Position numbers and translations under genes: made by a program. Below, piece after piece: positions 1 through 64,000 of a stretch of DNA of 64,000 nt. Below the pieces are notes generated by a model. The model saw only the letters and a list, made by a program, of their open reading frames with translations, had not been told where the DNA came from and did no database searches. Each line of letters begins with the position of its first letter. Position 1 is the first letter of the stretch. The stretch lies in assembly GCF_014836535.1 (NCBI RefSeq), contig NZ_JACSQP010000004.1:124001-188000 (forward strand). The letters are read 5' to 3'. Source of the stretch: Microbacterium pullorum. Its GTDB lineage: Bacteria > Actinomycetota > Actinomycetes > Actinomycetales > Microbacteriaceae.

Positions 1-1
1 C

Positions 2-556
2 GTGGCATCCGCTGTCGCCGAGATCACCGCCGACCTCGGCGCGCCGACGATTCTGGTCAACAACGCCGGGATCATCCGCGACAACCTGCTGTTCAAGATG
101 AGCGAGGACGACTGGGATGCGGTGCTGAGGGTGCACCTGCGCGGCGCGTTCCTCATGACCCAAGCGGTGCAGGCGCACATGGTGGATGCCGGGTGGGGCC
201 GCATCGTGAACCTGTCGTCGACGTCGGCGCTCGGCAACCGCGGGCAGGCGAACTACGCCGCCGCGAAGGCCGGCATGCAGGGCTTCACCAAGACGCTCGC
301 GATCGAGCTGGGGCGGTACGGGGTGACCGCCAACGCGGTGGCCCCCGGGTTCATCCAGACCGACATGACCCGCGCGACGGCGGAGCGCCTGGGGGTGCCG
401 TTCGAGGACTTCGTCGCCGCGATGGCGAAGGAGATCCCGGTGGGGCGCGGAGGGACGCCTGACGACGTCGCGGCGGCGGTGGCGTTCTTCGTGGGCGACG
501 ACGCCGGGTTCATCTCGGGCCAGGTGCTGTACGTCGCGGGAGGGCCGAAGGCATGA
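2..556 (+). CDS. FabG-like short-chain dehydrogenase, 5' end outside the window
   Basis: Only the last 184 residues are visible; roughly 60 N-terminal residues carrying the TGxxxGxG nucleotide-binding turn lie before the window. What remains is a classical SDR: NNAG at visible residues 20-23, catalytic Ser72, Tyr85 and Lys89 (NYAAAK), and a C-terminal substrate-loop/GG region. The family interconverts 3-oxoacyl and 3-hydroxyacyl thioesters with NAD(P)H. Its TGA overlaps the ATG of the MaoC hydratase (ATGA), so the two are probably translated together. That pairing and the thiolase next door favour acyl-CoA breakdown over fatty acid synthesis. This is inference, and the real substrate cannot be read from the sequence. 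Confidence 0.9.
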   Translation: MASAVAEITADLGAPTILVNNAGIIRDNLLFKMSEDDWDAVLRVHLRGAFLMTQAVQAHMVDAGWGRIVNLSSTSALGNRGQANYAAAKAGMQGFTKTLAIELGRYGVTANAVAPGFIQTDMTRATAERLGVPFEDFVAAMAKEIPVGRGGTPDDVAAAVAFFVGDDAGFISGQVLYVAGGPKA

Positions 557-1014
557 GCATCGCGGTGGAGTCGCCGGCGGGGCTTCCCGCTGTCGTGGGC
601 GCGTCGGCGACCGGGGACTGGTTCGAGATCACGCAGGAGCGCATCACGGCGTTCGCCGACGCGACCGAGGATCGGCAGTGGATACACCTGGATGCCGAGC
701 GCGCGGCATCCGGCCCCTTCGGGGGCACGATCGCGCACGGGTACCTGACCCTGTCGCTGCTGCCGCGGCTGACCGAGGGGCTGCTGCAGGTGGGCGGGAC
801 CGCGATGGCGGTGAACTACGGCCTCGACAAGGTGCGGTTCCTGCAGCCGGTGCGCGCGGGGTCGCGCGTGCGGGCGGTGACGGAGCTCGCATCGGCGGAC
901 GAGACGCCCCAGGGGGTGCGGGTGGGGATGCGCACGACCGTCGAGATCGACGGCTCCCCCAAGCCCGCGCTGGTCGCCGAGACGCTGGCGCTCGTCGTCC
1001 CCGCTACCGAGTGA
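553..1014 (+). CDS. MaoC family enoyl-CoA hydratase
   Basis: A 153-residue single hot-dog protein of normal size for MaoC-type (R)-specific enoyl-CoA hydratases, which add water to a 2-enoyl-CoA. The hydratase-2 signature is clear: Asp40 and His45 in DRQWIHLD, followed by GPFGGTIAHGYLTLSLL at 54-70. The Asp/His pair is the catalytic dyad of the family. The ATG overlaps the stop of the preceding SDR by four bases. The last codons and the TGA lie inside the first copy of the 20-bp intergenic repeat (...ACCGAGTGA), so the repeat supplies the stop. With the SDR and the convergent thiolase it supplies the hydration, oxidation and cleavage steps of beta-oxidation. Confidence 0.9.
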   Translation: MSIAVESPAGLPAVVGASATGDWFEITQERITAFADATEDRQWIHLDAERAASGPFGGTIAHGYLTLSLLPRLTEGLLQVGGTAMAVNYGLDKVRFLQPVRAGSRVRAVTELASADETPQGVRVGMRTTVEIDGSPKPALVAETLALVVPATE

Positions 1015-1099
1015 GTATTCGCATCGCCGAGTGAGTATTCGCATCGCCGAGTGAGTATTCGTCGCGAATGCTCACTCGGCACGACGAATGCTCACTCGC
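1007..1099. repeat. 20-bp repeat array, three direct and two inverted copies
   Basis: Three copies of CCGAGTGAGTATTCGCATCG-like units (starting 1007, 1027, 1047) meet two inverted copies (CGAATGCTCACTCGG near 1066 and 1086). The innermost pair can form a 13-bp stem with one mismatch. The array fills the gap between two convergent genes and provides the TGA of both: maoC at 1012-1014 and, on the other strand, the thiolase at 1092-1094. A bidirectional terminator is a plausible role. Related arrays lie near 7.4, 9.1, 10.3, 41.9 and 43.7 kb. Confidence 0.9.
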
Positions 1100-2306
1100 G
1101 GGCGAGCACGAGGGCCATGCCCTGGCCGCCGCCGACGCACATCGTCTCGAGGCCGTAGCGGCCACCGGTCGCGGCGAGTCCGTTGATCAGCGTCGACGTG
1201 ATGCGCGCGCCCGTCATGCCGAACGGATGCCCGACCGCGATCGCCCCGCCGTGCACGTTCAGCCGCGACTCGTCGATGCCGAGCTCGCGCGCCGAGGGGA
1301 TCACCTGCGCGGCGAACGCCTCGTTGATCTCGACCAGATCCATGTCGTCGATCCCGAGGCCCGCGCGCGCCAGCGCCTGCCGCGACGCCTCCACCGGGCC
1401 GAGCCCCATCACCTCGGGAGACAGCCCACTCACCCCGGTGGAGACGATCCGCGCCAGCGGCTGCAACCCGAGCGCCTCTACGACCCGCTCCGACACGATC
1501 ACGACCGCCGCCGCCCCGTCGTTGAGCGGGCAGCAGTTGCCCGCCGTCACGGTGCCGTCGGGGCGGAACACCGGGTCGAGCCCCGCGAGCCCTGCGGCGG
1601 TCACCCCCGGCCGCGGTCCGTCGTCGGTCTGCACCACCGTCCCGTCGTCGAGGGTCACCGGCGTGATGTCGCGCGCCCAGAATCCCGATGCGATCGCCGC
1701 CTCGGCCCGCTGCTGCGAACGCGCGGCGAAGGCATCCTGCTCCTCTCGCGTCACCCCGTGCAGCTGCGCCACGTTCTCGGCGGTCTGCCCCATCGCGATG
1801 TAGGCGTCGGGCAGCCTGCCGTCGGCCCGCGGGTCGCGCCACACCGGAGCACCCGCCTGCGCCCCCGCGGCCGTGCGCGCCGCGGCATCCGCGAACACCG
1901 GATTCACCGCATCCGGCAGGTCGGCGAACCCGTGCGCGTACTGCGAGACCGACTCCACCCCGGCTGAGACGAACACATCGCCCTCGCCCGCCTTGATCGC
2001 GTGGAACGCCATGCGGGTCGTCTGCAGCGACGACGAGCAGTACCGGTTCACGGTCGTGCCCGGCACGGCATCCAACCCGAGCAGCACCGCGACGATGCGC
2101 GCGATGTTCATGCCCTGGCGTCCCGCCGGCTGCCCGGTGCCGACCATCAGGTCGTCGATGCGGCCGGGATCCAGCGCCGGCACCTGCGCGAGCGCCGCGC
2201 GCACCATCTGCGCCACGAGGTCGTCGGGGCGCATGTCGGCCAGCGATCCCTTGCGGGCCCGGCCGATCGGCGAGCGGGCGGTGGCGACGATGTACGCCTC
2301 GCTCAT
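1092..2306 (-). CDS. Thiolase (acetyl-CoA C-acyltransferase)
   Basis: A 404-residue degradative-type thiolase of normal length. Cys90 in NRYCSSSLQ is the acyl-carrying nucleophile, GHP at 359-361 gives His360, and Cys390 in METMCVGGGQG-like context (ETMCVGGGQG) is the second catalytic cysteine. The family cleaves 3-oxoacyl-CoA with CoA, releasing acetyl-CoA. The ATG overlaps the TGA of the upstream acyl-CoA dehydrogenase (ATGA), so the two form a translationally coupled pair. The stop codon is inside the inverted repeat array shared with maoC. Biosynthetic acetoacetyl-CoA formation is possible for the fold, but the neighbours argue for degradation. Confidence 0.92.
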   Translation of the reverse strand: MSEAYIVATARSPIGRARKGSLADMRPDDLVAQMVRAALAQVPALDPGRIDDLMVGTGQPAGRQGMNIARIVAVLLGLDAVPGTTVNRYCSSSLQTTRMAFHAIKAGEGDVFVSAGVESVSQYAHGFADLPDAVNPVFADAAARTAAGAQAGAPVWRDPRADGRLPDAYIAMGQTAENVAQLHGVTREEQDAFAARSQQRAEAAIASGFWARDITPVTLDDGTVVQTDDGPRPGVTAAGLAGLDPVFRPDGTVTAGNCCPLNDGAAAVVIVSERVVEALGLQPLARIVSTGVSGLSPEVMGLGPVEASRQALARAGLGIDDMDLVEINEAFAAQVIPSARELGIDESRLNVHGGAIAVGHPFGMTGARITSTLINGLAATGGRYGLETMCVGGGQGMALVLARE

Positions 2307-3550
2307 GACACGAACGCCTGGATGCCGGTGATCTCGCGGCCGACGATGAGGGTGTTCATGTCGTGCGTGCCCTCGAAGGTGTAGATCGCCTCCGCGTCGC
2401 AGAACGCCCGCGCCGCGCCGTAGTCGAGTGTGATCCCGTTGCCGCCCATCACCTCACGGCAGAGCGCGACGGTCTCGCGCATCCGCGCGGAGACGAACGC
2501 CTTCGCCATCGCGGCCTGCGCGTCGGTCTGCGCGTCGTCGTCCTGCAGCTGCGATACCCGGGTGCACATCGCGAGGCACGCCGTGATGTTCCCGAGCGCC
2601 GTGGCGAGCTTGTGCTGCACCAGCTGGAAAGACCCGATGGGCTTGCCGAACTGCTCGCGCTCGCCGGTGTACCGCACCGCCGCCTCGTACGCGCCGATGC
2701 CGTTGCCCAGCGCCTGCCACGCCACCTCGGCGCGGGTGAGGCGCAGCACGACGGCGACCTCGGTGAACGAGTGGATCCGCTGCAGCCGCAGCGACTCCGG
2801 CACGACCACGCCGGTGAGGGTGATGTCGGCGTTCTCCACCGCGCGCAGCGACTGCTTGCGCTCGATCTTCGTCGCGGCGTACCCGGGGGAGGACGTCGGC
2901 ACGATGAACCCCTTCATCTCGCCGTCGCCGGTGTCGCGCGCCCACACCACCGTGATGTCCGAGAACGCCCCGCTGCCGATCCAGCGCTTCGCGCCGTCGA
3001 TCACCCATTCGTCGGCGCCGTCGGCTCCCACCCGCCGCGTGGCGGTGGTGCGCAGCCCGCGCGCGGTGTCCGATCCCGACAGCGGCTCGGTGAGCGCGAA
3101 CGCGCCCACGATCTCGCCGCGTGCCATCGGCCCGAGCCACCGCTCGCGCTGCTCGTCGGAGCCGCCGACCCAGATCGCATTCATAGCGAGGCCGCTGTGC
3201 ACGCCCAGGAAGGTCGCCGTCGAGGCATCCACTCGCGAGATCTCCAGTGCCACCCACCCGCGGTACAGGGCGCTGTTGTCGTACTGGGCGACCTCGGGGA
3301 TGCCGGCGCCGAGCATGCCCAGCTCGGCGAAGCGGGGGAAGAGGTGCCGGGGGCTCTCCGCGCGTTCCCAGAACTCGTCGGCGCGCGGGGCGACCTCGCG
3401 CTGCAGGAAGTCGCGGATGCGCCCCAGCTGCGCGCGCTCGCCGTCGGTGAGCGCCGCCTGCAGATCGTAGAAGTCGGCATGCAGGCGCGGGGCGGGCGCG
3501 GCGGGCGCGGTGGCTGCGTGGTCTGCGGGGGTGGTGAGGGTGAGCGGCAT
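2303..3550 (-). CDS. Acyl-CoA dehydrogenase, glutaryl-CoA dehydrogenase/ACX4-like
   Basis: A 415-residue FAD flavoprotein that introduces the 2,3 double bond into an acyl-CoA. Visible marks are FALTEPLSGSD (FAD/substrate loop), the KRWIGSG region, a long helical C-terminal domain, and Glu393 in YTFEGTHDMN at the position of the glutaryl-CoA dehydrogenase base. The ending NTLIVGREITGIQAF is typical of the GCDH/ACX4 branch. I chose the ATG at 3550 because GGAGGAGCG lies just upstream; an earlier in-frame start at 3598 has no such site. It is translationally coupled to the thiolase and divergent from a TetR regulator, with a perfect dyad between them. Decarboxylating activity cannot be decided here. 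Confidence 0.9.
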   Translation of the reverse strand: MPLTLTTPADHAATAPAAPAPRLHADFYDLQAALTDGERAQLGRIRDFLQREVAPRADEFWERAESPRHLFPRFAELGMLGAGIPEVAQYDNSALYRGWVALEISRVDASTATFLGVHSGLAMNAIWVGGSDEQRERWLGPMARGEIVGAFALTEPLSGSDTARGLRTTATRRVGADGADEWVIDGAKRWIGSGAFSDITVVWARDTGDGEMKGFIVPTSSPGYAATKIERKQSLRAVENADITLTGVVVPESLRLQRIHSFTEVAVVLRLTRAEVAWQALGNGIGAYEAAVRYTGEREQFGKPIGSFQLVQHKLATALGNITACLAMCTRVSQLQDDDAQTDAQAAMAKAFVSARMRETVALCREVMGGNGITLDYGAARAFCDAEAIYTFEGTHDMNTLIVGREITGIQAFVS

Positions 3551-3590
3551 CGCTCCTCCGATCGTCGGTGATCCGGTGTGACGCCCATCA

Positions 3591-3614
3591 TGCAACATTT
3601 CTCAGGATGTTGCA
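3591..3614. promoter_or_regulatory. 24-bp dyad, likely operator of the divergent TetR regulator
   Basis: TGCAACAT (3591-3598) and ATGTTGCA (3607-3614) form a perfect 8-bp inverted repeat around an 8-base centre. It sits in the only gap between the acyl-CoA dehydrogenase/thiolase pair and the TetR gene, at a size and spacing usual for TetR dimers. Autoregulation plus control of the divergent operon is inferred from position. Confidence 0.65.
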
Positions 3615-3643
3615 TCCGCCTCCCACGGCGATAGAGTTCCGGC

Positions 3644-4285
3644 ATGTCCGCGCCCGCACCCGAGAGCCTCGCCGCCATCGCGACGGTGGGGGTGGATGCC
3701 GCGCCGTCGTGGCTCTCGGAGCGCCTGGCATCCCACCCCGACTCCCGCCGCGCGTTCGACCTCGCCCGGGAGTTGTTCATCGCCGGGCACCGCATCGACA
3801 TGGGCGGGCTGGCCTCGACGCTCGGGGTCGACCGCACGTCGCTGTTCCGCTGGGTGGGCAACCGCGATGCGCTGCTGAGTGAGGTGCTGTGGTCGCTGGC
3901 GGTCCCCACCCTCGTGCAGGCCGACCGCGCCACGGCGGAAAGAACCGGGGCGGACCGTGTCGCCGAACTGCTGACGCACTTCGTCGCCGACCTCAACCGG
4001 GCGCCGTACTTCCGCGAGTTCCTCCGCCGCGAGCCGGCGCGCGCGCTGCGGCTGCTCACGACGAAGGAGAGCGAGATCCAGCGGCGCTACGTCGCCACGG
4101 CCGAGTGGCTCGTGCGCGGCGAACTCGGCGAGCAGCCGCTCGGTGGAGCGATCGACGTGCACAACCTCGCGTACCTGCTCGTGCGCGTGTCGGAATCGTT
4201 CACGTACGCCGACCTCATCGCCGGCGATCAGCCCAGCGCTGCGCGTGCCCGCGCCGCATTCCGCGTGCTGCTGCGCGCCGACTGA
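3644..4285 (+). CDS. TetR family regulator, QsdR-like
   Basis: A 213-residue regulator with an N-terminal helix-turn-helix at about residues 48-75 (MGGLASTLGVDRTSLFRWVG) and an all-helical ligand domain. The DRTSLFRWVGNRDALL recognition segment resembles the QsdR group of TetR proteins, whose founding member controls gamma-lactone/N-acyl-homoserine-lactone catabolism in Rhodococcus. That resemblance is from memory of the family and should be checked. The gene is divergent from the acyl-CoA dehydrogenase/thiolase pair and is followed 15 bases later by a thioesterase gene. The dyad at 3591-3614 is its likely binding site. Confidence 0.85.
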   Translation: MSAPAPESLAAIATVGVDAAPSWLSERLASHPDSRRAFDLARELFIAGHRIDMGGLASTLGVDRTSLFRWVGNRDALLSEVLWSLAVPTLVQADRATAERTGADRVAELLTHFVADLNRAPYFREFLRREPARALRLLTTKESEIQRRYVATAEWLVRGELGEQPLGGAIDVHNLAYLLVRVSESFTYADLIAGDQPSAARARAAFRVLLRAD

Positions 4286-4300
4286 ACCCCTGGAGGACCG

Positions 4301-4714
4301 ATGCCGCACTACGGCGTGCGCCGCCCGTTCGCGACCCGCTGGCGCGACAACGACCAGTACGGGCACCTCAACAACGTCGTCTACTACGAGGCGATGGACA
4401 CCGCCGTCAACGCGTGGATGATCGCCGAGGCGGGCCTGGAGCCTGCGGCATCCCCCGTCATCGCCCTCGTGGTGTCGTCGTCATGCGACTTCCGCGCGTC
4501 GGCGTCGTTCCCCGAGCCGCTCGAAGTGGGCATCGGTGTGGCGCGGCTCGGCACGACGAGCATCACGTGGGCGCTGGGGATCCTGCGCCCCGGCGCGGGG
4601 GAGCCGATCGCCGTCGGCACGTTCGTTCACGTGTTCGTGGATGCCGCGACGCGCCGGCCCGTGTCAGTGCCGGACCGGGTGCGCGCGGCCGTGGCCGCGC
4701 AGCTCTCGGGGTAG
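4301..4714 (+). CDS. 4HBT-type acyl-CoA thioesterase
   Basis: A 137-residue hot-dog thioesterase. The signature RWRDNDQYGHLNNVVYYE (residues 13-30) contains Asp18 at the catalytic position of 4-hydroxybenzoyl-CoA thioesterases, followed by the usual asparagines. It would hydrolyse an acyl-CoA to acid and CoA, perhaps relieving CoA trapping in the surrounding pathway. The start is well supported by CTGGAGGACCG just before the ATG. It probably shares a transcript with the TetR gene 15 bases upstream. Substrate unknown. Confidence 0.88.
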   Translation: MPHYGVRRPFATRWRDNDQYGHLNNVVYYEAMDTAVNAWMIAEAGLEPAASPVIALVVSSSCDFRASASFPEPLEVGIGVARLGTTSITWALGILRPGAGEPIAVGTFVHVFVDAATRRPVSVPDRVRAAVAAQLSG

Positions 4715-4730
4715 CCCGGCGGGGCGGGGC

Positions 4731-5060
4731 CGGCGGGTTGCCCAATACGCGCCCCGAACCCGTTGTGGCGGGGGTTCGTTGCCCGGTACGCGCCCCGAAC
4801 CGGGCTCGGCGGGGCCCGTTGCCCGGTACACGCCCCGAACCCGGGGTGGCGCGGGCTCGTTACCCAGTACGCGCCCCGAGCCGGGGGCCGCGGGCGGTGG
4901 GTTGCCCAGTGCGCGCCCCGAATCGGGGGTGTCGAGGGCTCGTTACCCGGTACGCGCCCCGAACCGGCCGCCGCGGGGCTTCGGTGCCCGGTACGCACCC
5001 CGAACCGGGGGTGGTTGGGGTGTCGGATGCCAGTACGCGCCCCGAATCGCGGCGGGGACC
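4731..5060. repeat. Tandem array of eight 41-bp units
   Basis: Eight copies of a core like CCCGGTACGCGCCCCGAACC recur every 40-42 bases (TACGCGCC near 4746, 4787, 4827, 4868, 4910, 4951, 4992 and 5034). Between the cores lie short GC-rich linkers that are themselves related. The array fills most of the 419-base gap between the thioesterase and kinase genes. No start or ribosome binding site supports a protein here. The same core, inverted, forms the array at 37793-37987. Confidence 0.9.
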
Positions 5061-5066
5061 GGGTGG

Positions 5067-5096
5067 TTGGCGACAAACCGACCAGGCGGTATGCTG
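5067..5096 (+). promoter_or_regulatory. Promoter with TetR-type box ahead of the kinase/ACAD/ligase operon
   Basis: TTGGCG (5067-5072), a 17-base spacer and TATGCT (5090-5095) make a reasonable sigma-70-type promoter. The spacer holds AAACCGACCAGGCGGTATG (5075-5093), which differs by one base from the box at 15233-15251 and matches the palindrome at 18379-18398. A repressor bound here would cover both promoter elements. The first gene starts 39 bases downstream. Confidence 0.6.
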
Positions 5097-5133
5097 ATTC
5101 GGCGACGCGATGCGGCGCGGAGAGGGGTCGACG

Positions 5134-6162
5134 ATGACCGACGTGCCGGGGCTCGATGTGCAGCGGCTGACCGACTGGCTGGCGGCCTCACACCCCGACC
5201 TCGCCGACGGCGACCTCACGGCCACTGTCATCGCGGGTGGCCGCAGCAACCTCACCTACGCGATCGACGGCGCGCGCCGCCCGCTCGTGCTGCGGCGCCC
5301 GCCGCTGGGCCACGTGCTCGCCAGCGCCCACGACATGCGCCGCGAGCACCGGGTGATCTCGGCGCTGGCATCCACGCCGGTGCCGGTCCCCGTCGCTGTC
5401 GATGTGGTCGACGACACCGGTGGCGCGATCACCGGCACCACGTTCTTCCTCATGGAGCGCGCCCCCGGCCGGGTGCTGGCGAGTCCCGCGCACAACGCCG
5501 GGTATGACCCTGCGGGCCTCGCCCGGCTGAGCACCGACCTGGTGCGCACCCTCGCCGACCTGCACGGCGTGGAGCCGGCATCGGTGGGGCTGACGGACTT
5601 CGGCCGCGCCGATGGGTACCTCCAGCGGCAGCTGTCGACGTGGCACCGGCAGCTGGCCGCCTCGCGTTCGCGTGAGACCCCGACGCTCGACGCCCTACAG
5701 GAACGACTGGGCGCGGGGATGCCACGCACCCGCCGGTCGGGCATCGTGCACGGCGACTACCGCCTCGACAACGCCCTCGTCGACGGGCCGGAGCCGCGCC
5801 TGTCGGCCGTGCTGGACTGGGAGATGGCGACGCTGGGCGACCCGCTCGTGGACCTCGGCATCTTCGCGCTGTACTGGGACATCGCCGCCCTTCCCGCCGC
5901 GTTCGGCGGAGCGATCCCGAGCGCCGTCGACCCGGCCGCCGGCTACCCCCGCTTCGACGAGCTCGCCGAAGTGTACGCCCGGCACGCGGGAACCGACCTG
6001 CCCGACCTCGGCTGGTACCGCGCCTTCGCGGCGTACAAGCTCGCGGTGATCCTGGAGGGAATCCATTTCCGGTTCCGCGCCGGCGACACCGTCGGCGAGG
6101 GATTCGAGGGCATGGGCGCCCTGGTGGAACCGCTCGCCCACCAAGGTCTGGAGGCCCTCTGA
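5134..6162 (+). CDS. APH-family kinase, LvaA/ACAD10-11 N-terminal-domain-like
   Basis: A 342-residue phosphotransferase with the aminoglycoside-phosphotransferase fold. The Brenner loop is intact: His206-Gly-Asp208 with Asn213 (HGDYRLDN), and the metal-binding DWE at 228-230 in VLDWEMATLGDPLVDLG. In animal ACAD10/ACAD11 and in Pseudomonas LvaA this domain phosphorylates the 4-hydroxyl of 4-hydroxyacyl-CoA rather than an antibiotic. I chose the ATG at 5134 because GGAGAGGGG precedes it; the one at 5110 lacks a site. The stop overlaps the start of an ACAD11-like dehydrogenase (TGATG), the natural partner. A phosphotransferase acting on another hydroxyacyl-CoA remains possible; drug resistance is unlikely. 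Confidence 0.88.
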   Translation: MTDVPGLDVQRLTDWLAASHPDLADGDLTATVIAGGRSNLTYAIDGARRPLVLRRPPLGHVLASAHDMRREHRVISALASTPVPVPVAVDVVDDTGGAITGTTFFLMERAPGRVLASPAHNAGYDPAGLARLSTDLVRTLADLHGVEPASVGLTDFGRADGYLQRQLSTWHRQLAASRSRETPTLDALQERLGAGMPRTRRSGIVHGDYRLDNALVDGPEPRLSAVLDWEMATLGDPLVDLGIFALYWDIAALPAAFGGAIPSAVDPAAGYPRFDELAEVYARHAGTDLPDLGWYRAFAAYKLAVILEGIHFRFRAGDTVGEGFEGMGALVEPLAHQGLEAL

Positions 6163-7388
6163 TGCATTTCGCCCACGATGACACCACCCGCGAACTCGCC
6201 GAACGGGCGCGCACGTTCGTCGACGACACCGTGATTCCTACGGAGCCGGTGCTGCAGGAACAGCTCGATGCCACGCCCGACCAGTGGGGCTTCCGACCGA
6301 TCGTGACCCAGCTGCGCGAACGCGCCCGCGCGGCGGGGCTGTGGAACCTGTTCCTCCCCGGCGAGCACGGGGCGGGGCTGACGAACCTGCAGTACGCCCC
6401 CATCGCCGAGGTCACCGGCTGGAGCCCTCGGCTCGCGCCGGTCGCGTTCAACTGCGCCGCCCCCGACACCGGCAACATGGAGGTGCTGCACGACTTCGGC
6501 ACACCCGCCCAGCAGAAGCAGTGGCTCGAGCCGCTGTTGGCCGCGCACATCCGCTCGGCGTTCTGCATGACCGAGCCCGACGTCGCCTCGAGCGATGCGA
6601 CGAACATCGGCACCCGCATCCGCCGCGACGGCGACCACTACGTGGTCAGCGGGCGCAAGTGGTGGTCGACGGGCGCGATGAACCCGGATGCCGCGATCTT
6701 CATCGTCATGGGCAAGACCGATCCCGATGCCGTGCGGCACCGGCAGCAGTCGATGATCCTCGTGCCACGCGACGCCCCCGGCGTGCGGGTCGTGCGGGCG
6801 CTCACGGTGTTCGGCTACGACGACCGTGACCACGGCGGGCACGCCGAGGTGGCGTTCGACGACGTGCGGGTGCCGGCTGCGAACCTCATCGCCGGGGAGG
6901 GCGACGGCTTCGCCATCGCGCAGGCACGCCTCGGGCCCGGTCGCATCCACCACTGCATGCGGGCGCTCGGCATGGGCGAGCGGGCGCTGGCGCTCATGAC
7001 GGACCGCGCGAACGCGCGCGTCGCGTTCGGGCGCACCCTGGGGGAGCAGGGGGTGATCCGCGAGTGGGTCGCCGAGGCGCGCATCGAGCTGGAGTCGCTG
7101 CGGCTGCTCGTGCTCAAGACCGCGTGGCTCATGGACACCGTCGGCAACCGCAAGGCGATGACCGAGATCCAGGCGATCAAGATCGCCGTGCCGCGCGCCG
7201 TGCAGCGGATCCTCGATCGGGCGATCCAGGTCTTCGGCGCGGCAGGGGTGTCGCAGGACACCCCGCTGGCCGAGCTGTTCGCCGGCGTCCGGACCCTCCG
7301 CATCGCCGACGGCCCCGACGAAGTGCACCTCGCGAGCCTCGGCCGCGCCCAGTTGCGCTCCCGAGTGAGTATTCGCGCCGCCGAGTGA
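6162..7388 (+). CDS. ACAD11-like acyl-CoA dehydrogenase
   Basis: A 408-residue acyl-CoA dehydrogenase of the ACAD10/ACAD11 branch. Diagnostic stretches are ASSDATNIGTRI, GRKWWSTGA, GPGRIHHCMRALG and IADGPDEVH (383-389), which follow the mammalian ACAD11 dehydrogenase domain closely. In that system the enzyme acts on the 4-phosphoacyl-CoA made by the kinase half and eliminates phosphate, ending in a 2-enoyl-CoA. Here the two halves are separate genes overlapping by one base. The C-terminal residues SRVSIRAAE and the TGA are encoded by the 20-bp repeat array, so the natural C-terminus has apparently been replaced or extended. The next gene is the acyl-CoA ligase. Confidence 0.92.
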   Translation: MHFAHDDTTRELAERARTFVDDTVIPTEPVLQEQLDATPDQWGFRPIVTQLRERARAAGLWNLFLPGEHGAGLTNLQYAPIAEVTGWSPRLAPVAFNCAAPDTGNMEVLHDFGTPAQQKQWLEPLLAAHIRSAFCMTEPDVASSDATNIGTRIRRDGDHYVVSGRKWWSTGAMNPDAAIFIVMGKTDPDAVRHRQQSMILVPRDAPGVRVVRALTVFGYDDRDHGGHAEVAFDDVRVPAANLIAGEGDGFAIAQARLGPGRIHHCMRALGMGERALALMTDRANARVAFGRTLGEQGVIREWVAEARIELESLRLLVLKTAWLMDTVGNRKAMTEIQAIKIAVPRAVQRILDRAIQVFGAAGVSQDTPLAELFAGVRTLRIADGPDEVHLASLGRAQLRSRVSIRAAE

Positions 7389-7415
7389 GTATTCGCGCCG
7401 CCGAGTGAGTACTCG
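7361..7415. repeat. 20-bp repeat array, three direct copies
   Basis: Three head-to-tail copies of CCGAGTGAGTATTCGCGCCG begin at 7361, 7381 and 7401; the last is cut and has ACTCG. The first unit is read as coding sequence (RVSIRAA) by the ACAD11-like gene, and the second supplies its TGA at 7386-7388. It lies between two genes on the same strand, so it is not restricted to convergent gene ends. Confidence 0.9.
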
Positions 7416-7448
7416 ACAGAAGTTCCGTTCAACGACGAAAGGACCATC

Positions 7449-9053
7449 ATGACCCACCGAGCCGACCCCGCCATCGACGGCCCCGGCTTCGCGACGCTCT
7501 CGGTCGCGAGCCTCCTGACCGAATCCGCGCGCCGTCACGCCGACCGCCCGGCGCTGCTGTTCGCCGGCACCACGACGACCTACGCGCAGCTGTGGGACGA
7601 GGTGCGCGCGTACGCGGGCGCCCTGCGCGACCGCGGCATCGGCCCCGGCGACCGGGTCGCGATGATCGTGCCGAACGTGCCCGACTTCGCCCGCGTCTAC
7701 TACGCCGCACTCGCCCTCGGCGCCGTCGTCGTGCCCGTGCATCTGCTCTTCAAGGCCGAGGAGATCGCGTACGTGCTGCGCGACGCCGAGGCCGATCTCT
7801 TCGTCGTGGCAGCGCCCCTGCTCGGCGAGGCGCTGCCGGCCGCGGCGGCCACCGGCATCCCGGTCGTGACCGTGCTGCTGCCGGCGGGCACCCCGGCGCC
7901 GGTGGGAGACCTGCCGCGCCTCGAGGTCGAGGCGGCGGCGGCGACCCCGATCGAGCGGCACACCGCCACCCGCCCGACCGACCCGGCGACCATCCTGTAC
8001 ACCAGCGGCACCACCGGCACGCCCAAGGGTGCCGTCGGCTCCCATCTGGCCCTCGTGGAGCAGGTGCACTGCTCCCTCATCGACTCGTTCGACCTGCACT
8101 CCGGCGACGTCGTGTTCGGCGGACTGCCGCTGTTCCACACCTTCGGGCAGACGGCGGTGATGAACATGGCGATTCGCGTGGGGGCGTCGATCATCCTGCT
8201 GCCGAGGTTCGACGCAGACGAGGCGCTGGCTCTCATGGTCGCGCACGGGGCGACGGTGTTCACGGCCGTGCCGACGATGTACGTCGGGATGCTGGAGGCG
8301 GCTCGCCGCAGCGACACCCGCCCGCCGCTGCGGTACGCGGTCTCCGGGGGTGCAGCGCTCCCCGTCGCGGTGCTCGAGGCGTTCCGCGACGTCTTCGGCG
8401 CCGACGTGCACGAGGGGTACGGACTGACCGAGACGGCGCCGATCGTGTCGTCGAACTCGCTGGTCGAGCCGATCCGGCCCGGCACCGTCGGGCGCCCGCT
8501 CTGGGGCGTCGATGTGGCGATCGCCGACCCCGAAGAGGAGGAGCGCATCACCCTGCTCGCCGACCCCGACGCGCTCGGCGAGGTGGTGGTGCGCGGGCAC
8601 AACCTGTTCAAGGGATACCTGGGTCGCCCCGATGCGACCGACGCCGCGATCGTCGACGGCTGGTTCCGCACCGGCGACCTGGGGCGCTTCGTCGACGGGG
8701 TGCTCACGATCGTTGATCGCAAGAAGGACATGATCGTGCGCAGCGGCTACAACGTGTACCCCACCGAGGTCGAAGCCGTGATCGCGCGTCACCCGGGGGT
8801 CGCCGTCGCCGCCGTGTTCGGCGTGGCCGACGACCTGCGCGGGCAGGAGGTGCACGTCGCCGTGGTGGCGCACGACGGGCAGACGGTGGATGCCGACGAG
8901 CTGATCGCCTTCACGCGGGACCGGATCGCGGCGTACAAGTACCCCCGGACCGTGCACGTGCTCTCGGAGCTGCCCCTGGGCGGAAGCGGCAAGGTACTGA
9001 AGCGGGAGCTGGTGGCGCGGTTCTCGCCCGCCCCCGCGGCGGCTGCCGAGTGA
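7449..9053 (+). CDS. Acyl-CoA ligase (AMP-binding, FadD-like)
   Basis: A 534-residue ANL-superfamily enzyme that adenylates a carboxylic acid and transfers it to CoA. Motifs are in order: ILYTSGTTGTPKG near 182-194 (phosphate loop), YGLTETAP near 323, GWFRTGDLG near 404, DRKKDMIVRSGYNVYP from about 423, and the catalytic lysine in SGKVLKREL near 513. AAAGGA precedes the ATG. It is the third gene of the kinase/ACAD11-like operon and would activate the incoming acid, as LvaE does for levulinate. The final Glu codon and TGA are inside the next 20-bp repeat array. Chain-length preference is not visible. Confidence 0.93.
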   Translation: MTHRADPAIDGPGFATLSVASLLTESARRHADRPALLFAGTTTTYAQLWDEVRAYAGALRDRGIGPGDRVAMIVPNVPDFARVYYAALALGAVVVPVHLLFKAEEIAYVLRDAEADLFVVAAPLLGEALPAAAATGIPVVTVLLPAGTPAPVGDLPRLEVEAAAATPIERHTATRPTDPATILYTSGTTGTPKGAVGSHLALVEQVHCSLIDSFDLHSGDVVFGGLPLFHTFGQTAVMNMAIRVGASIILLPRFDADEALALMVAHGATVFTAVPTMYVGMLEAARRSDTRPPLRYAVSGGAALPVAVLEAFRDVFGADVHEGYGLTETAPIVSSNSLVEPIRPGTVGRPLWGVDVAIADPEEEERITLLADPDALGEVVVRGHNLFKGYLGRPDATDAAIVDGWFRTGDLGRFVDGVLTIVDRKKDMIVRSGYNVYPTEVEAVIARHPGVAVAAVFGVADDLRGQEVHVAVVAHDGQTVDADELIAFTRDRIAAYKYPRTVHVLSELPLGGSGKVLKRELVARFSPAPAAAAE

Positions 9054-9120
9054 GTATTCGCGCGCTCGAGTGAGCATTCGCGCGCTCGAGTGAGTATTCG
9101 CGCGCTCGAGTGAGTATTCG
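9046..9120. repeat. 20-bp repeat array, four direct copies
   Basis: Four copies of CGCGCTCGAGTGAGTATTCG-type units end at 9060, 9080, 9100 and 9120; the second has GCATTCG. The first supplies the stop of the acyl-CoA ligase (9051-9053). A degenerate inverted copy (CGCGAATACTCCACC) follows near 9153. This array and the inverted one at 10233-10312 bracket a single gene. Confidence 0.9.
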
Positions 9121-9218
9121 CGCCCGCGCGCTCTCCACAGCATCGATCCCACCGCGAATACTCCACCGATGGCCGACCGGCATCCGCGTGCCGGCCGGAA
9201 TCCGGCCACCATCGACGC

Positions 9219-10214
9219 ATGACACTTGAGATCGCGCCCGCCGACTTGCCGGCGCCGGAGGAGTTCATCCGCGAGCAGGCGCGTATGGAGGTGCGCCAGC
9301 GTCTCGCTCGAGGGACACTCGTGCGCCTGCACGGTCAATGGGAGCTGACGGCCGACGAGTACGCCTGCCTGTACGCGGAGGAGCAGCATCGCATCGACGT
9401 CACGCGGGTCGCCCGGGCGATGCGCACGGATGCCGCGGTCGTCTCGTATGCGAGCGCCGCAGCGGTCCACGGGCTGCCGCTCTTCCGTGCTCGACCGCGA
9501 CGCGTGCACGTGACGATGCGCGCCGGTGCGGCGACCCGGTCGCACCCCGCCGTCTTCCGGCACCGTGACTCGCTGCCGGAGGAGGACGTCGCATCCGTCG
9601 GTGGCGTCGCGGTCACGTCGCTCGAACGCACCGTGATCGACGCGATCCGGGTTTTGCGGCTGGAAGCCGCCGTTGCCGTCGCCGATGCCGCCCTCCACCG
9701 GGTCGCGTGGGACGACGCCGCGCGCCGATACGACGGGCAGGCCGCCGAGCGAATGCGGCTGCGCCTGTGGCAACGGCTGTTCCGGATGCCGGGAGCTCGC
9801 GGCATCCGCCAGGCGCGCTGGGTGCTCGAGCTCGCCGACGGCCGCGCGGATGGGCCGGGCGAATCCGTCGGACGCCTGTACCTGCTGCTCCTCGGGTTCG
9901 CGCGGCCCCGACTGCAGGTCGCGGTGCCCGGGCCCGATGGCGGGGTCTACCGAATGGATGCCGCGTTGGACGACGTCGGGTTCTGGTGGGAGTTCGACGG
10001 TGTCGGCAAGTACGTCGACACCGAGATGACGGGAGGCAGGGAGCCCGGCGACATCCTCCGGCGGCAGCGCCGTCGAGAGGAGTGGGTGACCGCGACCACG
10101 GGGTGGTCGTTCACCCGGTGCCGTTGGACGCACCTCGAGTCGCTCACCGTCTTCGCGCTGAAGCTGCGCGCCGACGGGGTCCCGCTGCCGCGGGCGCACG
10201 TGCTCCCGCTGTGA
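9219..10214 (+). CDS. AbiEi-like antitoxin-domain protein with nuclease-like C-terminus
   Basis: A 331-residue protein of a type common in actinobacteria. The N-terminal third (ARGTLVRLHGQWELTADEY, then VVSYASAAAVHGLPLF) resembles the AbiEi/type IV antitoxin DNA-binding and linker region. The C-terminal third has Asp247 followed by E258-F-D-G-x-x-K264 (WWEFDGVGKY), the spacing of a PD-(D/E)xK or DUF559-like nuclease core. No toxin gene is adjacent. It sits alone between two arrays of the 20-bp repeat in opposite orientation. The ribosome binding site is weak. Function is not established; a solitary antitoxin-like DNA-binding protein or a repair-type nuclease are both possible. Confidence 0.7.
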   Translation: MTLEIAPADLPAPEEFIREQARMEVRQRLARGTLVRLHGQWELTADEYACLYAEEQHRIDVTRVARAMRTDAAVVSYASAAAVHGLPLFRARPRRVHVTMRAGAATRSHPAVFRHRDSLPEEDVASVGGVAVTSLERTVIDAIRVLRLEAAVAVADAALHRVAWDDAARRYDGQAAERMRLRLWQRLFRMPGARGIRQARWVLELADGRADGPGESVGRLYLLLLGFARPRLQVAVPGPDGGVYRMDAALDDVGFWWEFDGVGKYVDTEMTGGREPGDILRRQRRREEWVTATTGWSFTRCRWTHLESLTVFALKLRADGVPLPRAHVLPL

Positions 10215-10232
10215 GGGTTGCGGACGGGCGGA

Positions 10233-10312
10233 CGCGAATACTCACTCGGCACCGCGAATACTCACTCGGCACCGCGAATACTCACTCGGCACCGCGAATA
10301 CTCACTCGGCAC
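10233..10312. repeat. 20-bp repeat array, four copies in inverted orientation
   Basis: Four exact head-to-tail copies of CGCGAATACTCACTCGGCAC fill 10233-10312. The orientation is opposite to the array at 9046-9120, so together they form a large inverted repeat around the gene at 9219-10214. The array lies between the convergent ends of that gene and the ABC importer operon. Confidence 0.93.
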
Positions 10313-10320
10313 GAAACGGC

Positions 10321-10353
10321 AGGGGCCGCGCCGCGCTGCGCGTCGCGGCCCCT
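10321..10353 (-). terminator. Terminator-like hairpin after the Liv-type operon
   Basis: AGGGGCCGCG (10321-10330) pairs perfectly with CGCGGCCCCT (10344-10353) around a 13-base loop, just past the stop of the last importer gene on the minus strand. There is no T run, as is common in high-GC actinobacteria. Confidence 0.6.
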
Positions 10354-10362
10354 GCCCCGCTT

Positions 10363-11673
10363 TCAGGCGCCGGGGACCGCGGCGCCTGACAGCGGCACGG
10401 GCTGCCGGTCCACGGACGAGACACTGCCGTCACGCACCTCGTAGGTTGCGTCGACGTAGTCCTGCACGCCCTGGTCCACCGTCGTGATGCCCACGCCGAG
10501 GTACGCCGCGTGGCTGTCGGGTCCGAACGCCAGCGGCAGGATGCCGTTGCCGACGAGGTCGCCCGACTGCACCGCCTCGATGAGGGCCTCGCGCGTCGGG
10601 TTCTCGCCCGCCGCAGCCAGCGCCTCGGCGAAGACGTACCCCACGCTCATGCCGAAGATCGTGTTGCCGTCGAAGGGAGCGTCGCCGTTGTACTCCGTGT
10701 TGATCTCGCGGAAGAGTTCGACCCACTCGTCGTCTGCCATCGGCAGGTAGTTGGTGCCCGTGAATCCCTGCAGCAGCTTCGGTGCCACGTCCTCGCCCAG
10801 GTATCCCACGAGCGTCGGGTAGTCCGCGCCCGACGACGAGGCGAACCACTGCGGGAACCAGCCGAGCTGCGCCGCGGTCCCGACCGCGAGCGCGGTGAAG
10901 CCGTTGATGGTCGCCAGCGTCACGATGTCGCATCCGGCGGCCTGCAGCGCGCCGATCTGCGCGGTGACGTCCTGGTTCGACACCGAGTAGCGCTGCACCT
11001 CGGTCAGGCCGTCGGCGCCGAGGGCCATCTCGAGGCCCTCGAGGAACTCGTCGCCGAAGTCGTCGTCCTGGCCGAGCATGCAGACCGCCGCGTCGGGGAA
11101 CTCGTCGGCCGCGTACTGGCCGAGCGCGGCGCCTTCCACGACGTAGTCGGCGTTGAACCCGAACGTGTTCGGGTAGGTCTCGGGCTGGTTCCACGAGGTC
11201 GAGCCGGATGCCACGAACAGGTCGGGCACCGAGTTCTGGTCGAGGAAGTCCAGCACCGACTGGTGCGTCGCCGTGCCGAGGCCGTTGAGGATCGCGAAGA
11301 CCTCGTCCTGCTGCACGAGCTCGCGCACGACGGTCTGCGAGTTGGCGGGGTTGTACCCGTCGTCCTTCACGATGTACTCGATCGTGCGACCGTTCACCCC
11401 ACCCTGGTCGTTGAGGTAGTCGAAGTACGCGTTCGTGGCGGCGGAGATCGACGAGTAGCCGGCGGCGGCCGGGCCGGTCAGCGGCGTGTGGGTGCCGATG
11501 GTGACGGTGGTGTCGGTCACGCCGGTGCTGTCGCCTGCGGTCTCGCCCTCACCGCCGGACGCCGGCGCCGAAGGGGTGCTGCAGGCCGCGAGGCTGACAG
11601 CGAGGGCGGATGCCGCGATCAGACCGCCCGTGCGACGGGCGGCAGAGCGCAGCGTTGAGCTCTGTTGGGACAT
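10363..11673 (-). CDS. ABC importer substrate-binding lipoprotein (Liv type)
   Basis: A 436-residue periplasmic-binding-type protein of the branched-chain amino acid/amide family. The N-terminus has a positive stretch, a hydrophobic core and the lipobox SLAAC, with Cys31 as the expected lipid anchor, so it is tethered outside the membrane. The mature part contains VTIGTHTPLTGPAA near the N-terminus and a two-lobe Peripla_BP_6 pattern. The start at 11673 has AAAGGTGAT upstream. It is the last gene of a five-gene livG-F-H-M-binding-protein operon. In actinobacteria these importers carry many carboxylates; the neighbours suggest the acid degraded by this region, which is inference. Confidence 0.92.
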   Translation of the reverse strand: MSQQSSTLRSAARRTGGLIAASALAVSLAACSTPSAPASGGEGETAGDSTGVTDTTVTIGTHTPLTGPAAAGYSSISAATNAYFDYLNDQGGVNGRTIEYIVKDDGYNPANSQTVVRELVQQDEVFAILNGLGTATHQSVLDFLDQNSVPDLFVASGSTSWNQPETYPNTFGFNADYVVEGAALGQYAADEFPDAAVCMLGQDDDFGDEFLEGLEMALGADGLTEVQRYSVSNQDVTAQIGALQAAGCDIVTLATINGFTALAVGTAAQLGWFPQWFASSSGADYPTLVGYLGEDVAPKLLQGFTGTNYLPMADDEWVELFREINTEYNGDAPFDGNTIFGMSVGYVFAEALAAAGENPTREALIEAVQSGDLVGNGILPLAFGPDSHAAYLGVGITTVDQGVQDYVDATYEVRDGSVSSVDRQPVPLSGAAVPGA

Positions 11674-11677
11674 GGGA

Positions 11678-12871
11678 TCACCTTTCAATCGGGATGGTGC
11701 GGGAAGAGTCAGAGGATGCCGTGGTGTCGGATGCCGGCGCGGCCGGGTCCGCCGCCCCGGCCGGGGGTGCCGCTGGGTCAGAACCCGCCGACGAGGACGA
11801 CCCCGAGGGCCCCGCCGGGACCACCCCGGAACGCCGCCGCCGCAAGGTGCCCGCCAGGCCCGCCAGCCCGTCGGGGCGCAGGATCATGACGGCGATGAGC
11901 AGCGCTCCGAAGACGAGGAGCGACAGGTTGCCCGAGAGCCGCTGTTCGAGGTCGCGGGGCAGGTCCAGTGCGGCGGAGCCCGCGCCGAGGGCCCAGGGCA
12001 GCACCACGATGACAACCGAGCCGAGGGCGGCGCCGCCGATGCTCCCGAGCCCGCCGAGCACGGCGGCCACCACGAGCAGCAGCGAGAACGCGAGCGTATA
12101 GCCGCCGGGGCCGACCGACTGCGTGATGAAGCAGAGCACCGCACCGCCCGCGCCCGCCGCGGCGGCGCTGAGGGTGAAGGCCGTCACCTTGACGCGTCGG
12201 GCGGGAACGCCGTTCAGGCGCGCGGCGGTCTCGTCGTCGCGGACGGCCCGCATGCGAAGCCCCAGCGTGCCCCGCCGCACGAGGGTGAGGCACGTCACCA
12301 CGATGGATGCCACGATGATCGCCACCCACGCCTGCCACTGCTCCAGGGCGATGAGCCGCTCCAGCGCCGTCGGTACCGCGTTGTAGGTTGCCTGCAGTCC
12401 CTGGTCGCCGCGGAAGATGCCCGACCACACGCTCGTGATGGCGGGGACGGCGATGACGAGGGCCAGGGTCAGGCCGGCGAGGTAGGGACCGTGCAGCCGC
12501 GCGGCGGCGAGTCCCAGCAGCAGCCCGAGCAGGCATGCGATCGCGACCCCGGCCACGAGCGACACGACGAAGCGCGGCACACCGTCGACACCGGCATCCG
12601 TCAGCGCGTTCGACGTGAGGGCGTAGCCGTAGCCGCCCGCGGCCATCAGCGCGGCGTGCCCGAGCGAGAGCTGCCCGCTCAGTCCGACGAGCAGGCTGAG
12701 CCCGGCGACGGCGCAGAAGTACGCGGCGGCGGTGGCGAGCTGGAAGTTGCGGAACGGGTCGAGCAGGAACGTCCCGCCGAGGGCCAGCACCGTCAGTACG
12801 ACCGCGGTCCACAGCACGCGCGGGGTGCCGGTGAGGCCGGGAAGGAAGCGGGGAACGCGTGAGCCGGTCAT
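11678..12871 (-). CDS. livM: Liv-type ABC permease, LivM-like
   Basis: A 397-residue integral membrane protein with many hydrophobic segments and the LivM landmark SGQLSLGHAALMAAGGYGYA near residues 64-83, followed by GPYLAGLTLALV and FRGDQGL. It forms half of the membrane channel of the importer. The last 60 residues form an Ala/Pro/Ser-rich, acidic cytoplasmic tail (SGVVPAGPSGSSSSAG and onward) longer than usual for the family. The gene overlaps livH by four bases (ATGA) and ends four bases before the binding-protein start. Confidence 0.92.
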   Translation of the reverse strand: MTGSRVPRFLPGLTGTPRVLWTAVVLTVLALGGTFLLDPFRNFQLATAAAYFCAVAGLSLLVGLSGQLSLGHAALMAAGGYGYALTSNALTDAGVDGVPRFVVSLVAGVAIACLLGLLLGLAAARLHGPYLAGLTLALVIAVPAITSVWSGIFRGDQGLQATYNAVPTALERLIALEQWQAWVAIIVASIVVTCLTLVRRGTLGLRMRAVRDDETAARLNGVPARRVKVTAFTLSAAAAGAGGAVLCFITQSVGPGGYTLAFSLLLVVAAVLGGLGSIGGAALGSVVIVVLPWALGAGSAALDLPRDLEQRLSGNLSLLVFGALLIAVMILRPDGLAGLAGTLRRRRSGVVPAGPSGSSSSAGSDPAAPPAGAADPAAPASDTTASSDSSRTIPIER

Positions 12872-13746
12872 GCGGTGCGCGCCTGTCGCATCGAGAAGAT
12901 GCCGCCGGGTTTGACCAGCAGCACCCCCACCAGCAGCACGAGCACCCCGATCGGGGCGACGGTGGAACCGAGGTAGCCGGTGACGAGGCTCATCACGACG
13001 CCGACGACGAGGCCGCCCAGCAGCGCTCCGATCGGCGAATCGAGGCCCCCGACGACGGCGACGGTGAACGCGTAGACGAAGAGGATGTCGGTGGAGTGCG
13101 GGTTGAGGCCGAGCTCAGTGGGGATGAGCAGCATCGCGGCGAGGGCCGCGACCGCGGCCGAGAGCATCCACCCGATCGTCACCATGCGGTCCACGCGCAC
13201 GCCCAGCAGCCGCGACACCTCAGGCGCGAACGCGGATGCCCGCAGCTGCAGGCCGAGGGAGGTGCGGGTGAACAGCAGTGCGAGCAGTCCCATGACCGCG
13301 AGGGCCACGACGAGCACGAAGATGTCGTAGGGCGAGAGCAGTGGCACCCCGCCGACGAAGATCGGCGTCTCGTCGAAGGGCGCGGCCATGGGCCGGTACT
13401 GCGGGCCGAAGAAGATGCCCAGCAGCGACTGCAGCACCATCACCAGCCCGATGGCGATGATGATGCCCGACAGCGGCGAACTGTGGGGAGCGTGGCGCAT
13501 GAGCCCGCGCTCGACCACGAAGCCGATGGCGGCGCCCCCGAGGATGCCGGCGGCCAGCCCCGCGGCATACGAGCCGGTGAGCGCGGTGACGGCGAACGCG
13601 AGGTAGGTCGCCACCAGCGCCATGGCGCCCTGGGCGAAGTTGATGATGCGGGCGGCCCGCCAGATGAGCACGAGCGACAGGGCGAACAGCGCGAAGATCG
13701 CGCCGCGGGCAAGGCCGGTGGCGAGCAGGAAGGCGAGGCGGTCCAT
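12868..13746 (-). CDS. livH: Liv-type ABC permease, LivH-like
   Basis: A 292-residue membrane protein of normal LivH size. The segment SLVLIWRAARIINFAQGAMA near residues 24-43 is the family signature, and the C-terminus GVLLVKPGGIFS is also typical. It pairs with LivM to make the channel. The gene is overlapped at both ends: one base with livF and four with livM, showing a single operon. Confidence 0.93.
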   Translation of the reverse strand: MDRLAFLLATGLARGAIFALFALSLVLIWRAARIINFAQGAMALVATYLAFAVTALTGSYAAGLAAGILGGAAIGFVVERGLMRHAPHSSPLSGIIIAIGLVMVLQSLLGIFFGPQYRPMAAPFDETPIFVGGVPLLSPYDIFVLVVALAVMGLLALLFTRTSLGLQLRASAFAPEVSRLLGVRVDRMVTIGWMLSAAVAALAAMLLIPTELGLNPHSTDILFVYAFTVAVVGGLDSPIGALLGGLVVGVVMSLVTGYLGSTVAPIGVLVLLVGVLLVKPGGIFSMRQARTA

Positions 13747-14462
13747 CAGAATCCCAGGTAGGCGTGGCGCAGGGCGGTGTCGTCTGCGAGGGCGGATGCC
13801 GCGGCATCCGCCACGACACGACCGAGATCCAGCACCACGCCGCGGCCGGCGATCGACAGCGCGCTGGTGATGTTCTGCTCGGCCAGGAGTACGGTCATGC
13901 CGTCGCGGGCGGCGGCGTCGCGGAGGGTCGCCATCAGCTGGGCGACCACGAGCGGGGCGAGCCCCAGCGACGGTTCGTCGAGGGTGAGCACGCGGGGGCG
14001 GGAGACGAGCGCCCGACCGAGGGCGAGCATCTGGCGCTCGCCGCCGGAGAGCTGATGGCCGTCGCTGGCGCGGCGGCGGGCGAGGGGCTCGAACAGCTCA
14101 TAGACCTCTGCCACGGCCACGTCACGCGCCCGGCCGCGATGCCGCCACAGCGACCCGAGCCGCAGGTTCTCGTCGACGGTGAGCTCGGCCACGACGCTGC
14201 GCCCCTCGGGCACCTGCGCGATGCCGCGACGGGCGCGGTCTTCGGGGCTGAGGCGGGCGAGGTCGTCGCCGTCGAGGCGGATCGTGCCGGAGCGGGGTCG
14301 CACGAATCCGGCGAGGGTGCGCAGCAGCGTCGTCTTGCCCGCGCCGTTCGCGCCGAGCAGCGCCACGATCTCGCCCGGTTCGAGCGCGAACGTGACATGG
14401 TGCAGCACCGGCTCGCCGCCGTACCCGACGGTGAGGTCGTGAAACGACAGTGCCCCGTTCAT
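13746..14462 (-). CDS. livF: Liv-type ABC ATPase, LivF-like
   Basis: A 238-residue ATP-binding subunit. Walker A is GANGAGKT at 37-44, the signature is QLSGGERQM, and Walker B is VLTLDEPSLGLAP, followed by the switch histidine region replaced by LLAEQN as in other LivF proteins. It powers the importer with LivG. Start and stop overlap livG (ATGA) and livH. Confidence 0.94.
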   Translation of the reverse strand: MNGALSFHDLTVGYGGEPVLHHVTFALEPGEIVALLGANGAGKTTLLRTLAGFVRPRSGTIRLDGDDLARLSPEDRARRGIAQVPEGRSVVAELTVDENLRLGSLWRHRGRARDVAVAEVYELFEPLARRRASDGHQLSGGERQMLALGRALVSRPRVLTLDEPSLGLAPLVVAQLMATLRDAAARDGMTVLLAEQNITSALSIAGRGVVLDLGRVVADAAASALADDTALRHAYLGF

Positions 14463-15193
14463 GCGGTGGCCTTCAGGCCCAGGTACGCCTCTTCGACGGC
14501 GGGATCGGTGCGCACCTCATCGGGGGTGCCGCGGGCGATGACGCGGCCGAAATCGAGCACCACCACCCGATCGGCGACCGACATGACGAAGTCGACGTGG
14601 TGCTCGACCAGCAGCACGGCGCAGCCGGCGTCGGCGGTCGCGCGCACGGTGCGGGCGAGGGCGGCGATGTCGTCGTGGCCGAGGCCACCGGCCGGTTCGT
14701 CCAGCAGCAGCAGCCGCGGGTCGCTCACGAGGGCGCGGGCCAGGGCCACGCGCTTGCGCACCGGGTAGGGGAGTGCGGCGACCGGGCGGTCGGCGACGGC
14801 CAGCAGGTCGTGGGTGGCGAGTTCGGCGGCGACGCGCGCGGCGGCACGCCTGGTCGTGCCCGGCGCACTCAGGGGAACCGCGACGTTCTCACGTACGGTG
14901 GCGCCCTCGAACAGCCCGAGTCCCTGCAGGGTGCGGGCCACACCGAGCCGGGTGAGCGCCGAGGTGCGCGGCGGGATCGGTCGGCCGTCGAGGCGGATGT
15001 CGCCGCGACTGCGCACGAGCGCGCACACCGCGTTGAAGACCGTGGTCTTGCCGGCGCCGTTCGGTCCGATGAGGGCGACGACCTGGCCCGCCGGCACGTC
15101 GAACGAGACATCCTGCAGTGCGGTGAGGCCGCCGAAGGTCACGGTGAGGCCGTCCACGGCAAGCCGGGGAACGGGGGTGGCGGGAGTGGTCAT
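14459..15193 (-). CDS. livG: Liv-type ABC ATPase, LivG-like
   Basis: A 244-residue ATP-binding subunit with Walker A GPNGAGKT and Walker B LLLLDEPAGGLGHDD. The ABC signature is degenerate: LPYPVRKRVALARAL replaces the usual LSGGQ-like motif, a variation often seen in LivG. The start at 15193 has AAGAGGTGCCG upstream; a longer reading frame exists but lacks support. It is the first gene of the importer operon, and the TetR-type box at 15233-15251 lies 40 bases before it. Confidence 0.92.
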   Translation of the reverse strand: MTTPATPVPRLAVDGLTVTFGGLTALQDVSFDVPAGQVVALIGPNGAGKTTVFNAVCALVRSRGDIRLDGRPIPPRTSALTRLGVARTLQGLGLFEGATVRENVAVPLSAPGTTRRAAARVAAELATHDLLAVADRPVAALPYPVRKRVALARALVSDPRLLLLDEPAGGLGHDDIAALARTVRATADAGCAVLLVEHHVDFVMSVADRVVVLDFGRVIARGTPDEVRTDPAVEEAYLGLKATA

Positions 15194-15232
15194 CGGCACC
15201 TCTTCGTGTCGGGTGACGCCACTGTACCTCAT

Positions 15233-15251
15233 AAACCGACCAGCCGGTATG
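15233..15251. promoter_or_regulatory. TetR-type box upstream of the importer operon
   Basis: AAACCGACCAGCCGGTATG matches the box at 5075-5093 in 18 of 19 positions. It lies between the importer start (15193) and the end of the SDR gene (15292), so it most likely controls the importer on the minus strand. Confidence 0.65.
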
Positions 15252-15291
15252 TTGGTTCTGCGAGGGGCTGCGCGGCCGACCCGCCGGGCGA

Positions 15292-16035
15292 TCACTTATG
15301 CGGGATGCCGGTGACCATGCCGCCGTCGACGACGAACTCGGCCCCGCTGGTGAAGCGGGACGCGTCGGAGGCGAGGAAGACGATCGTGCCCGCGACGTCA
15401 TCGGGGGTGCCCGCGCGCCCGAGGGGGATGTCGATGCGCTCGGGGTCGATGCGCGTGGTCATGTCGGTGAGGATGAGGCCCGGGTGCACCGAGTTCACGC
15501 GGATGCCGCGCGGACCGAGCTCGACGGCGAGCGACTTCGTCAGCCCGCGCACCCCGAACTTCGCCGCCGTGTAGCCGTGCAGGCCGGGGCTGCCGCGCAG
15601 ACCCTCGACGGAGGAGATGTTGATGATCGAGCCGCCGCCGGCATCCGCCATCGCCGGAACGACCGCGCGGCAGCCGAGGAAGGTGCCGGTCAGGTTCACC
15701 GCGATGACGGCGTTCCACTTGGCCATCGAGTAGTGCTCGATCGGGGCGGCGTTGGCGATGCCGGCGTTGTTGACCAGCACGTCGATGCCGCCGAAGCGCT
15801 CGAGGGCCCCGGCGACGACGGCATCCCACCCCGCCTCGTCGGTGACGTCGAGATGCAGGAAGGCGGCGCGCGGGCCGAGGGCGTCGACCAGGGCCGTGCC
15901 TTCGTCGTCGAGCAGGTCGGCCACCACCACGCTCGCCCCCGCGGTGTGCAGAGCCCGCACGTAGGCGGCGCCGAGGCCGCGGGACCCGCCGGTGACGAGC
16001 GCCGTGCGCCCGGCGAGGTCGAACGGCGAGGTCAC
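15292..16035 (-). CDS. Short-chain dehydrogenase (3-hydroxyacyl/alcohol dehydrogenase type)
   Basis: A 247-residue classical SDR. It has TGGSRGLG at 15-22, NNAG at 89-92, Ser142, Tyr155 and Lys159 (YTAAK), and Asp40 after the second strand, which suggests NAD rather than NADP. The GTG start at 16035 is set by a GTGA overlap with the stop of the quinone-reductase-like gene; this excludes a much longer frame that reads antisense-like sequence. It probably oxidises a hydroxyacyl-CoA or alcohol in the surrounding pathway. Confidence 0.9.
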   Translation of the reverse strand: MTSPFDLAGRTALVTGGSRGLGAAYVRALHTAGASVVVADLLDDEGTALVDALGPRAAFLHLDVTDEAGWDAVVAGALERFGGIDVLVNNAGIANAAPIEHYSMAKWNAVIAVNLTGTFLGCRAVVPAMADAGGGSIINISSVEGLRGSPGLHGYTAAKFGVRGLTKSLAVELGPRGIRVNSVHPGLILTDMTTRIDPERIDIPLGRAGTPDDVAGTIVFLASDASRFTSGAEFVVDGGMVTGIPHK

Positions 16036-17012
16036 GGCGCGACCTCGATCACGACCCGTCCGGTGGTCTGGCCGCCGGCGAGCTTCTGGATCGCCTCGGG
16101 GGCGCGTTCGAAGGGCACCACCTCGTCCACGAGCGGGCGGATGGCGCCGGATGCCGCGAGGTGGGTGAGCTGCTCGTGCGCCTCGGCCACGAGGTCGGGC
16201 CGCTGCTGCGAGTACAGCGCCCAGTACAGGCCCAGCACCGCGAAGTTCTTCACCAGCGCGACGTTGGTCTTGAGGGTGGGGATCTCGCCGCTCGCGAAGC
16301 CGATCACCACGATGCGGCCCTCGAACGCGACAGAGCGCGTCGAGGCCTCGAAGGCGGAGCCGCCCACCGGGTCGAAGATGACGTCGGCGCCGTGGCGGCC
16401 GGTGATCTCCTTCACGCGGGCGGGGATGTCGTCGACACCGCGCACCAGCACGTGCTCGGCCCCGAGATCGCGCGCGACGGCCGCCTTCGCGTCGCTGCCC
16501 ACGACGGCGATCACGTGCGCCCCGGCGGCCACGCCGAGCTGCACGGTGGCAGCCCCCACGCCGCCGGCCGCGGCGTGCACGAGCAGCCACTCGCCCGCCT
16601 GCAGCGCGGCCCGGCGGTGCAGGGCGAACCAGGCGGTCTGGTACGCGATCATGAGGCCGGATGCCGCGATGTCGTCGAGGGCGTCGGGGGTGGGATGCAG
16701 ATCCGCTGCCGGCAGCACGGCGAGCTCGCTGAGCACGCCGATCTTGCCGCCGACGACGCGGTCGCCGACGGCGAAGCCCTCGACGCCCGGTCCCAGGGCC
16801 CGCACGGTGCCGGCGAACTCGATTCCGGGGATGAAGGGCAGCTCGGGACGCACCTGGTACTGCCCGCGCGACAGCAGCACATCGGGGAAGTTCGCCGCCA
16901 CCGCCGCCACCTGCACCAGCACCTCACCGGCATGCGCAGTCGGGTCTTCGACCTCGACCAGCTCGAGGGCGTTCTCTGGTTCTGCGTGGCGGGTGACGTG
17001 CCAGGCGCGCAT
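16032..17012 (-). CDS. Quinone-oxidoreductase-like medium-chain dehydrogenase
   Basis: A 326-residue MDR protein of the zinc-free quinone reductase group. Marks are ANFPDVLLSRGQY near 40-52, IPGIEFAGTV, the NADPH-binding HAAAGGVGAATVQLG, and DVIFDPVGG. No structural or catalytic zinc cysteines are seen. Family members reduce quinones or 2-enoyl-CoA double bonds with NADPH. It lies four bases after the TetR gene and overlaps the following SDR, so all three are one operon. Confidence 0.9.
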   Translation of the reverse strand: MRAWHVTRHAEPENALELVEVEDPTAHAGEVLVQVAAVAANFPDVLLSRGQYQVRPELPFIPGIEFAGTVRALGPGVEGFAVGDRVVGGKIGVLSELAVLPAADLHPTPDALDDIAASGLMIAYQTAWFALHRRAALQAGEWLLVHAAAGGVGAATVQLGVAAGAHVIAVVGSDAKAAVARDLGAEHVLVRGVDDIPARVKEITGRHGADVIFDPVGGSAFEASTRSVAFEGRIVVIGFASGEIPTLKTNVALVKNFAVLGLYWALYSQQRPDLVAEAHEQLTHLAASGAIRPLVDEVVPFERAPEAIQKLAGGQTTGRVVIEVAP

Positions 17013-17015
17013 GGG

Positions 17016-17600
17016 CTACTCCTTCGTGGTCCGGATGCTGGTGAGGAAGAGATCGGTCAGCTGCGCGGCGAGCTGCGAGGCGGATTCGGGGCCGGCGGGC
17101 GAATACCAGTGCGAGAGATAGTGCACGTCGCTGAAGAAGTGGGCGATGAGCACGGGCACCGGGATGTCGGTGCGGAACAGCCCTTCGGCCTGCCCCTGCG
17201 CGATGAGCGCGGCGACCTCGTCGTGGTAGGCGCGGCGCCGGCGGGTGACCTCCTGCTGGCGGGGTGCGGAGAGCATGTGGGCGCTGCGGAAGAAGACGGT
17301 GCCCTCGGGGAGGAACTCGATCGACGTCTCGAGCACGTCCACGCACACCGCACGCAGAATCGCATCGGCCGCCCCGCCGCCGGCGACGATCTCGTCCAGG
17401 CGCGCCTTCTGCAGCGTCAGCAGCCGGTCGTAGATGCCGAACAGCAGGTCGTCCTTCGACTCGAAGTAGTGGTACATCGCGCCCTTGGTGACCCCGGCCG
17501 CCTCGACGATCTGCTGCACGCTGGTGTTGGCGTAGCCCTGCTCGGCGAAGAGGTCGACGGCGGCACGGGTGACGGCGTCGGCGACGCTGGTCTGCTTCAT
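17016..17600 (-). CDS. TetR/AcrR family regulator of the catabolic cluster
   Basis: A 194-residue regulator. The DNA-binding helices occupy residues about 26-52 (SVQQIVEAAGVTKGAMYHYF) and are followed by a helical ligand domain of normal size. It is embedded in an operon of two SDRs and a quinone reductase. Three copies of a palindromic box, CATACCGWCCGG-like, lie before this operon, before the importer and before the kinase/ACAD11/ligase operon. It is the best local candidate to bind them, because the other TetR gene (3644) has its own different dyad. The ligand is unknown but could be an acyl-CoA. Confidence 0.88.
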   Translation of the reverse strand: MKQTSVADAVTRAAVDLFAEQGYANTSVQQIVEAAGVTKGAMYHYFESKDDLLFGIYDRLLTLQKARLDEIVAGGGAADAILRAVCVDVLETSIEFLPEGTVFFRSAHMLSAPRQQEVTRRRRAYHDEVAALIAQGQAEGLFRTDIPVPVLIAHFFSDVHYLSHWYSPAGPESASQLAAQLTDLFLTSIRTTKE

Positions 17601-17612
17601 GCGTTCATCCTC

Positions 17613-18350
17613 TCAACCGATCGGGCGCACCGACGCGCCCCCGTCGATGAGCAGGGTCTGGCCGGTGATCCAGGCGGCATCCGCCGACAGCAGAAACGCG
17701 ACGGGCCCGGCGACGTCGTCGGGTTCGCCCAGGCGTGCGAGCGGGTACGGCGCGGCGGCCTCTTGCTCCCGTCCCTCGTACAGGGCGCGGGCGAAGCGCG
17801 TCTTGACCACGGCGGGGGCGACGGCGTTGACCCGCAGGGCGGGGGCGAGCTCATCGGCCAGCTGCATGGTGAGGTTGATCAGCGCCGCCTTGGAGATGCC
17901 GTAGAACGCGATGCCGGGGCTCGCGGCGACCCCGGCGATGGAGGCGATGTTGACGACGGAGGCCGAAAGGCCCGCGGCGACGGCGTCGCGGGTCCACTCC
18001 AGCGAGCCGAGCACATTGACCTCGAGGATCTTGCGTGCGGCGTCGACGTCGATGCCGAGCACCGGGCCGTACACGGGGTTGATGCCGGTGTTGTTGACGA
18101 GGTGGTCCAGGCGTCCGTGGGTCGCGGCGATGTGGGCGAAGACGGCGGCGCGGTGATCGGGGTCATCGGCGTGGCCGGCGACGCCGGTCGCCCGGGCCCC
18201 CAGCTCGGCGACAGCGTCGTCGAGCGGCCCCTGGTTGCGCCCGGTGATGATGACCGACCCGCCCTCGGCGACGAGGCGCCGCGCGATGGCGAAGCCGATG
18301 CCGCGGCTGGCGCCGGTGATGAGCGTGACCGTGCCTTCGAACCTCTGCAT
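17613..18350 (-). CDS. Short-chain dehydrogenase
   Basis: A 245-residue SDR with TGASRGIG at 12-19, Ser137, Tyr150 and Lys154 (YGISK), and the C-terminal DGGASVRP ending. The usual NNAG is NNTG here, a tolerated change. AGGAGGCGCC precedes the ATG. It is the first gene of the minus-strand run SDR, TetR, quinone reductase, SDR, and its promoter contains the clearest copy of the TetR-type palindrome. Confidence 0.9.
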   Translation of the reverse strand: MQRFEGTVTLITGASRGIGFAIARRLVAEGGSVIITGRNQGPLDDAVAELGARATGVAGHADDPDHRAAVFAHIAATHGRLDHLVNNTGINPVYGPVLGIDVDAARKILEVNVLGSLEWTRDAVAAGLSASVVNIASIAGVAASPGIAFYGISKAALINLTMQLADELAPALRVNAVAPAVVKTRFARALYEGREQEAAAPYPLARLGEPDDVAGPVAFLLSADAAWITGQTLLIDGGASVRPIG

Positions 18351-18378
18351 GGCGCCTCCTCGCGCGACACACCGGTCG

Positions 18379-18398
18379 CATACCGTCCGGTCGGTATG
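18379..18398. promoter_or_regulatory. TetR-type palindrome before the SDR/TetR operon
   Basis: CATACCGTCCGGTCGGTATG is a near-perfect palindrome (only one symmetric pair mismatched), 29 bases before the SDR start. Its bottom strand aligns with the boxes at 5075 and 15233. On the minus strand TATGCG could be the -10, as TATGCT is at the 5.1-kb copy. Confidence 0.7.
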
Positions 18399-18435
18399 AC
18401 CCTACACCACTCCCGCTGCCTTCCGAGCCTCCGCC

Positions 18436-19257
18436 TCACGTATCGGTGGCGGTGTCGCCGTCGGCGGTCGTCGCCGTGGCATCCCGGCCCTGCACGGGCC
18501 CGTGCGCGCCGGCGCCCGGCGCGTGCCAGCGCGGACGCCGCCGCGGGTGCTCCGCCGACTCGGCGGCGAGCGCGGCCTGGTGGGCCAGTTCGCCCTCGCG
18601 TGCCCGGCGCTCGCCGGCGCGCTGCATCTGCTCGGTGAGGGCCGAGATCACGGTCGCGCTCGTGGCGCCCAGCACCACCAGGCCGCCCATCATCAGACCC
18701 ACCGCGATGACGCGCCCCGCCACGGTGACCGGCACATAGTCGCCGTAGCCGACCGTGGCGATGGTGGTGAACCCCCACCAGATGGCATCGCCGAGGTTGA
18801 CGATGTTGGCGTCGGGGGCGTTGCGCTCGACGAGCCACACGAGGGAGGAGGCGGCGAACACGAACAGGAACGTGAACAGTGAAACCGAGATGATCACTCG
18901 GATGCGCTGCCGACTCGACGTCGTGCCGAACCAGGGCACGCGCCAGATGAACGTGAGGATCACGAACGGCCGCAGGTACGGCACGACGAGCGAGACCAGC
19001 TCGAACCACCGTTCCCGCAGGAAGGTGGCCGGGTGGCCGCTGAAGACCAGGCGCACCGCGAAGTCGCCGATGAACACCACCCACGTCACCACGACCGTGG
19101 CCACGAGCGCCGCCTGCCAGGCCGGCGCCAGTGTCGCATCCGAAACGAGCCACATCCACGCCGTGAAGAACGCGATCGACAGCACGAACATCGGCCACGC
19201 AGTGCGGTCCTCCCACACCAGCGTGCGTCGGGAGATCGCCGTCGACGCGTCCGTCAT
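18436..19257 (-). CDS. Voltage-gated-like potassium channel protein
   Basis: A 273-residue membrane protein. The selectivity filter TVGYGD is at 168-173 after a pore helix (NLGDAIWWGFTTIA), with hydrophobic segments before it (about 22-38, 50-67, 86-105 and 120-143) and one after (about 177-200). This matches a single-subunit Kv-like channel that would act as a tetramer. The arginines of the fourth segment are sparse (RQRIR near 116-120), so voltage sensing is uncertain. The cytoplasmic tail is charged and low-complexity with no RCK domain. I chose the start MTDAST at 19257; upstream sequence does not look like coding DNA. Confidence 0.85.
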   Translation of the reverse strand: MTDASTAISRRTLVWEDRTAWPMFVLSIAFFTAWMWLVSDATLAPAWQAALVATVVVTWVVFIGDFAVRLVFSGHPATFLRERWFELVSLVVPYLRPFVILTFIWRVPWFGTTSSRQRIRVIISVSLFTFLFVFAASSLVWLVERNAPDANIVNLGDAIWWGFTTIATVGYGDYVPVTVAGRVIAVGLMMGGLVVLGATSATVISALTEQMQRAGERRAREGELAHQAALAAESAEHPRRRPRWHAPGAGAHGPVQGRDATATTADGDTATDT

Positions 19258-19346
19258 GTCGCAAACGATAGCGATGCCACGCCCGCGCGTCGCGGGGTGA
19301 GCGATATCGTCCCCCGCTGCACAGGCGTCGCGGATAGCCTGGCCGC

Positions 19347-20435
19347 GTGACACACGCCCCAGCCGACCGCCCATCCGCCGTCCTGCCCCCGTCGCTGCGG
19401 GTGCTGCTGGTGCTGGCCGCCGCGGTCGTCGTGCTCGCCGGCGCCTACGCCGCGCAGGGGCTCATCGGCCCGCTGGCGCTCGCCGTGGTGATCGTGATCA
19501 TCTGCCATCCGATGCGGGGACCTCTCGAACGACGCGGCTGGCCGCGCTGGGCCGCCACATCGGCGGTCGTCGCCCTGGCCTACGCGGTGCTCGCGATCAT
19601 GGCGGTGCTGCTGTACGTCGCGGGGGCGCAGTTCGTCGGCCTCGTGCGGGACTTCGAGGACGATCTGCGAGCCACCGCCCGCGGCATCACGCAGTGGCTG
19701 GGTGGACTCGGGGTGCAGCAAGAAGCGTCGGATGCCGCGGCATCGGTGCTCGACCCCTCGAACCTGCTGTCGTGGGCCACCTCGCTCGGCAGCGCGACGC
19801 TCGGCATCCTCACCGCCTTCTTCTTCGTGCTCGCCTACGTGATCTTCATGGCCGTCGATGCCGCTCGCTACGCCCACGTGCAGGAGGTGTTCGGTGAGCA
19901 GGTGGCCCCGACCGTGCGGCGCTTCCAACGTTTCAACACCGGCGTGCGCCGGTACTACATCGTCAACGCGAGCTTCGGTGCGGTGGTCGCGATCATCGAC
20001 GGGTTGGCGCTCTGGGCGCTGGGGGTCCCTGCCCCCGTGGTGTGGGCGATCCTCGCGTTCGTGACGAATTTCATCCCCAACGTCGGCTTCGTCATCGGGC
20101 TCGTCCCGCCGGCACTGCTGGCGCTCGTCGTCGGCGGGTGGCCGCTCATGCTCGTGGTGGTCGCCATCTACTGCGTCGTCAACGTGACGCTGCAGGTGCT
20201 GGTGCAGCCGAAGTTCGTCAGCGACGCCGTCGACCTGACCCTCACGCTGAGTTTCTTCTCGGTGGTGTTCTGGACGTTCATCATCGGACCGCTCGGCGCG
20301 ATTCTGTCGATCCCGCTCACTCTTGCGGTGCGGGCGCTGGTGCTCGACGGCGATCCGCAGACGTGGTGGCTGCGCTGGCTGTCGGGCGACCGCGACGCCC
20401 GCCCGGCGCCCGGCACCCCACCCGCGACCGAATGA
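19347..20435 (+). CDS. AI-2E family (PerM/YdiK-type) permease
   Basis: A 362-residue membrane protein with seven to eight hydrophobic segments. Family marks include the FIPNVGFVIGLVPPALLAL segment near 236-254 and the C-terminal VLVQPKFVSDAVDLTLTLSF region. Members export autoinducer-2, ions or small molecules; the substrate cannot be inferred. The GTG at 19347 is used. The gene is divergent from the channel gene with an 89-base gap. Confidence 0.88.
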   Translation: MTHAPADRPSAVLPPSLRVLLVLAAAVVVLAGAYAAQGLIGPLALAVVIVIICHPMRGPLERRGWPRWAATSAVVALAYAVLAIMAVLLYVAGAQFVGLVRDFEDDLRATARGITQWLGGLGVQQEASDAAASVLDPSNLLSWATSLGSATLGILTAFFFVLAYVIFMAVDAARYAHVQEVFGEQVAPTVRRFQRFNTGVRRYYIVNASFGAVVAIIDGLALWALGVPAPVVWAILAFVTNFIPNVGFVIGLVPPALLALVVGGWPLMLVVVAIYCVVNVTLQVLVQPKFVSDAVDLTLTLSFFSVVFWTFIIGPLGAILSIPLTLAVRALVLDGDPQTWWLRWLSGDRDARPAPGTPPATE

Positions 20436-20468
20436 CGGCCGCGCGCGGCTGACGGTGCGGGTGGCGGC

Positions 20469-21065
20469 TCAACTCGGGTCGAGTCGCAGCACGTCGGGGG
20501 AGGAGCCCACCGGCAGGTCGTCGACGACGCGCAGGGCGCGGGCCAGGTCATCCACGGCGGCCAGCACCGTGCCGACACGCTCGCGGTCGCTGCACACCGC
20601 TGTCAGCGTCACGAAATGCGTTCCGGTGTCCCACGTATAGGTGACGAACGGCGGCGGTGCGGGGTCGCCGGAGGGCAGGGTGACGGCGAGTTTCTCGCCC
20701 ACGCCGAGGTAGGGGTTGCGGAACGACTCGGTGTCGTCGTACTCCATGGGCATCGAGGCGCGGGCGACGCGCAGCTGCGGTGTCGCCTGCTGGATCTGCG
20801 CCATCGCCACGAGCAGGGAGGGATCGTCCTTCCACACCCATGCCAGCACCCGACCGTCGGCCTTGCGCATGAGCAGCGGTGCGGCCTGGCTCATCGCCCA
20901 CGCGGCGAATCGGCCACCCGGGCGCGGGGTGCCTCCCATCGCGGCGTTCGCCTGCTGCATGAGCATGCTGATGGCCGCCTTGCGGTGTCGGCGGCCACGC
21001 CACCCGAGTGAGCCGGTCACGGGCACCCAGCGGGCGGGGTCGGCGTCGGCGTGCAGTCGAGACAT
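20469..21065 (-). CDS. Hypothetical cytoplasmic protein
   Basis: A 198-residue protein that I do not recognise. It begins MSRLHADADPARWVPVTGSL, has no signal peptide or clear membrane segment, and is rich in Ala and Arg early on, with a C-terminal half containing VTYTWDTGTHFVTLTAVCSD. Its start at 21065 is 123 bases from the glycosyltransferase start on the other strand, so the two are divergent. It ends 33 bases from the convergent permease gene. Codon use matches its neighbours, so it looks native. Confidence 0.75.
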   Translation of the reverse strand: MSRLHADADPARWVPVTGSLGWRGRRHRKAAISMLMQQANAAMGGTPRPGGRFAAWAMSQAAPLLMRKADGRVLAWVWKDDPSLLVAMAQIQQATPQLRVARASMPMEYDDTESFRNPYLGVGEKLAVTLPSGDPAPPPFVTYTWDTGTHFVTLTAVCSDRERVGTVLAAVDDLARALRVVDDLPVGSSPDVLRLDPS

Positions 21066-21188
21066 GCCCCCAGCGTAGGCGGCGCACCGGGGCGTCATCT
21101 TGGGGTTCGCGTGGGTCGCTCGGGTAGAGTGGTGGCCGCCGCCGTCACACCCCGGGCGGCGAGACGCAGAGATAGGCAGCCACCCTCC

Positions 21189-22400
21189 GTGACTTCCCCC
21201 GCGACACCCGAGCCGGCGAAACCCGCCGGTCGCCGTCCCCTCAAGATCGTCATGGGATGCGACACCTTCGCCCCAGACGTCAACGGCGCGGCGCGCTTCG
21301 CCGAACGCCTGGCCGCCGGTCTTGCCGAGCGTGGCCACGACGTGCACGTCGTCGCCCCCGGTCAGAAGTACCGACGCTTCCCGCCGGCGACCGAGGTGAT
21401 CGAGGGAGTGCCCCTCACCGTGCATCGCCTCCCCGCCGTGCGCTGGCCTCCGCACGACTGGCTGCGGTTCGTGTGGCCCTGGCGCGCCAAGCACTACGCG
21501 CGCAAGGTGCTGAGCGAGGTGCAGCCGGACGTCGTGCACATCCAGTCGCACATCGTGATCGGTCGCGGGCTCTCGCGCATCGCGAAGCAGCGCGGCATCC
21601 CGGTCATCGCCACCAACCACGTCATGGCCGAGAACATCCTCGACTTCACGACCCTGCCGCCGCTGCTGGACAAGATGCTGCTGAAGGCCGCGTGGGATGA
21701 TGCCGAGCGCACGTTCCACATCGCGCGCGCGGTGACCACGCCCACCCGACGGGCCGCCGACTTCCTCGAGTCGACCATCGACATCGCCGGCGTCATCCCC
21801 GTCAGCTGCGGCATCGACGCGTCGAACTACACCCCGGTGCTGACGCCGCGCGAGAGCAACCGCATCCTGTACGTGGGGCGGTTGACGACCGAGAAGCACA
21901 TCGACACGCTGCTGCACGCGGTCACCAAGCTCGACCCCGAGCTGGACGTGACCGTCGACATCGTCGGCGGCGGCGACCAGCGCAAGTCGCTGGACGCCCT
22001 GACGGCGCGGCTCGGCCTGACCGACAAGGTGCGGTTCCACGGGCGCGTCGACGAGGACGAGCTGCGCTCGCTCTACTCCCGTGCCAGCGTCTTCGCGATG
22101 CCGTCCATCGCCGAGCTGCAGTCGATCGCCACCATGGAGGCGATGGCGTCGGGGCTCCCGGTCGTCGCCGCCGACGCCCTGGCCCTGCCGCACCTGGTCG
22201 AGGACGGGGCGAACGGGTGGCTCTTCCGCCCGCGCGACGCCGATGACCTGGCCGCCAAGCTCACCCGTGTGCTCACGGCATCGCCCGAGGCGTACGTCGC
22301 CATGCAGCGGGCCTCGCTCCAGGGTGTCGAGATCCACGACATCGCCCGCACTCTCGACACGTTCGAGGCGCTGTACCGAGGCGAGCCGCTGGGTTCGTGA
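21189..22400 (+). CDS. GT4-family glycosyltransferase
   Basis: A 403-residue GT-B enzyme. The N-terminal domain opens with KIVMGCDTFAPDVNGAARF, an acceptor-binding region found in PimB/MgtA-like mannosyltransferases. The C-terminal domain has ILYVGRLTTEKHID, then ELQSIATMEAMASGLPVVAA with the EX7E-type motif for the nucleotide sugar. It probably adds a sugar to a lipid or envelope glycan. The GTG at 21189 is chosen because conserved sequence begins soon after it. The stop overlaps the next glycosyltransferase. Confidence 0.88.
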   Translation: MTSPATPEPAKPAGRRPLKIVMGCDTFAPDVNGAARFAERLAAGLAERGHDVHVVAPGQKYRRFPPATEVIEGVPLTVHRLPAVRWPPHDWLRFVWPWRAKHYARKVLSEVQPDVVHIQSHIVIGRGLSRIAKQRGIPVIATNHVMAENILDFTTLPPLLDKMLLKAAWDDAERTFHIARAVTTPTRRAADFLESTIDIAGVIPVSCGIDASNYTPVLTPRESNRILYVGRLTTEKHIDTLLHAVTKLDPELDVTVDIVGGGDQRKSLDALTARLGLTDKVRFHGRVDEDELRSLYSRASVFAMPSIAELQSIATMEAMASGLPVVAADALALPHLVEDGANGWLFRPRDADDLAAKLTRVLTASPEAYVAMQRASLQGVEIHDIARTLDTFEALYRGEPLGS

Positions 22401-23527
22401 GCATGCCGCAGCCCGAGAAGCGCGGCATCCGGCTGTTCTTCGACGCCCGCTACATCCGCACCGACTTCCACGACGGCATCAGCCGATACTCGGCCGAGCT
22501 CGCTGCCGCCGTGCACGAAGCCGCCGCGGAGCGCGGCGTGGACGTGACCTATCTCGTGCACGACGCGCGGCAGCTGCGCCTGCTGCCGGCCGGCGCCCAG
22601 ACGCTGGCGATCCACGCCCCCACGTCATGGCGTGAGCCGTTCACGGCTCGACTGCTGAACCGGTTCGAGCCCGACGTCGTGTTCTCGCCGATGCAGACCA
22701 TCGGCTCTCTCGGCCGGCGCTTCTCGCTCATCCTGACGCTGCACGACATGATCTACTACCGTCACCGCACGCCCCCGCGCGATCTGTCGGCGCCGGTGCG
22801 GGTCGGGTGGCGGCTGTTCCACCTCAGCTACGTCCCGCAACGGCTGGCCCTCGATGCCGCCGACATGGTCGCGACCGTCAGCGAGACGAGCCGCCGCCAG
22901 TTCGCCGCTGCGCGGCTGACCAGGCGCCCGGTCGTCGTGATCCCCAATGCCCCGCAGCGCCTGGTCGATCTTCTCCCCGACGGCGCCGCGGCCGTGCGCG
23001 TGGACGGCCCCATCCGCAACGTCGTCTACATGGGCTCGTTCATGCCCTACAAGAACGTCGAGACCCTCGTGGCTGCGATGCGGCTGCTGCCCGGCCGCAC
23101 GCTGCACCTGCTGTCGCGCATCTCGCCCGCCCGCCGGGCGCAGCTGCAGGCGCTCGCCGGTGACGCCGCCGTGGTGTTCCACGAGGGGGTGACCGATGCC
23201 GCGTACGCGGAGGCCCTCGCCGACAACGCCGTGCTCGCCTCGACGAGCCTCGACGAGGGGTACGGGCTGCCGCTCGCGGAGGCGCTCGCCCTCGGCGTGC
23301 CTGCGGTGGTCAGCGACATGGAGATCTTCCACGAGGTCGCCGGTGCCGGCGCGCTGTACGTCGACCCGCACGATGCCACGGCGGTGGCGGCCGCGGTCAC
23401 GGCGCTGGACGACCCCGGCGTGCGCGCCCGCGTGATCGCGGACGGCACGGCGCACATCGCGCGTTTCACCTGGCAGCGTTCGGCCGGCATCCTGCTGGAT
23501 GCCGTCGCATCGCTCGCCCGGCGCTGA
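22397..23527 (+). CDS. GT4-family glycosyltransferase
   Basis: A 376-residue GT-B enzyme. It has FFDARYIRTDFHDGISRYS at the N-terminus, VVYMGSFMPYKNVETLV at the start of the C-terminal domain, and STSLDEGYGLPLAEALALG with the paired glutamates of GT4 enzymes. The GTG start overlaps the TGA of the preceding glycosyltransferase (GTGA), so the two enzymes are coupled and probably act in sequence on one glycan. An ATG six bases later could also be used. Confidence 0.88.
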   Translation: MSMPQPEKRGIRLFFDARYIRTDFHDGISRYSAELAAAVHEAAAERGVDVTYLVHDARQLRLLPAGAQTLAIHAPTSWREPFTARLLNRFEPDVVFSPMQTIGSLGRRFSLILTLHDMIYYRHRTPPRDLSAPVRVGWRLFHLSYVPQRLALDAADMVATVSETSRRQFAAARLTRRPVVVIPNAPQRLVDLLPDGAAAVRVDGPIRNVVYMGSFMPYKNVETLVAAMRLLPGRTLHLLSRISPARRAQLQALAGDAAVVFHEGVTDAAYAEALADNAVLASTSLDEGYGLPLAEALALGVPAVVSDMEIFHEVAGAGALYVDPHDATAVAAAVTALDDPGVRARVIADGTAHIARFTWQRSAGILLDAVASLARR

Positions 23528-23562
23528 GGACCTGCCGCCGAGGGCGCGACGATCGCGCGCAA

Positions 23563-23580
23563 ACTGCCACGAGTGGCAGT
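23563..23580. promoter_or_regulatory. 18-bp palindrome upstream of the GlxA-type regulator
   Basis: ACTGCCAC and GTGGCAGT form a perfect inverted repeat around GA, 27 bases before the regulator start. TGCCA/TGGCA half-sites suit AraC-type proteins, so autoregulation is likely. TAGGAT at 23595-23600 may be the -10, leaving only seven bases before the ATG. Confidence 0.55.
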
Positions 23581-23607
23581 AAGGCCATCACGCGTAGGAT
23601 AACCGCC

Positions 23608-24582
23608 ATGAAAACCGTCGCATGCGTCGTGCAGCCGGGGTTCGCGCCCTTCGAGTTCGGTGTCGCCTGCGAGGCGTTCGGGCTCGACCGTACCGAGGAC
23701 GGGGTGCCGAACTTCGACTTCCGTGTCGTGACGGCCGAGCCGGGGGCGATCCCCTCGAAGCTCGGGTTCTCGCTCAACGTCGATGCCGACCTGACGTTCG
23801 CCGATGAGGCCGATCTCGTCGTGATCTGCCCGGTACCGCGTGAACTCTGGAACGCCGGCGACCCGCGGGTGCTCGACGTCGTCCGACGCGCCGTGGCGCG
23901 TGGCGCGTGGGTGCTGAGCGTCTGCAGCGGGGCGTTCGTGCTCGCCGAGGCGGGAGTGCTGGACGGGCGCCGCGCCACGACGCACTGGATGTATGCCGAC
24001 GTCATGGCTCGCGACTACCCCCTCATCGAGGTCGACCCCGACGTGCTCTACGTGCAGGACGGCACGATCATCACGAGCGCCGGCACCGCGGCGGGCCTGG
24101 ATGCCTGCCTGCACCTGCTCCGCCAGGAACTCGGTGCGGAGCTCACCAACACCATCGCCCGGCGCATGGTGATCGCGCCGCAGCGTGACGGCGGTCAGGC
24201 GCAGTTCATCTCCCGACCGCTGCCGGTCGCGGTCAACCAGTCGCTCGCGTCGGTGACCGACTGGATGGTCGAGAACCTGCGCGAAGGCCTCTCGGTCGAG
24301 CAGCTCGCCGCCCGTGCGCACATGTCGCCGCGCACCTTCGCGCGCCGGTTCAAGGCCGACCACGGCGCCACGCCCGCCGCGTGGCTGGCGCGGCAGCGCC
24401 TCATCCACGCGCAGCGGCTGCTGGAGAAGACCGATTTCGGGCTCGATCGCATCGCCGACGAGTCGGGCTTCGGCTCGGCGGCGGTGCTGCGGCAGAACTT
24501 CGCGCGCACCCTCGGGATGACTCCCACCGCGTACCGGGCGCGCTTCAGCTGCGCGCGTTCCGAGGCCGAGCCCGCCGCCTGA
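23608..24582 (+). CDS. GlxA family AraC-type transcription regulator
   Basis: A 324-residue regulator. Residues about 1-185 are a DJ-1/PfpI (class I amidotransferase-like) domain with VCSGAFVLAEAGVLDGR around the nucleophile-elbow position and a conserved TTHW. Residues about 215-315 are two AraC helix-turn-helix motifs (LSVEQLAARAHMSPRTFARR and LDRIADESGFGSAAVLRQNF). Such proteins usually sense amines, amino acids or quaternary ammonium compounds and activate catabolic genes. None of those genes is adjacent. The short distance from the predicted -10 suggests a leaderless message. Confidence 0.9.
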   Translation: MKTVACVVQPGFAPFEFGVACEAFGLDRTEDGVPNFDFRVVTAEPGAIPSKLGFSLNVDADLTFADEADLVVICPVPRELWNAGDPRVLDVVRRAVARGAWVLSVCSGAFVLAEAGVLDGRRATTHWMYADVMARDYPLIEVDPDVLYVQDGTIITSAGTAAGLDACLHLLRQELGAELTNTIARRMVIAPQRDGGQAQFISRPLPVAVNQSLASVTDWMVENLREGLSVEQLAARAHMSPRTFARRFKADHGATPAAWLARQRLIHAQRLLEKTDFGLDRIADESGFGSAAVLRQNFARTLGMTPTAYRARFSCARSEAEPAA

Positions 24583-24750
24583 GCCGCGTCAGGCCCGGGT
24601 GGGCGCGTGCCGAACCCGGATGAGGGGATCTGCCCGGGTGCGGGGCTTTCGCGGCATCCGGGGCCTTGTTTCGGCAGATCTCCGCATGTCGGCAACGAGG
24701 GTGGATGCCGGGGTGGCGGCAAGAGTGGATGCCGCCGCGTCCACCCCCCC

Positions 24751-24798
24751 TCGACCAATCGAGCCCGAAATGGTAAACTTGAGTCACGCTGGCTCAAC
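24751..24798 (+). promoter_or_regulatory. clpB promoter with HspR-type HAIR operator
   Basis: TCGACC (24751-24756), 17 bases, and TAAACT (24774-24779) form a promoter. Overlapping the -10 is CTTGAGT, seven bases, GCTCAAC (24778-24798), close to the HAIR consensus CTTGAGT-N7-ACTCAAG bound by HspR. A further half site CTTTGAGT follows. Heat-shock repression of clpB by HspR is expected from the family. The rest of the 246-base gap (24583-24750) shows nothing coding. Confidence 0.75.
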
Positions 24799-24828
24799 TT
24801 TGAGTCCCCACAGATTTCAGGAGAACCA

Positions 24829-27030
<2,202 letters not shown>

Positions 27031-27037
27031 GCGCCAC

Positions 27038-27064
27038 GCCGGGCGTGCGAGCAGCGCGCCCGGC
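27038..27064 (+). terminator. Terminator-like hairpin after clpB
   Basis: GCCGGGCG (27038-27045) pairs with CGCCCGGC (27057-27064) around an 11-base loop, eight bases after the clpB stop. No T run follows. Confidence 0.5.
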
Positions 27065-27092
27065 TTCGCGCTGCCCATGAGAGCATCGAGGC

Positions 27093-27929
27093 GTGATCAC
27101 GCTCCGCGCGCTCTGGGGCGCCTCGCACCCCGGCCCGTCCGTCGTGGTCACGGTGCTCGCCCTGGCACTCGGGGTGGCGGCCGGCCTCGACGTCTGGCGC
27201 GTCGCCCTGCTCGCAGCCGCCGTGCTGTGCGGCCAGCTGTCGGTCGGCATCTCCAACGACGCCATCGACGCCGACCGCGACCGGGCCGTGGGCCGCGACG
27301 ACAAGCCGCTCGTGCGCGGCGAGGTGACGACGCGCACCGCATGGATCGCCGCGCTCATCGCGCTCGGAGCCGCCCTCGTGCTGTCGGCGTTCCTCGGACT
27401 GGGCATGCTCATCGCCCACGCGGTGGCCCTCGTATCGGCCTGGGGTTACAACGCGTGGCTGAAGTCCACCGCGCTGTCGATCGTGCCGTTCATCGTGAGC
27501 TTCGGCATCTTCCCCTCGCTTGCGACGCTGTCCGCCGACCCGCCCGCGCTCGCCGCGGCCTGGGCATGGGTCGCCGGTGGCGCCTTGGGAGCCGCCGTGC
27601 ACCTGACCAACGTGCTGCCCGACCTCGACGATGACCGCCGCACCGGCGTGCGCGGGTTCGCGCACCGCCTCGGCGCCCGCCCCGCGGCGGCGCTGGCCGG
27701 TGTCGCGGTGCTCTTGGGGGCGGGCGCAGTGTTCTGGGGGGCGGTGGATGCCGGTGCCGCCGGTGTGCTCGCGTGGGTGCTCTTCGCGGCGGTCGCGGCC
27801 CTCGCCCTCGCCACCGTGGTGCGGGTGCTCGTGCGCCCACCCGACCGCGTGGTCTTCCGGCTCGTGATGGCGGCGGCGCTGCTGCTGGCGGTGCAGCTGG
27901 TGACCTCGCCCGGTGCGTTCACCGCATGA
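27093..27929 (+). CDS. UbiA-family prenyltransferase
   Basis: A 278-residue polytopic membrane protein. The two aspartate-rich motifs of UbiA enzymes are present: SNDAIDADRDRAVGRDDKP (54-72, with N55, D56, D59, D63) and NVLPDLDDDRRTG (171-183, with D175 to D179). These bind Mg-diphosphate of a prenyl donor. The usual role is prenylation of an aromatic or quinone ring in the membrane. It starts with GTG and converges on the FAD monooxygenase gene of the polyketide operon with one base between the stops, so a shared pathway is plausible but not proven. A general quinone role is the alternative. Confidence 0.88.
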   Translation: MITLRALWGASHPGPSVVVTVLALALGVAAGLDVWRVALLAAAVLCGQLSVGISNDAIDADRDRAVGRDDKPLVRGEVTTRTAWIAALIALGAALVLSAFLGLGMLIAHAVALVSAWGYNAWLKSTALSIVPFIVSFGIFPSLATLSADPPALAAAWAWVAGGALGAAVHLTNVLPDLDDDRRTGVRGFAHRLGARPAAALAGVAVLLGAGAVFWGAVDAGAAGVLAWVLFAAVAALALATVVRVLVRPPDRVVFRLVMAAALLLAVQLVTSPGAFTA

Positions 27930-27930
27930 G

Positions 27931-29058
27931 TCAGCGCGCGGCGTCGAAGCCCATCGCGTAGGCGCGGGCGAAAAGCCCGCCGCCGGCGGCCAGCGCGACC
28001 CGCATCGCCTGCGCGCGCGCCGCGCTCACCGCGGCCGCGGCCGGACGGCCGAGGGTCGTGTTCACCGTGGCGAGCCGCGCCGCGCGGCGGGCGGAGCGCA
28101 CCCGATCCCGCTCCCACGCGGCGAGCTCGGGTTCGGGCGCGGCCCCGTGCCGCACCCACTGGGCGAGCAGGGGTGCGAGCCCGGCGGCATCCAACAGCCC
28201 GAGGTTCATGCCCTGACCGCCGATGGGGCTCACTTCGTGCGCGGTGTCGCCGATGACGAACAGGCGGTCGCGGCGCAGACGCGGGGCGACCACCCGGCGC
28301 ACGCGAAAGGCGGTCGCTGCGGTGATCGCCGCAGCGCCCGCGTATTCGCCGCGCGCGATCAGCGCCGCGCGCAGCCGCGTCAGCCGCGCCGGGGCGTCGC
28401 CGTCGGCGTCGCCGTCCCACGCGACGAACCGTCGGCGGTCGTCGGGGAGGGGGAACGACTCCAGCACGCCCGCGTGACCGAGGTGCACGACGGCCACGGC
28501 GTGGTCGTCGCTCGGCGGCACCGCGGCATCGGCCATGAGATAGCGGTCGGGGTACTCGGCGCCCGCCGGCCGCCCCGCGCGGTAGACGAGCGAGCGGGCC
28601 CCCACGCCACCGGCGACCACGACGAGGGGCGCGGCGGTGTCGCCCACGCCGTCCGCGTGCACGCGCATCCGGTCGCCGTCGGCGGTGATCGCGGTGACGG
28701 CGACTCCTCGCCGGGGTGTGGGCGCTCCCGCAGCCAGCGCCGCTTCGGTCTCGGCCTGGGGCAGCGTGGCGACATACGGATGCCGTGCGCGCAGCCGGTC
28801 GAAGCGCACCACTCCCAGCATGCGGCCGTCGCTGCGCGCCTCGCCGCGCTGCACCCGCACGGCGCGCTGCAGGATGCGCTCGGTGGCGCCGCCGGCCTCG
28901 AGCGCCGCGAGGACGGGCGCGTGCAGGCCGATCGCGCGGGTGCCGTCACCGACGGTGGGGCGGCGGTCCCACATCTCGGCGTCGACGCCGTGGCGGACGA
29001 GCTCGGCGGCGAGGAAGGTGCCGACGGGACCTGCCCCCACGATGAGGACGTCAGGCAT
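27931..29058 (-). CDS. FAD-dependent aromatic-ring monooxygenase
   Basis: A 375-residue flavoprotein of the PHBH/UbiH class. The FAD-binding GAGPVG is at 8-13 and the second FAD motif VIGDTAHEVSPIGGQGMNLG is in the C-terminal half. Enzymes of this class hydroxylate electron-rich aromatic rings with NAD(P)H and oxygen. It overlaps the methyltransferase by eight bases and is third in the operon that starts with the type III polyketide synthase. In srsABC of Streptomyces the third gene plays the same part, converting a resorcinol lipid to a quinone; this is an analogy. Confidence 0.88.
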   Translation of the reverse strand: MPDVLIVGAGPVGTFLAAELVRHGVDAEMWDRRPTVGDGTRAIGLHAPVLAALEAGGATERILQRAVRVQRGEARSDGRMLGVVRFDRLRARHPYVATLPQAETEAALAAGAPTPRRGVAVTAITADGDRMRVHADGVGDTAAPLVVVAGGVGARSLVYRAGRPAGAEYPDRYLMADAAVPPSDDHAVAVVHLGHAGVLESFPLPDDRRRFVAWDGDADGDAPARLTRLRAALIARGEYAGAAAITAATAFRVRRVVAPRLRRDRLFVIGDTAHEVSPIGGQGMNLGLLDAAGLAPLLAQWVRHGAAPEPELAAWERDRVRSARRAARLATVNTTLGRPAAAAVSAARAQAMRVALAAGGGLFARAYAMGFDAAR

Positions 29059-29773
29059 GACCGGTCGCGTGGGCGAGCAGGCGGAACGGGGGGTGGTTCT
29101 CGACGTGCCAGCCGGCGCGGTCGCCGTCGCCGGGGCCGCCGTGGCCGTCGAGGGCGCGCTGCAGTTCGTCGGCGCGGTAGCTGCGTCGGATCGACCGCAG
29201 CCCGTCGGTGCGCAGGAACGTGCCGGGGGCGAGCGGGGTGATGCCGACGGCGTACAGGCCGTACGCGACCCGGTCCCGGGCGATGTCGCCGTGCAGCACA
29301 GGCCCCGTCGACAGAGCGAGCGACTCGGCGGTGAAGCGCTGCAGCTCGTCGTGCGTGAGGTGGTGAAGGACGTGGTTCGATACGACGGCGTCGAAGGTCT
29401 CGCCCTCGGCGAGGAGGGTCGCGGAATCCGCGCACCGGAACCGCACGTTCGCCGTGGCGAGGCGCTCGGCCGCCGCCAGGGCGCGGGGGTCGGGATCAGC
29501 GCCCAGCCACTCCACCCGCAGTCCGTCGCGGTGGGCGAGCGCCGCGAGCCGCGCCACGACGTCGCCGCCGCCCGAGCCGAGGTCGAGCACGCGGGCCGGA
29601 CGGCCGAGCGCCGCGAGGTGCGGGCGCAGCCGACGCCGGTAGACGTGTCCCCAGCCGGAGACGAGCCGGTTGACCGCCCCGAAACGCCGCAACGTGGCAT
29701 CCAGTCGTTCCGGATCGCAGTGCGGGTCGTCCATGATCTCGCGCAACGCGGTGTCGCGCACGGCCAGGTTCAC
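29051..29773 (-). CDS. SAM-dependent methyltransferase of the polyketide operon
   Basis: A 240-residue class I methyltransferase with motif I VLDLGSGGGDVVARLA, an acidic residue after strand 2 (WLGADPDPRAL) and a VVSNHVLHHLTHDEL post-motif region. The GTG start at 29773 overlaps the TGA of the polyketide synthase (GTGA), fixing the start and showing coupling. It would O- or C-methylate the phenolic product of the synthase. It is not clearly a relative of SrsB; only the position matches. Confidence 0.87.
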   Translation of the reverse strand: MNLAVRDTALREIMDDPHCDPERLDATLRRFGAVNRLVSGWGHVYRRRLRPHLAALGRPARVLDLGSGGGDVVARLAALAHRDGLRVEWLGADPDPRALAAAERLATANVRFRCADSATLLAEGETFDAVVSNHVLHHLTHDELQRFTAESLALSTGPVLHGDIARDRVAYGLYAVGITPLAPGTFLRTDGLRSIRRSYRADELQRALDGHGGPGDGDRAGWHVENHPPFRLLAHATGHA

Positions 29774-30915
29774 GCGCGCTCCGGGGTGCGACGGGTGAGG
29801 AGGGCGGATTCCACGGTGAGCCCGGGTCCGAACGCCAGTGTCGCAATGCGCAACGGGGCGTCGGTGGCCGCGGCTGCGTCGGGGGTGCCGACCGCGTCTG
29901 CGGCACCGTGCAGGAACTCCCGCAGGATGAACAGGATCGTGGCGCTGGACATGTTGCCGTACTCGCGCAGGATACGCCGCGAGGCATCGAGGGTGGCGGC
30001 CGGCAGGTGCAGCCCGGACTCGACCCGGTCCAGCACGCTGCGTCCACCGGGGTGCACGGCCCACGCATCGACGACGTCGTCGCCGAGGAAGCCCGCCATC
30101 GCGCCGCGGATCTCACGCCCGATGATGCGGGGCACCTCGGCGGAGAGGGTCATGTCGAAGCCCTCGTCGCCGACGGTCCAGGCCATGTCGGTCTCGCCCT
30201 GGTCGGTGATGGCGGTGCCGAACCGCTCGAGCTCGAGCCACTGCCGTCCGCGCAGTGCGGGGTCGGCGCTCACGACGGCGGCGGCGGCACCGTCGGCGAA
30301 GACCGACGACGAGACGATCTGCTGCGGGTCGTCCGAGACGCGGAAGTGCAGGGTGCACAGCTCGCCGCAGACGACGAGCACGACGGCCGTCGGGTCGCCC
30401 GCGCAGATGCGCGCCGCCGTGCGCAGCCCCGGCAGGGCGGCGGCGCATCCGACGAAGCCCAGATGGTAGCGCTCGACGCTCCCCGGCAGGCCGAGGTCGC
30501 GCACGAGCCGGTAGTCGGGGCCGGGGGCGAACATGCCCGTGCACGAGACGGTCACGACGTGCGTCACCTGCTCGACCGCGACCTCGGCGCCCCGGAGTGC
30601 CGCACGCGCGGCCTCGGCGAACAGCGGCGGCGCCTGGCGGACATACTCCGCGTTGCGCGCGCCGGTCGACGGTGACAGCAGGCGCCCATCCGCGTCGATG
30701 ACGGGGATGCCGGAGGGGGTGTCGGGCACGCCGCCCGAGAACTCGGCGAGCACGGTGTGGCGGCTCTCGATGCCCGACGCGTCGAACGCAGCCCCGATGA
30801 GCCGACGAGCCAGTCGGCTCGTGTCGGGCTGAGCGACGAACAGATCGCGCACCTGTTGTTGCTCCAGCCGGGTCGGCGGGACTGCAGTGCCGATCGACAG
30901 GACGCAGGTGACCAT
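29770..30915 (-). CDS. Type III polyketide synthase
   Basis: A 381-residue chalcone-synthase-fold enzyme of normal length. The catalytic triad is complete: Cys125 in VTVSCTGMF, His288 in WAVHPGG and Asn321 in EYGNMSSATILF. HLGFVGCAAALPGLRTA at 151-167 is a common bacterial type III PKS stretch. It condenses an acyl-CoA starter with malonyl-CoA to make a resorcinol, pyrone or similar phenol. The operon order synthase, methyltransferase, FAD monooxygenase recalls srsABC, so an alkylresorcinol-type phenolic lipid is the best guess. Starter and cyclisation mode cannot be read directly. Confidence 0.92.
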   Translation of the reverse strand: MVTCVLSIGTAVPPTRLEQQQVRDLFVAQPDTSRLARRLIGAAFDASGIESRHTVLAEFSGGVPDTPSGIPVIDADGRLLSPSTGARNAEYVRQAPPLFAEAARAALRGAEVAVEQVTHVVTVSCTGMFAPGPDYRLVRDLGLPGSVERYHLGFVGCAAALPGLRTAARICAGDPTAVVLVVCGELCTLHFRVSDDPQQIVSSSVFADGAAAAVVSADPALRGRQWLELERFGTAITDQGETDMAWTVGDEGFDMTLSAEVPRIIGREIRGAMAGFLGDDVVDAWAVHPGGRSVLDRVESGLHLPAATLDASRRILREYGNMSSATILFILREFLHGAADAVGTPDAAAATDAPLRIATLAFGPGLTVESALLTRRTPERA

Positions 30916-31013
30916 GGTTCACAATATCGAGGCGCAGGCCCCGATGGCCCGTACTGGTGCCCCGGGCATCCGCCGTCTACAGTGTGCGTCGCTTCAGCGG
31001 CGGGTCTCAGGCC

Positions 31014-31048
31014 GGCGGCCCCGCCGGTGAGTCACCTGCGGGGCCGCC
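31014..31048 (-). terminator. Terminator-like hairpin after the nitroreductase gene
   Basis: GGCGGCCCCGC (31014-31024) and GCGGGGCCGCC (31038-31048) form a perfect 11-bp stem with a 13-base loop, starting 20 bases past the nitroreductase stop. The rest of the gap to the polyketide synthase start (30916-31013) shows no gene. Confidence 0.65.
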
Positions 31049-31068
31049 GTGCGATGCCGTATGGAGTG

Positions 31069-31650
31069 TCAGGCGTCGAGCAGGAGCATCTCCGTCAGGG
31101 GCCGACGCACGCGCGGTGCGTTCTCGCGCTCGCGCAGCGCGTCGGGGGCGGCGGCGATGTCGCCCAGTTCGCCGACCGCCATGACCGTCACGGGGAGCAT
31201 GCCGGGGGCCAGGCCGCAGACGGCGGCCAGTGCCTCGCGGTCGAAGCCGCCCATCTGGTGGGTGTGCAGCCCGCCCGCGTGCGCCTGAATCGTGAAGTGC
31301 GCGGCGGCCTGCCCCGTGTCGTAGGCGGCCCAGGGCAGGGGGCTGCCGTCACGGGCGGTCTCTGTGGCGAAGACGACGAGGGCGGATGCCGCGCCGGCCC
31401 AGGCCTGGTTGAAGCCCATGAGGGTGTTGAGGATGTCGGTGTGCGCGCTCGTCCCGCGGCGTGCCACGATCAGTCGCCAGGGCTGGGAGTTGTTCGCCGA
31501 CGGGGCCCACCGGGCGGCCTCGAGGGCGCTGGCCAGCGCCGCTTCGTCGATCGGCGCCGTGGCGTCGAAGATGCGCGGGCTCCAGCGGGTGGTGAGGATG
31601 TCGAGGATGGGTGCCTCGGTGGTGGCGGCGCGATCGAGCGTGTCGGTCAT
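31069..31650 (-). CDS. Nitroreductase family FMN protein
   Basis: A 193-residue member of the nitroreductase fold. RWSPRIFD (22-29) and ARWAPSANNSQPWR (45-58) form the FMN-binding N-terminal signature, and GGLHTHQMGGFD is in the second half. Family members reduce nitroaromatics, quinones or enals with NAD(P)H as dimers. The gene is monocistronic, with a hairpin after it and a divergent RraA gene upstream. Confidence 0.88.
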   Translation of the reverse strand: MTDTLDRAATTEAPILDILTTRWSPRIFDATAPIDEAALASALEAARWAPSANNSQPWRLIVARRGTSAHTDILNTLMGFNQAWAGAASALVVFATETARDGSPLPWAAYDTGQAAAHFTIQAHAGGLHTHQMGGFDREALAAVCGLAPGMLPVTVMAVGELGDIAAAPDALRERENAPRVRRPLTEMLLLDA

Positions 31651-31757
31651 GGGATGGCTCCAGTCAGTCGTGCGGTCGGGACGCCATCGGCCCGCTTACC
31701 TTCCACGATAGGCGTGCCGCAGGCTCACCCCGGCCGCGCGGCGCTCGGTGGGCGGCG

Positions 31758-31795
31758 CGAATGGCCACTCGGCGCCCGAATGCCCACTCGGCGCC
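31758..31795. repeat. Two degenerate copies of the 20-bp repeat
   Basis: CGAATGGCCACTCGGCGC and CGAATGCCCACTCGGCGC are tandem copies of the inverted form of the 20-bp family, with changes in the middle. They lie in the divergent gap between the nitroreductase and RraA genes, not at a gene end. A single similar copy is at 46874-46892 before pyrE. Confidence 0.65.
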
Positions 31796-31819
31796 GGGGG
31801 TGGGGGCTAGCGTGGCGGC

Positions 31820-32287
31820 ATGACCATCGCGACGGCGGATCTCTATGACCAACGGGGGGATGAGCTCGACTCCCTCGCCCTGCAGCTGCACGACTTCGGC
31901 GGTCACCACGCCTTCGAGGGACCGGTGCGCACGATCCGCTGCCACCGCGACAACGCCCTGGTGAAGCAGACGCTCGCCACCCCCGGCGAGGGCGCGGTAC
32001 TCGTGATCGACGGCGCCGGGTCGCTCGAGTCGGCGCTCGTGGGCGACCGCATCGCGGCATCCGCCGTCGACAACGGCTGGTCCGGGATCATCGTGCACGG
32101 CGCGGTGCGCGACCGGGAGGCGCTCGCCGGCCTCGCGATCGGCATCAAGGCGCTGGGCACGAATCCGCGCACGAGCGCCAAGGCGGGTGTCGGCGAGATC
32201 GACGTGCACGTGACGATCGCCGGCATCGTATTCATCCCCGGCAGGCACGTGTGGGCCGACGCCGACGGCGTGCTCGTCGAGCGCTGA
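31820..32287 (+). CDS. rraA: RraA family protein
   Basis: A 155-residue protein of the RraA/HMG-CHA aldolase fold. The conserved active-site loop is GDRIAASAVDNGWSGIIVHGAVRD (split at 75-84 and 85-98), with Arg and Asp in the final RD. In E. coli RraA binds and inhibits RNase E; in other bacteria the same family contains oxaloacetate decarboxylases and hydroxy-methylglutarate aldolases. The start is set by GGCGGC spacing and the conserved ATADLYD opening. The exact activity is uncertain. Confidence 0.85.
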   Translation: MTIATADLYDQRGDELDSLALQLHDFGGHHAFEGPVRTIRCHRDNALVKQTLATPGEGAVLVIDGAGSLESALVGDRIAASAVDNGWSGIIVHGAVRDREALAGLAIGIKALGTNPRTSAKAGVGEIDVHVTIAGIVFIPGRHVWADADGVLVER

Positions 32288-32354
32288 CGCCCTCGACATC
32301 TCCCCGTGTCGGGCGCATGCTGGCCGCATGGCGACAGCAGCAACAGGGGGAATC

Positions 32355-32738
32355 ATGCTCGCAGACGTACCCACCTTCAGCAGCTTCTCGGTCGACGACG
32401 TCGATCGGGCGCTGGTCTTCTACCGCGACACCCTCGGTCTCGATGCCGAGATCACCGACATGGGGATCGTGCAGCTGAATCTCGCCGGGGGCGCCCGCGC
32501 CATCGCCTATCCGAAGCCCGGCCACCGGCCCGCCGACTTCACCGTGCTGAACTTCGTCGTCGACGACGTGGATGCCGCGGTCGAGGACCTCCACGCCCGC
32601 GGAGTCGAGACCAAGATCTACACCGACCCCGACCTCGGCACCGACGCACGGGGCGTCGCTCGCGATAACGGCGGACCGCCGATCGCCTGGTTCCGCGATC
32701 CCGCGGGAAACGTGCTGAGCGTGCTCGAAGACGACTGA
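32355..32738 (+). CDS. VOC family (glyoxalase-fold) protein
   Basis: A 127-residue vicinal-oxygen-chelate protein with the FSVDDVDRALVFYRDTLGLD opening and a C-terminal WFRDPAGNVLSVLE. One metal ligand (the last Glu) is visible, but the first-module His is missing, so enzymatic activity is doubtful. I chose the ATG at 32355 because AGGGGGAATC precedes it; an earlier ATG at 32328 is possible. It follows rraA by 67 bases. Confidence 0.82.
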   Translation: MLADVPTFSSFSVDDVDRALVFYRDTLGLDAEITDMGIVQLNLAGGARAIAYPKPGHRPADFTVLNFVVDDVDAAVEDLHARGVETKIYTDPDLGTDARGVARDNGGPPIAWFRDPAGNVLSVLEDD

Positions 32739-32772
32739 CGCGACGGCGCGAGAGCGGCGGCGCCGTGACGAC

Positions 32773-34878
32773 TCAGGGAGCCAGCGCCGCCGCCGCCCGA
32801 GCGATGTGCTCCGGGATCGCCGCCGGCCCGCCGAGCACGACGATGCGCGGCGGTCGGAGCCGGGTGATGGTGTCACCTGTCGCGGGCGGCAGAAAATCGT
32901 TGCGCGTCAGGAGGATCGGTACGGACGCTGACGCCGCCGCCGCGGCGCCGGACACCGCGTCAGCGAAGTCCAGCCCGCTGGCGAGGTAGACACTCGGAGC
33001 CGGTGCTCTGGTGGTCGCGGCGGCGACGGCGGCGGCGGTCTCGAAGCGGTTGCCGCCGGCGAGGCGGATGACTTCACCTGCGTAGGACTCCAGCTGCACC
33101 CGGACGTCCTCGCTGATCGCCGCGGGCCCACCGACAATCACGATGCGCTGGGGGGCGAGGCGGGTGAGTTCCGCTGCGACGACATCGGGCAACGACGACG
33201 GCTTCGACAACAGCACCGGCGCCCCGGCCGCGCCCGCTGCTGCTGCTGCTGCGCTCAGGGCATCGGCGAAGTCGGTTCCGGAAGCGATGTACACGTCGCC
33301 GGCTTTGGAGGTGAAAGTCGTCGAGGAGACGAGGACTGCGCTGTGATAGCGGGTGTCGCCGCTGAGACGGGTGACCTCGCCTGTCGTGTACGCGCGAGCC
33401 TGCGTCATCACGATGTCGCTGATCGCCGCGGGACCCCCGACGATGACGATCCGGCCGGGATCGAGCCGGTCGAGTTCTGCAGCCACTGCCGTCGGTATGC
33501 CGTCCGGCGCGGTCAGCAGCACCGGGGTGTCGGTCGCTCCGGCTGCCGCTGCGGCCGACAGCGCATCGGCGAACACCTGCCCGCTGGCGAGGTAGGCGGT
33601 GGGGACGCCGGGAGTGTGTGTCGCCGCGGAGATGGCCGCGGAGGTGTCGTACCGGGTGGCGCCCGATCGGCGTACGACCGGGGTGGGCACGGTGAGCGTG
33701 CCGCTCACCTTGGTCGCCGGCCAGGTGCCCGCTCGCGTGCCCGTCACCGCCACTGACAGCCGGGCGCCCCGGTCGGACTTCGTCACCTGGTAAGTGGTGC
33801 CGGTCGCGCCGGGGATGGCCGCCCCCTCGCGGCGCCACTGATACTGCAGGGTCGCCGCGGGCTGCCACGTTCCCGCCGAGGCGGTGAGTACCGACCCGAC
33901 ATCGGGTGTGCCGCTCAGCGTCGGGATGGGGGCGGAAGTGAAGCTCTGGGGGGCAGGAGTGGTGGAAGTCAGGCAGCAGCCGAAGTTCGTGAAAACGGTG
34001 CGACCCGAAAGGTCCTCCCAGCGTCCCTGGTAAGGGGAAGCCCCGGCACGCACGCGGTAGTTGCCGAAGCGCATCCCGTCGACCGGATAGTAGGGTCGCA
34101 GACCCTGGCCGGGCTGAGGCGGGTTGCCCAGCAGGATCGAGAGGTGAACGTGCGGCCCCGTCGAGGAACCACCGCAGGGCAGGGTCGACGCGGCTTCGCC
34201 GAGGTATGTGCCCACCGGCACCCACTGGCCGACCAGATTGCTCTGCGCATTGGCGAGGTGGTAGTACTCCGAGCGCCAGCCGCCGCCGTGGTCGATGCCC
34301 AGGAACCAGCCCGCCGGGCAGGTGACGCGATACACACGCCCGTCCGCGATCGCGACGACGCGCTTGTTGGGGCTCGATCCGGGCGAGAAGTCCACAGCGC
34401 CCCACGCGTTGCCGTCACTGTCGCGGTGGGGGCCGCCGGAGGACCATCGTTGACCGTTCTCGAACGGGAGGTTCCAGTTGGGCACCGTCACCGCGCGCAT
34501 CATCTCCCGTTGCGCGAACGGGAGCGGCTCGTCCCACGGCTCGATGCTCAGTGGCATCGTCGGCCCGTGGTCGGTTTCGTCGTGATCTTCTGCCTCCGGC
34601 GACGGAGCAGGCTCCTCAGGCAGCGACGGTTCCGCTGATTCGGTGGGCGTGGGGGCAGGCTCGGGTTGCCGCGGAGCAGTGGGGGACGGTTGCGGCGGGT
34701 CGGTGGGCGCGGGTGTGCCGGGGGCGTCGACACGAGGGTCGGCCGACGGCGACACCGCCGGCGTCGGCGTCGGTGTCGGCGGTGTCGCGGGCGCCGCCGC
34801 CGCCGCCGGCGGTGTCACAAGACTCAGTGACAGGGCGATGACCGCGACCGTCCCGAGCCGTTGAAGCATCGCACGCAT
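32773..34878 (-). CDS. Secreted LasA-like M23 peptidase with three cell-wall-binding repeats
   Basis: A 701-residue exported protein. Residues 1-29 are a signal peptide ending in an Ala run. Residues 30-100 are a Pro/Thr/Ser-rich, then acidic, linker that should cross the wall. The M23 domain (about 130-275) has His151 and Asp163 in GGPHRDS...GAVDF, His207, and His243/His245 in GPHVH, with the wide His-Asp spacing of the LasA type. An Ig-like module (about 318-398) is followed by three CWB2 repeats (about 401-500, 501-600, 604-701), each with RYxTA-like, FADAL and IVIVGGPAAI motifs. It probably cuts peptidoglycan cross-links while held on the surface. GAGAGG supports the start at 34878. Confidence 0.9.
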   Translation of the reverse strand: MRAMLQRLGTVAVIALSLSLVTPPAAAAAPATPPTPTPTPAVSPSADPRVDAPGTPAPTDPPQPSPTAPRQPEPAPTPTESAEPSLPEEPAPSPEAEDHDETDHGPTMPLSIEPWDEPLPFAQREMMRAVTVPNWNLPFENGQRWSSGGPHRDSDGNAWGAVDFSPGSSPNKRVVAIADGRVYRVTCPAGWFLGIDHGGGWRSEYYHLANAQSNLVGQWVPVGTYLGEAASTLPCGGSSTGPHVHLSILLGNPPQPGQGLRPYYPVDGMRFGNYRVRAGASPYQGRWEDLSGRTVFTNFGCCLTSTTPAPQSFTSAPIPTLSGTPDVGSVLTASAGTWQPAATLQYQWRREGAAIPGATGTTYQVTKSDRGARLSVAVTGTRAGTWPATKVSGTLTVPTPVVRRSGATRYDTSAAISAATHTPGVPTAYLASGQVFADALSAAAAAGATDTPVLLTAPDGIPTAVAAELDRLDPGRIVIVGGPAAISDIVMTQARAYTTGEVTRLSGDTRYHSAVLVSSTTFTSKAGDVYIASGTDFADALSAAAAAAGAAGAPVLLSKPSSLPDVVAAELTRLAPQRIVIVGGPAAISEDVRVQLESYAGEVIRLAGGNRFETAAAVAAATTRAPAPSVYLASGLDFADAVSGAAAAASASVPILLTRNDFLPPATGDTITRLRPPRIVVLGGPAAIPEHIARAAAALAP

Positions 34879-34957
34879 GTCGAACCGCCTCTCACTGGTG
34901 CGGTTCACCGTAAACCATGACGGCCGACGACGACGGCATCCGCGTAGGCGCGCCCCG

Positions 34958-36055
34958 TCAGGCGGCGAGTGCCTCCTTGAGGCGCACCCGCGCGCCCATC
35001 CGCAGGATGGAGTTCTCGTAGATCTTCGCGCCCACCCAGATCGCGGCGGCGCACGTGGCCAGCAGGATCACGAGCGACAGGATCGGCTCCCACCACTGCA
35101 CCTCTCCGAAGAACACGCGCACCGGCATCCCGACCGGCGCCGAGAACGGCACGTACGACATGACCGTCATCACGGTGGGGTTGTCGTTGAAGATGATCAC
35201 GAGGAAGTACGGCGCCATCACCAGGAACGTCAGTGGCGTGGTCGTCGAGCCGATGTCCTCCTGACGGGAGACCATCGCCGCGGCGGCGGCGAACAGCGAC
35301 GCCAGCAGCACGAACCCGAAGAGGAAGAACACCGCGAACCACACCAGGGGTGCGCCGAGCCCGGACAGCAGTTCGGCCTGGCCGGTGACGGTGAGTCCGA
35401 TCACCGCGACGGCGCCCAGCCCGATGATCTGACCCATCGCGAGCACCGTGTTGCCGATCACCTTGCCCGCCAGCAGCGCCCGGGTCGGCACGGCGGAGAT
35501 CAGCAGTTCGACGACACGGGTGGCCTTCTCCTCCACCACGCTCTGCGCGATGGTGGCGCCGAAGGTCGCGGCGGCCATGAGGAAGACCGCGCCGAAGGCG
35601 ACGGAGATGATGTACCGCAGGAAACCGTCGATGTCGTCGGTGTCCTCCTGCAGCAGCTCGACCGGCGGCGACATGCTCAGCGAGGACATCAGGCCGGAGG
35701 GCACGGCGTCGTCGCCGACGACGGTGAACCCGAACCCGTCGCCGCCGGGGACGATCGCGGCCTCGACCTCGCCCTCACGGACGAGGTCTCGGGCCTCGTC
35801 GGCGGAGGCGACTTCGACCGCCTCGACCGTCGACTCCAGCGGGGCGATGACGGCGGCGGTGTCGGAGGTGACGGCCACGGCGGTGCGGCTGTCTTCGGCG
35901 GACTGCACGGCGAAGCCTCCCCAGAGCACCCCGACGAGGGTGATGAGGAACAGGATGCCGGTGGAGATGAGGAACGCCTTGCTGCGCAGCTTCGAGCCGA
36001 GCTCACGCTCGGCGACGAGCCAGGTGCTCTGGGCGAAGGAGGGTGCGGTGTTCAC
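34958..36055 (-). CDS. ABC-2 type exporter permease, NatB-like
   Basis: A 365-residue membrane protein of the ABC2_membrane_3 type. One membrane helix near residues 25-46 precedes a large outer loop with acidic segments (about 50-165), and then five helices fill the C-terminal half, including MAAATFGATIAQSVVEEKATR, the coupling region typical of NatB. The GTG at 36055 overlaps the stop of the ATPase gene (GTGA). With the ATPase it forms an exporter, possibly for sodium, a drug or a peptide. Confidence 0.87.
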   Translation of the reverse strand: MNTAPSFAQSTWLVAERELGSKLRSKAFLISTGILFLITLVGVLWGGFAVQSAEDSRTAVAVTSDTAAVIAPLESTVEAVEVASADEARDLVREGEVEAAIVPGGDGFGFTVVGDDAVPSGLMSSLSMSPPVELLQEDTDDIDGFLRYIISVAFGAVFLMAAATFGATIAQSVVEEKATRVVELLISAVPTRALLAGKVIGNTVLAMGQIIGLGAVAVIGLTVTGQAELLSGLGAPLVWFAVFFLFGFVLLASLFAAAAAMVSRQEDIGSTTTPLTFLVMAPYFLVIIFNDNPTVMTVMSYVPFSAPVGMPVRVFFGEVQWWEPILSLVILLATCAAAIWVGAKIYENSILRMGARVRLKEALAA

Positions 36056-36936
36056 TGGATGACCTCCTTGAAGATCTGGGCGAGGGACGGATGCCGGGGG
36101 GCGAAGCTTGCGACGTCGCCGGCGGCGACGGCGCGGCGCAGTACGGTCTGCACGGTGTCGTCGGAGTCGGCGTCGAAGAGGGCATAGCCGCCGTCGAACT
36201 CGAGCACGGTGACGCCGGGCTCCTCGCGGAGCCACCCCGCGTCGCCGGCGGAAACGAGTTCGAACCGGCGCGTCGAATGCGCGGCGCGGAGGTTCTCACG
36301 CGAGCCGGCGGCCCGGATCGTGCCCCCGGCGATGATCACGAGGTCGTCGCACAGGCGCTCGACGACGTCGAGCTGGTGGGAGGAGAACAGCACGGCCGCG
36401 CCCTGTGCGGCGCGGGTCTGCAGCACGCCCGCGACGACGTCGACCGCGAGGGGGTCCAGGCCCGAGAACGGCTCATCGAGGATCAGCACCTGCGGGTCGT
36501 GCACGAGTGCGGCGGCGATCTGCGCACGCTGCTGGTTGCCCAGCGAGAGGGTCTCGACGTTGTCGTTCAGGCGCTCGCCGAGCCCCAGCTCCTCGAGCAG
36601 GGCAGTCGCGCGGGTCGTGGCATCCGCCTTCGAGAAGCCATGCAGGCGGGCGAGGTAGACGATGTGCTCGAGCACCTTCATCTTCGGGTAGAGCCCACGC
36701 TCTTCGGGCATGTACCCGAACCGGCGCCGGTCGGCGGCGCTGACGGCGGCGCCGTCGAGGGTGACGGTGCCGGCATCCTTGGCCAGCACGCCCAGGATGA
36801 TGCGCATGGTCGTGGTCTTGCCGGCGCCGTTGCCGCCGACGAAGCCGGTCAGCCGCCCGGGTGAGACGGTGAACCCGACATCGTCGAGCACGCGGCGCTC
36901 GCCGTAGCTCTTGGTGATCCCGGTCAGTTCGAGCAT
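36052..36936 (-). CDS. ABC exporter ATPase, NatA-like
   Basis: A 294-residue ATP-binding protein. Walker A is GGNGAGKT near 34-41, the signature is LSLGNQQRAQI, and Walker B is VLILDEPFSGLDP, followed by FSSHQLD with the switch His. A C-terminal extension after residue 215 is usual for NatA/CcmA relatives. The ending PSLAQIFKEVIQ is typical of this group. It is translated with the permease gene. A 231-base divergent gap (36937-37167) separates it from the FMN reductase gene; I see no gene there. Confidence 0.91.
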   Translation of the reverse strand: MLELTGITKSYGERRVLDDVGFTVSPGRLTGFVGGNGAGKTTTMRIILGVLAKDAGTVTLDGAAVSAADRRRFGYMPEERGLYPKMKVLEHIVYLARLHGFSKADATTRATALLEELGLGERLNDNVETLSLGNQQRAQIAAALVHDPQVLILDEPFSGLDPLAVDVVAGVLQTRAAQGAAVLFSSHQLDVVERLCDDLVIIAGGTIRAAGSRENLRAAHSTRRFELVSAGDAGWLREEPGVTVLEFDGGYALFDADSDDTVQTVLRRAVAAGDVASFAPRHPSLAQIFKEVIQ

Positions 36937-37167
36937 GAAGCTCCTCCTCAGTCGATACCTCCACGCTACGGATGCCGGGGTGCGCGGACCTCCCCCTGGG
37001 GGTGGGTGTGTGGCGACGGGGTGGGGCGCGGTCTCCGTCCTGAGGGGGAGACGTGCTCGGATTCCGCGCAGGTGTATGCCATGGAATAGGTATGGCGAGC
37101 GCTTCGTTGGCTCGCCTCAGGGTCGCGGGCATACCGCGGCCGTTGGAGAAATTGGGAGACAACACTC

Positions 37168-37737
37168 ATGACCGATCGCACCATCGGCTACATCGTCGGC
37201 AGCATCTCGTCGACGTCGATCAACCGCCGCCTCGCGAAGGCGCTGGAGCGTCTGGCGCCCGAGGGCACCACGCTCGTCGAGATCCCGATCGCCGACCTGC
37301 CGTTCTTCTCCGTCGACATCGAGAACGACATGCCGCAGCCGGCGCGCGCGTTCAAGGACGCCATCGACCGCGTCGACGGCGTGATCATCGTCACCCCCGA
37401 GTACAGCCGCTCGATCCCCGGTGTGCTCAAGAACGCCCTCGACTGGGCCGCCCGCCCCTACGGACAGGGTTCGTTCGACGGCAAGCCGACCGCGATCATC
37501 GGCACCTCCGGCGGCGGGATCGCGACCGCGGCCGCCCAGCAGCACCTCAAGGCGATCCTCAGCCACTTCAACGCGCCCACGCTCGGACAGCCCGAGGGGT
37601 ACGTGCAGTCGACCCCCGGCCTGTTCACCGACAACGGCGAGGTCACCAGCGACGAGACCGCGGCATTCCTCACGGCGTACCTGAAAGCCTTCGTGGCGCT
37701 GATCGACCGGTACGTGCCGGTGGCCGCCGGCGTCTGA
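37168..37737 (+). CDS. NADPH-dependent FMN reductase
   Basis: A 189-residue flavodoxin-fold protein. GSISSTSINRRLAKAL (11-26) is the FMN phosphate loop, and ITPEYSRSIPGVLKNALDW-like TPEYSRSIPGVLKNALDW near 75-92 is the family signature, followed by GTSGGG. It reduces FMN or quinones with NAD(P)H. A clear GGGAG precedes the start. It is followed by an intrinsic-terminator-like hairpin and the second 41-bp array. Confidence 0.9.
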   Translation: MTDRTIGYIVGSISSTSINRRLAKALERLAPEGTTLVEIPIADLPFFSVDIENDMPQPARAFKDAIDRVDGVIIVTPEYSRSIPGVLKNALDWAARPYGQGSFDGKPTAIIGTSGGGIATAAAQQHLKAILSHFNAPTLGQPEGYVQSTPGLFTDNGEVTSDETAAFLTAYLKAFVALIDRYVPVAAGV

Positions 37738-37753
37738 CCCCCGCGCCTGGGTC

Positions 37754-37795
37754 GGCCCCGGCACGCGCGTTGCGCGGCCGGGGCCTCGGCGTTTT
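37754..37795 (+). terminator. Intrinsic terminator after the FMN reductase gene
   Basis: GGCCCCGGC (37754-37762) pairs perfectly with GCCGGGGCC (37777-37785), and a TTTT run follows at 37792-37795, unusual for this GC-rich DNA. It ends where the 41-bp array begins. Confidence 0.7.
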
Positions 37796-37987
37796 CGGGG
37801 CGCGTATTGGGGCCCGGACGGGGCTTGCCGGGGGTTCGGGGCGCGTATTGGGGCCCGGACGGGGCTTGCCGGGGGTTCGGGGCGCGTATTGGGGCCCGGA
37901 CCGGGCTTGCCGGGGGTCGGGGCGCGTATTGGGGCCCGAACCGGGCTCGGCGGGGGTTTGGGGCGCGTATTGGGGCCCGGACGGGCC
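37793..37987. repeat. Tandem array of five 41-bp units, inverted relative to the 4.7-kb array
   Basis: TTCGGGGCGCGTATTGGGGC recurs five times at 40-41-base intervals (GTATTGG near 37804, 37845, 37886, 37926 and 37967). Its reverse complement, CCAATACGCGCCCCGAA, is the core of the array at 4731-5060, unit 1 of which reads CCCAATACGCGCCCCGAACC. It fills the gap between two convergent genes. Confidence 0.92.
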
Positions 37988-37993
37988 ACCGGG

Positions 37994-38701
37994 TCAGGCC
38001 AGGCCGTGCGTGTGCGCGTAGACGACGGCCGCGACCCGATCGCGGGCGCCGAGCTTCTGCAGCACGTTGGACACGTGGGTCTTCACGGTCGCCTCGCCGA
38101 TGAACAGCGCACGGGCGATCTCGGCGTTGCTGCGCGCCTGGGCCACGAGCCGCAGCACCTCCGCCTCGCGCTCGGTCAGCTCGGGCGTCGCACGCGCGGC
38201 ATCCGTCGTCCTCGGTCCGACCTGCTGCGCCACCGGCGGCGGCACCGCGGCGCCGCCGTCGCGGTCGTCCGTGGCGAAGCGCTCGATCACCCGGCGGGTG
38301 ACCTCCGGCGCGAGCAGCGCGTCACCGGCGGCGGCGACCCGCACGGCCGACGCGAGGTCTTCGGGCCCGGCGTTCTTCAGCAGGAACCCGCTCGCCCCCG
38401 CCGCGAGCGCCTGGAACAGGTAGTCGTCACGGTCGAAGGTGGTCACGATCACGACCGCCGCGGCGATGCCGGGGTCGGCGACGATGCGGCGGGTGGCCTC
38501 CAGGCCGTCCATGTCGGGCATCTGCACGTCCATGCACACGACGTGCGGCTGCAGCGCGGATGCCGCGGCCACTGCCTCGACTCCGGTCGCGGCCTCGCCG
38601 ACGACCTCGATGTCGTCGGCGGCATCCAGGATCATCCGGAAGCCGGCGCGCATGACGGCGTGATCGTCGACCAACAGCACACGGGTGGGCGCAGCGCTCA
38701 T
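37994..38701 (-). CDS. NarL/LuxR-type response regulator
   Basis: A 235-residue regulator. The receiver domain has the acidic pair DD12-13, the phospho-acceptor Asp58 in VVCMDVQMPDMDG and a conserved Lys (LLKNAGP). The C-terminal LuxR helix-turn-helix starts at LTEREAEVLRLVAQARSNAE and contains the recognition helix VKTHVSNVLQKL. The linker between them is long and Pro/Gly-rich (about 150-165). The start overlaps the stop of the histidine kinase (ATGA), so they are partners. Confidence 0.93.
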   Translation of the reverse strand: MSAAPTRVLLVDDHAVMRAGFRMILDAADDIEVVGEAATGVEAVAAASALQPHVVCMDVQMPDMDGLEATRRIVADPGIAAAVVIVTTFDRDDYLFQALAAGASGFLLKNAGPEDLASAVRVAAAGDALLAPEVTRRVIERFATDDRDGGAAVPPPVAQQVGPRTTDAARATPELTEREAEVLRLVAQARSNAEIARALFIGEATVKTHVSNVLQKLGARDRVAAVVYAHTHGLA

Positions 38702-39969
38702 GCCGGGACCCCCGCACCCAGTGGCAGGCGTGCTCGCACGAGGTAGCCGCCGCGGGGGCGCGGCCCGGCTTCGAGGATGCCGCCGGAGGCGGCCGCGCGC
38801 TCACGCATCCCCACGAGCCCGAGCCCCGGGCGTGCCCCGGGCTGCGGCCGACCGGTGTTGGAGATCTCGAGCTCGATGGTGTCCGCGCCGTACCGCAGGC
38901 GCACATCGGCCGTGACGTCTCGGCCGTTGTGGCGACGGGCGTTGGTGAGCGCCTCCTGCGCGATGCGGTAGAGGTTCACCTGGGTGAGTTCGGACGGTTC
39001 CACCGGGTCGCCGATGATCGTCAGCGTCGTGGGCAGTCCGTTCTGGTGGGCATGGGCGACGAGGTCGGGGAGGGCGCTGAGGCGCACCGTGGAGTCGGTC
39101 GGCGCTGCGGCGGCATCCGGGGTGCGAAGGGTCTCGAGCAGGTGGCGCAGCTCTTCCAGCGCCGAGCGCGACGACGCTTCGATGCCCGCGAGTGCCCGCC
39201 TGGCCGCCTCGGGATCGCGCTCCAGCACGGTGCGGGCGGCCCCGGCCTGCACGCCCATCGCCGAGACGTGGTGCGCGACGACGTCGTGAAGTTCGCGGGC
39301 GATGCGCACGCGATCGAGCGCGACGGCCTGCGCGGCGGTCAGTTCCCGCTCGCGCTCCAGCTCATCGGTGCGCTCCTCGAGCGCGCGGCGGGCCAGCGCC
39401 GTGGCGTAGGCGCGATCGCCGAGGTAGTAGGCGCCGCCGAAGTAGAAGATGTTGATGAGGAATTGGATGACCATGTAGGCGGCCATCGGCGAGAACGCGC
39501 CGGACATCGACAGCCCGCCCTCGACCGGTTCGGTCGCCGCCTGGAACATGGTGACCAGCAACCACACGAACATCGCGATCACCACCAGCACGCGCACGAG
39601 GGTGGCCCGGCGGCGGTCGTCGACCCACGCGCCGACGGTGTACATCGCCAGGAACAGTGCGACCTGGCCGACGTACATGTCGGGGATGCGGACGGTGACG
39701 CCGGCGAAGAAGGCCACGGCGACGACGACGAGGGCGAGCTCCGGATGCCGCCGGCGCACCGCAAGCGGGAGCGTCACCGCTGCGGAGTACAGCAGCGCCC
39801 AGCCGAGGCTGGGGGTGTCGCCGGCGAAGAAGCCCGCCACCTGGCCGAGCCACGAGCTGATCACGGCGCCGACGAGCAGCATGCCGGCGAGCCAGATGTC
39901 GTTGCGGCGCTCGGCCGCCGTCGCGGGGCGACGTCGCGGCGGGGCGGGCGGGGTGGTGGCCGTGCTCAT
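38698..39969 (-). CDS. Two-component sensor histidine kinase, NarX/DesK type
   Basis: A 423-residue kinase. Four to six membrane segments occupy residues about 27-185 with no large outer domain, suggesting that it senses the membrane or a ligand within it. HisKA_3 follows, with phospho-acceptor His228 in ARELHDVVAHHVSAMG, then a HATPase_c domain with EALTNARRH and GLGLVGMRERAAASGG. This is the common actinobacterial design that controls ABC exporters and envelope stress. The start ATG at 39969 has GGAAGG unusually close, so it is slightly uncertain. Confidence 0.9.
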   Translation of the reverse strand: MSTATTPPAPPRRRPATAAERRNDIWLAGMLLVGAVISSWLGQVAGFFAGDTPSLGWALLYSAAVTLPLAVRRRHPELALVVVAVAFFAGVTVRIPDMYVGQVALFLAMYTVGAWVDDRRRATLVRVLVVIAMFVWLLVTMFQAATEPVEGGLSMSGAFSPMAAYMVIQFLINIFYFGGAYYLGDRAYATALARRALEERTDELERERELTAAQAVALDRVRIARELHDVVAHHVSAMGVQAGAARTVLERDPEAARRALAGIEASSRSALEELRHLLETLRTPDAAAAPTDSTVRLSALPDLVAHAHQNGLPTTLTIIGDPVEPSELTQVNLYRIAQEALTNARRHNGRDVTADVRLRYGADTIELEISNTGRPQPGARPGLGLVGMRERAAASGGILEAGPRPRGGYLVRARLPLGAGVPA

Positions 39970-40062
39970 CCTTCCAACGTAGAGGGGAGCCGGTTCCGCG
40001 GCATCCCCCGTGGGGCGGAGCGGAGGCGGCGGCCGCAGAGGCCATTGACGCGTTACTTGTTT

Positions 40063-40103
40063 TTTGCAAGCATTGGCCATCCGCCCACGCGGCGGCTTGC
40101 AAA
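40063..40103. promoter_or_regulatory. Inverted repeat upstream of the VOC/HxlR operon
   Basis: TTTGCAAGC (40063-40071) and GCTTGCAAA (40095-40103) are perfect inverted repeats 23 bases apart, and TTGACG at 40045 could be a -35. The second arm touches the ribosome binding site AAAGGAG. An HxlR dimer pair or a DNA loop could act here; the HxlR gene is second in the operon. Confidence 0.5.
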
Positions 40104-40113
40104 GGAGCACGCC

Positions 40114-40548
40114 ATGACCGACATCTTCGTCAATCTGCCCACCGCAGATCTCGACCGCTGCCAGGCGTTCTACACGGCGCTGGGCGCGAAGATCAACCCG
40201 CTGTTCACCGACGAGAACGCCGCCTGCATCGACTGGGGCGGGGGCGCGTACTTCATGATGCTGACGCGCGAGTTCTTCGCCACGTTCACCGACAAACCGG
40301 TCGCCGACCCCGCAGCCACCGCGCAGGTGATGGTCGCCCTCACCCGGGCATCCCGTGAAGACGTCGACGCCGTCATGGACATCGGCCTCTCCTCGGGCGG
40401 CGTCGAGCCGCGCGCGCCGCAGGACCTCGGGTTCATGTACTCCCGTGACCTGGAGGATCCCGACGGCAACGTGCTGAGCTTCTTCTTCATGGGCCCGGCC
40501 GCCGTCGAGCAGGGCCCCGCCGCGTACTCCGACCAGGCCCGGTCGTAG
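40114..40548 (+). CDS. VOC family (glyoxalase-fold) protein
   Basis: A 144-residue VOC protein. It opens with MTDIFVNLPTADLDRCQAFY and ends with DLEDPDGNVLSFFFMGP, giving the second-module metal ligand region. AAAGGAGCACGCC precedes the ATG. It is the first gene of a small operon: the HxlR regulator starts directly after its TAG with no gap. Proteins of this group are often called bleomycin-resistance-like, but the role here is unknown. Confidence 0.86.
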   Translation: MTDIFVNLPTADLDRCQAFYTALGAKINPLFTDENAACIDWGGGAYFMMLTREFFATFTDKPVADPAATAQVMVALTRASREDVDAVMDIGLSSGGVEPRAPQDLGFMYSRDLEDPDGNVLSFFFMGPAAVEQGPAAYSDQARS

Positions 40549-41220
40549 GTGGCCGCGCGCAGCTACGGCCAGTACTGCGGAGTCACGACCGCCGTCGAGC
40601 TGGTCGGGGAGCGGTGGGCGCTGCTCATCATCCGCGACCTGCTCGTGGGGCCGCGGCGCTACACCGACCTCAAGCAGGGGCTGCCGCGTATCCCCACCAA
40701 CATCCTCTCCGCCCGGTTGAAGGAGCTGCAGGATGCCGGCGTCGTACGCCGCGTGCCGCTGTCGCACCGGGGCCTCGTCTACGAGCTCACCGCCTTCGGG
40801 TGCGAGCTCGAGCCGATCGTGCTCGCCCTCGGCCGGTGGGGGTTCGCCGCGATGGGGGAGCCGGAGCCCGACGACATCGTCACCGCCGATTCGCTCACGA
40901 TGGCGCTGCGCACCGCGTTCCGCCCGGATGCCGCGGCGGCCCTCCCCACGACCGGGTACGACCTGCACGTCGGCGACGTGGGCCTGCGCGCGCGGGTGCG
41001 CGGCGACGCGCTCGCGGTGCGGCGGCTGGACGCGGGGGCGGGTACGGGGGCGGATGCCGTGATCGTCGCGGGCCCGGAGATCCGCGGCATCATCTCCGGC
41101 GAGCTGCACCCCGACGACGCGCTCGCCCGCGGGCTCGTGACCGTCGCGCACGGCGACACCGCCCTGCTCGGGCGGTTCGCGACCACGTTCCACATCGACC
41201 CCGCCGCTGCGGCGGCCTGA
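40549..41220 (+). CDS. HxlR family regulator with C-terminal SCP2-like domain
   Basis: A 223-residue regulator. Residues about 8-105 are an HxlR winged helix (GERWALLIIRDLLVGPRRYT and LPRIPTNILSARLKELQDAG). The C-terminal half, with DDIVTADSLTMALRTAFRPD and later VIVAGPEIRGIISGEL, resembles the SCP2 sterol-carrier-like domain seen in a subgroup of HxlR proteins, so it may bind a hydrophobic ligand. The GTG start abuts the TAG of the VOC gene. The conserved N-terminal Cys (YGQYCGVT) could sense electrophiles, as in other HxlR proteins. Confidence 0.87.
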   Translation: MAARSYGQYCGVTTAVELVGERWALLIIRDLLVGPRRYTDLKQGLPRIPTNILSARLKELQDAGVVRRVPLSHRGLVYELTAFGCELEPIVLALGRWGFAAMGEPEPDDIVTADSLTMALRTAFRPDAAAALPTTGYDLHVGDVGLRARVRGDALAVRRLDAGAGTGADAVIVAGPEIRGIISGELHPDDALARGLVTVAHGDTALLGRFATTFHIDPAAAAA

Positions 41221-41236
41221 CCCGGAGGAGCATCCC

Positions 41237-41851
41237 ATGACGGGAGCGATCCACATCGATCTGTTCACCACCCTCGACGGCGTCGCGCAGTCGCCCGGCG
41301 GCCGCAGCGAGGACCCCGACGACGGGTTCGCATACGGCGGCTGGCAGGCTCCGCTCGACGACGACGCGGTCGGCGAGCGGGTGATGGCCGGCATCCGCCG
41401 GATGGACGCGCTGCTGCTGGGGCGGCGGACGTACGACATCTTCGCCGGCTACTGGCCGCAGTATCAGGGGCCGGGCGTCGAGATCGCCGACCGGTTCAAC
41501 GCGATCCCGAAGTACGTCGCGTCGCGGGGGAACCCCGACCTGCCGTGGCGGGGCTCGCACCTGGTCGGCCCGGACCTGGCGGCCGAGGTCGCGACGCTGC
41601 GAAAGCGGCACGAGGAGGTGCACGTGGTCGGCAGCATCGACTTCGCGCGCACGCTCGTGCGCGAGCGACAGTTCGACGTGCTGAACCTGTGGGTGTACCC
41701 GCTCGTTCTCGGACCGGGCAAGCGCCTGTTCCCTTCCGACGGTCCCGCCCTCGGGCTCACGCTGCTCGAGCCGCCGGTCGCCGGCACCGCCGGCGCCCTC
41801 CTGCTGCGTTACGGCCCCGGCCCCGAGGTCACGACCGCCGAAATGGGGTGA
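41237..41851 (+). CDS. Dihydrofolate reductase family (RibD C-terminal-like) protein
   Basis: A 204-residue protein with the DHFR/RibD-C fold: FTTLDGVAQSPGG at 9-21, MDALLLGRRTYDIFAGYWP near 56-74 and a HVVGSIDFARTLV strand-helix. Family members reduce with NADPH, but many of these stand-alone actinobacterial proteins have no known substrate. GGAGGAG precedes the ATG, and the gene follows hxlR by 16 bases as the third gene of the operon. Confidence 0.87.
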   Translation: MTGAIHIDLFTTLDGVAQSPGGRSEDPDDGFAYGGWQAPLDDDAVGERVMAGIRRMDALLLGRRTYDIFAGYWPQYQGPGVEIADRFNAIPKYVASRGNPDLPWRGSHLVGPDLAAEVATLRKRHEEVHVVGSIDFARTLVRERQFDVLNLWVYPLVLGPGKRLFPSDGPALGLTLLEPPVAGTAGALLLRYGPGPEVTTAEMG

Positions 41852-41882
41852 CCGACTCCCCCCCCGAGTGCTACCGGTGCTG

Positions 41883-41920
41883 CCGAGTGAGTATTCGTGC
41901 CCGCGAGTGAGTATTCGTGC
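41883..41920. repeat. Two copies of the 20-bp repeat, flanked by degenerate copies
   Basis: CCGAGTGAGTATTCGTGC and CGCGAGTGAGTATTCGTGC are tandem, with eroded copies before (CCCCGAGTGCTACCGGTG) and after (CGGGGAGTGTCTACGCGCG). The array lies in the convergent gap between the DHFR-like gene and exonuclease III and does not reach either stop codon. Confidence 0.85.
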
Positions 41921-41948
41921 CGGGGAGTGTCTACGCGCGACGCCGGCG

Positions 41949-42794
41949 TCAGCCGAAGATCATCGGGCGATCGTCGTCATCGTCGGGCGAGGTCAGGTCG
42001 AGGTCCACGACGACCGGCACGTGGTCGCTCGGGATCTCGCCCTTGCGCTCGTCGCGGTGGATCGATGCGCCGGTGACCCGGTCGGCGAGCGCATGCGAGC
42101 CCAGGACGAAGTCGATGCGCATGCCCTGATTACGGGGGAATCGCAGCTGCTTGTAGTCCCAGTACGTGAAGCCTGTCGGCACCAGCGGCCGCACGACGTC
42201 GATCATCCCGGCCTCTTCGATGGCGTGGAACGCCGCGCGTTCGGGCGGCGAAACATGCGTCGACAGGCCCTCGACGACCGTGGGATCGCCGTTGTCGGCA
42301 TCGGTCGGGGCGATGTTGAAGTCGCCGACGAAGGCCAGGGCGAGATCGGGGTCGGCCGTGAGGGAATCGCGGGCGTGCTGGGCGAGGGCGCCGAGCCAGT
42401 CGAGCTTGTAGAGGTAGTGCGGGTCGTCGAGCGAACGGCCGTTGGGCACGTACAGACTCCACACGCGCACGCCGCCGATGGTGCCGCCGATGGCGCGCGC
42501 CTCCAGCGGGGCATCCGGACCCTCGTGGCCCTTGGCGAATCCGGGCATGCCGGGAAACGTCGTCTCGACGTCCTCGATCGGCTCGCGGCTGGCGATGGCG
42601 ACGCCGTTCCACTGGTTGAGCCCGTGCGCGACGACGTGATAGCCGGCATCCTCGAACGCCTCATAGGGGAACTGCTCCGGCTTGCACTTGATCTCCTGCA
42701 TCGCCAGCACGTCGATGTGCTCGCGCACGGCGAAGTCGACGGTGCGCGCGACGCGCGCGCGGATGGAGTTCACGTTCCAGGTGGCAAGCCGCAT
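41949..42794 (-). CDS. xthA: Exodeoxyribonuclease III
   Basis: A 281-residue AP endonuclease/3'-exonuclease of the ExoIII family. Key motifs are ATWNVNSIRARV (4-15), MQEIKCKPEQF with the metal-binding Glu, YVPNGRSLDD, the catalytic GDFNIAPTDAD, MRIDFVL, and SDHVPVVVD with the Asp-His pair. It nicks DNA at abasic sites in base excision repair. It is divergent from the epimerase gene and apparently monocistronic. Confidence 0.93.
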   Translation of the reverse strand: MRLATWNVNSIRARVARTVDFAVREHIDVLAMQEIKCKPEQFPYEAFEDAGYHVVAHGLNQWNGVAIASREPIEDVETTFPGMPGFAKGHEGPDAPLEARAIGGTIGGVRVWSLYVPNGRSLDDPHYLYKLDWLGALAQHARDSLTADPDLALAFVGDFNIAPTDADNGDPTVVEGLSTHVSPPERAAFHAIEEAGMIDVVRPLVPTGFTYWDYKQLRFPRNQGMRIDFVLGSHALADRVTGASIHRDERKGEIPSDHVPVVVDLDLTSPDDDDDRPMIFG

Positions 42795-42854
42795 GCCTCC
42801 AGCCTACGGTCGGCAGCCGATGCCACAGCGCCCCGATCGTGCCAGTGTGGATGC

Positions 42855-43700
42855 ATGCGCATCGCCGTCACCGGGTCGTCCGGAAAGCTGGGTCTCACCG
42901 TCGTCCGCGTCCTCCGGGAGGCGGGTCACACCGTCATCGGCCTCGACCGGGTCGGCGAGCGCGGGCCGGGCTTCGTGCAGGTCGACCTCACCGATTTCGG
43001 GCAGGTCATCGACGCGCTCGCCGGGGTGAACGACCAGCACGACGGGGTCGACGCGCTCGTGCACCTCGCCGCGGTCCCCGCGCCCGGCATCCGCACCGAT
43101 GTCGCCACGTTCCACAACAACATGGCGGCCACGTTCAACGTGTTCTGGGCCGCGGTGCGGCTGGGGGTCGAGAAGATCGTCTACGCGTCGAGCGAGACGG
43201 TGCTGGGTCTGCCGTTCGAGACGCCGCCGCCGTACATCCCCGTGGACGAGGACTACCCCGCGCGGCCCGAGTCGGTGTATTCGCTCGTGAAGCACCTCGA
43301 GGAGCAGATGGCGATCGAGCTGGTGCGGTGGCATCCGTCGCTGTCGATCACTGCGCTGCGCTTCTCGAACGTGATGAATCCCGAGGACTACGCCGCGTTC
43401 GGCTCGTTCGATTCGGATGCCACAGCACGCAAGTGGAACCTGTGGGGCTACATCGACGGGCGCGATGGCGGGCAGGCGGTGCTGCGGGCGCTGGAGGCGG
43501 CACCGGCCGGCTTCGACCGGTTCATCATCGCGGCGGCCGACACCGTGATGTCGCGCCCGGCGGCGGAACTCGTCGCAGAGGTCTTCCCCGACGTCCCCGT
43601 GCGCGGCGAGCTGTCGCCGCACGGCACGCTGCTGTCGATCGACAAGGCCCGGCGGCTGCTCGGCTACGACCCGCAGCACTCCTGGCGCGACGAGGTCTAG
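42855..43700 (+). CDS. NAD-dependent epimerase/dehydratase family protein
   Basis: A 281-residue extended SDR. TGSSGKLG at 6-13 binds NAD, VYASSETVLG holds the catalytic Ser region, and YSLVK gives Tyr and Lys. Enzymes of this type act on nucleotide sugars or, in similar short forms, on uronic acids. The preferred start is the second ATG at 42855, where the Rossmann strand begins. The stop abuts the array at 43701-43780. Confidence 0.88.
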   Translation: MRIAVTGSSGKLGLTVVRVLREAGHTVIGLDRVGERGPGFVQVDLTDFGQVIDALAGVNDQHDGVDALVHLAAVPAPGIRTDVATFHNNMAATFNVFWAAVRLGVEKIVYASSETVLGLPFETPPPYIPVDEDYPARPESVYSLVKHLEEQMAIELVRWHPSLSITALRFSNVMNPEDYAAFGSFDSDATARKWNLWGYIDGRDGGQAVLRALEAAPAGFDRFIIAAADTVMSRPAAELVAEVFPDVPVRGELSPHGTLLSIDKARRLLGYDPQHSWRDEV

Positions 43701-43780
43701 ACCCGCGAGTGCTCACTCGGACCCGCGAGTACTCACTCGGCGCCGCGAGTACTCACTCGGCGCCGCGAGTACTCACTCGG
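43701..43780. repeat. 20-bp repeat array, four tandem copies, CGAGTACTCACTCG variant
   Basis: Four 20-base units of ACCCGCGAGTGCTCACTCGG/CGCCGCGAGTACTCACTCGG fill 43701-43780, between the convergent ends of the epimerase and pntB genes. This variant has CGAGT in place of CGAAT, which makes each unit itself nearly palindromic (CGAGTACTCACTCG). Confidence 0.92.
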
Positions 43781-43794
43781 CGGCTCGCGACGGG

Positions 43795-45195
43795 TTAGAG
43801 GGCGCGCAGGATGTCCTCCACCCGCTCCTTCGCGTCGCCGAAGAGCATCTGCGTGTTCTCGCGGTAGAACAGCGGGTTCTGCACCCCGGCGTAGCCGGCG
43901 GCCATCGATCGCTTGAACACCACGACGCTCTCCGCCTCCCACACCCGCAGCACCGGCATGCCGGCGATCGGTGACGTCGGATCCTCCGCGGCCGCCGGGT
44001 TGACGGTGTCGTTCGCGCCGATCACGAGCACCACCGACGTCGAGACGAAGTCGTCGTTCACCTCGTCCATCTCCAGCACGATGTCGTACGGCACCTTGGC
44101 CTCGGCCAGCAGCACGTTCATGTGGCCCGGCAGGCGACCGGCGACGGGGTGGATGCCGAATCTCACGTCCACGCCCCGCTCGCGCAGCCGGTGCGCGAGG
44201 TCGGCCACCGGGTACTGCGCCTGCGCCACGGCCATGCCGTACCCCGGGGTGATCACCACCGACGACGCCTCGCGCAGCAGGTCCGCGACCGTCTCGGCAT
44301 CCACCTCGCGATGCTCGCCGTGGTCGACGTCGCCGGTACGCGGCGCCTCGATGCCGAACCCGCCGGCGATCACCGACAGGAACGACCGGTTCATCGCCTT
44401 GCACATGATGTACGACAGGTACGCACCCGACGACCCGACGAGCGCGCCGGTGATGATGAGCAGATCGTTGTCGAGCAGGAAGCCGGCCGCCGCGGCCGCC
44501 CAACCGGAGTAGCTGTTGAGCATCGAGACGACCACGGGCATGTCGCCGCCGCCGATGGATGCCACCAGGTGCCAGCCGAGCGCCAGCGCCAGCAGGGTCA
44601 CCGTCACCAGCAGCCACAGCTCCGGGGTCACGACGTACCAGACGGTCAGCACCACGAAGGCGACCAGCGCCCCCACGTTGAGCACGTTCTTGCCCGGCAG
44701 CATGAGGGGCTTCGACGACATGCGCGCCGACAGCTTGAGGTAGGCCACGACCGAGCCGGTGAAGGTCACCCCGCCGATGAAGACGCCGATGAACACCTCG
44801 GCGTGGTGGATGTCGCGCAGTGCCCCCGAAAGGCCCGGGTCATGCAGCGCTCCGTTCCAGCCGACGAGCACCGCGGCGAGACCGACGAACGAGTGCAGCA
44901 GGGCGATGAGCTCGGGCATGCCGGTCATCTCCACCACCCGCGCGCGCCACAGCCCCAGGGCCGCACCGATCAGCACGGCGGCGGCGAGCAGCACCAGCCC
45001 GAAGGTCGCCTGCGGGTCGCCCCAGGCGTTCTGCACCGAGACCCAGACGGTCGCGCCGAGGGCGATGGTCATGCCGGCGATGCCGTAGCCGACGCCCGCG
45101 CGGGCGCTCTCATGGCTGCTGAGGCCGCGCAGGCTCAGCACGAACAGCAGGGCCGCGACGATGTAGGCCGCGGTCGCCACGGACGCGGCGGTCAT
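43795..45195 (-). CDS. pntB: NAD(P) transhydrogenase subunit beta
   Basis: A 466-residue membrane protein. About nine hydrophobic segments fill residues 5-265, and a cytoplasmic NADP-binding domain follows, with [20 protein letters not shown] (near 315-334), a [20 protein letters not shown] loop and [14 protein letters not shown]. It couples proton entry to hydride transfer from NADH to NADP, making NADPH. The start overlaps the stop of pntA (ATGA). Confidence 0.95.
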
Positions 45196-46733
45196 CGGTC
45201 GCCCTTCGAGAACATGGCGAGCATGCGCCGGGTGACGGCGAAGCCGCCGAAGATGTTGACGGATGCCAGCAGCACCGCGACCGCGGCGAGGATCTGCACC
45301 GGCGGGTCGGGGATCGTCACCTGCAGCATGGCCCCGACGACGATGATGCCCGAGATCGCGTTGGTGACGCTCATGAGCGGGGTGTGCAGGGCGTGGTGCA
45401 CCTTGCCGATCACGTAGAACCCCACGATCACCGACAGCACCAGCACCGTCAGGTGCTGCGGCAGGGGAGCGGGCGCGACCGCCGACACCGCGAACAGTGC
45501 CGCGATGCCGAGGGCGACGAGCCCGGTGCGCCCGGCGGGCGACAGGGTGCGCTTCGGGGCGGGCGCGGGCGGCGCGGCATCGGGTGTCGTCTGTGTCGGC
45601 GCCGCGGACACCTGCACCGGCGGCGGTGGCCACATCGACTCACCGTCGCGCACGACCGTGATCGATCGCTGCACGATGTCGTCGAAGTCGAGCGTCAGCC
45701 GACCGTCCTTCTGCGGCGTGAGCAGCTTGACGAGGTTGACGAGGTTGGTGCCGTACAGCTGCGACGCCTGCGCCGGCAGACGGGATGCCAGGTCGGAGTA
45801 GCCGAGGATGACCACGCCGTTGTCGGTGACGACGCGTTGGCCGTCGACCGAGCCCTCGACATTGCCGCCCTGCGCCGCGGCCATGTCGATGATGACACTT
45901 CCCGGCTTCATACTCGCCACATCGGCGGCGGTGAGCAGGCGGGGGGCGGCGCGGCCCGGGATGAGCGCGGTCGTGATGACGACGTCGACCTCGCGCGCCT
46001 GTGCAGAGTACAGCGCCGCGGCGGCGCGGTCGTAGGCCTCGCTGGTCGCCTTGGCGTAGCCGTCGCGGGAATCCATCACCTCGTCGACGACGACCGGCAG
46101 GTACTCCCCGCCGATCGAGCGCACCTGGTCGGCGACCTCGGGGCGCGGGTCGGTGGCCCGCACGATCGCGCCGAGCGACGACGCCGCGCCGATCGCGGCG
46201 AGCCCTGCGACGCCCGCGCCGGCGACGAGCACCGTGGCCGGCGGCACCTTGCCGGCCGCCGTCACCTGCCCCGTGAAGAAGCGGCCGAACTCGTGGGCGG
46301 CTTCGACGACGGCGCGGTAGCCCGAGATGTTGGCCATGGAGCTGAGCACATCCATCGACTGGGCGCGCGAGATGCGGGGCACGGCGTCGAGGGCGAGCGC
46401 GGTGATGCCGCGCGTCTGCAGCGACTCGCGCACGTCGGGCCGCAGTGCCGGTGACAGCAGCGCGATGATGGTGGCACCGTCGGCGAGAAGCGCGACCTCG
46501 TCGGGCGTCGGCGGGTTCACCTTCAGCACGACGTCGGCCGCCCACGCCTCGGCGCGCGACACGATGCGGGCGCCGGCGTCGCGATACGCGGCATCCGGAA
46601 ACGACGAAGCGACTCCCGCACCGGCCTCGACGATCACGTCGTAGCCGAGCGCGATGAGCTTCACGGTGGTCGTCGGCGTGGCGGCGACGCGGGTCTCGCC
46701 AGGCGCCTCCGCGGCGATGCCCATGCGCGTCAT
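45192..46733 (-). CDS. pntA: NAD(P) transhydrogenase subunit alpha, full length
   Basis: A 513-residue protein joining the NAD-binding domain and the membrane part in one chain, as in E. coli; many actinobacteria split them. The N-terminal domain has [20 protein letters not shown] and the NAD-binding [26 protein letters not shown] [14 protein letters not shown]; the Pro/Ala linker at about 395-410 is followed by four hydrophobic segments. ACAGGAG precedes the ATG at 46733. It partners PntB. Confidence 0.94.
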
Positions 46734-46912
46734 GCGGGCTCCTGTGCTCGAGGCGGATCTCGCGGACGCCGCCGGGTCTGGACTGTCGATCCCGACTATA
46801 GGACGCGCTGACGACACCGGCGTCGCGGGGAGGGCGTGCAAAACCGTGTCCGGACGGTGTGGCGAGCACGCACCGCGAATGCCCGCTCGGCGGCATCCGT
46901 AGACTCGGAGCC

Positions 46913-47491
46913 ATGACCGTCGCCTCCACGCCCGCCCTCGAAGCCGACCGCCAGAACCTCATCGCCCTGATCAAGGAGGAAGCGGTCTTCCACGGCGACT
47001 TCACCCTCTCGAGCGGAGCGAAGGCCACCTATTACGTCGACATGCGCAAGCTCACCCTCGACCACCGCGCGGCCCCCGCGATCGGCCGCATCATGCTCGA
47101 TCTCGTGCGCGACCTCGACGGCGTCGTCGCCGTCGGCGGACTCACCCTCGGTGCCGACCCGATCGCCAACGCGGTGATGCACGAGTCCGTGCACGCGGGC
47201 ACGCCGCTGGATGCGTTCGTCGTGCGCAAGGAGCCCAAGGACCACGGCCGCGGCCGGCAGGTCGAGGGAGCCGACGTCGTCGGCAAGCGCGTCGTCGTGG
47301 TCGAGGACACCTCCACCACGGGACAGTCCGCGCTCAAGGCCGTCGAGGCGCTGCGCCGGGAGGGCGCGGAGCCGATCGCCGTCGCCGTGATCGTCGACCG
47401 CAAGACCGGGGCGCAGGCCGCGGTGGAGGCCGCCGGTCTGCAGTGGCTCGCCGCCATCGACCTCGACGACCTGGGCCTGCAGCCGCAGTAG
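46913..47491 (+). CDS. pyrE: Orotate phosphoribosyltransferase
   Basis: A 192-residue type I phosphoribosyltransferase. The PRPP-binding motif VVVVEDTSTTGQS is at 127-139 and the flexible loop RKEPKDHGRGRQVEG is at 105-119. It makes orotidine monophosphate in pyrimidine synthesis. I chose the ATG at 46913, where family similarity begins; only a weak site (CGGAG) precedes it, and TAGACT nearby may be a -10, so a leaderless or short-leader message is possible. The gap to pntA (46734-46912) holds one degenerate 20-bp repeat. Confidence 0.92.
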   Translation: MTVASTPALEADRQNLIALIKEEAVFHGDFTLSSGAKATYYVDMRKLTLDHRAAPAIGRIMLDLVRDLDGVVAVGGLTLGADPIANAVMHESVHAGTPLDAFVVRKEPKDHGRGRQVEGADVVGKRVVVVEDTSTTGQSALKAVEALRREGAEPIAVAVIVDRKTGAQAAVEAAGLQWLAAIDLDDLGLQPQ

Positions 47492-47508
47492 CCGGCGGGG
47501 CCGCCGGC
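47491..47508 (+). terminator. Palindromic hairpin at the pyrE stop
   Basis: GCCGGCGG and CCGCCGGC are perfect inverted repeats separated by GG, beginning at the last base of the pyrE stop. A terminator is likely, but the two-base loop is short. Confidence 0.45.
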
Positions 47509-47733
47509 GCTGTCGCTGCCGCTGGCGCGTTCCCGCCGTCTGGCCGGGTCACCTCTTCGCCGGTTCGTCGGCGATCGCCGGTTCTTCGGAGGCGATGGCC
47601 CGATCCGCTCCGAAGTACGGCCGTTCTCCGAAGTTGTGGCGATGGGATGCCGCGTGTCGCGCACGCCCCCCGCGGACCGCGCGCCCGCCGCGTCTGCGCC
47701 CGGGCGTCGCGGACCGCGCCGAGCGCCGGCGGG
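47509..47733. other. Intergenic region with short repeats, no gene
   Basis: No supported gene. TCGCCGGTTCGTCGGCGA and TCGCCGGTTCTTCGGAGGCGA are adjacent direct repeats near 47556-47596. CTCCGAAGT occurs twice (47608, 47626), with TTCGGAG inverted at 47585. Further on, CGCGGACCGCGC occurs twice near 47675 and 47720. The region lies between convergent genes. Confidence 0.5.
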
Positions 47734-47916
47734 TCAGGCCTGGAAGATCGGCAGCTGCGACGCCAGAGCCAGCAGCAGTCCGAGCAGCGTCAGCACCAGC
47801 ACGGAGCGACGGTTGGTCGTCGCACCCGCAGCGGTCGCCTGGCGCGAGGATCGCACGAAGATCATGAGCGCCACCAGCAGCACCAGCAGGCCCGTCACGC
47901 CCAGCACGATCGCCAT
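47734..47916 (-). CDS. Small two-helix membrane protein
   Basis: A 60-residue protein, MAIVLGVTGLLVLLVALMIF then a basic loop (SSRQATAAGATTNRRS) and a second hydrophobic helix. It starts one base after the stop of the 36-residue ORF and is last in a chain of four touching genes. I do not recognise it. Two short helices with a positive loop are consistent with a membrane accessory peptide. Confidence 0.6.
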   Translation of the reverse strand: MAIVLGVTGLLVLLVALMIFVRSSRQATAAGATTNRRSVLVLTLLGLLLALASQLPIFQA

Positions 47917-47917
47917 G

Positions 47918-48028
47918 TCAGTTCCCGCGCCCGCGCCCACGGAAGTACTGCACCACGACGATCACAAGGGTCGTCGCCGTCATCGCCGCCACCGACACCA
48001 GCAGCAGGGTCTGTTCGAACTGGTTCAC
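47918..48028 (-). CDS. 36-residue single-helix membrane peptide
   Basis: A very short ORF: VNQFEQTLLLVSVAAMTATT, more hydrophobic residues, then QYFRGRGRGN. It has one membrane helix with a basic C-terminus. Its GTG overlaps the TGA of the YdeI-like gene (GTGA), and the next ORF starts one base after its stop. The exact overlaps argue that it is translated. No function is known to me. Confidence 0.5.
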   Translation of the reverse strand: MNQFEQTLLLVSVAAMTATTLVIVVVQYFRGRGRGN

Positions 48029-48597
48029 GGGCGCTTCCCCTCCGCCGAGTCGGCGACGATCTTCGCGATGCGCGCTGCCTTCGTCTCGGGCCGCTTCGCC
48101 ATCGCGATCTGCGTGAGGGCGTACTTGCGCGCCGAGCGGGGAAAGGCATCCCAGTTCGCGCGGGCCGCGGGCACCGCGTCGAGCGCGGCCGTCAACTCCG
48201 CCGGCTCGATGTCCGCTTCGGGGCCGTCGAACATCTCCCACGCACCCGAGGCCTTGGCGGCGTCGATCACGCGGCGGCCGGCGGCGGTCATCTCCCCGGA
48301 TGCCTCCAGCTCCGCCACCCGCACCTTGTTCGTCGCCGCCCAGCCGCTGCCGGGTCGCCGGGGGGCGAACCACTGGCCGTTGCGCTCGTCGTCGAACGGA
48401 CGCACGGTGCCGTCGACCCACCCGAAGCACAGCGCCTGGCGCACGGCGTCGTCGTAGCTGACCGCCTCCAGTGCCACTCCCGCCCGGGGGCGCAGCAGCC
48501 AGACGCCGGGGGTGGTGGCGTGGTGCTCTTCGAGCCAGGCCCGCCAGGCCGCGGCATCCACCGCGTGCAGGGTCGCTGCCTCGTCGAGCACACCCAT
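48025..48597 (-). CDS. YdeI/OmpD-associated family protein
   Basis: A 190-residue protein of the YdeI family (bacteriocin-protection type). Family marks are CFGWVDGTVRPFDDERNGQWFAPR-like stretches (CFGWVDGTVRPFDDER) and a C-terminal RSARKYALTQIAMAKRPETK. The biochemical role is poorly known. Its ATG overlaps the stop of the HAD phosphatase gene by one base. Confidence 0.85.
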   Translation of the reverse strand: MGVLDEAATLHAVDAAAWRAWLEEHHATTPGVWLLRPRAGVALEAVSYDDAVRQALCFGWVDGTVRPFDDERNGQWFAPRRPGSGWAATNKVRVAELEASGEMTAAGRRVIDAAKASGAWEMFDGPEADIEPAELTAALDAVPAARANWDAFPRSARKYALTQIAMAKRPETKAARIAKIVADSAEGKRP

Positions 48598-49406
48598 CAC
48601 AGCACCTCGGGCAGCTCGGTCTCGATGGGCTCGGCGCTGACGAGATCCGCGACCGAGTCGAGGATCTCGTCGGGGCGGAACGGGTGGCGCTCGATCTCGC
48701 TGCGATCGCTGATGCCGGTGAGAACGAGTACCGAGTGCAGCCCCGCCTCGATCGCGGCGACCACGTCGGTGTCCATGCGGTCGCCGATCATGCCGGTGGA
48801 CTCCGAATGCGCGCCGATGCGGTTGAGTGCGGAGCGGAACATCATGGGGTTCGGCTTGCCGACGACGTAGGGCTCGCGCCCGGTGGCCTTCGTGATGAGC
48901 GCGGCGAACGCGCCTGTCGCGGGGACGACGCCGTGTGGCGTGGGGCCCGTGGAATCGGGGTTGGTGATGATGAACCGCGCCCCGTTGTTGATGAAGCGGA
49001 TCGCCTTGGTGATCGCCTCGAACGAGTACTGCCGCGTCTCGCCCACCACGACGTAGTCCGGCTGCGTCTCGGTCATGATGTAGCCGGCCTCGTGCAGCGC
49101 CGTGGTGAGCCCGGCCTCGCCGATGACGAACGCGGTGCCGCCGGGCAGCTGCGAGTGCAGGAAATCGGCGGTGGCCATCGCCGAGGTGAAGATCCGCTCC
49201 TCCGGCACGTCCAGGCCCGACGCGCGCAGTCGCGCGCTGAGGTCGCGGGGCGTGAAGATCGGGTTGTTCGTCAGCACGAGGAACGGCGTTCCGGTGTCGC
49301 GCCATTGCGCGAGCAACTCCGCCGCCCCCGGGATGGGGCGGTTCTCATGGACGAGCACGCCGTCCATGTCGGTCAGCCAGCAGTCGATGTCGGCGCGGGT
49401 CCGCAT
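48597..49406 (-). CDS. HAD-IIA family (NagD-like) phosphatase
   Basis: A 269-residue phosphatase. The nucleophile and acid Asp13 and Asp15 are in [16 protein letters not shown] follows, [14 protein letters not shown] gives the Lys, and [20 protein letters not shown] gives the metal-binding aspartates. The NagD group removes phosphate from nucleotides or from damaged glycolytic products such as phosphoglycolate. It heads the operon that continues with YdeI and two tiny membrane ORFs. Confidence 0.9.
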
Positions 49407-49448
49407 GTGGCCAGCCTATCGGCGCCCGGTGGCTCTAATGTCGGGAGA

Positions 49449-50426
49449 GTGGCACGACGCGCAGACGACTGGGACCCCGAACGGCTTCCCGACCTCTCGG
49501 GACGCCGCTACCTGATCACCGGAACGAACAAGGGCCTGGGGTTCTTCTCCGCCCTGCAGCTGGCCGGCGCGGGCGCCCACGTCGTGATGACGGGACGCAA
49601 CCCCAACCGTCTCGCCGCCGCCCGCACCGCGCTGTTGCGCAACCTTGCGGATGCCACGCCCGGCACCGTGGAGACCCTGCTGCTGGACACCAGCAATCTC
49701 GGCTCGGTGCGCGCTGCCGCCGCCACCGCCCGCGGGCGACGGGGTCTGGACGGTCTGCTGCTGAACGCGGGCGTCGTGCACCCGCCCAAGACCCGGCAGC
49801 TCACCGCGGACCGGCACGAGATGGTGCTCGCCAGCAACGTGCTCGGCCACTTCGCGCTCGCCGGCGAGCTGCTGCCGGCGCTCGCCGCCGCGGGTGGCCG
49901 CATGGTGTGGGTGGGCAGCGTCGCCACGAACCTGTGGAAGTACGATCCCATCGACCCTGAACTCGAGACCGACTACACCCCGTGGCGCGCGTACGTGCAG
50001 TCGAAGGTCATGACGGCGTCGCTGGGCTTCGAGGCCGACCGCAGGCTGCGGGCCGCCGGCGTGCCGGCCGGCAGCGTCGTGGCCCACCCCGGCTACTCCA
50101 CGAGCGGCCGCACCCGTGGCATCCTCGGGGTCAACGAGCCCAGCCGCGGCACGCGCTTCACCGACAGCATCCAGGCCGCGTTCGCGCAGTCGAAGGAACG
50201 CGGCGCCTGGCCGCTCGTGCGGGCGCTCGCCGACCCCGCCGCGGAGAGCGGATCGTTCTGGGGTCCGGGCCTGGTGACCCTCGGCGCCCCGCGCCGCGCG
50301 AACCCGCCGAAGATCACGACCGATCCCGAGCGTGGCGCCCGCCTGTGGGACTTCTGCCAGACGGCGACACGCGTGGCCTGGCCGTTCGAGAAGTCCGCGC
50401 GCGCGAAGCGACGCTGGCGGGGCTGA
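49449..50426 (+). CDS. Short-chain dehydrogenase, retinol-dehydrogenase-like
   Basis: A 325-residue long SDR. TGTNKGLGF near 24-32 binds NAD(P), LLLNAGVVHPP replaces NNAG, and YVQSK holds Tyr and Lys, with Ser in WVGSVAT. The C-terminal extension and this motif set match the WWOX/retinol dehydrogenase-like group. The GTG at 49449 is chosen because it follows the gap to the divergent HAD gene. Substrate unknown. Confidence 0.86.
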   Translation: MARRADDWDPERLPDLSGRRYLITGTNKGLGFFSALQLAGAGAHVVMTGRNPNRLAAARTALLRNLADATPGTVETLLLDTSNLGSVRAAAATARGRRGLDGLLLNAGVVHPPKTRQLTADRHEMVLASNVLGHFALAGELLPALAAAGGRMVWVGSVATNLWKYDPIDPELETDYTPWRAYVQSKVMTASLGFEADRRLRAAGVPAGSVVAHPGYSTSGRTRGILGVNEPSRGTRFTDSIQAAFAQSKERGAWPLVRALADPAAESGSFWGPGLVTLGAPRRANPPKITTDPERGARLWDFCQTATRVAWPFEKSARAKRRWRG

Positions 50427-50433
50427 CCTCAGC

Positions 50434-51078
50434 TCAGGCGGTGATCCAGATCGCCTCGGGCGCGCCTTCGGGCAGTCCTACAGGCGGAGCACCGTCGATC
50501 GAGACGTGGCCGCCACCGATCACCGTGATCGTGTGGCCCACGTCGATGCCGGCATCCTCGCACGCGCGCAGCAGGGCGGCGTCGCGGTCGCTCACGCGCA
50601 GCACGCGTCCGCTGTGCCCCGCGGGGGCGCTGGCCAGCAGCACGAACGGCTCGCGGTGCACCTCGCCGTCGGCATCGGGGATCGCGTCGCCGTGCGGGTC
50701 GAACCGCGGGTGGCCGAGCCGGGCCGCGATGCCCTCCAGCAGCCGGTCGCTGATCGTGTGCTCGAGCACCTCGGCCTCGTCGTGCACCTCGTCCCACGCG
50801 TAGCCGAACTCGCGTACGAGCCACGTCTCCACCAGGCGATGCCGGCGGATCACCGCGGCCGCCCGGCGCCGTCCCGCCGCCGTCAGCGCGACCGGCCCGT
50901 ACGGGCGGTGCGTCACCAGCCCCTGCGCGGCGAGCTTCTGCACCATCTCGGTGACGCTCGACGGTGCGAGCCCCAGCTCGGATGCCAGTCGCGAGGGTGT
51001 CACGGGCTCCGCCTGCCACTCGGTGTGGTGGTAGATCGTCTTGAGGTAATCGTCGACGGCGGTGGGGGAAGCGGGCAC
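50434..51078 (-). CDS. mntR: MntR-like manganese-dependent DtxR family repressor
   Basis: A 214-residue DtxR-fold regulator with an N-terminal winged helix (LASELGLAPSSVTEMVQKLA), a metal-binding dimer domain and a C-terminal SH3/FeoA-like domain. The metal ligands read as a manganese sensor: Asp10 where IdeR has Met10 (as in Bacillus MntR Asp8), His80, Glu84, His99, Glu103 where IdeR has Cys102 (as in MntR Glu99), Glu106 and His107. It follows mntH by 22 bases on the same strand. With manganese bound it should shut off mntH through the palindromes at 52393-52437. Confidence 0.9.
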   Translation of the reverse strand: MPASPTAVDDYLKTIYHHTEWQAEPVTPSRLASELGLAPSSVTEMVQKLAAQGLVTHRPYGPVALTAAGRRRAAAVIRRHRLVETWLVREFGYAWDEVHDEAEVLEHTISDRLLEGIAARLGHPRFDPHGDAIPDADGEVHREPFVLLASAPAGHSGRVLRVSDRDAALLRACEDAGIDVGHTITVIGGGHVSIDGAPPVGLPEGAPEAIWITA

Positions 51079-51100
51079 CGTTCCAGGCTACCGGGGCGCC

Positions 51101-52402
51101 TCAGGCCCCCGTGAGGACGAGCCAGAGCAGCAGCGCGTTGAGCGCGATGAGGAACACGGATGCCGCGACCCCCGCGATCGTCGTCCAGGCCCGGTTGCGG
51201 TGCGCACCGAGCACATCGCGCCTGGCGGTGAGGGTGACCAGCGGCACGAGCGCGAACGGGATGCCGAACGACAGCACCACCTGGCTGAGGATGAGCGCGA
51301 GAGTGGGGTCGAAGCCGATCGCGAGCACCACTAGCGCCGGGATCAGGGTGACCAGGCGCCGCAGGATCAGCGGCACGCGCACATGCAGCAGCCCGTGCAT
51401 GATCTCGGCTCCCGCATAGGCGCCGACGGCGGTGCTGGCCAGGCCGCTGGCCAGCAGCCCCACCGCGAACAGCGTGGCCACGAGCGGACCGATGCCGTCG
51501 CGCAGGGCGGCGTACGCGCCCTCGAGGCTGTCGGTGCCCGGTACGCCCGCCAGTGCGGCGGCGGCCAGCAGCAGGATGCAGAGGTTCACGGTGCCGGCGA
51601 CGGCCATCGCGATGGTGACGTCCCACTTCGTGGCGCGCAGGAGACGAGCGGCGGTGATGCCGCGGCGGTCGTCGAGCGTGCCGGCATCCGCCCCCGTGGT
51701 GGGGGCGAAGCGGTCGCGGCTGAGTGCGGAGTGGGCGTAGATGGCGTGCGGCATGATCGTGGCGCCGAGGATCGAGGCGGCCAGCAGCACCGAGTCGGCG
51801 CCCTCGAAACGGGGGACGAGACCGCCCACGACACCGGCGGGGTCGGGCGGGACGACGAAGACGCCGAAGACGAAACCGATCGCGATGATGAGCACGAGTC
51901 CCGCGATGACGAACTCGAAGGCCCGCGGGCCGCGACGGGACTGCAACAGCAGCAGGCCGATCGACACGACGCCGGTGATCACGCCGCCCCACACCAGGGG
52001 GATGCCGAACAGCAGGTGCAGGGCCACGGCGCCGCCGATGACCTCGGCGATGTCGGTGGCCATCGCCACGAGCTCGGCCTGCAGCCAGTACGCCCGGCGA
52101 CCCCACGGGTTGCGCAGGCGCTGCCCGAGGACTTCGGGAAGGCTCTGACCGGTGACGATGCCGAGCTTGGCGGAGAGGTACTGGATGAGCCACGCCATCA
52201 CGTTGCCGATCACGACGACCCACACCAGCAGGTAGCCGTAGCGGGCGCCTGCGGTCATGTTGCTGGCGACGTTGCCGGGGTCGAGATAGGCGACGCCCGC
52301 GACGATCGCCGGTCCCAGCAGCCACGCCAGCCGCGTGGCGGCGGGCCCGCGCCGCGCCGGTGCGAGCGCAGGCTGGGGCTCGGAGGAGGCGGTTTTCGGC
52401 AT
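51101..52402 (-). CDS. mntH: Nramp family manganese transporter
   Basis: A 433-residue membrane transporter with eleven or so hydrophobic segments. The metal-binding DPGN is at 41-44 (AYLDPGNVASN), and the partner MPH is at 217-219 (IMPHAIYAHS) in helix 6. Nramp proteins import Mn2+ or Fe2+ with protons. The ATG at 52402 lies inside a perfect palindrome, the likely repressor site. Its operon partner is mntR. Confidence 0.95.
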   Translation of the reverse strand: MPKTASSEPQPALAPARRGPAATRLAWLLGPAIVAGVAYLDPGNVASNMTAGARYGYLLVWVVVIGNVMAWLIQYLSAKLGIVTGQSLPEVLGQRLRNPWGRRAYWLQAELVAMATDIAEVIGGAVALHLLFGIPLVWGGVITGVVSIGLLLLQSRRGPRAFEFVIAGLVLIIAIGFVFGVFVVPPDPAGVVGGLVPRFEGADSVLLAASILGATIMPHAIYAHSALSRDRFAPTTGADAGTLDDRRGITAARLLRATKWDVTIAMAVAGTVNLCILLLAAAALAGVPGTDSLEGAYAALRDGIGPLVATLFAVGLLASGLASTAVGAYAGAEIMHGLLHVRVPLILRRLVTLIPALVVLAIGFDPTLALILSQVVLSFGIPFALVPLVTLTARRDVLGAHRNRAWTTIAGVAASVFLIALNALLLWLVLTGA

Positions 52403-52437
52403 GCCGAAAAGTTAGCAGATATTTCGGTGCGCCGAAA
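52393..52437. promoter_or_regulatory. Two MntR-type operator palindromes over the mntH start
   Basis: TTTTCGGCATGCCGAAAA (52393-52410) is a perfect palindrome that includes the mntH ATG, and TTTCGGTGCGCCGAAA (52422-52437) is a second near-perfect copy. Both share TTTCGG-N4-CCGAAA and their centres are about 28 bases apart. No usual ribosome binding site is seen before the ATG, so a leaderless message is likely. Confidence 0.75.
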
Positions 52438-52471
52438 AGTGGGGTCCGTGTCGTCGGTCGGCGGCGCACCC

Positions 52472-52544
52472 GTCGGAATTCAGGCTGTGGTGGGGGCGGG
52501 TGCCCGCGCGGCCCGTCGGGGGCGCCCGCAGCCTGAATTCCGAC
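52472..52544. repeat. 16-bp perfect inverted repeat
   Basis: GTCGGAATTCAGGCTG (52472-52487) and CAGCCTGAATTCCGAC (52529-52544) are perfect inverted repeats 41 bases apart in the divergent gap between mntH and the RNA methyltransferase gene. Pairing continues imperfectly inward. No gene is present. Confidence 0.85.
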
Positions 52545-52549
52545 AGCGG

Positions 52550-52645
52550 CTCGGCCTCGGCGGCACGGCGCGGCACGGCGCGGCGCGGCGCGGCCTCGGC
52601 GGCGCGGCCTCGGCGGCCTCGGCGGGCCGGCGGGTCGGCGGCAGG
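52550..52645. repeat. GC-rich low-complexity stretch
   Basis: Irregular tandem CGGCGCGG and CCTCGGCGG units (for example CGGCACGGCGCGGCACGG) occupy the last part of the gap before the RNA methyltransferase gene. Slippage-prone sequence; no gene seen. Confidence 0.7.
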
Positions 52646-52679
52646 CAAGGCGACGGCGCGGGGTGGTTAGCCTGGTTCG

Positions 52680-53330
52680 GTGACCGAATCCGCGCCCGCG
52701 CCCGCCGTCGACGAGGCGGAGCCGACCCTTCCGTACGGGGTCGGGCCCTGGCCCGGGGGACCGGATGCCTGGCCCGACGACCCCCGCTACGACCCCGAGC
52801 TGCTCGCGCACGGCGACCGCCGCAACGTCGTCGACGGCTACCGCTACTGGACGATGGCGGCGATCGTCGCCGATCTCGACGCGAAGCGGCATCCGTTCCA
52901 CGTCGCCATCGAGAACTGGCAGCACGACATGAACATCGGCTCGATCGTGCGCAGCGCCAACGCGTTCGCCGCTGCCGAGGTGCACATCATCGGCAAGCGT
53001 CGCTGGAACCGCCGCGGCGCGATGGTCACCGACCGCTACCAGCACGTGCGCCACCACGAGGATGTCGCCGCGTTCGCGGCGTGGGCCGCCGCCGAGGAGC
53101 TGCCCATCATCGCGGTCGACAATGTGCCGGGGTCGGTCCCCGTCGACCGGGCCGAGCTCGCCGAGCGCTGCGTGCTGCTGTTCGGCCAGGAGGGACCGGG
53201 CCTCTCGCCCGAGGCGCTCGCCGCCGCCCACGGCGTGGTCGAGATCGCCCAGTACGGCTCCACCCGCTCGATCAACGCCAGCGCCGCCGCCGCGGTGGTC
53301 ATGTACGAGTGGTGCCGCCGCTGGGCGTGA
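52680..53330 (+). CDS. SpoU/TrmH family RNA 2'-O-methyltransferase
   Basis: A 216-residue SPOUT enzyme. NMNIGSIVRSANAFA (motif 1), LLFGQEGPGLS (motif 2) and SINASAAAAVVMYEW (motif 3) form the knotted SAM site. It methylates ribose in tRNA or rRNA. An N-terminal acidic Pro-rich extension of about 50 residues precedes the catalytic domain. The target nucleotide cannot be told. Confidence 0.9.
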   Translation: MTESAPAPAVDEAEPTLPYGVGPWPGGPDAWPDDPRYDPELLAHGDRRNVVDGYRYWTMAAIVADLDAKRHPFHVAIENWQHDMNIGSIVRSANAFAAAEVHIIGKRRWNRRGAMVTDRYQHVRHHEDVAAFAAWAAAEELPIIAVDNVPGSVPVDRAELAERCVLLFGQEGPGLSPEALAAAHGVVEIAQYGSTRSINASAAAAVVMYEWCRRWA

Positions 53331-54653
53331 TCAGCCGCCGACGGTGACCCACTCCGGCCGACGCACCCGCCAGCCGAGGGTGAGCAGCCGGGCGAGCATG
53401 TAGACGCCGAAGAACGCGGCCGCGAGCCAGGCGAGGCCGGCGGCGCCCGTCGGGTGCAGCACCGCGATGAGTACGAGTGCCGGCACGAACGGCACGAGGT
53501 TGAGCGCACCCGCGAGGGCGAGGTAGCGGGCGTCGCCGGCACCCATGAGCACCCCGTCGAGCACGAACACCACGCCGCACACCGGCTGCGCGATCGCGAG
53601 CACCAGCAGTGCCGGCTGCACGAGCGCGGCGACCGACGCGTCGCCGGTGAACACGAGCCCCATCACCCCCGACGTCGCCGCCACGATCGCTCCCACGACC
53701 ACACCGAACCAGGCTCCCCACGCGACAGTGCGCCGCAGCACGCGTCGCACGCCGGCCTCGTCGCCCGCCCCCAGCCCTTTGCCGATGAGTGCTTGCGCCG
53801 CGATCGCGAGGGCGTCGAGCGCGAAGGCGGCGGTGGAGAAGAGCGTGAACGCGATCTGCCAGCCGGCCAGTTCGTCGGTGCCGAGCATCGTCGCCACCGC
53901 GACCGTCGCCAGCAGCGCCGCCCGCAGCGACACCGTGCGCAGGAACAGCCACCCGCCCGACCGCGCCGACCCGCGCACACCCTCGCGCTGCGGCAGTACG
54001 GATGCCGCGTGGCGGTGGGCCAGCCGGCCGACCATGACGGCGTAGGCGGCGACCATGCCCCACTGGGCGAGGACCGTGCCCACCGCGGAGCCGGCGATGC
54101 CCCACCCGAACCCATAGATGAACAGCGCGTTGAGCAGCGCGTTGGCCGCGAACCCGAGCCCGGCGATCCACAGCGGCGTGACGGTGTCCTGCATGCCGCG
54201 CAGCAGTCCGGTCGCGGCGAAGACGATGAGCATGGCCGGCAGCCCCCACATCGAGATGCCGAGATAGATCTGCGCCTGCTCGGTCACCTCGGTCGACGCG
54301 CCGAACAGCGACACGATGCCGGGTGTCGCCAGCGACCCGACCAGCGCGAGCACCGAGCCCAGCCCCAGTGCCAGCCACAGTCCGTCGATCCCCGCCCGCA
54401 CCGCCGAGGAGAACTCGCCCGCGCCGAAGCGGCGTGCGACGGCCGGGGTCGTCGCGTAGGCGAGGAACACCATGAGCCCGACGATCGTCTGCAGCACGGC
54501 GCTGGCGATACCGAGCCCTGCCAGCGGCACGACGCCGAGGTGACCCACGAGCGCGGCGTCCACGATGAGGAACATCGGCTCGGCCACCAGCGCGCCCAGC
54601 GCCGGTACGGCCAGCCGCAGGATGTCGCGGTTGAGGGGGTCGGGCGTGCTCAC
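53331..54653 (-). CDS. MATE family efflux transporter, DinF-like
   Basis: A 440-residue polytopic protein with about twelve hydrophobic segments in two similar halves. MFLIVDAALVGHLGVVPLAG near 26-45 and the later YLGISMWGLPAMLIVFA are typical of the DinF branch. It exports drugs or toxic compounds using Na+ or H+. The stop abuts the end of the convergent RNA methyltransferase gene with no gap. Confidence 0.9.
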   Translation of the reverse strand: MSTPDPLNRDILRLAVPALGALVAEPMFLIVDAALVGHLGVVPLAGLGIASAVLQTIVGLMVFLAYATTPAVARRFGAGEFSSAVRAGIDGLWLALGLGSVLALVGSLATPGIVSLFGASTEVTEQAQIYLGISMWGLPAMLIVFAATGLLRGMQDTVTPLWIAGLGFAANALLNALFIYGFGWGIAGSAVGTVLAQWGMVAAYAVMVGRLAHRHAASVLPQREGVRGSARSGGWLFLRTVSLRAALLATVAVATMLGTDELAGWQIAFTLFSTAAFALDALAIAAQALIGKGLGAGDEAGVRRVLRRTVAWGAWFGVVVGAIVAATSGVMGLVFTGDASVAALVQPALLVLAIAQPVCGVVFVLDGVLMGAGDARYLALAGALNLVPFVPALVLIAVLHPTGAAGLAWLAAAFFGVYMLARLLTLGWRVRRPEWVTVGG

Positions 54654-54751
54654 CCGTCGAGCCTAGAGGCGCGCACCGACGCGCTCGGCGGGGCGGATGC
54701 CCACCCGGCATCCTTGGCGCCGTGTCGGTGACGGCGCATATCCTGGAAGGT

Positions 54752-56734
54752 ATGACCGACGCTCTCCGTTCCGGTATCGCGCTCGATGAGCTGAGCACCG
54801 ACATCCGCCCCCAGGACGACCTCTTCCGCTACGTCAACGGCTCGTGGCTGGAGCGCACCGAGATCCCGGACGACAAGGCGCGCTGGGGCTCGTTCCACCT
54901 CATCGCGGAGCAGGCCGAAAAGGACGTCCGCGCGATCGTCGAGGAGGCGCAGGATGCCGAACCCGGCACCGAATCGCGCAAGATCGGCGACCTGTACACG
55001 AGCTTCATGGACACCGAGCGCATCGCCGCGCTCGGTGCCGAACCGCTGCAGCCGCTGCTGGAGCAGGTCGACGCGGTCACGACGATCCCCGAGCTGCTGG
55101 CGACCGTCGGACGCCTCGAACGCGACGGCGTGGGCGGGTTCATCGGCCTGTACATCGAGCCCGACCCCGGCAACCCGCAGCGCTACGTGCCCTTCTCGGT
55201 GCAGAGCGGCCTCTCTCTCCCCGACGAGAGCTACTACCGGCTCGACAACTTCGCCGCCACGCGCACCGCGCACCGCGCGCACGTGCAGCGCATCCTCGAG
55301 CTCGCCGGTGTGGCGGATGCCGCAGACCAGGCCGATCGCGTCGTGGCGCTGGAGACCGAGCTCGCCGGACACCACTGGGACAACGTGCGCAACCGCGACG
55401 CCGTCGCCACCTACAACCTGATGTCCTGGGAGGACGTCCTCTCGCTCGTGGGCGTCGACCTCGACCCGTGGCTGGACGCCCTGGCACCCGGCCACCGCGA
55501 GGCGTTCGCCGAGGTCAACGTCAACCAGCCATCGTACCTCGAGGGCCTCGGCACGCTCCTCGTGCCCGAGCGGCTCGAGGACTGGAAGGCGTGGCTACGC
55601 TTCCACATTGTGCACGGCATGGCCGCGTTCCTCTCCGACGACTTCGTCGACGAGAACTTCTCCTTCTACGGCACGCAGCTCACCGGCGTCCCGGTGAACC
55701 GCGAGCGCTGGAAGCGCGGGGTCGGCCTGGTCGAAGCGGCCCTCGGCGAAGCGGTCGGCAAGGTCTACGTCGAACGGCACTTCCCGCCGCAGGCGAAGAT
55801 CGCCATGGACGAGCTGGTCGCCCACCTCGTCGAGGCCTACCGGCAGTCCATCTCGGGCCTCGAGTGGATGAGCCCCGAGACGCGCGAGCGGGCCCTGGCG
55901 AAGCTCGACGCCTTCACGCCCAAGATCGGCTACCCGGTGAAGTGGAAGGACTACGCCACCCTCGAGATCGACCCCACGGACCTGGTTGGCAACGTGCGCC
56001 GCGCGCACGTGTGGGAGCACGACCGTCAGCTGGCCCGCGTGGGCAAGCCGGTCGACCGCGACGAGTGGTTCATGACGCCGCAGACCGTCAACGCCTACTA
56101 CAACCCGCTCATGAACGAGATCGTGTTCCCCGCCGCGATCCTGCAGTATCCGTTCTTCGACGCCGAGCGGGATGCCGCGGCCAACTACGGCGGCATCGGC
56201 GCGGTGATCGGGCACGAGATCGGCCACGGCTTCGATGACCAGGGCAGCCGGTTCGACGGCGACGGGTCGCTGCGGGACTGGTGGGCCGACGCCGACCGCG
56301 CCGCCTTCGAAGAGCGCACGCAGAACCTCATCGCCCAGTACGACCAGCTCGTGCCCGAAGGGCTGGCACCCGACCACCACGTCAACGGTGCGCTCACGAT
56401 CGGCGAGAACATCGGCGACCTGGGCGGTCTCGGCATCGCGCTGAAGGCCTACGCGCTGTCGCGCGGGGCGGACCTGGAGGGTGTTCCCGTCGACGCGCCC
56501 GTGATCGACGGCTTCACCGGCATCCAGCGTCTGCTGTTGAGCTGGGCGCAGATCTGGCAGCAGAAGGGCCGCGATGCCGAGACGATCCGACTCCTGACGA
56601 TCGACCCGCACGCGCCCAACGAGTTCCGCTGCAACCAGATCGTGCGCAACATAGACGCGTTCTACGACGCCTTCGACGTCACCGAGGGTGACGCGCTGTG
56701 GCTGGCGCCGGAGCAACGCGTAACCATCTGGTAA
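54752..56734 (+). CDS. M13 family zinc metallopeptidase (neprilysin-like)
   Basis: A 660-residue peptidase of normal M13 length. The zinc site is HEIGH at 488-492, and GENIGDLGG gives Glu552 as third ligand and Asp556, in the place of the usual ExxxD. VNAYYNP (near 444-450) is the substrate-binding stretch. There is no signal peptide: it begins MTDALRSGIALDEL, so it appears cytoplasmic, as in mycobacterial and streptococcal relatives. The start at 54752 has TGGAAGG close by. It probably trims peptides up to about 30-40 residues. Confidence 0.93.
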   Translation: MTDALRSGIALDELSTDIRPQDDLFRYVNGSWLERTEIPDDKARWGSFHLIAEQAEKDVRAIVEEAQDAEPGTESRKIGDLYTSFMDTERIAALGAEPLQPLLEQVDAVTTIPELLATVGRLERDGVGGFIGLYIEPDPGNPQRYVPFSVQSGLSLPDESYYRLDNFAATRTAHRAHVQRILELAGVADAADQADRVVALETELAGHHWDNVRNRDAVATYNLMSWEDVLSLVGVDLDPWLDALAPGHREAFAEVNVNQPSYLEGLGTLLVPERLEDWKAWLRFHIVHGMAAFLSDDFVDENFSFYGTQLTGVPVNRERWKRGVGLVEAALGEAVGKVYVERHFPPQAKIAMDELVAHLVEAYRQSISGLEWMSPETRERALAKLDAFTPKIGYPVKWKDYATLEIDPTDLVGNVRRAHVWEHDRQLARVGKPVDRDEWFMTPQTVNAYYNPLMNEIVFPAAILQYPFFDAERDAAANYGGIGAVIGHEIGHGFDDQGSRFDGDGSLRDWWADADRAAFEERTQNLIAQYDQLVPEGLAPDHHVNGALTIGENIGDLGGLGIALKAYALSRGADLEGVPVDAPVIDGFTGIQRLLLSWAQIWQQKGRDAETIRLLTIDPHAPNEFRCNQIVRNIDAFYDAFDVTEGDALWLAPEQRVTIW

Positions 56735-56799
56735 CCACCGGTACTCGCACCGGACGTACCATCGGTGTGAGCGCTTCGCTCTCCAGTGGAAGGACGCGC

Positions 56800-57711
56800 G
56801 TGGGCACCCCCGAGCCGCTACGCAGCAGTGAGAAGACGCAGTCGCGCGGTGGTCGCCGTCGGCCCCGTCGGGCGGCTGCCGCACGTCGGTCGTTCAGCGC
56901 AACCTGGAAGGCGCTCGACGAACTCGCCGCCTCCGGGGCGCGGGTGTCGATCCGCGTGGACGACCTCGACACCGGTGACACGGTCATCGTCGGCGACGAT
57001 CACGAAACCCTCCCCGTCGCGGGGCTCGGCATCGTGCCGCTGCTCATCGAGACGGCGGCGGCGTTCGAAGAGGGACGGTTGGATCCGCTGGAGATCATCG
57101 ACCGCGAGCAGCTGCCCGCCGTCGCGGTGTCCGGCATCTGGCAGCATCTGAAGGCGCCGGCGCTGCCCCTGGCCGACCTCGCGGTGCTCGCCTCGGGCGC
57201 CGGTGACGCGCTGGCCGCCAACGCGCTGCTGGGCAGGGTCGGTCTCGACGCGGTGCGCTCCCGGCTCGAGGCGCTGGGACTGGACGAGACCGCGCTGCTC
57301 GACGGATTCCGCAACGAACGCGGACCCGACGACGCCCCGCATGTCGCGCTCGGCACCGCGCGCGAGTTCGCGGCGCTGTTCTCGTCGCTCGTCAACGCGC
57401 AGGCCGTGTCGCCCGCGGTGAGTGCCCAGGTCTCGGAGTGGCTGAGCCTCAACGTCGACCTCACGCTCGTGGCATCCGCCACGGGCCTTGACCCCTTCGC
57501 GCACGAGGAAGACGCCCACGGGCTGCTGTTCGTCAACAAGACCGGGCGCGGCGACGGCATCCGCGCCGAGGCCGGTGTGCTGGCGGGGCCGCGCGCGGGC
57601 GTCTCGTACGCGCTGCTGGTCGCCTTCGACGACCTCTCCATCGCGCACCGGCTGCGCGTGCACGACGCCTTCCGCACGCTCGGGGTCGAGCTGATGGAAT
57701 ACGTGTACTGA
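56800..57711 (+). CDS. Beta-lactamase-like protein with degenerate active site
   Basis: A 303-residue protein of the class A beta-lactamase/serine hydrolase fold. FVNKTGRGDGIRAEAG keeps the KTG motif, and the overall order of helices fits. The nucleophile motif SxxK is missing: the expected place reads VAGLGIVPLLIETAAAF. The SDN-like motif is also changed (LASGAGDALAAN). An N-terminal basic stretch (RGGRRRPRRAAAARR) replaces a signal peptide. GGAAGGA supports the GTG at 56800. It is probably not an antibiotic-destroying enzyme and may bind peptidoglycan-like or other ligands. Confidence 0.78.
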   Translation: MGTPEPLRSSEKTQSRGGRRRPRRAAAARRSFSATWKALDELAASGARVSIRVDDLDTGDTVIVGDDHETLPVAGLGIVPLLIETAAAFEEGRLDPLEIIDREQLPAVAVSGIWQHLKAPALPLADLAVLASGAGDALAANALLGRVGLDAVRSRLEALGLDETALLDGFRNERGPDDAPHVALGTAREFAALFSSLVNAQAVSPAVSAQVSEWLSLNVDLTLVASATGLDPFAHEEDAHGLLFVNKTGRGDGIRAEAGVLAGPRAGVSYALLVAFDDLSIAHRLRVHDAFRTLGVELMEYVY

Positions 57712-57748
57712 CCCGCCCCGCCCCGCCCCGCCCCGCCGCCGTCAGCCA

Positions 57749-57820
57749 CCGAGAAACCACTTCTCGGCTGAGACACCGCGCGATGCGTGGTTTCCGAGCC
57801 GGCATGTGGTTTCTCGCCGG
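57749..57820. repeat. 72-bp element, copy 1
   Basis: Starts with CCGAGAAACCACTTCTCGG, itself a hairpin, and continues through GCGTGGTTTCCGAGCCGG to TGTGGTTTCTCGCCGG. It matches copy 2 at 58245-58316 with about seven mismatches in 72. It lies 24 bases before the MmcQ/YjbR gene, and a (CCCCG)n tract (57711-57735) precedes it. Confidence 0.88.
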
Positions 57821-57844
57821 CACCTGGCGCGGCATGATGTCGGC

Positions 57845-58231
57845 ATGGCGCATCCCGTGATGTTCGACCCCGACGACCCGGCGCTGGAGCGGGTGCGGGT
57901 GGTGTGCCTGGCCTACCCCGGCGCCCAGGAGCGCATCAGCCACGGCCGACCGAACTTCTACACCGTGCGCACGTTCTGCTACTTCGGCGGCGGGGAGCGC
58001 CGCGGCCCCGGCGACTGGCTTGCGCACGACCAGGCGATCATGGTGCGCCCCGATCCCGACGACGCCCCGGCGCTGCGCCAGGATGCCCGTTTCTTCGTCC
58101 CCGCCTACCTCGGCGCGTCGGGGTGGCTCGGCATCGATCTGGCGGATGCCGCATGGGACGAGATCGCCGAGCTCATCGACGCCTCGTTCCGCGTCACCGC
58201 CCCCGCCCAGCTGGTGCGGCAGCTGGCCTGA
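57845..58231 (+). CDS. MmcQ/YjbR family protein
   Basis: A 128-residue protein of the MmcQ/YjbR-like fold. It has VCLAYPGAQERISHGRPNFY (18-37), TFCYFGG and a C-terminal segment LGIDLADAAWDEIAELIDAS. The fold resembles DNA-binding CyaY-like or DUF661 proteins, but no function is well proven. It is bracketed by two 72-bp repeats only 24 and 13 bases from its ends, unlike any other gene here. Confidence 0.85.
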   Translation: MAHPVMFDPDDPALERVRVVCLAYPGAQERISHGRPNFYTVRTFCYFGGGERRGPGDWLAHDQAIMVRPDPDDAPALRQDARFFVPAYLGASGWLGIDLADAAWDEIAELIDASFRVTAPAQLVRQLA

Positions 58232-58244
58232 CCGGCCCCCATCG

Positions 58245-58316
58245 CCGAGAAACCACTTCCCGGGTGAAACACCCCGCGGTGCGTGGTTTCCGAGCCGGAA
58301 TGTGGTTTATCGCCGG
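58245..58316. repeat. 72-bp element, copy 2
   Basis: CCGAGAAACCACTTCCCGG through TGTGGTTTATCGCCGG, in the same orientation as copy 1 and 496 bases after it. The rest of the gap to 58470 is a run of GCGGCGGC and GCGCGGGC units (58317-58384) with no gene. Confidence 0.88.
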
Positions 58317-58470
58317 ATCGCGGCGGCGCGGCGGCGCGGCGGCGCGGCGGCGCGGGCGCGCGAGCGCGCGGGCGCGCGGCCGGGCACGTCACATGACGCT
58401 CCGTTGCGCCACGTTACGGATCGGGGCGGCGGGCGATCGGGTGGCCGAGCGCCGCCAATAGCATCGGGGT

Positions 58471-59583
58471 ATGACTGCACGCCCGCCGTTCCGAGCCGAT
58501 ATCGTCGGCAGCTTCCTTCGTCCCGACCCCCTCGCCGACGCGCGCCGTCGACACGGCGAGGGCGCGCTGAGCGATGCCGAGCTGCGAGAGGTCGAAGACA
58601 CCGCGATCGCGACGCTCGTGCAGCGGCAGCACGACAGCGGACTGCAGGTCGCCACCGACGGCGAGTTGCGACGCTCGTGGTGGCACTTCGACTTCTTCGG
58701 TCTGCTGAACGGCGTCGGCATCGTCGAGCTCGATCACGGCATCCAGTTCCAGGGGGTGCAGACCAAGCCCCGCGGCATCGAGATCTCCGGGCCCATCGGC
58801 TTCCCCGCCGACCACCCGTTCCTCGATCACTTCCGTGCGCTGCAGCAAGACGCCGCCGCCACCGGGGCGACGCCGAAGTTCACGATTCCGGCGCCCACCG
58901 TGCTGGACTTCCGCCTCGAGCCCGACCACATCGACGCCGCCGTCTACGGCGGCCGGGCCGCCATCACCGACGACCTGGTGCAGACCTACCGCGACGCGCT
59001 CACGGCCTTCTACGCGGCCGGCGCCCGCTACCTGCAGTTCGACGACACCGCGTGGGCGTACCTGTGTTCCGACGTCGAGCTCGCCAAGGCGCGCGGGCGC
59101 GGCATCGACACCGACGGCATCGCCGAACGCTACGCCGACCTGCTCAACCGCATCCTCGACGGCAAGCCCGCCGACCTCACCGTCACCACGCACGTCTGTC
59201 GCGGCAACTTCCGTTCCACCTGGATCTCTTCCGGCGGCTACGAGCCGGTCGCCGAGCAGCTGCTGGGCAACACCGGCTACGACGGCTACTTCCTCGAATA
59301 CGACTCCGACCGGGCGGGCGGCTTCGAACCGCTCCGCTTCCTGCCCGAGGGGGAGAAGAAAGTCGTGCTCGGACTCATCACGACGAAGTCCGGCGAGCTC
59401 GAGGATGCCGACGAGGTGCGTCGCCGCATCGACGAGGCCGCGCGGCACGCACCCCTCGCGCAACTGGCGCTGAGCCCGCAGTGCGGGTTCGCCTCCACCG
59501 AGGAGGGCAACACGCTCACCGAGGACCAGCAGTGGGCCAAGGTGCGGTCGGTCGTCGAGATCGCCCGCAGCGTCTGGGGCTGA
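58471..59583 (+). CDS. MetE C-terminal-like (YxjG/YxjH-type) methyltransferase
   Basis: A 370-residue single-domain relative of cobalamin-independent methionine synthase. The zinc ligands are His241 and Cys243 (THVCRGN), Glu276 (FLEYDSDRAG) and Cys338 (SPQCGF). The N-terminal MetE domain that binds polyglutamylated folate is missing, as in YxjG/YxjH of Bacillus. Such proteins may take methyl from another donor or break down thioethers, so methionine synthesis from folate should not be assumed. Confidence 0.88.
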   Translation: MTARPPFRADIVGSFLRPDPLADARRRHGEGALSDAELREVEDTAIATLVQRQHDSGLQVATDGELRRSWWHFDFFGLLNGVGIVELDHGIQFQGVQTKPRGIEISGPIGFPADHPFLDHFRALQQDAAATGATPKFTIPAPTVLDFRLEPDHIDAAVYGGRAAITDDLVQTYRDALTAFYAAGARYLQFDDTAWAYLCSDVELAKARGRGIDTDGIAERYADLLNRILDGKPADLTVTTHVCRGNFRSTWISSGGYEPVAEQLLGNTGYDGYFLEYDSDRAGGFEPLRFLPEGEKKVVLGLITTKSGELEDADEVRRRIDEAARHAPLAQLALSPQCGFASTEEGNTLTEDQQWAKVRSVVEIARSVWG

Positions 59584-59614
59584 GCAGGAACGACCGGCGA
59601 GGAAGACAGGGATC

Positions 59615-61111
59615 ATGAGCGAGACGGCGAACGCCACTGCAGTGCGGACAGGACTGTACATCGGGGGTGAGGAGCGGTTCACCGACCGGGTGCTGACTGT
59701 TGCCGACCCCGCCAAGCCGGGGGTCGTGGTGGGCACGGCCGCCGCGGCATCCGCCGACGACGTCGCCGCTGCGGTGCAGGCGGCCGCGGCCGCGTTCCCC
59801 GCGTGGGCGGCGCTGACCCCCCAGGAGCGCGCGGCGCAGATGGCCGAGGCCGTCGCCGGCATCGCGGACGAGCGCGACACCGACGCCGCGATCCTGTCGC
59901 AGGAGAACGGCAAGGTGCGCGGGGAGGCGTGGGTCGATGCGCTCGTGTTCGAGATCCGCTGGAACCTCGCCCTCATGCTCGCCGACGAGGTGGCCCGCAC
60001 CCGCACGCTCGACCCCGTGCCTGGAGCGATCCCGGTGTCGACCGAGATCGCCTACCAGCCGCTCGGTGTCGTCACGGTCATCGTGCCGTTCAACTGGCCG
60101 ATCGCGATCCTCGGCGCCGCGCTGCCGCACGCCCTGCTCGCCGGCAACACCGCCATCGTCAAGCCGCCGCCCTCGGCACCGCTCGCGACCACCCGGCTCG
60201 TGCAGCGCGTCGCCGAGAAGCTGCCGCCGGGCGTGCTCAACGTCGTGACAGGCGCCGACGCGGACATGGCCGACCTCATCCAGCACCGGGACGTCGCGAA
60301 GGTCTGCTTCACCGGCTCGGTAGCCGGCGGCACGCGCATCATGCAGCTCGCGGCGCCGACGCTCACCCGGGTGACCCTCGAACTCGGTGGCAACGACGCG
60401 GCGATCGTGCTCGCCGATGCCACGCTGGATGACGTGCACCTCGATCGCCTGTTCGCGGCGATCTACGACACCACCGGCCAGATCTGCATGAACGCCAAGC
60501 GCATCTTCGTGCACCGCTCCCGCCGTGACGAACTGGTGGCAGGCCTCGCCGCGCGCCTCGAACGGGTGCGCCTGGGCTACGGCCTCGACGACGGCACGAC
60601 GATGGGGCCGCTGCACCAGCCGGCGCAGAAGGCCTTCGTCGACGAACTCATCCGCGAGGCGAAAGACGCCGGCGCCGACGTGCGCGAGTTCGGTGAACTG
60701 CCGGGCGGCGATCTCGCGGGCGGCAACTTCGTGCGCCCCGCGATCGTCGTCGACCCCGACCCGTCGCTGCGGATCGTGACCGAGGAGCAGTTCGGCCCGG
60801 TCATCCCGGTGCTGTCGTTCGACGACGAGTCAGAGGCCGTGCGCCTGGCCAACGACACCTGGGCGGGCCTGGGCGGGTCGGTGTGGACGGCGTCGACGGA
60901 TGCCGCACAGCGCGTGGCCACGCAGCTGGTGTGCGGCTACGTCTGGATCAACGACCACGGCGCGACGCGCCTTGACCTGCGGGCGCCCTTCGGTGGCATG
61001 AAGCACTCCGGGTTCGGGCGCGAGCAGGGCATCGACGGTGTGCGGGCGTTCCAGGACACCCGGGCCATCGCGACCCTCGACCCCGACGTGCTCGCCTCGC
61101 TGGCGCACTGA
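59615..61111 (+). CDS. Aldehyde dehydrogenase, benzaldehyde/vanillin type
   Basis: A 498-residue ALDH. Asn160 (PFNWP), Glu256 (LELGGNDAAIV) and the nucleophile Cys291 (TTGQICMNAKR) are in place. The overall pattern, with GQICMNAKRIFVHRS and the MGPLHQPAQK loop, is nearest to aldehyde dehydrogenases that act on aromatic or succinic-semialdehyde-like substrates. GGAAGACAGG lies before the ATG. It follows the MetE-like gene by 31 bases and may share its transcript. Confidence 0.92.
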   Translation: MSETANATAVRTGLYIGGEERFTDRVLTVADPAKPGVVVGTAAAASADDVAAAVQAAAAAFPAWAALTPQERAAQMAEAVAGIADERDTDAAILSQENGKVRGEAWVDALVFEIRWNLALMLADEVARTRTLDPVPGAIPVSTEIAYQPLGVVTVIVPFNWPIAILGAALPHALLAGNTAIVKPPPSAPLATTRLVQRVAEKLPPGVLNVVTGADADMADLIQHRDVAKVCFTGSVAGGTRIMQLAAPTLTRVTLELGGNDAAIVLADATLDDVHLDRLFAAIYDTTGQICMNAKRIFVHRSRRDELVAGLAARLERVRLGYGLDDGTTMGPLHQPAQKAFVDELIREAKDAGADVREFGELPGGDLAGGNFVRPAIVVDPDPSLRIVTEEQFGPVIPVLSFDDESEAVRLANDTWAGLGGSVWTASTDAAQRVATQLVCGYVWINDHGATRLDLRAPFGGMKHSGFGREQGIDGVRAFQDTRAIATLDPDVLASLAH

Positions 61112-61203
61112 GACCGGCGGATCGCGGCGGTCTCCGGTGGCATCCCGCCCCGGAGTCCGCCGCCCGCCCCGGAGCGCGCCGGAGCACCCCCGGCGCGCCG
61201 TCG

Positions 61204-62082
61204 TCAGAAGACGATCGTGTGGTTGCCGTGGCGGATCACGCGGTCCTGCGCGTGCCACAGCACGGCGCGGGACAGCACCTGACGTTCCACGTCGGCACCG
61301 CGGCGGGCGAGTTCGCTCGTCGTGTCGGCGTGGGTCACGCGGATGGTGTCCTGCTCGATGATCGGACCCTCGTCGAGGTCGGTCGTGACGTAGTGGCTCG
61401 TCGCGCCGATGAGCTTCACGCCCCGCTCCTTGGCCTTCTTGTACGGTTCGGCGCCGATGAAGGCGGGCAGGAACGAGTGGTGGATGTTGATCACCGGCAC
61501 CCCGAGCTTCTCGAGGAAATCGGCCGACAGGATCTGCATGTAGCGGGCCAGCACGACGAAATCGACGTTGCCGACCAGAAGCTCGAGGATCTTCGCCTCG
61601 GACTCCGACTTGTCGGGACCGGGGGTGGAGGGCACGTGGAAGAACGGCACCCCGAACGAGCGCACGTCCTCGGCCGAGGTGGTGTGGTTGGACACGACCA
61701 TGGGCACCGTGACCGGCAGATCGCCCCGGCGGTGCCGCCACAGCAGGTCGAGCAGGCAGTGGTCCTGCTTGGACGACAGGATCGCCATGCGCTTGGGCAC
61801 CGACTGGTCGGTGAGCGACCACTGCAGGTCGAAGCCGCCGAGCGTGTGGGCGACCTCCGCCTCGATCGCGGGGCGGTCGGCGGCGAAGCCGGGGCGGTGG
61901 AAGACGACCCGCTGGAAGTACGCTCCGCCCTCGGGGTTGTCGGAGTACTGGTCGAACGCGACGATGTTGCCACCGATGCGCGTGATCATCGCCGAGACGG
62001 CCGCAACGATGCCCGGCTGGTCCTCGCCGTGCACGATCAGACAGGCGTGGGCGGGGAGCAGAGTCGGGACGTGCGCGGTCAT
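61204..62082 (-). CDS. purU: Formyltetrahydrofolate deformylase
   Basis: A 292-residue enzyme. Residues about 10-85 are an ACT regulatory domain (GEDQPGIVAAVSAMI), and the rest is a formyltransferase-fold hydrolase with Asn199 and His201 in VINIHHSFLPAFIGA and Asp237 in TTDLDEGPIIEQD. It releases formate and tetrahydrofolate from 10-formyl-THF, balancing one-carbon units. The start MTAHVPTLLP at 62082 is preferred because similarity begins there. Convergent with the aldehyde dehydrogenase gene. Confidence 0.94.
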   Translation of the reverse strand: MTAHVPTLLPAHACLIVHGEDQPGIVAAVSAMITRIGGNIVAFDQYSDNPEGGAYFQRVVFHRPGFAADRPAIEAEVAHTLGGFDLQWSLTDQSVPKRMAILSSKQDHCLLDLLWRHRRGDLPVTVPMVVSNHTTSAEDVRSFGVPFFHVPSTPGPDKSESEAKILELLVGNVDFVVLARYMQILSADFLEKLGVPVINIHHSFLPAFIGAEPYKKAKERGVKLIGATSHYVTTDLDEGPIIEQDTIRVTHADTTSELARRGADVERQVLSRAVLWHAQDRVIRHGNHTIVF

Positions 62083-62140
62083 GCTCCGATTCTGCCGTGT
62101 CCGACCGGATGCCGCGTGCACCGGCATCCCCCCGGTCGCC

Positions 62141-63655
62141 TCAGCGCACGCCCCTCATGAGCCGCAGCACGGGCTTGACGAACACCAGCAGCATGATGCC
62201 CACCCCGATCGCGATCAACCCGAGCGTCGTGAAGTAGGGGACTTCGTTCTCGGGGTCGTAGTACTCCGCCAACAGGCCCGAGATCGCGGTGCCGAGCGCG
62301 ACCGACAGGAAGAACAGCGCGACCATCTGCGTGTGGAAGTGCTCCGGGGCGAGCTTCGTCGTCACCGACAGCCCCACGGGCGAGATCAGCAGCTCGGCGA
62401 TCGTGAAGACCAGCAGGATGCCGGAGAGTGCGATGAGCGGTGTGGAGCTGGGCCCGCCGCCGGCGAAGGGGAGGAACAGCAGGAAAGCCGCCCCCATGAT
62501 CATCACGCCCAGACCGAATTTCACCGGCGTCGATGGCTGGCGGCTGCCGAGTTTCGTCCACAGCCAGGCGAAGACACCCGAGAGCACGATGATGAAGATC
62601 GGGTTGATCGACTGCACCCACGACACCGGCATCTCCCAGCCGAAGAGGTCGCGGTCCAACCGCACGTCGGCATAGATCGTGACGACCGTGAACTGCTGCT
62701 GGTACAGCGACCAGAACGCCACCGAGGTGATGAACAGCGGCACGAATGCCCACACCCGGCTGCGCTCGGTCGCGTCGATGTGTCGGCTGGAGAGGATGAC
62801 GACGAAGTAAGCGATGGTCGCGGCGATGGTGACGTAGATGACGATGAGCGACAGGTTCTCGGGACGGATGGTCCCGTCCGCGACCAGCAGCGCGATGACC
62901 GCGACGCCTGCCACCGCGATGCCGGCGAACAGGGGGTAGCGGTTGCGGGGGAGGGGGTTCGGGACGTGCCGCGCCGCGTCGGGCAGCGATTTGCGGCCGA
63001 ACGAGTACTGCACGAGGCCCAGCGTCATGCCGAGGGCGGCGAGCCCGAAGCCCCAGTGGAAGCCGAGGGTGGACTGCAGCAGGCCCGTCAGGAGGGGACC
63101 GAGCAGCGCCCCCAGGTTGATGCCGAGGTAGAAGAGCGAGAAACCGGCATCCCGGCGCGGATCGTCCTGCCGGTAGAGCGTGCCCACGACGCTCGTCGCG
63201 TTCGCCTTCAGACCGCCCGAGCCCAGGGCGACCAGGATCAGACCGACCGTGACGCCGACGAAGCCGGGGAGGAGGGCGAGGGCGATGTGGCCGGCGACGA
63301 TGACGATCGCGCTGTAGAACAGCACGCGTTCGGATCCGAGGATGCGGTCGGCGATCCAGGCACCGAGGATCGTGGAGAGGTAGACGCTGCCGCCGTACGC
63401 GCCGACGATGCCCGCGGCGACCGCGCGGTCCATGCCGAGGCCGCCCTCGGCGACGGAGTAGTACAGGTAGATGAGCAGGATGCCCTGCATGCCGTAGAAG
63501 CTGAAGCGCTCCCACATCTCCACCCCGAACACATGGGCCAGCGCCCACGGCTGTCCGAAGAACCGGGTGTCGCGGTCTGCGGTGCCGGCCGCGGCGGCGT
63601 CGATCGGACCGGTGGGTGGGCCGACCGGCACCTGCTCAGGTTCGTTCGCGCTCAT
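62141..63655 (-). CDS. POT family peptide/proton symporter
   Basis: A 504-residue transporter with about fourteen hydrophobic segments. ERFSFYGMQGILLIYL near 49-64 contains the ExxER-like entry motif of the PTR2 family (MWERFSFYG), and GAWIADRILGSERVLFYSA is the conserved helix 2-3 loop. It imports di- and tripeptides with protons. The gap to purU is 58 bases. Confidence 0.93.
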   Translation of the reverse strand: MSANEPEQVPVGPPTGPIDAAAAGTADRDTRFFGQPWALAHVFGVEMWERFSFYGMQGILLIYLYYSVAEGGLGMDRAVAAGIVGAYGGSVYLSTILGAWIADRILGSERVLFYSAIVIVAGHIALALLPGFVGVTVGLILVALGSGGLKANATSVVGTLYRQDDPRRDAGFSLFYLGINLGALLGPLLTGLLQSTLGFHWGFGLAALGMTLGLVQYSFGRKSLPDAARHVPNPLPRNRYPLFAGIAVAGVAVIALLVADGTIRPENLSLIVIYVTIAATIAYFVVILSSRHIDATERSRVWAFVPLFITSVAFWSLYQQQFTVVTIYADVRLDRDLFGWEMPVSWVQSINPIFIIVLSGVFAWLWTKLGSRQPSTPVKFGLGVMIMGAAFLLFLPFAGGGPSSTPLIALSGILLVFTIAELLISPVGLSVTTKLAPEHFHTQMVALFFLSVALGTAISGLLAEYYDPENEVPYFTTLGLIAIGVGIMLLVFVKPVLRLMRGVR

Positions 63656-63672
63656 GCGGACAAGGGTAAACC

Positions 63673-64000
63673 TCAGCGCCTGAGTGAGGGATGGGGTTCG
63701 CGCGCGGGGCGCTGCGGGATGAACGCTGCGAGGACCAGTGCGACGATCGCTGCGCCGCCACCGAGGAGGAAGGCGACGTCGAATGCCTCCGCCGTCGGAA
63801 CCTGCGCGCCGGCCTGCGTGGTGGACATGCTCGCCAGCACCGCGCCGATGACGGCGGCGGCTGTGCTGGTGCCCAGCGACCGGAAGAGCGCGTTGAGTCC
63901 GTTCGAGGCACCGGTCTCGCTCTGCGGGACGCTGCGCATGATGAGCATGGGCATGGCGGCGTACCCGAATCCGATGCCGACACCCACGAGCAGGTTCGCC
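63673..64000 (-). CDS. MFS transporter, N-terminal part outside the window
   Basis: Only the C-terminal 109 residues are visible, and the reading frame is open to the window edge. Three hydrophobic segments are present, and the stretch MLIMRSVPQSETGASNGLNALFRSLG-like (MLIMRSVPQSETGASNGLNA) is typical of helix 11 loops in DHA2-type drug exporters (EmrB/QacA group). The protein ends QRPAREPHPSLRR. Substrate unknown. Confidence 0.75.
   Translation of the reverse strand, partial: ANLLVGVGIGFGYAAMPMLIMRSVPQSETGASNGLNALFRSLGTSTAAAVIGAVLASMSTTQAGAQVPTAEAFDVAFLLGGGAAIVALVLAAFIPQRPAREPHPSLRR

Follow-up and report, generated by a model that had tools for sequence, protein, structure and literature searches.

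A kinase gene (5134-6162) and the acyl-CoA dehydrogenase gene that follows it (6162-7388) in Microbacterium pullorum probably encode a pair of the ACAD11 type, which would remove the 4-hydroxyl of CoA-bound 4-hydroxy acids. Judged by analogy with LvaA/LvaC and ACAD11, a 4-hydroxyacyl-CoA is the best reading of the substrate. The pair lies in the window, a stretch of 64,000 nucleotides whose relevant features are listed in Table 1. We infer both the acid and each chemical step. The Liv-type system would import the acid, and the ligase would convert it into a 4-hydroxyacyl-CoA; an SDR may reduce a 4-keto group where needed. The kinase would then phosphorylate the 4-hydroxyl; elimination of the phosphate by the dehydrogenase would leave a 2-enoyl-CoA for hydration, oxidation and thiolysis by the products of the nearby MaoC, SDR and thiolase genes. 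Such beta-oxidation genes surround the operon, as the earlier note had said.

Table 1. Features of the window (positions within the window; a dot marks features given without strand)
Feature	Position	Strand	Remarks
SDR (FabG-like)	2..556	+	Start precedes the window; follows an alcohol dehydrogenase gene
MaoC-type hydratase	553..1014	+	
Thiolase	1092..2306	-	
Ordinary acyl-CoA dehydrogenase	2303..3598	-	FEGTH; probable true start near 3550
Inverted repeat ATGCAACAT-N8-ATGTTGCAT	3590..3615	.	Separate repeat, between the ordinary dehydrogenase gene (divergent) and the QsdR-like gene
QsdR-like TetR regulator	3644..4285	+	TetR_C_36; nearest solved 4za6, 54.5 bits
4HBT thioesterase	4301..4714	+	
Predicted TetR operator before kinase	5077..5090	+	Palindrome ACCGACC-N3-CGGT; 44-57 bases before ATG 5134
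APH-family kinase, LvaA/ACAD11-kinase-like	5134..6162	+	Pfam APH; mouse ACAD11 kinase match; D220/N225/R176 equivalents kept
ACAD11/LvaC-type acyl-CoA dehydrogenase, predicted 4-phosphoacyl-CoA phosphate eliminase	6162..7388	+	Human ACAD11 match; residues kept
Acyl-CoA ligase (AMP-forming)	7449..9053	+	AMP-binding; 70-81% identical gene next in L008-L011 and L020-L022
LivK-type substrate-binding protein	10363..11688	-	Peripla_BP_6
LivM-type permease	11678..12871	-	
LivH-type permease	12868..13746	-	
LivF-type ATPase	13746..14462	-	
LivG-type ATPase	14459..15193	-	First gene of ABC importer operon; start judged from translation; scanned as 14459-15199
Predicted operator before Liv-type ABC operon (- strand)	15235..15248	.	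ACCGACC-N3-CGGT-ATG; comparable place in L020, L021
Short-chain dehydrogenase	15292..16026	-	
Quinone-oxidoreductase-like zinc-family dehydrogenase	16032..17012	-	
TetR-family regulator, predicted repressor of kinase operon	17016..17600	-	TetR_N/TetR_C_24; nearest solved 3dcf, 2iai, 3vpr; co-occurrence with operator
SDR, first gene of TetR operon	17613..18350	-	
Predicted operator before SDR-TetR-oxidoreductase-SDR operon (- strand)	18382..18395	.	ACCGACC-N3-CGGT-ATG; 32 bases ahead of operon

Organization of the operon

The kinase stop codon (TGA, 6160-6162) and the dehydrogenase start codon (ATG, 6162-6164) share one base, and the ligase gene is next. The overlap noted earlier is confirmed. 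The Pfam domains are APH in the kinase (163.7 bits), Acyl-CoA_dh N, M and 1 in the dehydrogenase, and AMP-binding (308.9 bits) in the ligase. The stretches quoted there were all found, HGDYRLDN and DWE in the kinase and ASSDATNI, GPGRIHHCMR and DGPDEVH in the dehydrogenase. The range it gave, 5067..9053, includes the predicted operator at 5077, but no gene starts at 5067. The kinase frame is open from ATG 5110; the alternative ATG 5134, preceded by GGAGAGGGG, is the likelier start because two related loci (L020 and L021) share the same context there. A single match, that of the window, was found for a kinase of this type in the 3.11-Mb genome.

The dehydrogenase

Among solved acyl-CoA dehydrogenases, the window enzyme is closest to ACAD11: human and mouse ACAD11 are its best relatives (464 and 461 bits), 4hr3 reaches 409 bits, and the next type stands at 136. 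Identity to mouse ACAD11 extends to 220 of 396 aligned residues (56%), about equal to that of Pseudomonas putida LvaC, for which 56% is printed in the available text of PMC11342911. Excerpts of PMC12440821 identify four residues of mouse ACAD11 (R626, H634, R637 and D753) as holding the 4-phospho group and providing the base. In our alignment R626, R631, H634 and R637 are all kept (R256, R261, H264 and R267 of the window enzyme), and the catalytic D753 corresponds to D383, where Asp replaces Glu. At the place of the ACAD11-type ADGPD, the ordinary dehydrogenase of the window has FEGTH, and the other matched dehydrogenases of the genome are at most 33% identical to the window enzyme. The identity to mouse ACAD11, together with retention of the published phosphate-handling and catalytic residues, upholds the ACAD11-type assignment made in the earlier note. 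The HCMR motif is present in 95 of 96 loci examined, the window's own included, with HAMR in the remaining one; since the loci were picked by similarity to the window dehydrogenase, this count measures conservation within the family and is not an independent test.

The kinase

The kinase of mouse ACAD11 matches the window kinase with 157 bits, and 101 of 294 aligned residues are identical, a higher share than the 29% printed for LvaA (available text of PMC11342911). Equivalents of the catalytic D220 and N225 and of the CoA-side R176 are kept as D216, N221 and R173, in the 350-residue frame of the window kinase. The published R86 has F at the counted position, and an Arg adjoins the alphaC Glu in both aligned proteins. 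A structure model (mean pLDDT 92.1) has 3dxp as its first structural neighbour, followed by the 25-hydroxy steroid kinase and Rv3168.

Among the near relatives is a kinase cluster of 92% identity that includes Microbacterium sp. zg.Y625, and such names point to Microbacterium or a close relative as the origin of the window. In an unrooted tree built without LvaA and ACAD10, the clade that includes the window kinase is actinobacterial and adjoins the clade of mouse ACAD11, 3dxp and Burkholderia arboris (supports 98/97 and 100/99). The rows of this tree were 33 hand-picked kinase matches out of 84 plus three solved structures; a dehydrogenase tree was made from 47 hand-picked rows out of 96, two solved structures and one outgroup. 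Three loci whose kinase match is broken or partial (L017, L057 and L061) were excluded from both. The groupings in the two trees are alike, as judged by eye.

Distribution of the pair

In the family to which the window belongs, the dehydrogenase is patchy: of 150 genomes sampled, 13 encode it at E 1e-100 or better, the window's genome among them. Gene order was surveyed in 93 loci: the window's own, 12 from the family search and 80 named genome contigs, which are the top 80 among at least 596 stretches. The kinase gene lies directly upstream of the dehydrogenase gene in 72 loci and is fused to it in none; in seven it lies elsewhere in the locus DNA examined. No kinase match above 60 bits was found in the locus DNA of the other 14, among them L047, which has only 648 bases upstream. 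One locus of the survey (L026) has an odd stop position. A ligase gene comes next after the pair in 10 of the 93. In a plasmid record of R. opacus PD630, 'family member 11' and 'family member 10' are annotated on two neighbouring genes of this kind.

These counts and the PD630 annotations do not support the impression of an arrangement uncommon in this group. Separate bacterial kinase and ACAD proteins, from P. putida and Burkholderia pseudomallei, were already used in PMC11342911, as its available text reports. The split ACAD11 is therefore the normal and already published bacterial state, and nothing new. The main find is ordinary; the inferred regulon and its switch are the newer part, and worth testing.

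Two other readings of the pair deserve consideration. The same logic of phosphorylation and elimination might serve another hydroxylated CoA ester (branched, cyclic, terpenoid or steroid-derived, for example) instead of straight 4-hydroxy acids. The steroid kinase and Rv3168 follow 3dxp directly among the structural neighbours, two further dehydrogenase genes follow the pair in the Tsukamurella locus and more dehydrogenase-like genes do so in several others, and the predicted window regulon also takes in three SDRs, an alcohol dehydrogenase and a quinone oxidoreductase. We nevertheless regard such a substrate as unlikely, because the dehydrogenase retains every residue of the HCMR set and its similarity to ACAD11 far exceeds that to the solved enzymes of ordinary type. 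Alternatively, an ordinary redox acyl-CoA dehydrogenase could have come to lie by chance behind an unrelated small-molecule kinase, as each of the two superfamilies has a very large membership. This is very improbable in view of the adjacency of the two genes across many families, the like groupings of their trees and the Asp, not Glu, that provides the base.

A palindrome ahead of the kinase gene

The sequence ACCGACC-N3-CGGT-ATG has exactly three matches in the genome, all of them within the window (5077, 15235 and 18382). A copy with one mismatch is found at C18:122585 (L104:6585), about 45 bases ahead of an operon of alcohol dehydrogenase, FabG and MaoC genes that extends into the window. 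Four further one-mismatch matches are listed: the 18382 site read in reverse, and three at other places in the genome. The control with the pattern read backward gave one match.

A scoring matrix was built from the four local cores and applied with a cut-off of 12 or more to 70 upstream regions of other loci, each belonging to an adjacent kinase gene and at least 205 bases long. The window's own locus was left out because the matrix derives from it. Sites were detected in 42 regions, compared with 0.86% of 1,400 dinucleotide shuffles, and 41 of them lie 29-130 bases ahead of the kinase; the other 28 regions had no site at this cut-off. Site density was 2.9 per kb upstream of the kinase versus 0.10 per kb elsewhere in the loci. 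Named loci that carry a site come from Microbacterium, Cellulomonas, Amycolatopsis, Microbispora and Streptomyces, and L020 and L021 also have one at livG. Of 32 loci with a site, 22 have a ligase gene no more than 5 kb from the pair, against 3 of the 17 loci that lack one.

The palindrome resembles the inverted repeat ACCGACCGGTCGGT, required for PaaR control in B. cenocepacia, and TACCGACCGNTNGGTN, the consensus of PfmR in Thermus (excerpts of PMC2770484 and PMC7022988, respectively). PaaR and PfmR are catabolic TetR regulators, and their target genes differ from those predicted for the window TetR. A search in print for three forms of the palindrome core turned up only phenylacetate work.

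A candidate TetR repressor

The TetR encoded at 17016-17600 shows moderate similarity to 3vpr (64.8 bits), which we take to be PfmR. Among 49 loci of at least 14 kb in which the kinase is adjacent, 27 have both the site and a TetR homologue and 16 lack both; five have the site only and one the TetR only (Fisher p 9e-8, a value that overstates independence because the loci are related, many of them from Streptomyces). With the stricter pattern that was applied first, p was 0.12. Among the five site-only loci, L020 and L021 end short of the position that the TetR gene has in the window. In most co-occurring loci the homologue is 44-49% identical to the window TetR, and in 19 of 27 Streptomyces loci the TetR gene stands next to a ligase gene beyond the pair.

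The co-occurrence of its homologues with the palindrome makes the 17016-17600 TetR the probable repressor of the kinase operon. The window has what is found in systems of the PaaR/PfmR type, a catabolic TetR gene and ACCGAC-type palindromes before several operons, and from the sites we infer that the TetR gene, the importer and the oxidoreductases may be under joint control with the kinase operon. A tentative but plausible extension is a dedicated actinobacterial 4-hydroxy-acid regulon, in which one TetR repressor and the palindrome CATACCGAC-N2-GTCGG(T/C)ATG would control the ACAD11-type pair, the CoA ligase and, in Microbacterium relatives, the Liv-type ABC importer and oxidoreductases; the inducer would be a CoA ester that arises in the pathway.

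The QsdR-like regulator

The QsdR-like gene had been taken to point to lactones as a source, and control of the kinase operon by its product in response to gamma-lactones was weighed against control by the other TetR. The gene lies upstream of the kinase gene on the same strand, and the nearest solved relative of its product, 4za6, is the structure of QsdR, whose qsd operon is derepressed by the lactone ring (excerpt of PMC6262395). At odds with that report, QsdR bound neither gamma-butyrolactone nor gamma-caprolactone in the isothermal titration calorimetry described in the available text of PMC4640858. Genes of the phosphotriesterase (PTE) family occur no more than about 7 kb from the pair in L030, L084 and L102 (3 of 103 loci, the genome's own distant PTE uncounted). 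The only PTE-family match of the window's genome, however, is at C18:423400, about 0.29 Mb from the kinase gene, and a PTE-type lactonase gene beside the QsdR-like gene, as in the qsd operon, is absent. Moreover, the kinase gene carries its own palindrome, which co-occurs with a different TetR, and the QsdR-like gene has a repeat of its own. Lactone control of the kinase operon through the QsdR-like protein is thus very unlikely, and the lactone source suggested by the earlier note is not supported for this operon.

The form of the ATGCAACAT-N8-ATGTTGCAT repeat is kept in L020 and L021, and no further exact match occurs in the genome; for these reasons the dehydrogenase-thiolase and thioesterase genes are the likelier targets of the QsdR-like regulator.

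In Tsukamurella (L102), genes for MaoC, the kinase, the ACAD11-type enzyme, two further dehydrogenases, a PTE-family protein and the ligase stand in a row, and the nearest solved relatives of the PTE-family protein are 4if2 and 2vc5. A lactone is a possible source in relatives of the window.

Comparison with known systems

In the lva operon a small gene, that of LvaB, lies between those of LvaA and LvaC. The window kinase, in contrast, runs directly into the dehydrogenase, and the one-base overlap leaves no room for an LvaB-type gene; the likely regulator in the window is a TetR. The window operon is not classed as an lva operon, although the P. putida operon (LvaA/LvaC with LvaE) likewise has separate kinase, ACAD-family and ligase genes (available text of PMC11342911 and PMC12440821).

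Mammalian ACAD10 and ACAD11 have the same kinase and dehydrogenase pair as the window, and ACAD11, the one compared, has the same active-site residues. Both animal proteins are fused, whereas the window has two genes and lacks the HAD part of ACAD10. The split form is already published, since separate kinase and ACAD orthologues of B. pseudomallei replaced the ACAD10 halves in vitro (excerpt of PMC11342911). The kinase of Burkholderia arboris belongs to a clade other than the actinobacterial one of the window kinase in our unrooted tree. The 25-hydroxy steroid kinase (9fsg/9ft5) shares the fold of the window kinase and a role in phosphorylation for dehydration, but is only 23-24% identical to it, and the available text of PMC8449060 names no ACAD partner.

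With its predicted switch, importer and ligase, the conserved version in actinobacteria would lend itself to genetic study of the range of 4-hydroxy acids served by these enzymes and of the way in which the pathway is sensed. To our knowledge, ACAD10/11 were linked to 4-hydroxy acids only by papers of 2024 and 2025. The palindrome and its TetR may provide a handle for genome searches for the pathway.

Repeat arrays and a further palindrome copy

A tandem repeat of 20 bases, with the unit GAGTGAGTATTCGC(G), forms arrays in the window (listed in the table below). The four gene ends that were compared, those of the MaoC, thiolase, ACAD11-type dehydrogenase and ligase genes, all have a Glu codon and stop (GAG TGA) supplied by the repeat, which also encodes the C-terminal residues of the ACAD11-type protein. 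A search of the whole genome detected 17 exact 14-mers of this repeat, and none was found in 59 other sampled genomes of the same family. Repeat arrays in opposite orientations flank both sides of a gene for a 331-residue protein that had no match in Pfam or NCBIfam; in related loci L020 and L021, the ligase-livK interval leaves scant space for such a protein.

Imperfect tandem repeats of 41 bases, which contain TACGCGCCCCGAA, were also detected. Cores of the TACGCGCCCCGAA type are present in 32 exact copies genome-wide, spread over several arrays. One array lies between the thioesterase gene and the kinase operator, and L020 lacks it at the equivalent place. The operator palindrome recurs within an ORF as a copy that scores highly, lacks the ATG extension and was left out of the regulon.

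Coordinates of repeats, genes and the palindrome copy
Feature	Sequence	Positions
20-base arrays	window	1009-1097, 7363-7415, 9048-9120, 10235-10307, 41885-41917, 43726-43778
41-base repeats	window	4737-5054, 37794-37969
331-residue protein gene	window	9219-10214
Palindrome copy	window	61799-61812
HAD-family gene	L070	6347-6934
HAD-family gene	L065	6398-6958
HAD-family gene	L102 (Tsukamurella)	3134-3739
HAD-family gene	L085	5273-5746
HAD-family gene	L086	6360-6917

Gene neighborhoods in related bacteria

ACAD11-type dehydrogenases with the full set of phosphate-handling residues (HCMR) and catalytic Asp are found in L023, L025, L043, L064, L072 and L076, and no kinase match was detected in the DNA fetched around each of them. 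In the first three of these loci, a MaoC gene is located directly upstream of the dehydrogenase gene.

Among 103 loci, 5 carry a HAD-family gene in the vicinity of the kinase. The nearest solved relatives of the L070 HAD protein include YihX and the phosphatase part of epoxide hydrolase 2. ACAD10 has the domain order HAD-kinase-dehydrogenase, and the gene order in L070 and L065 is the same.
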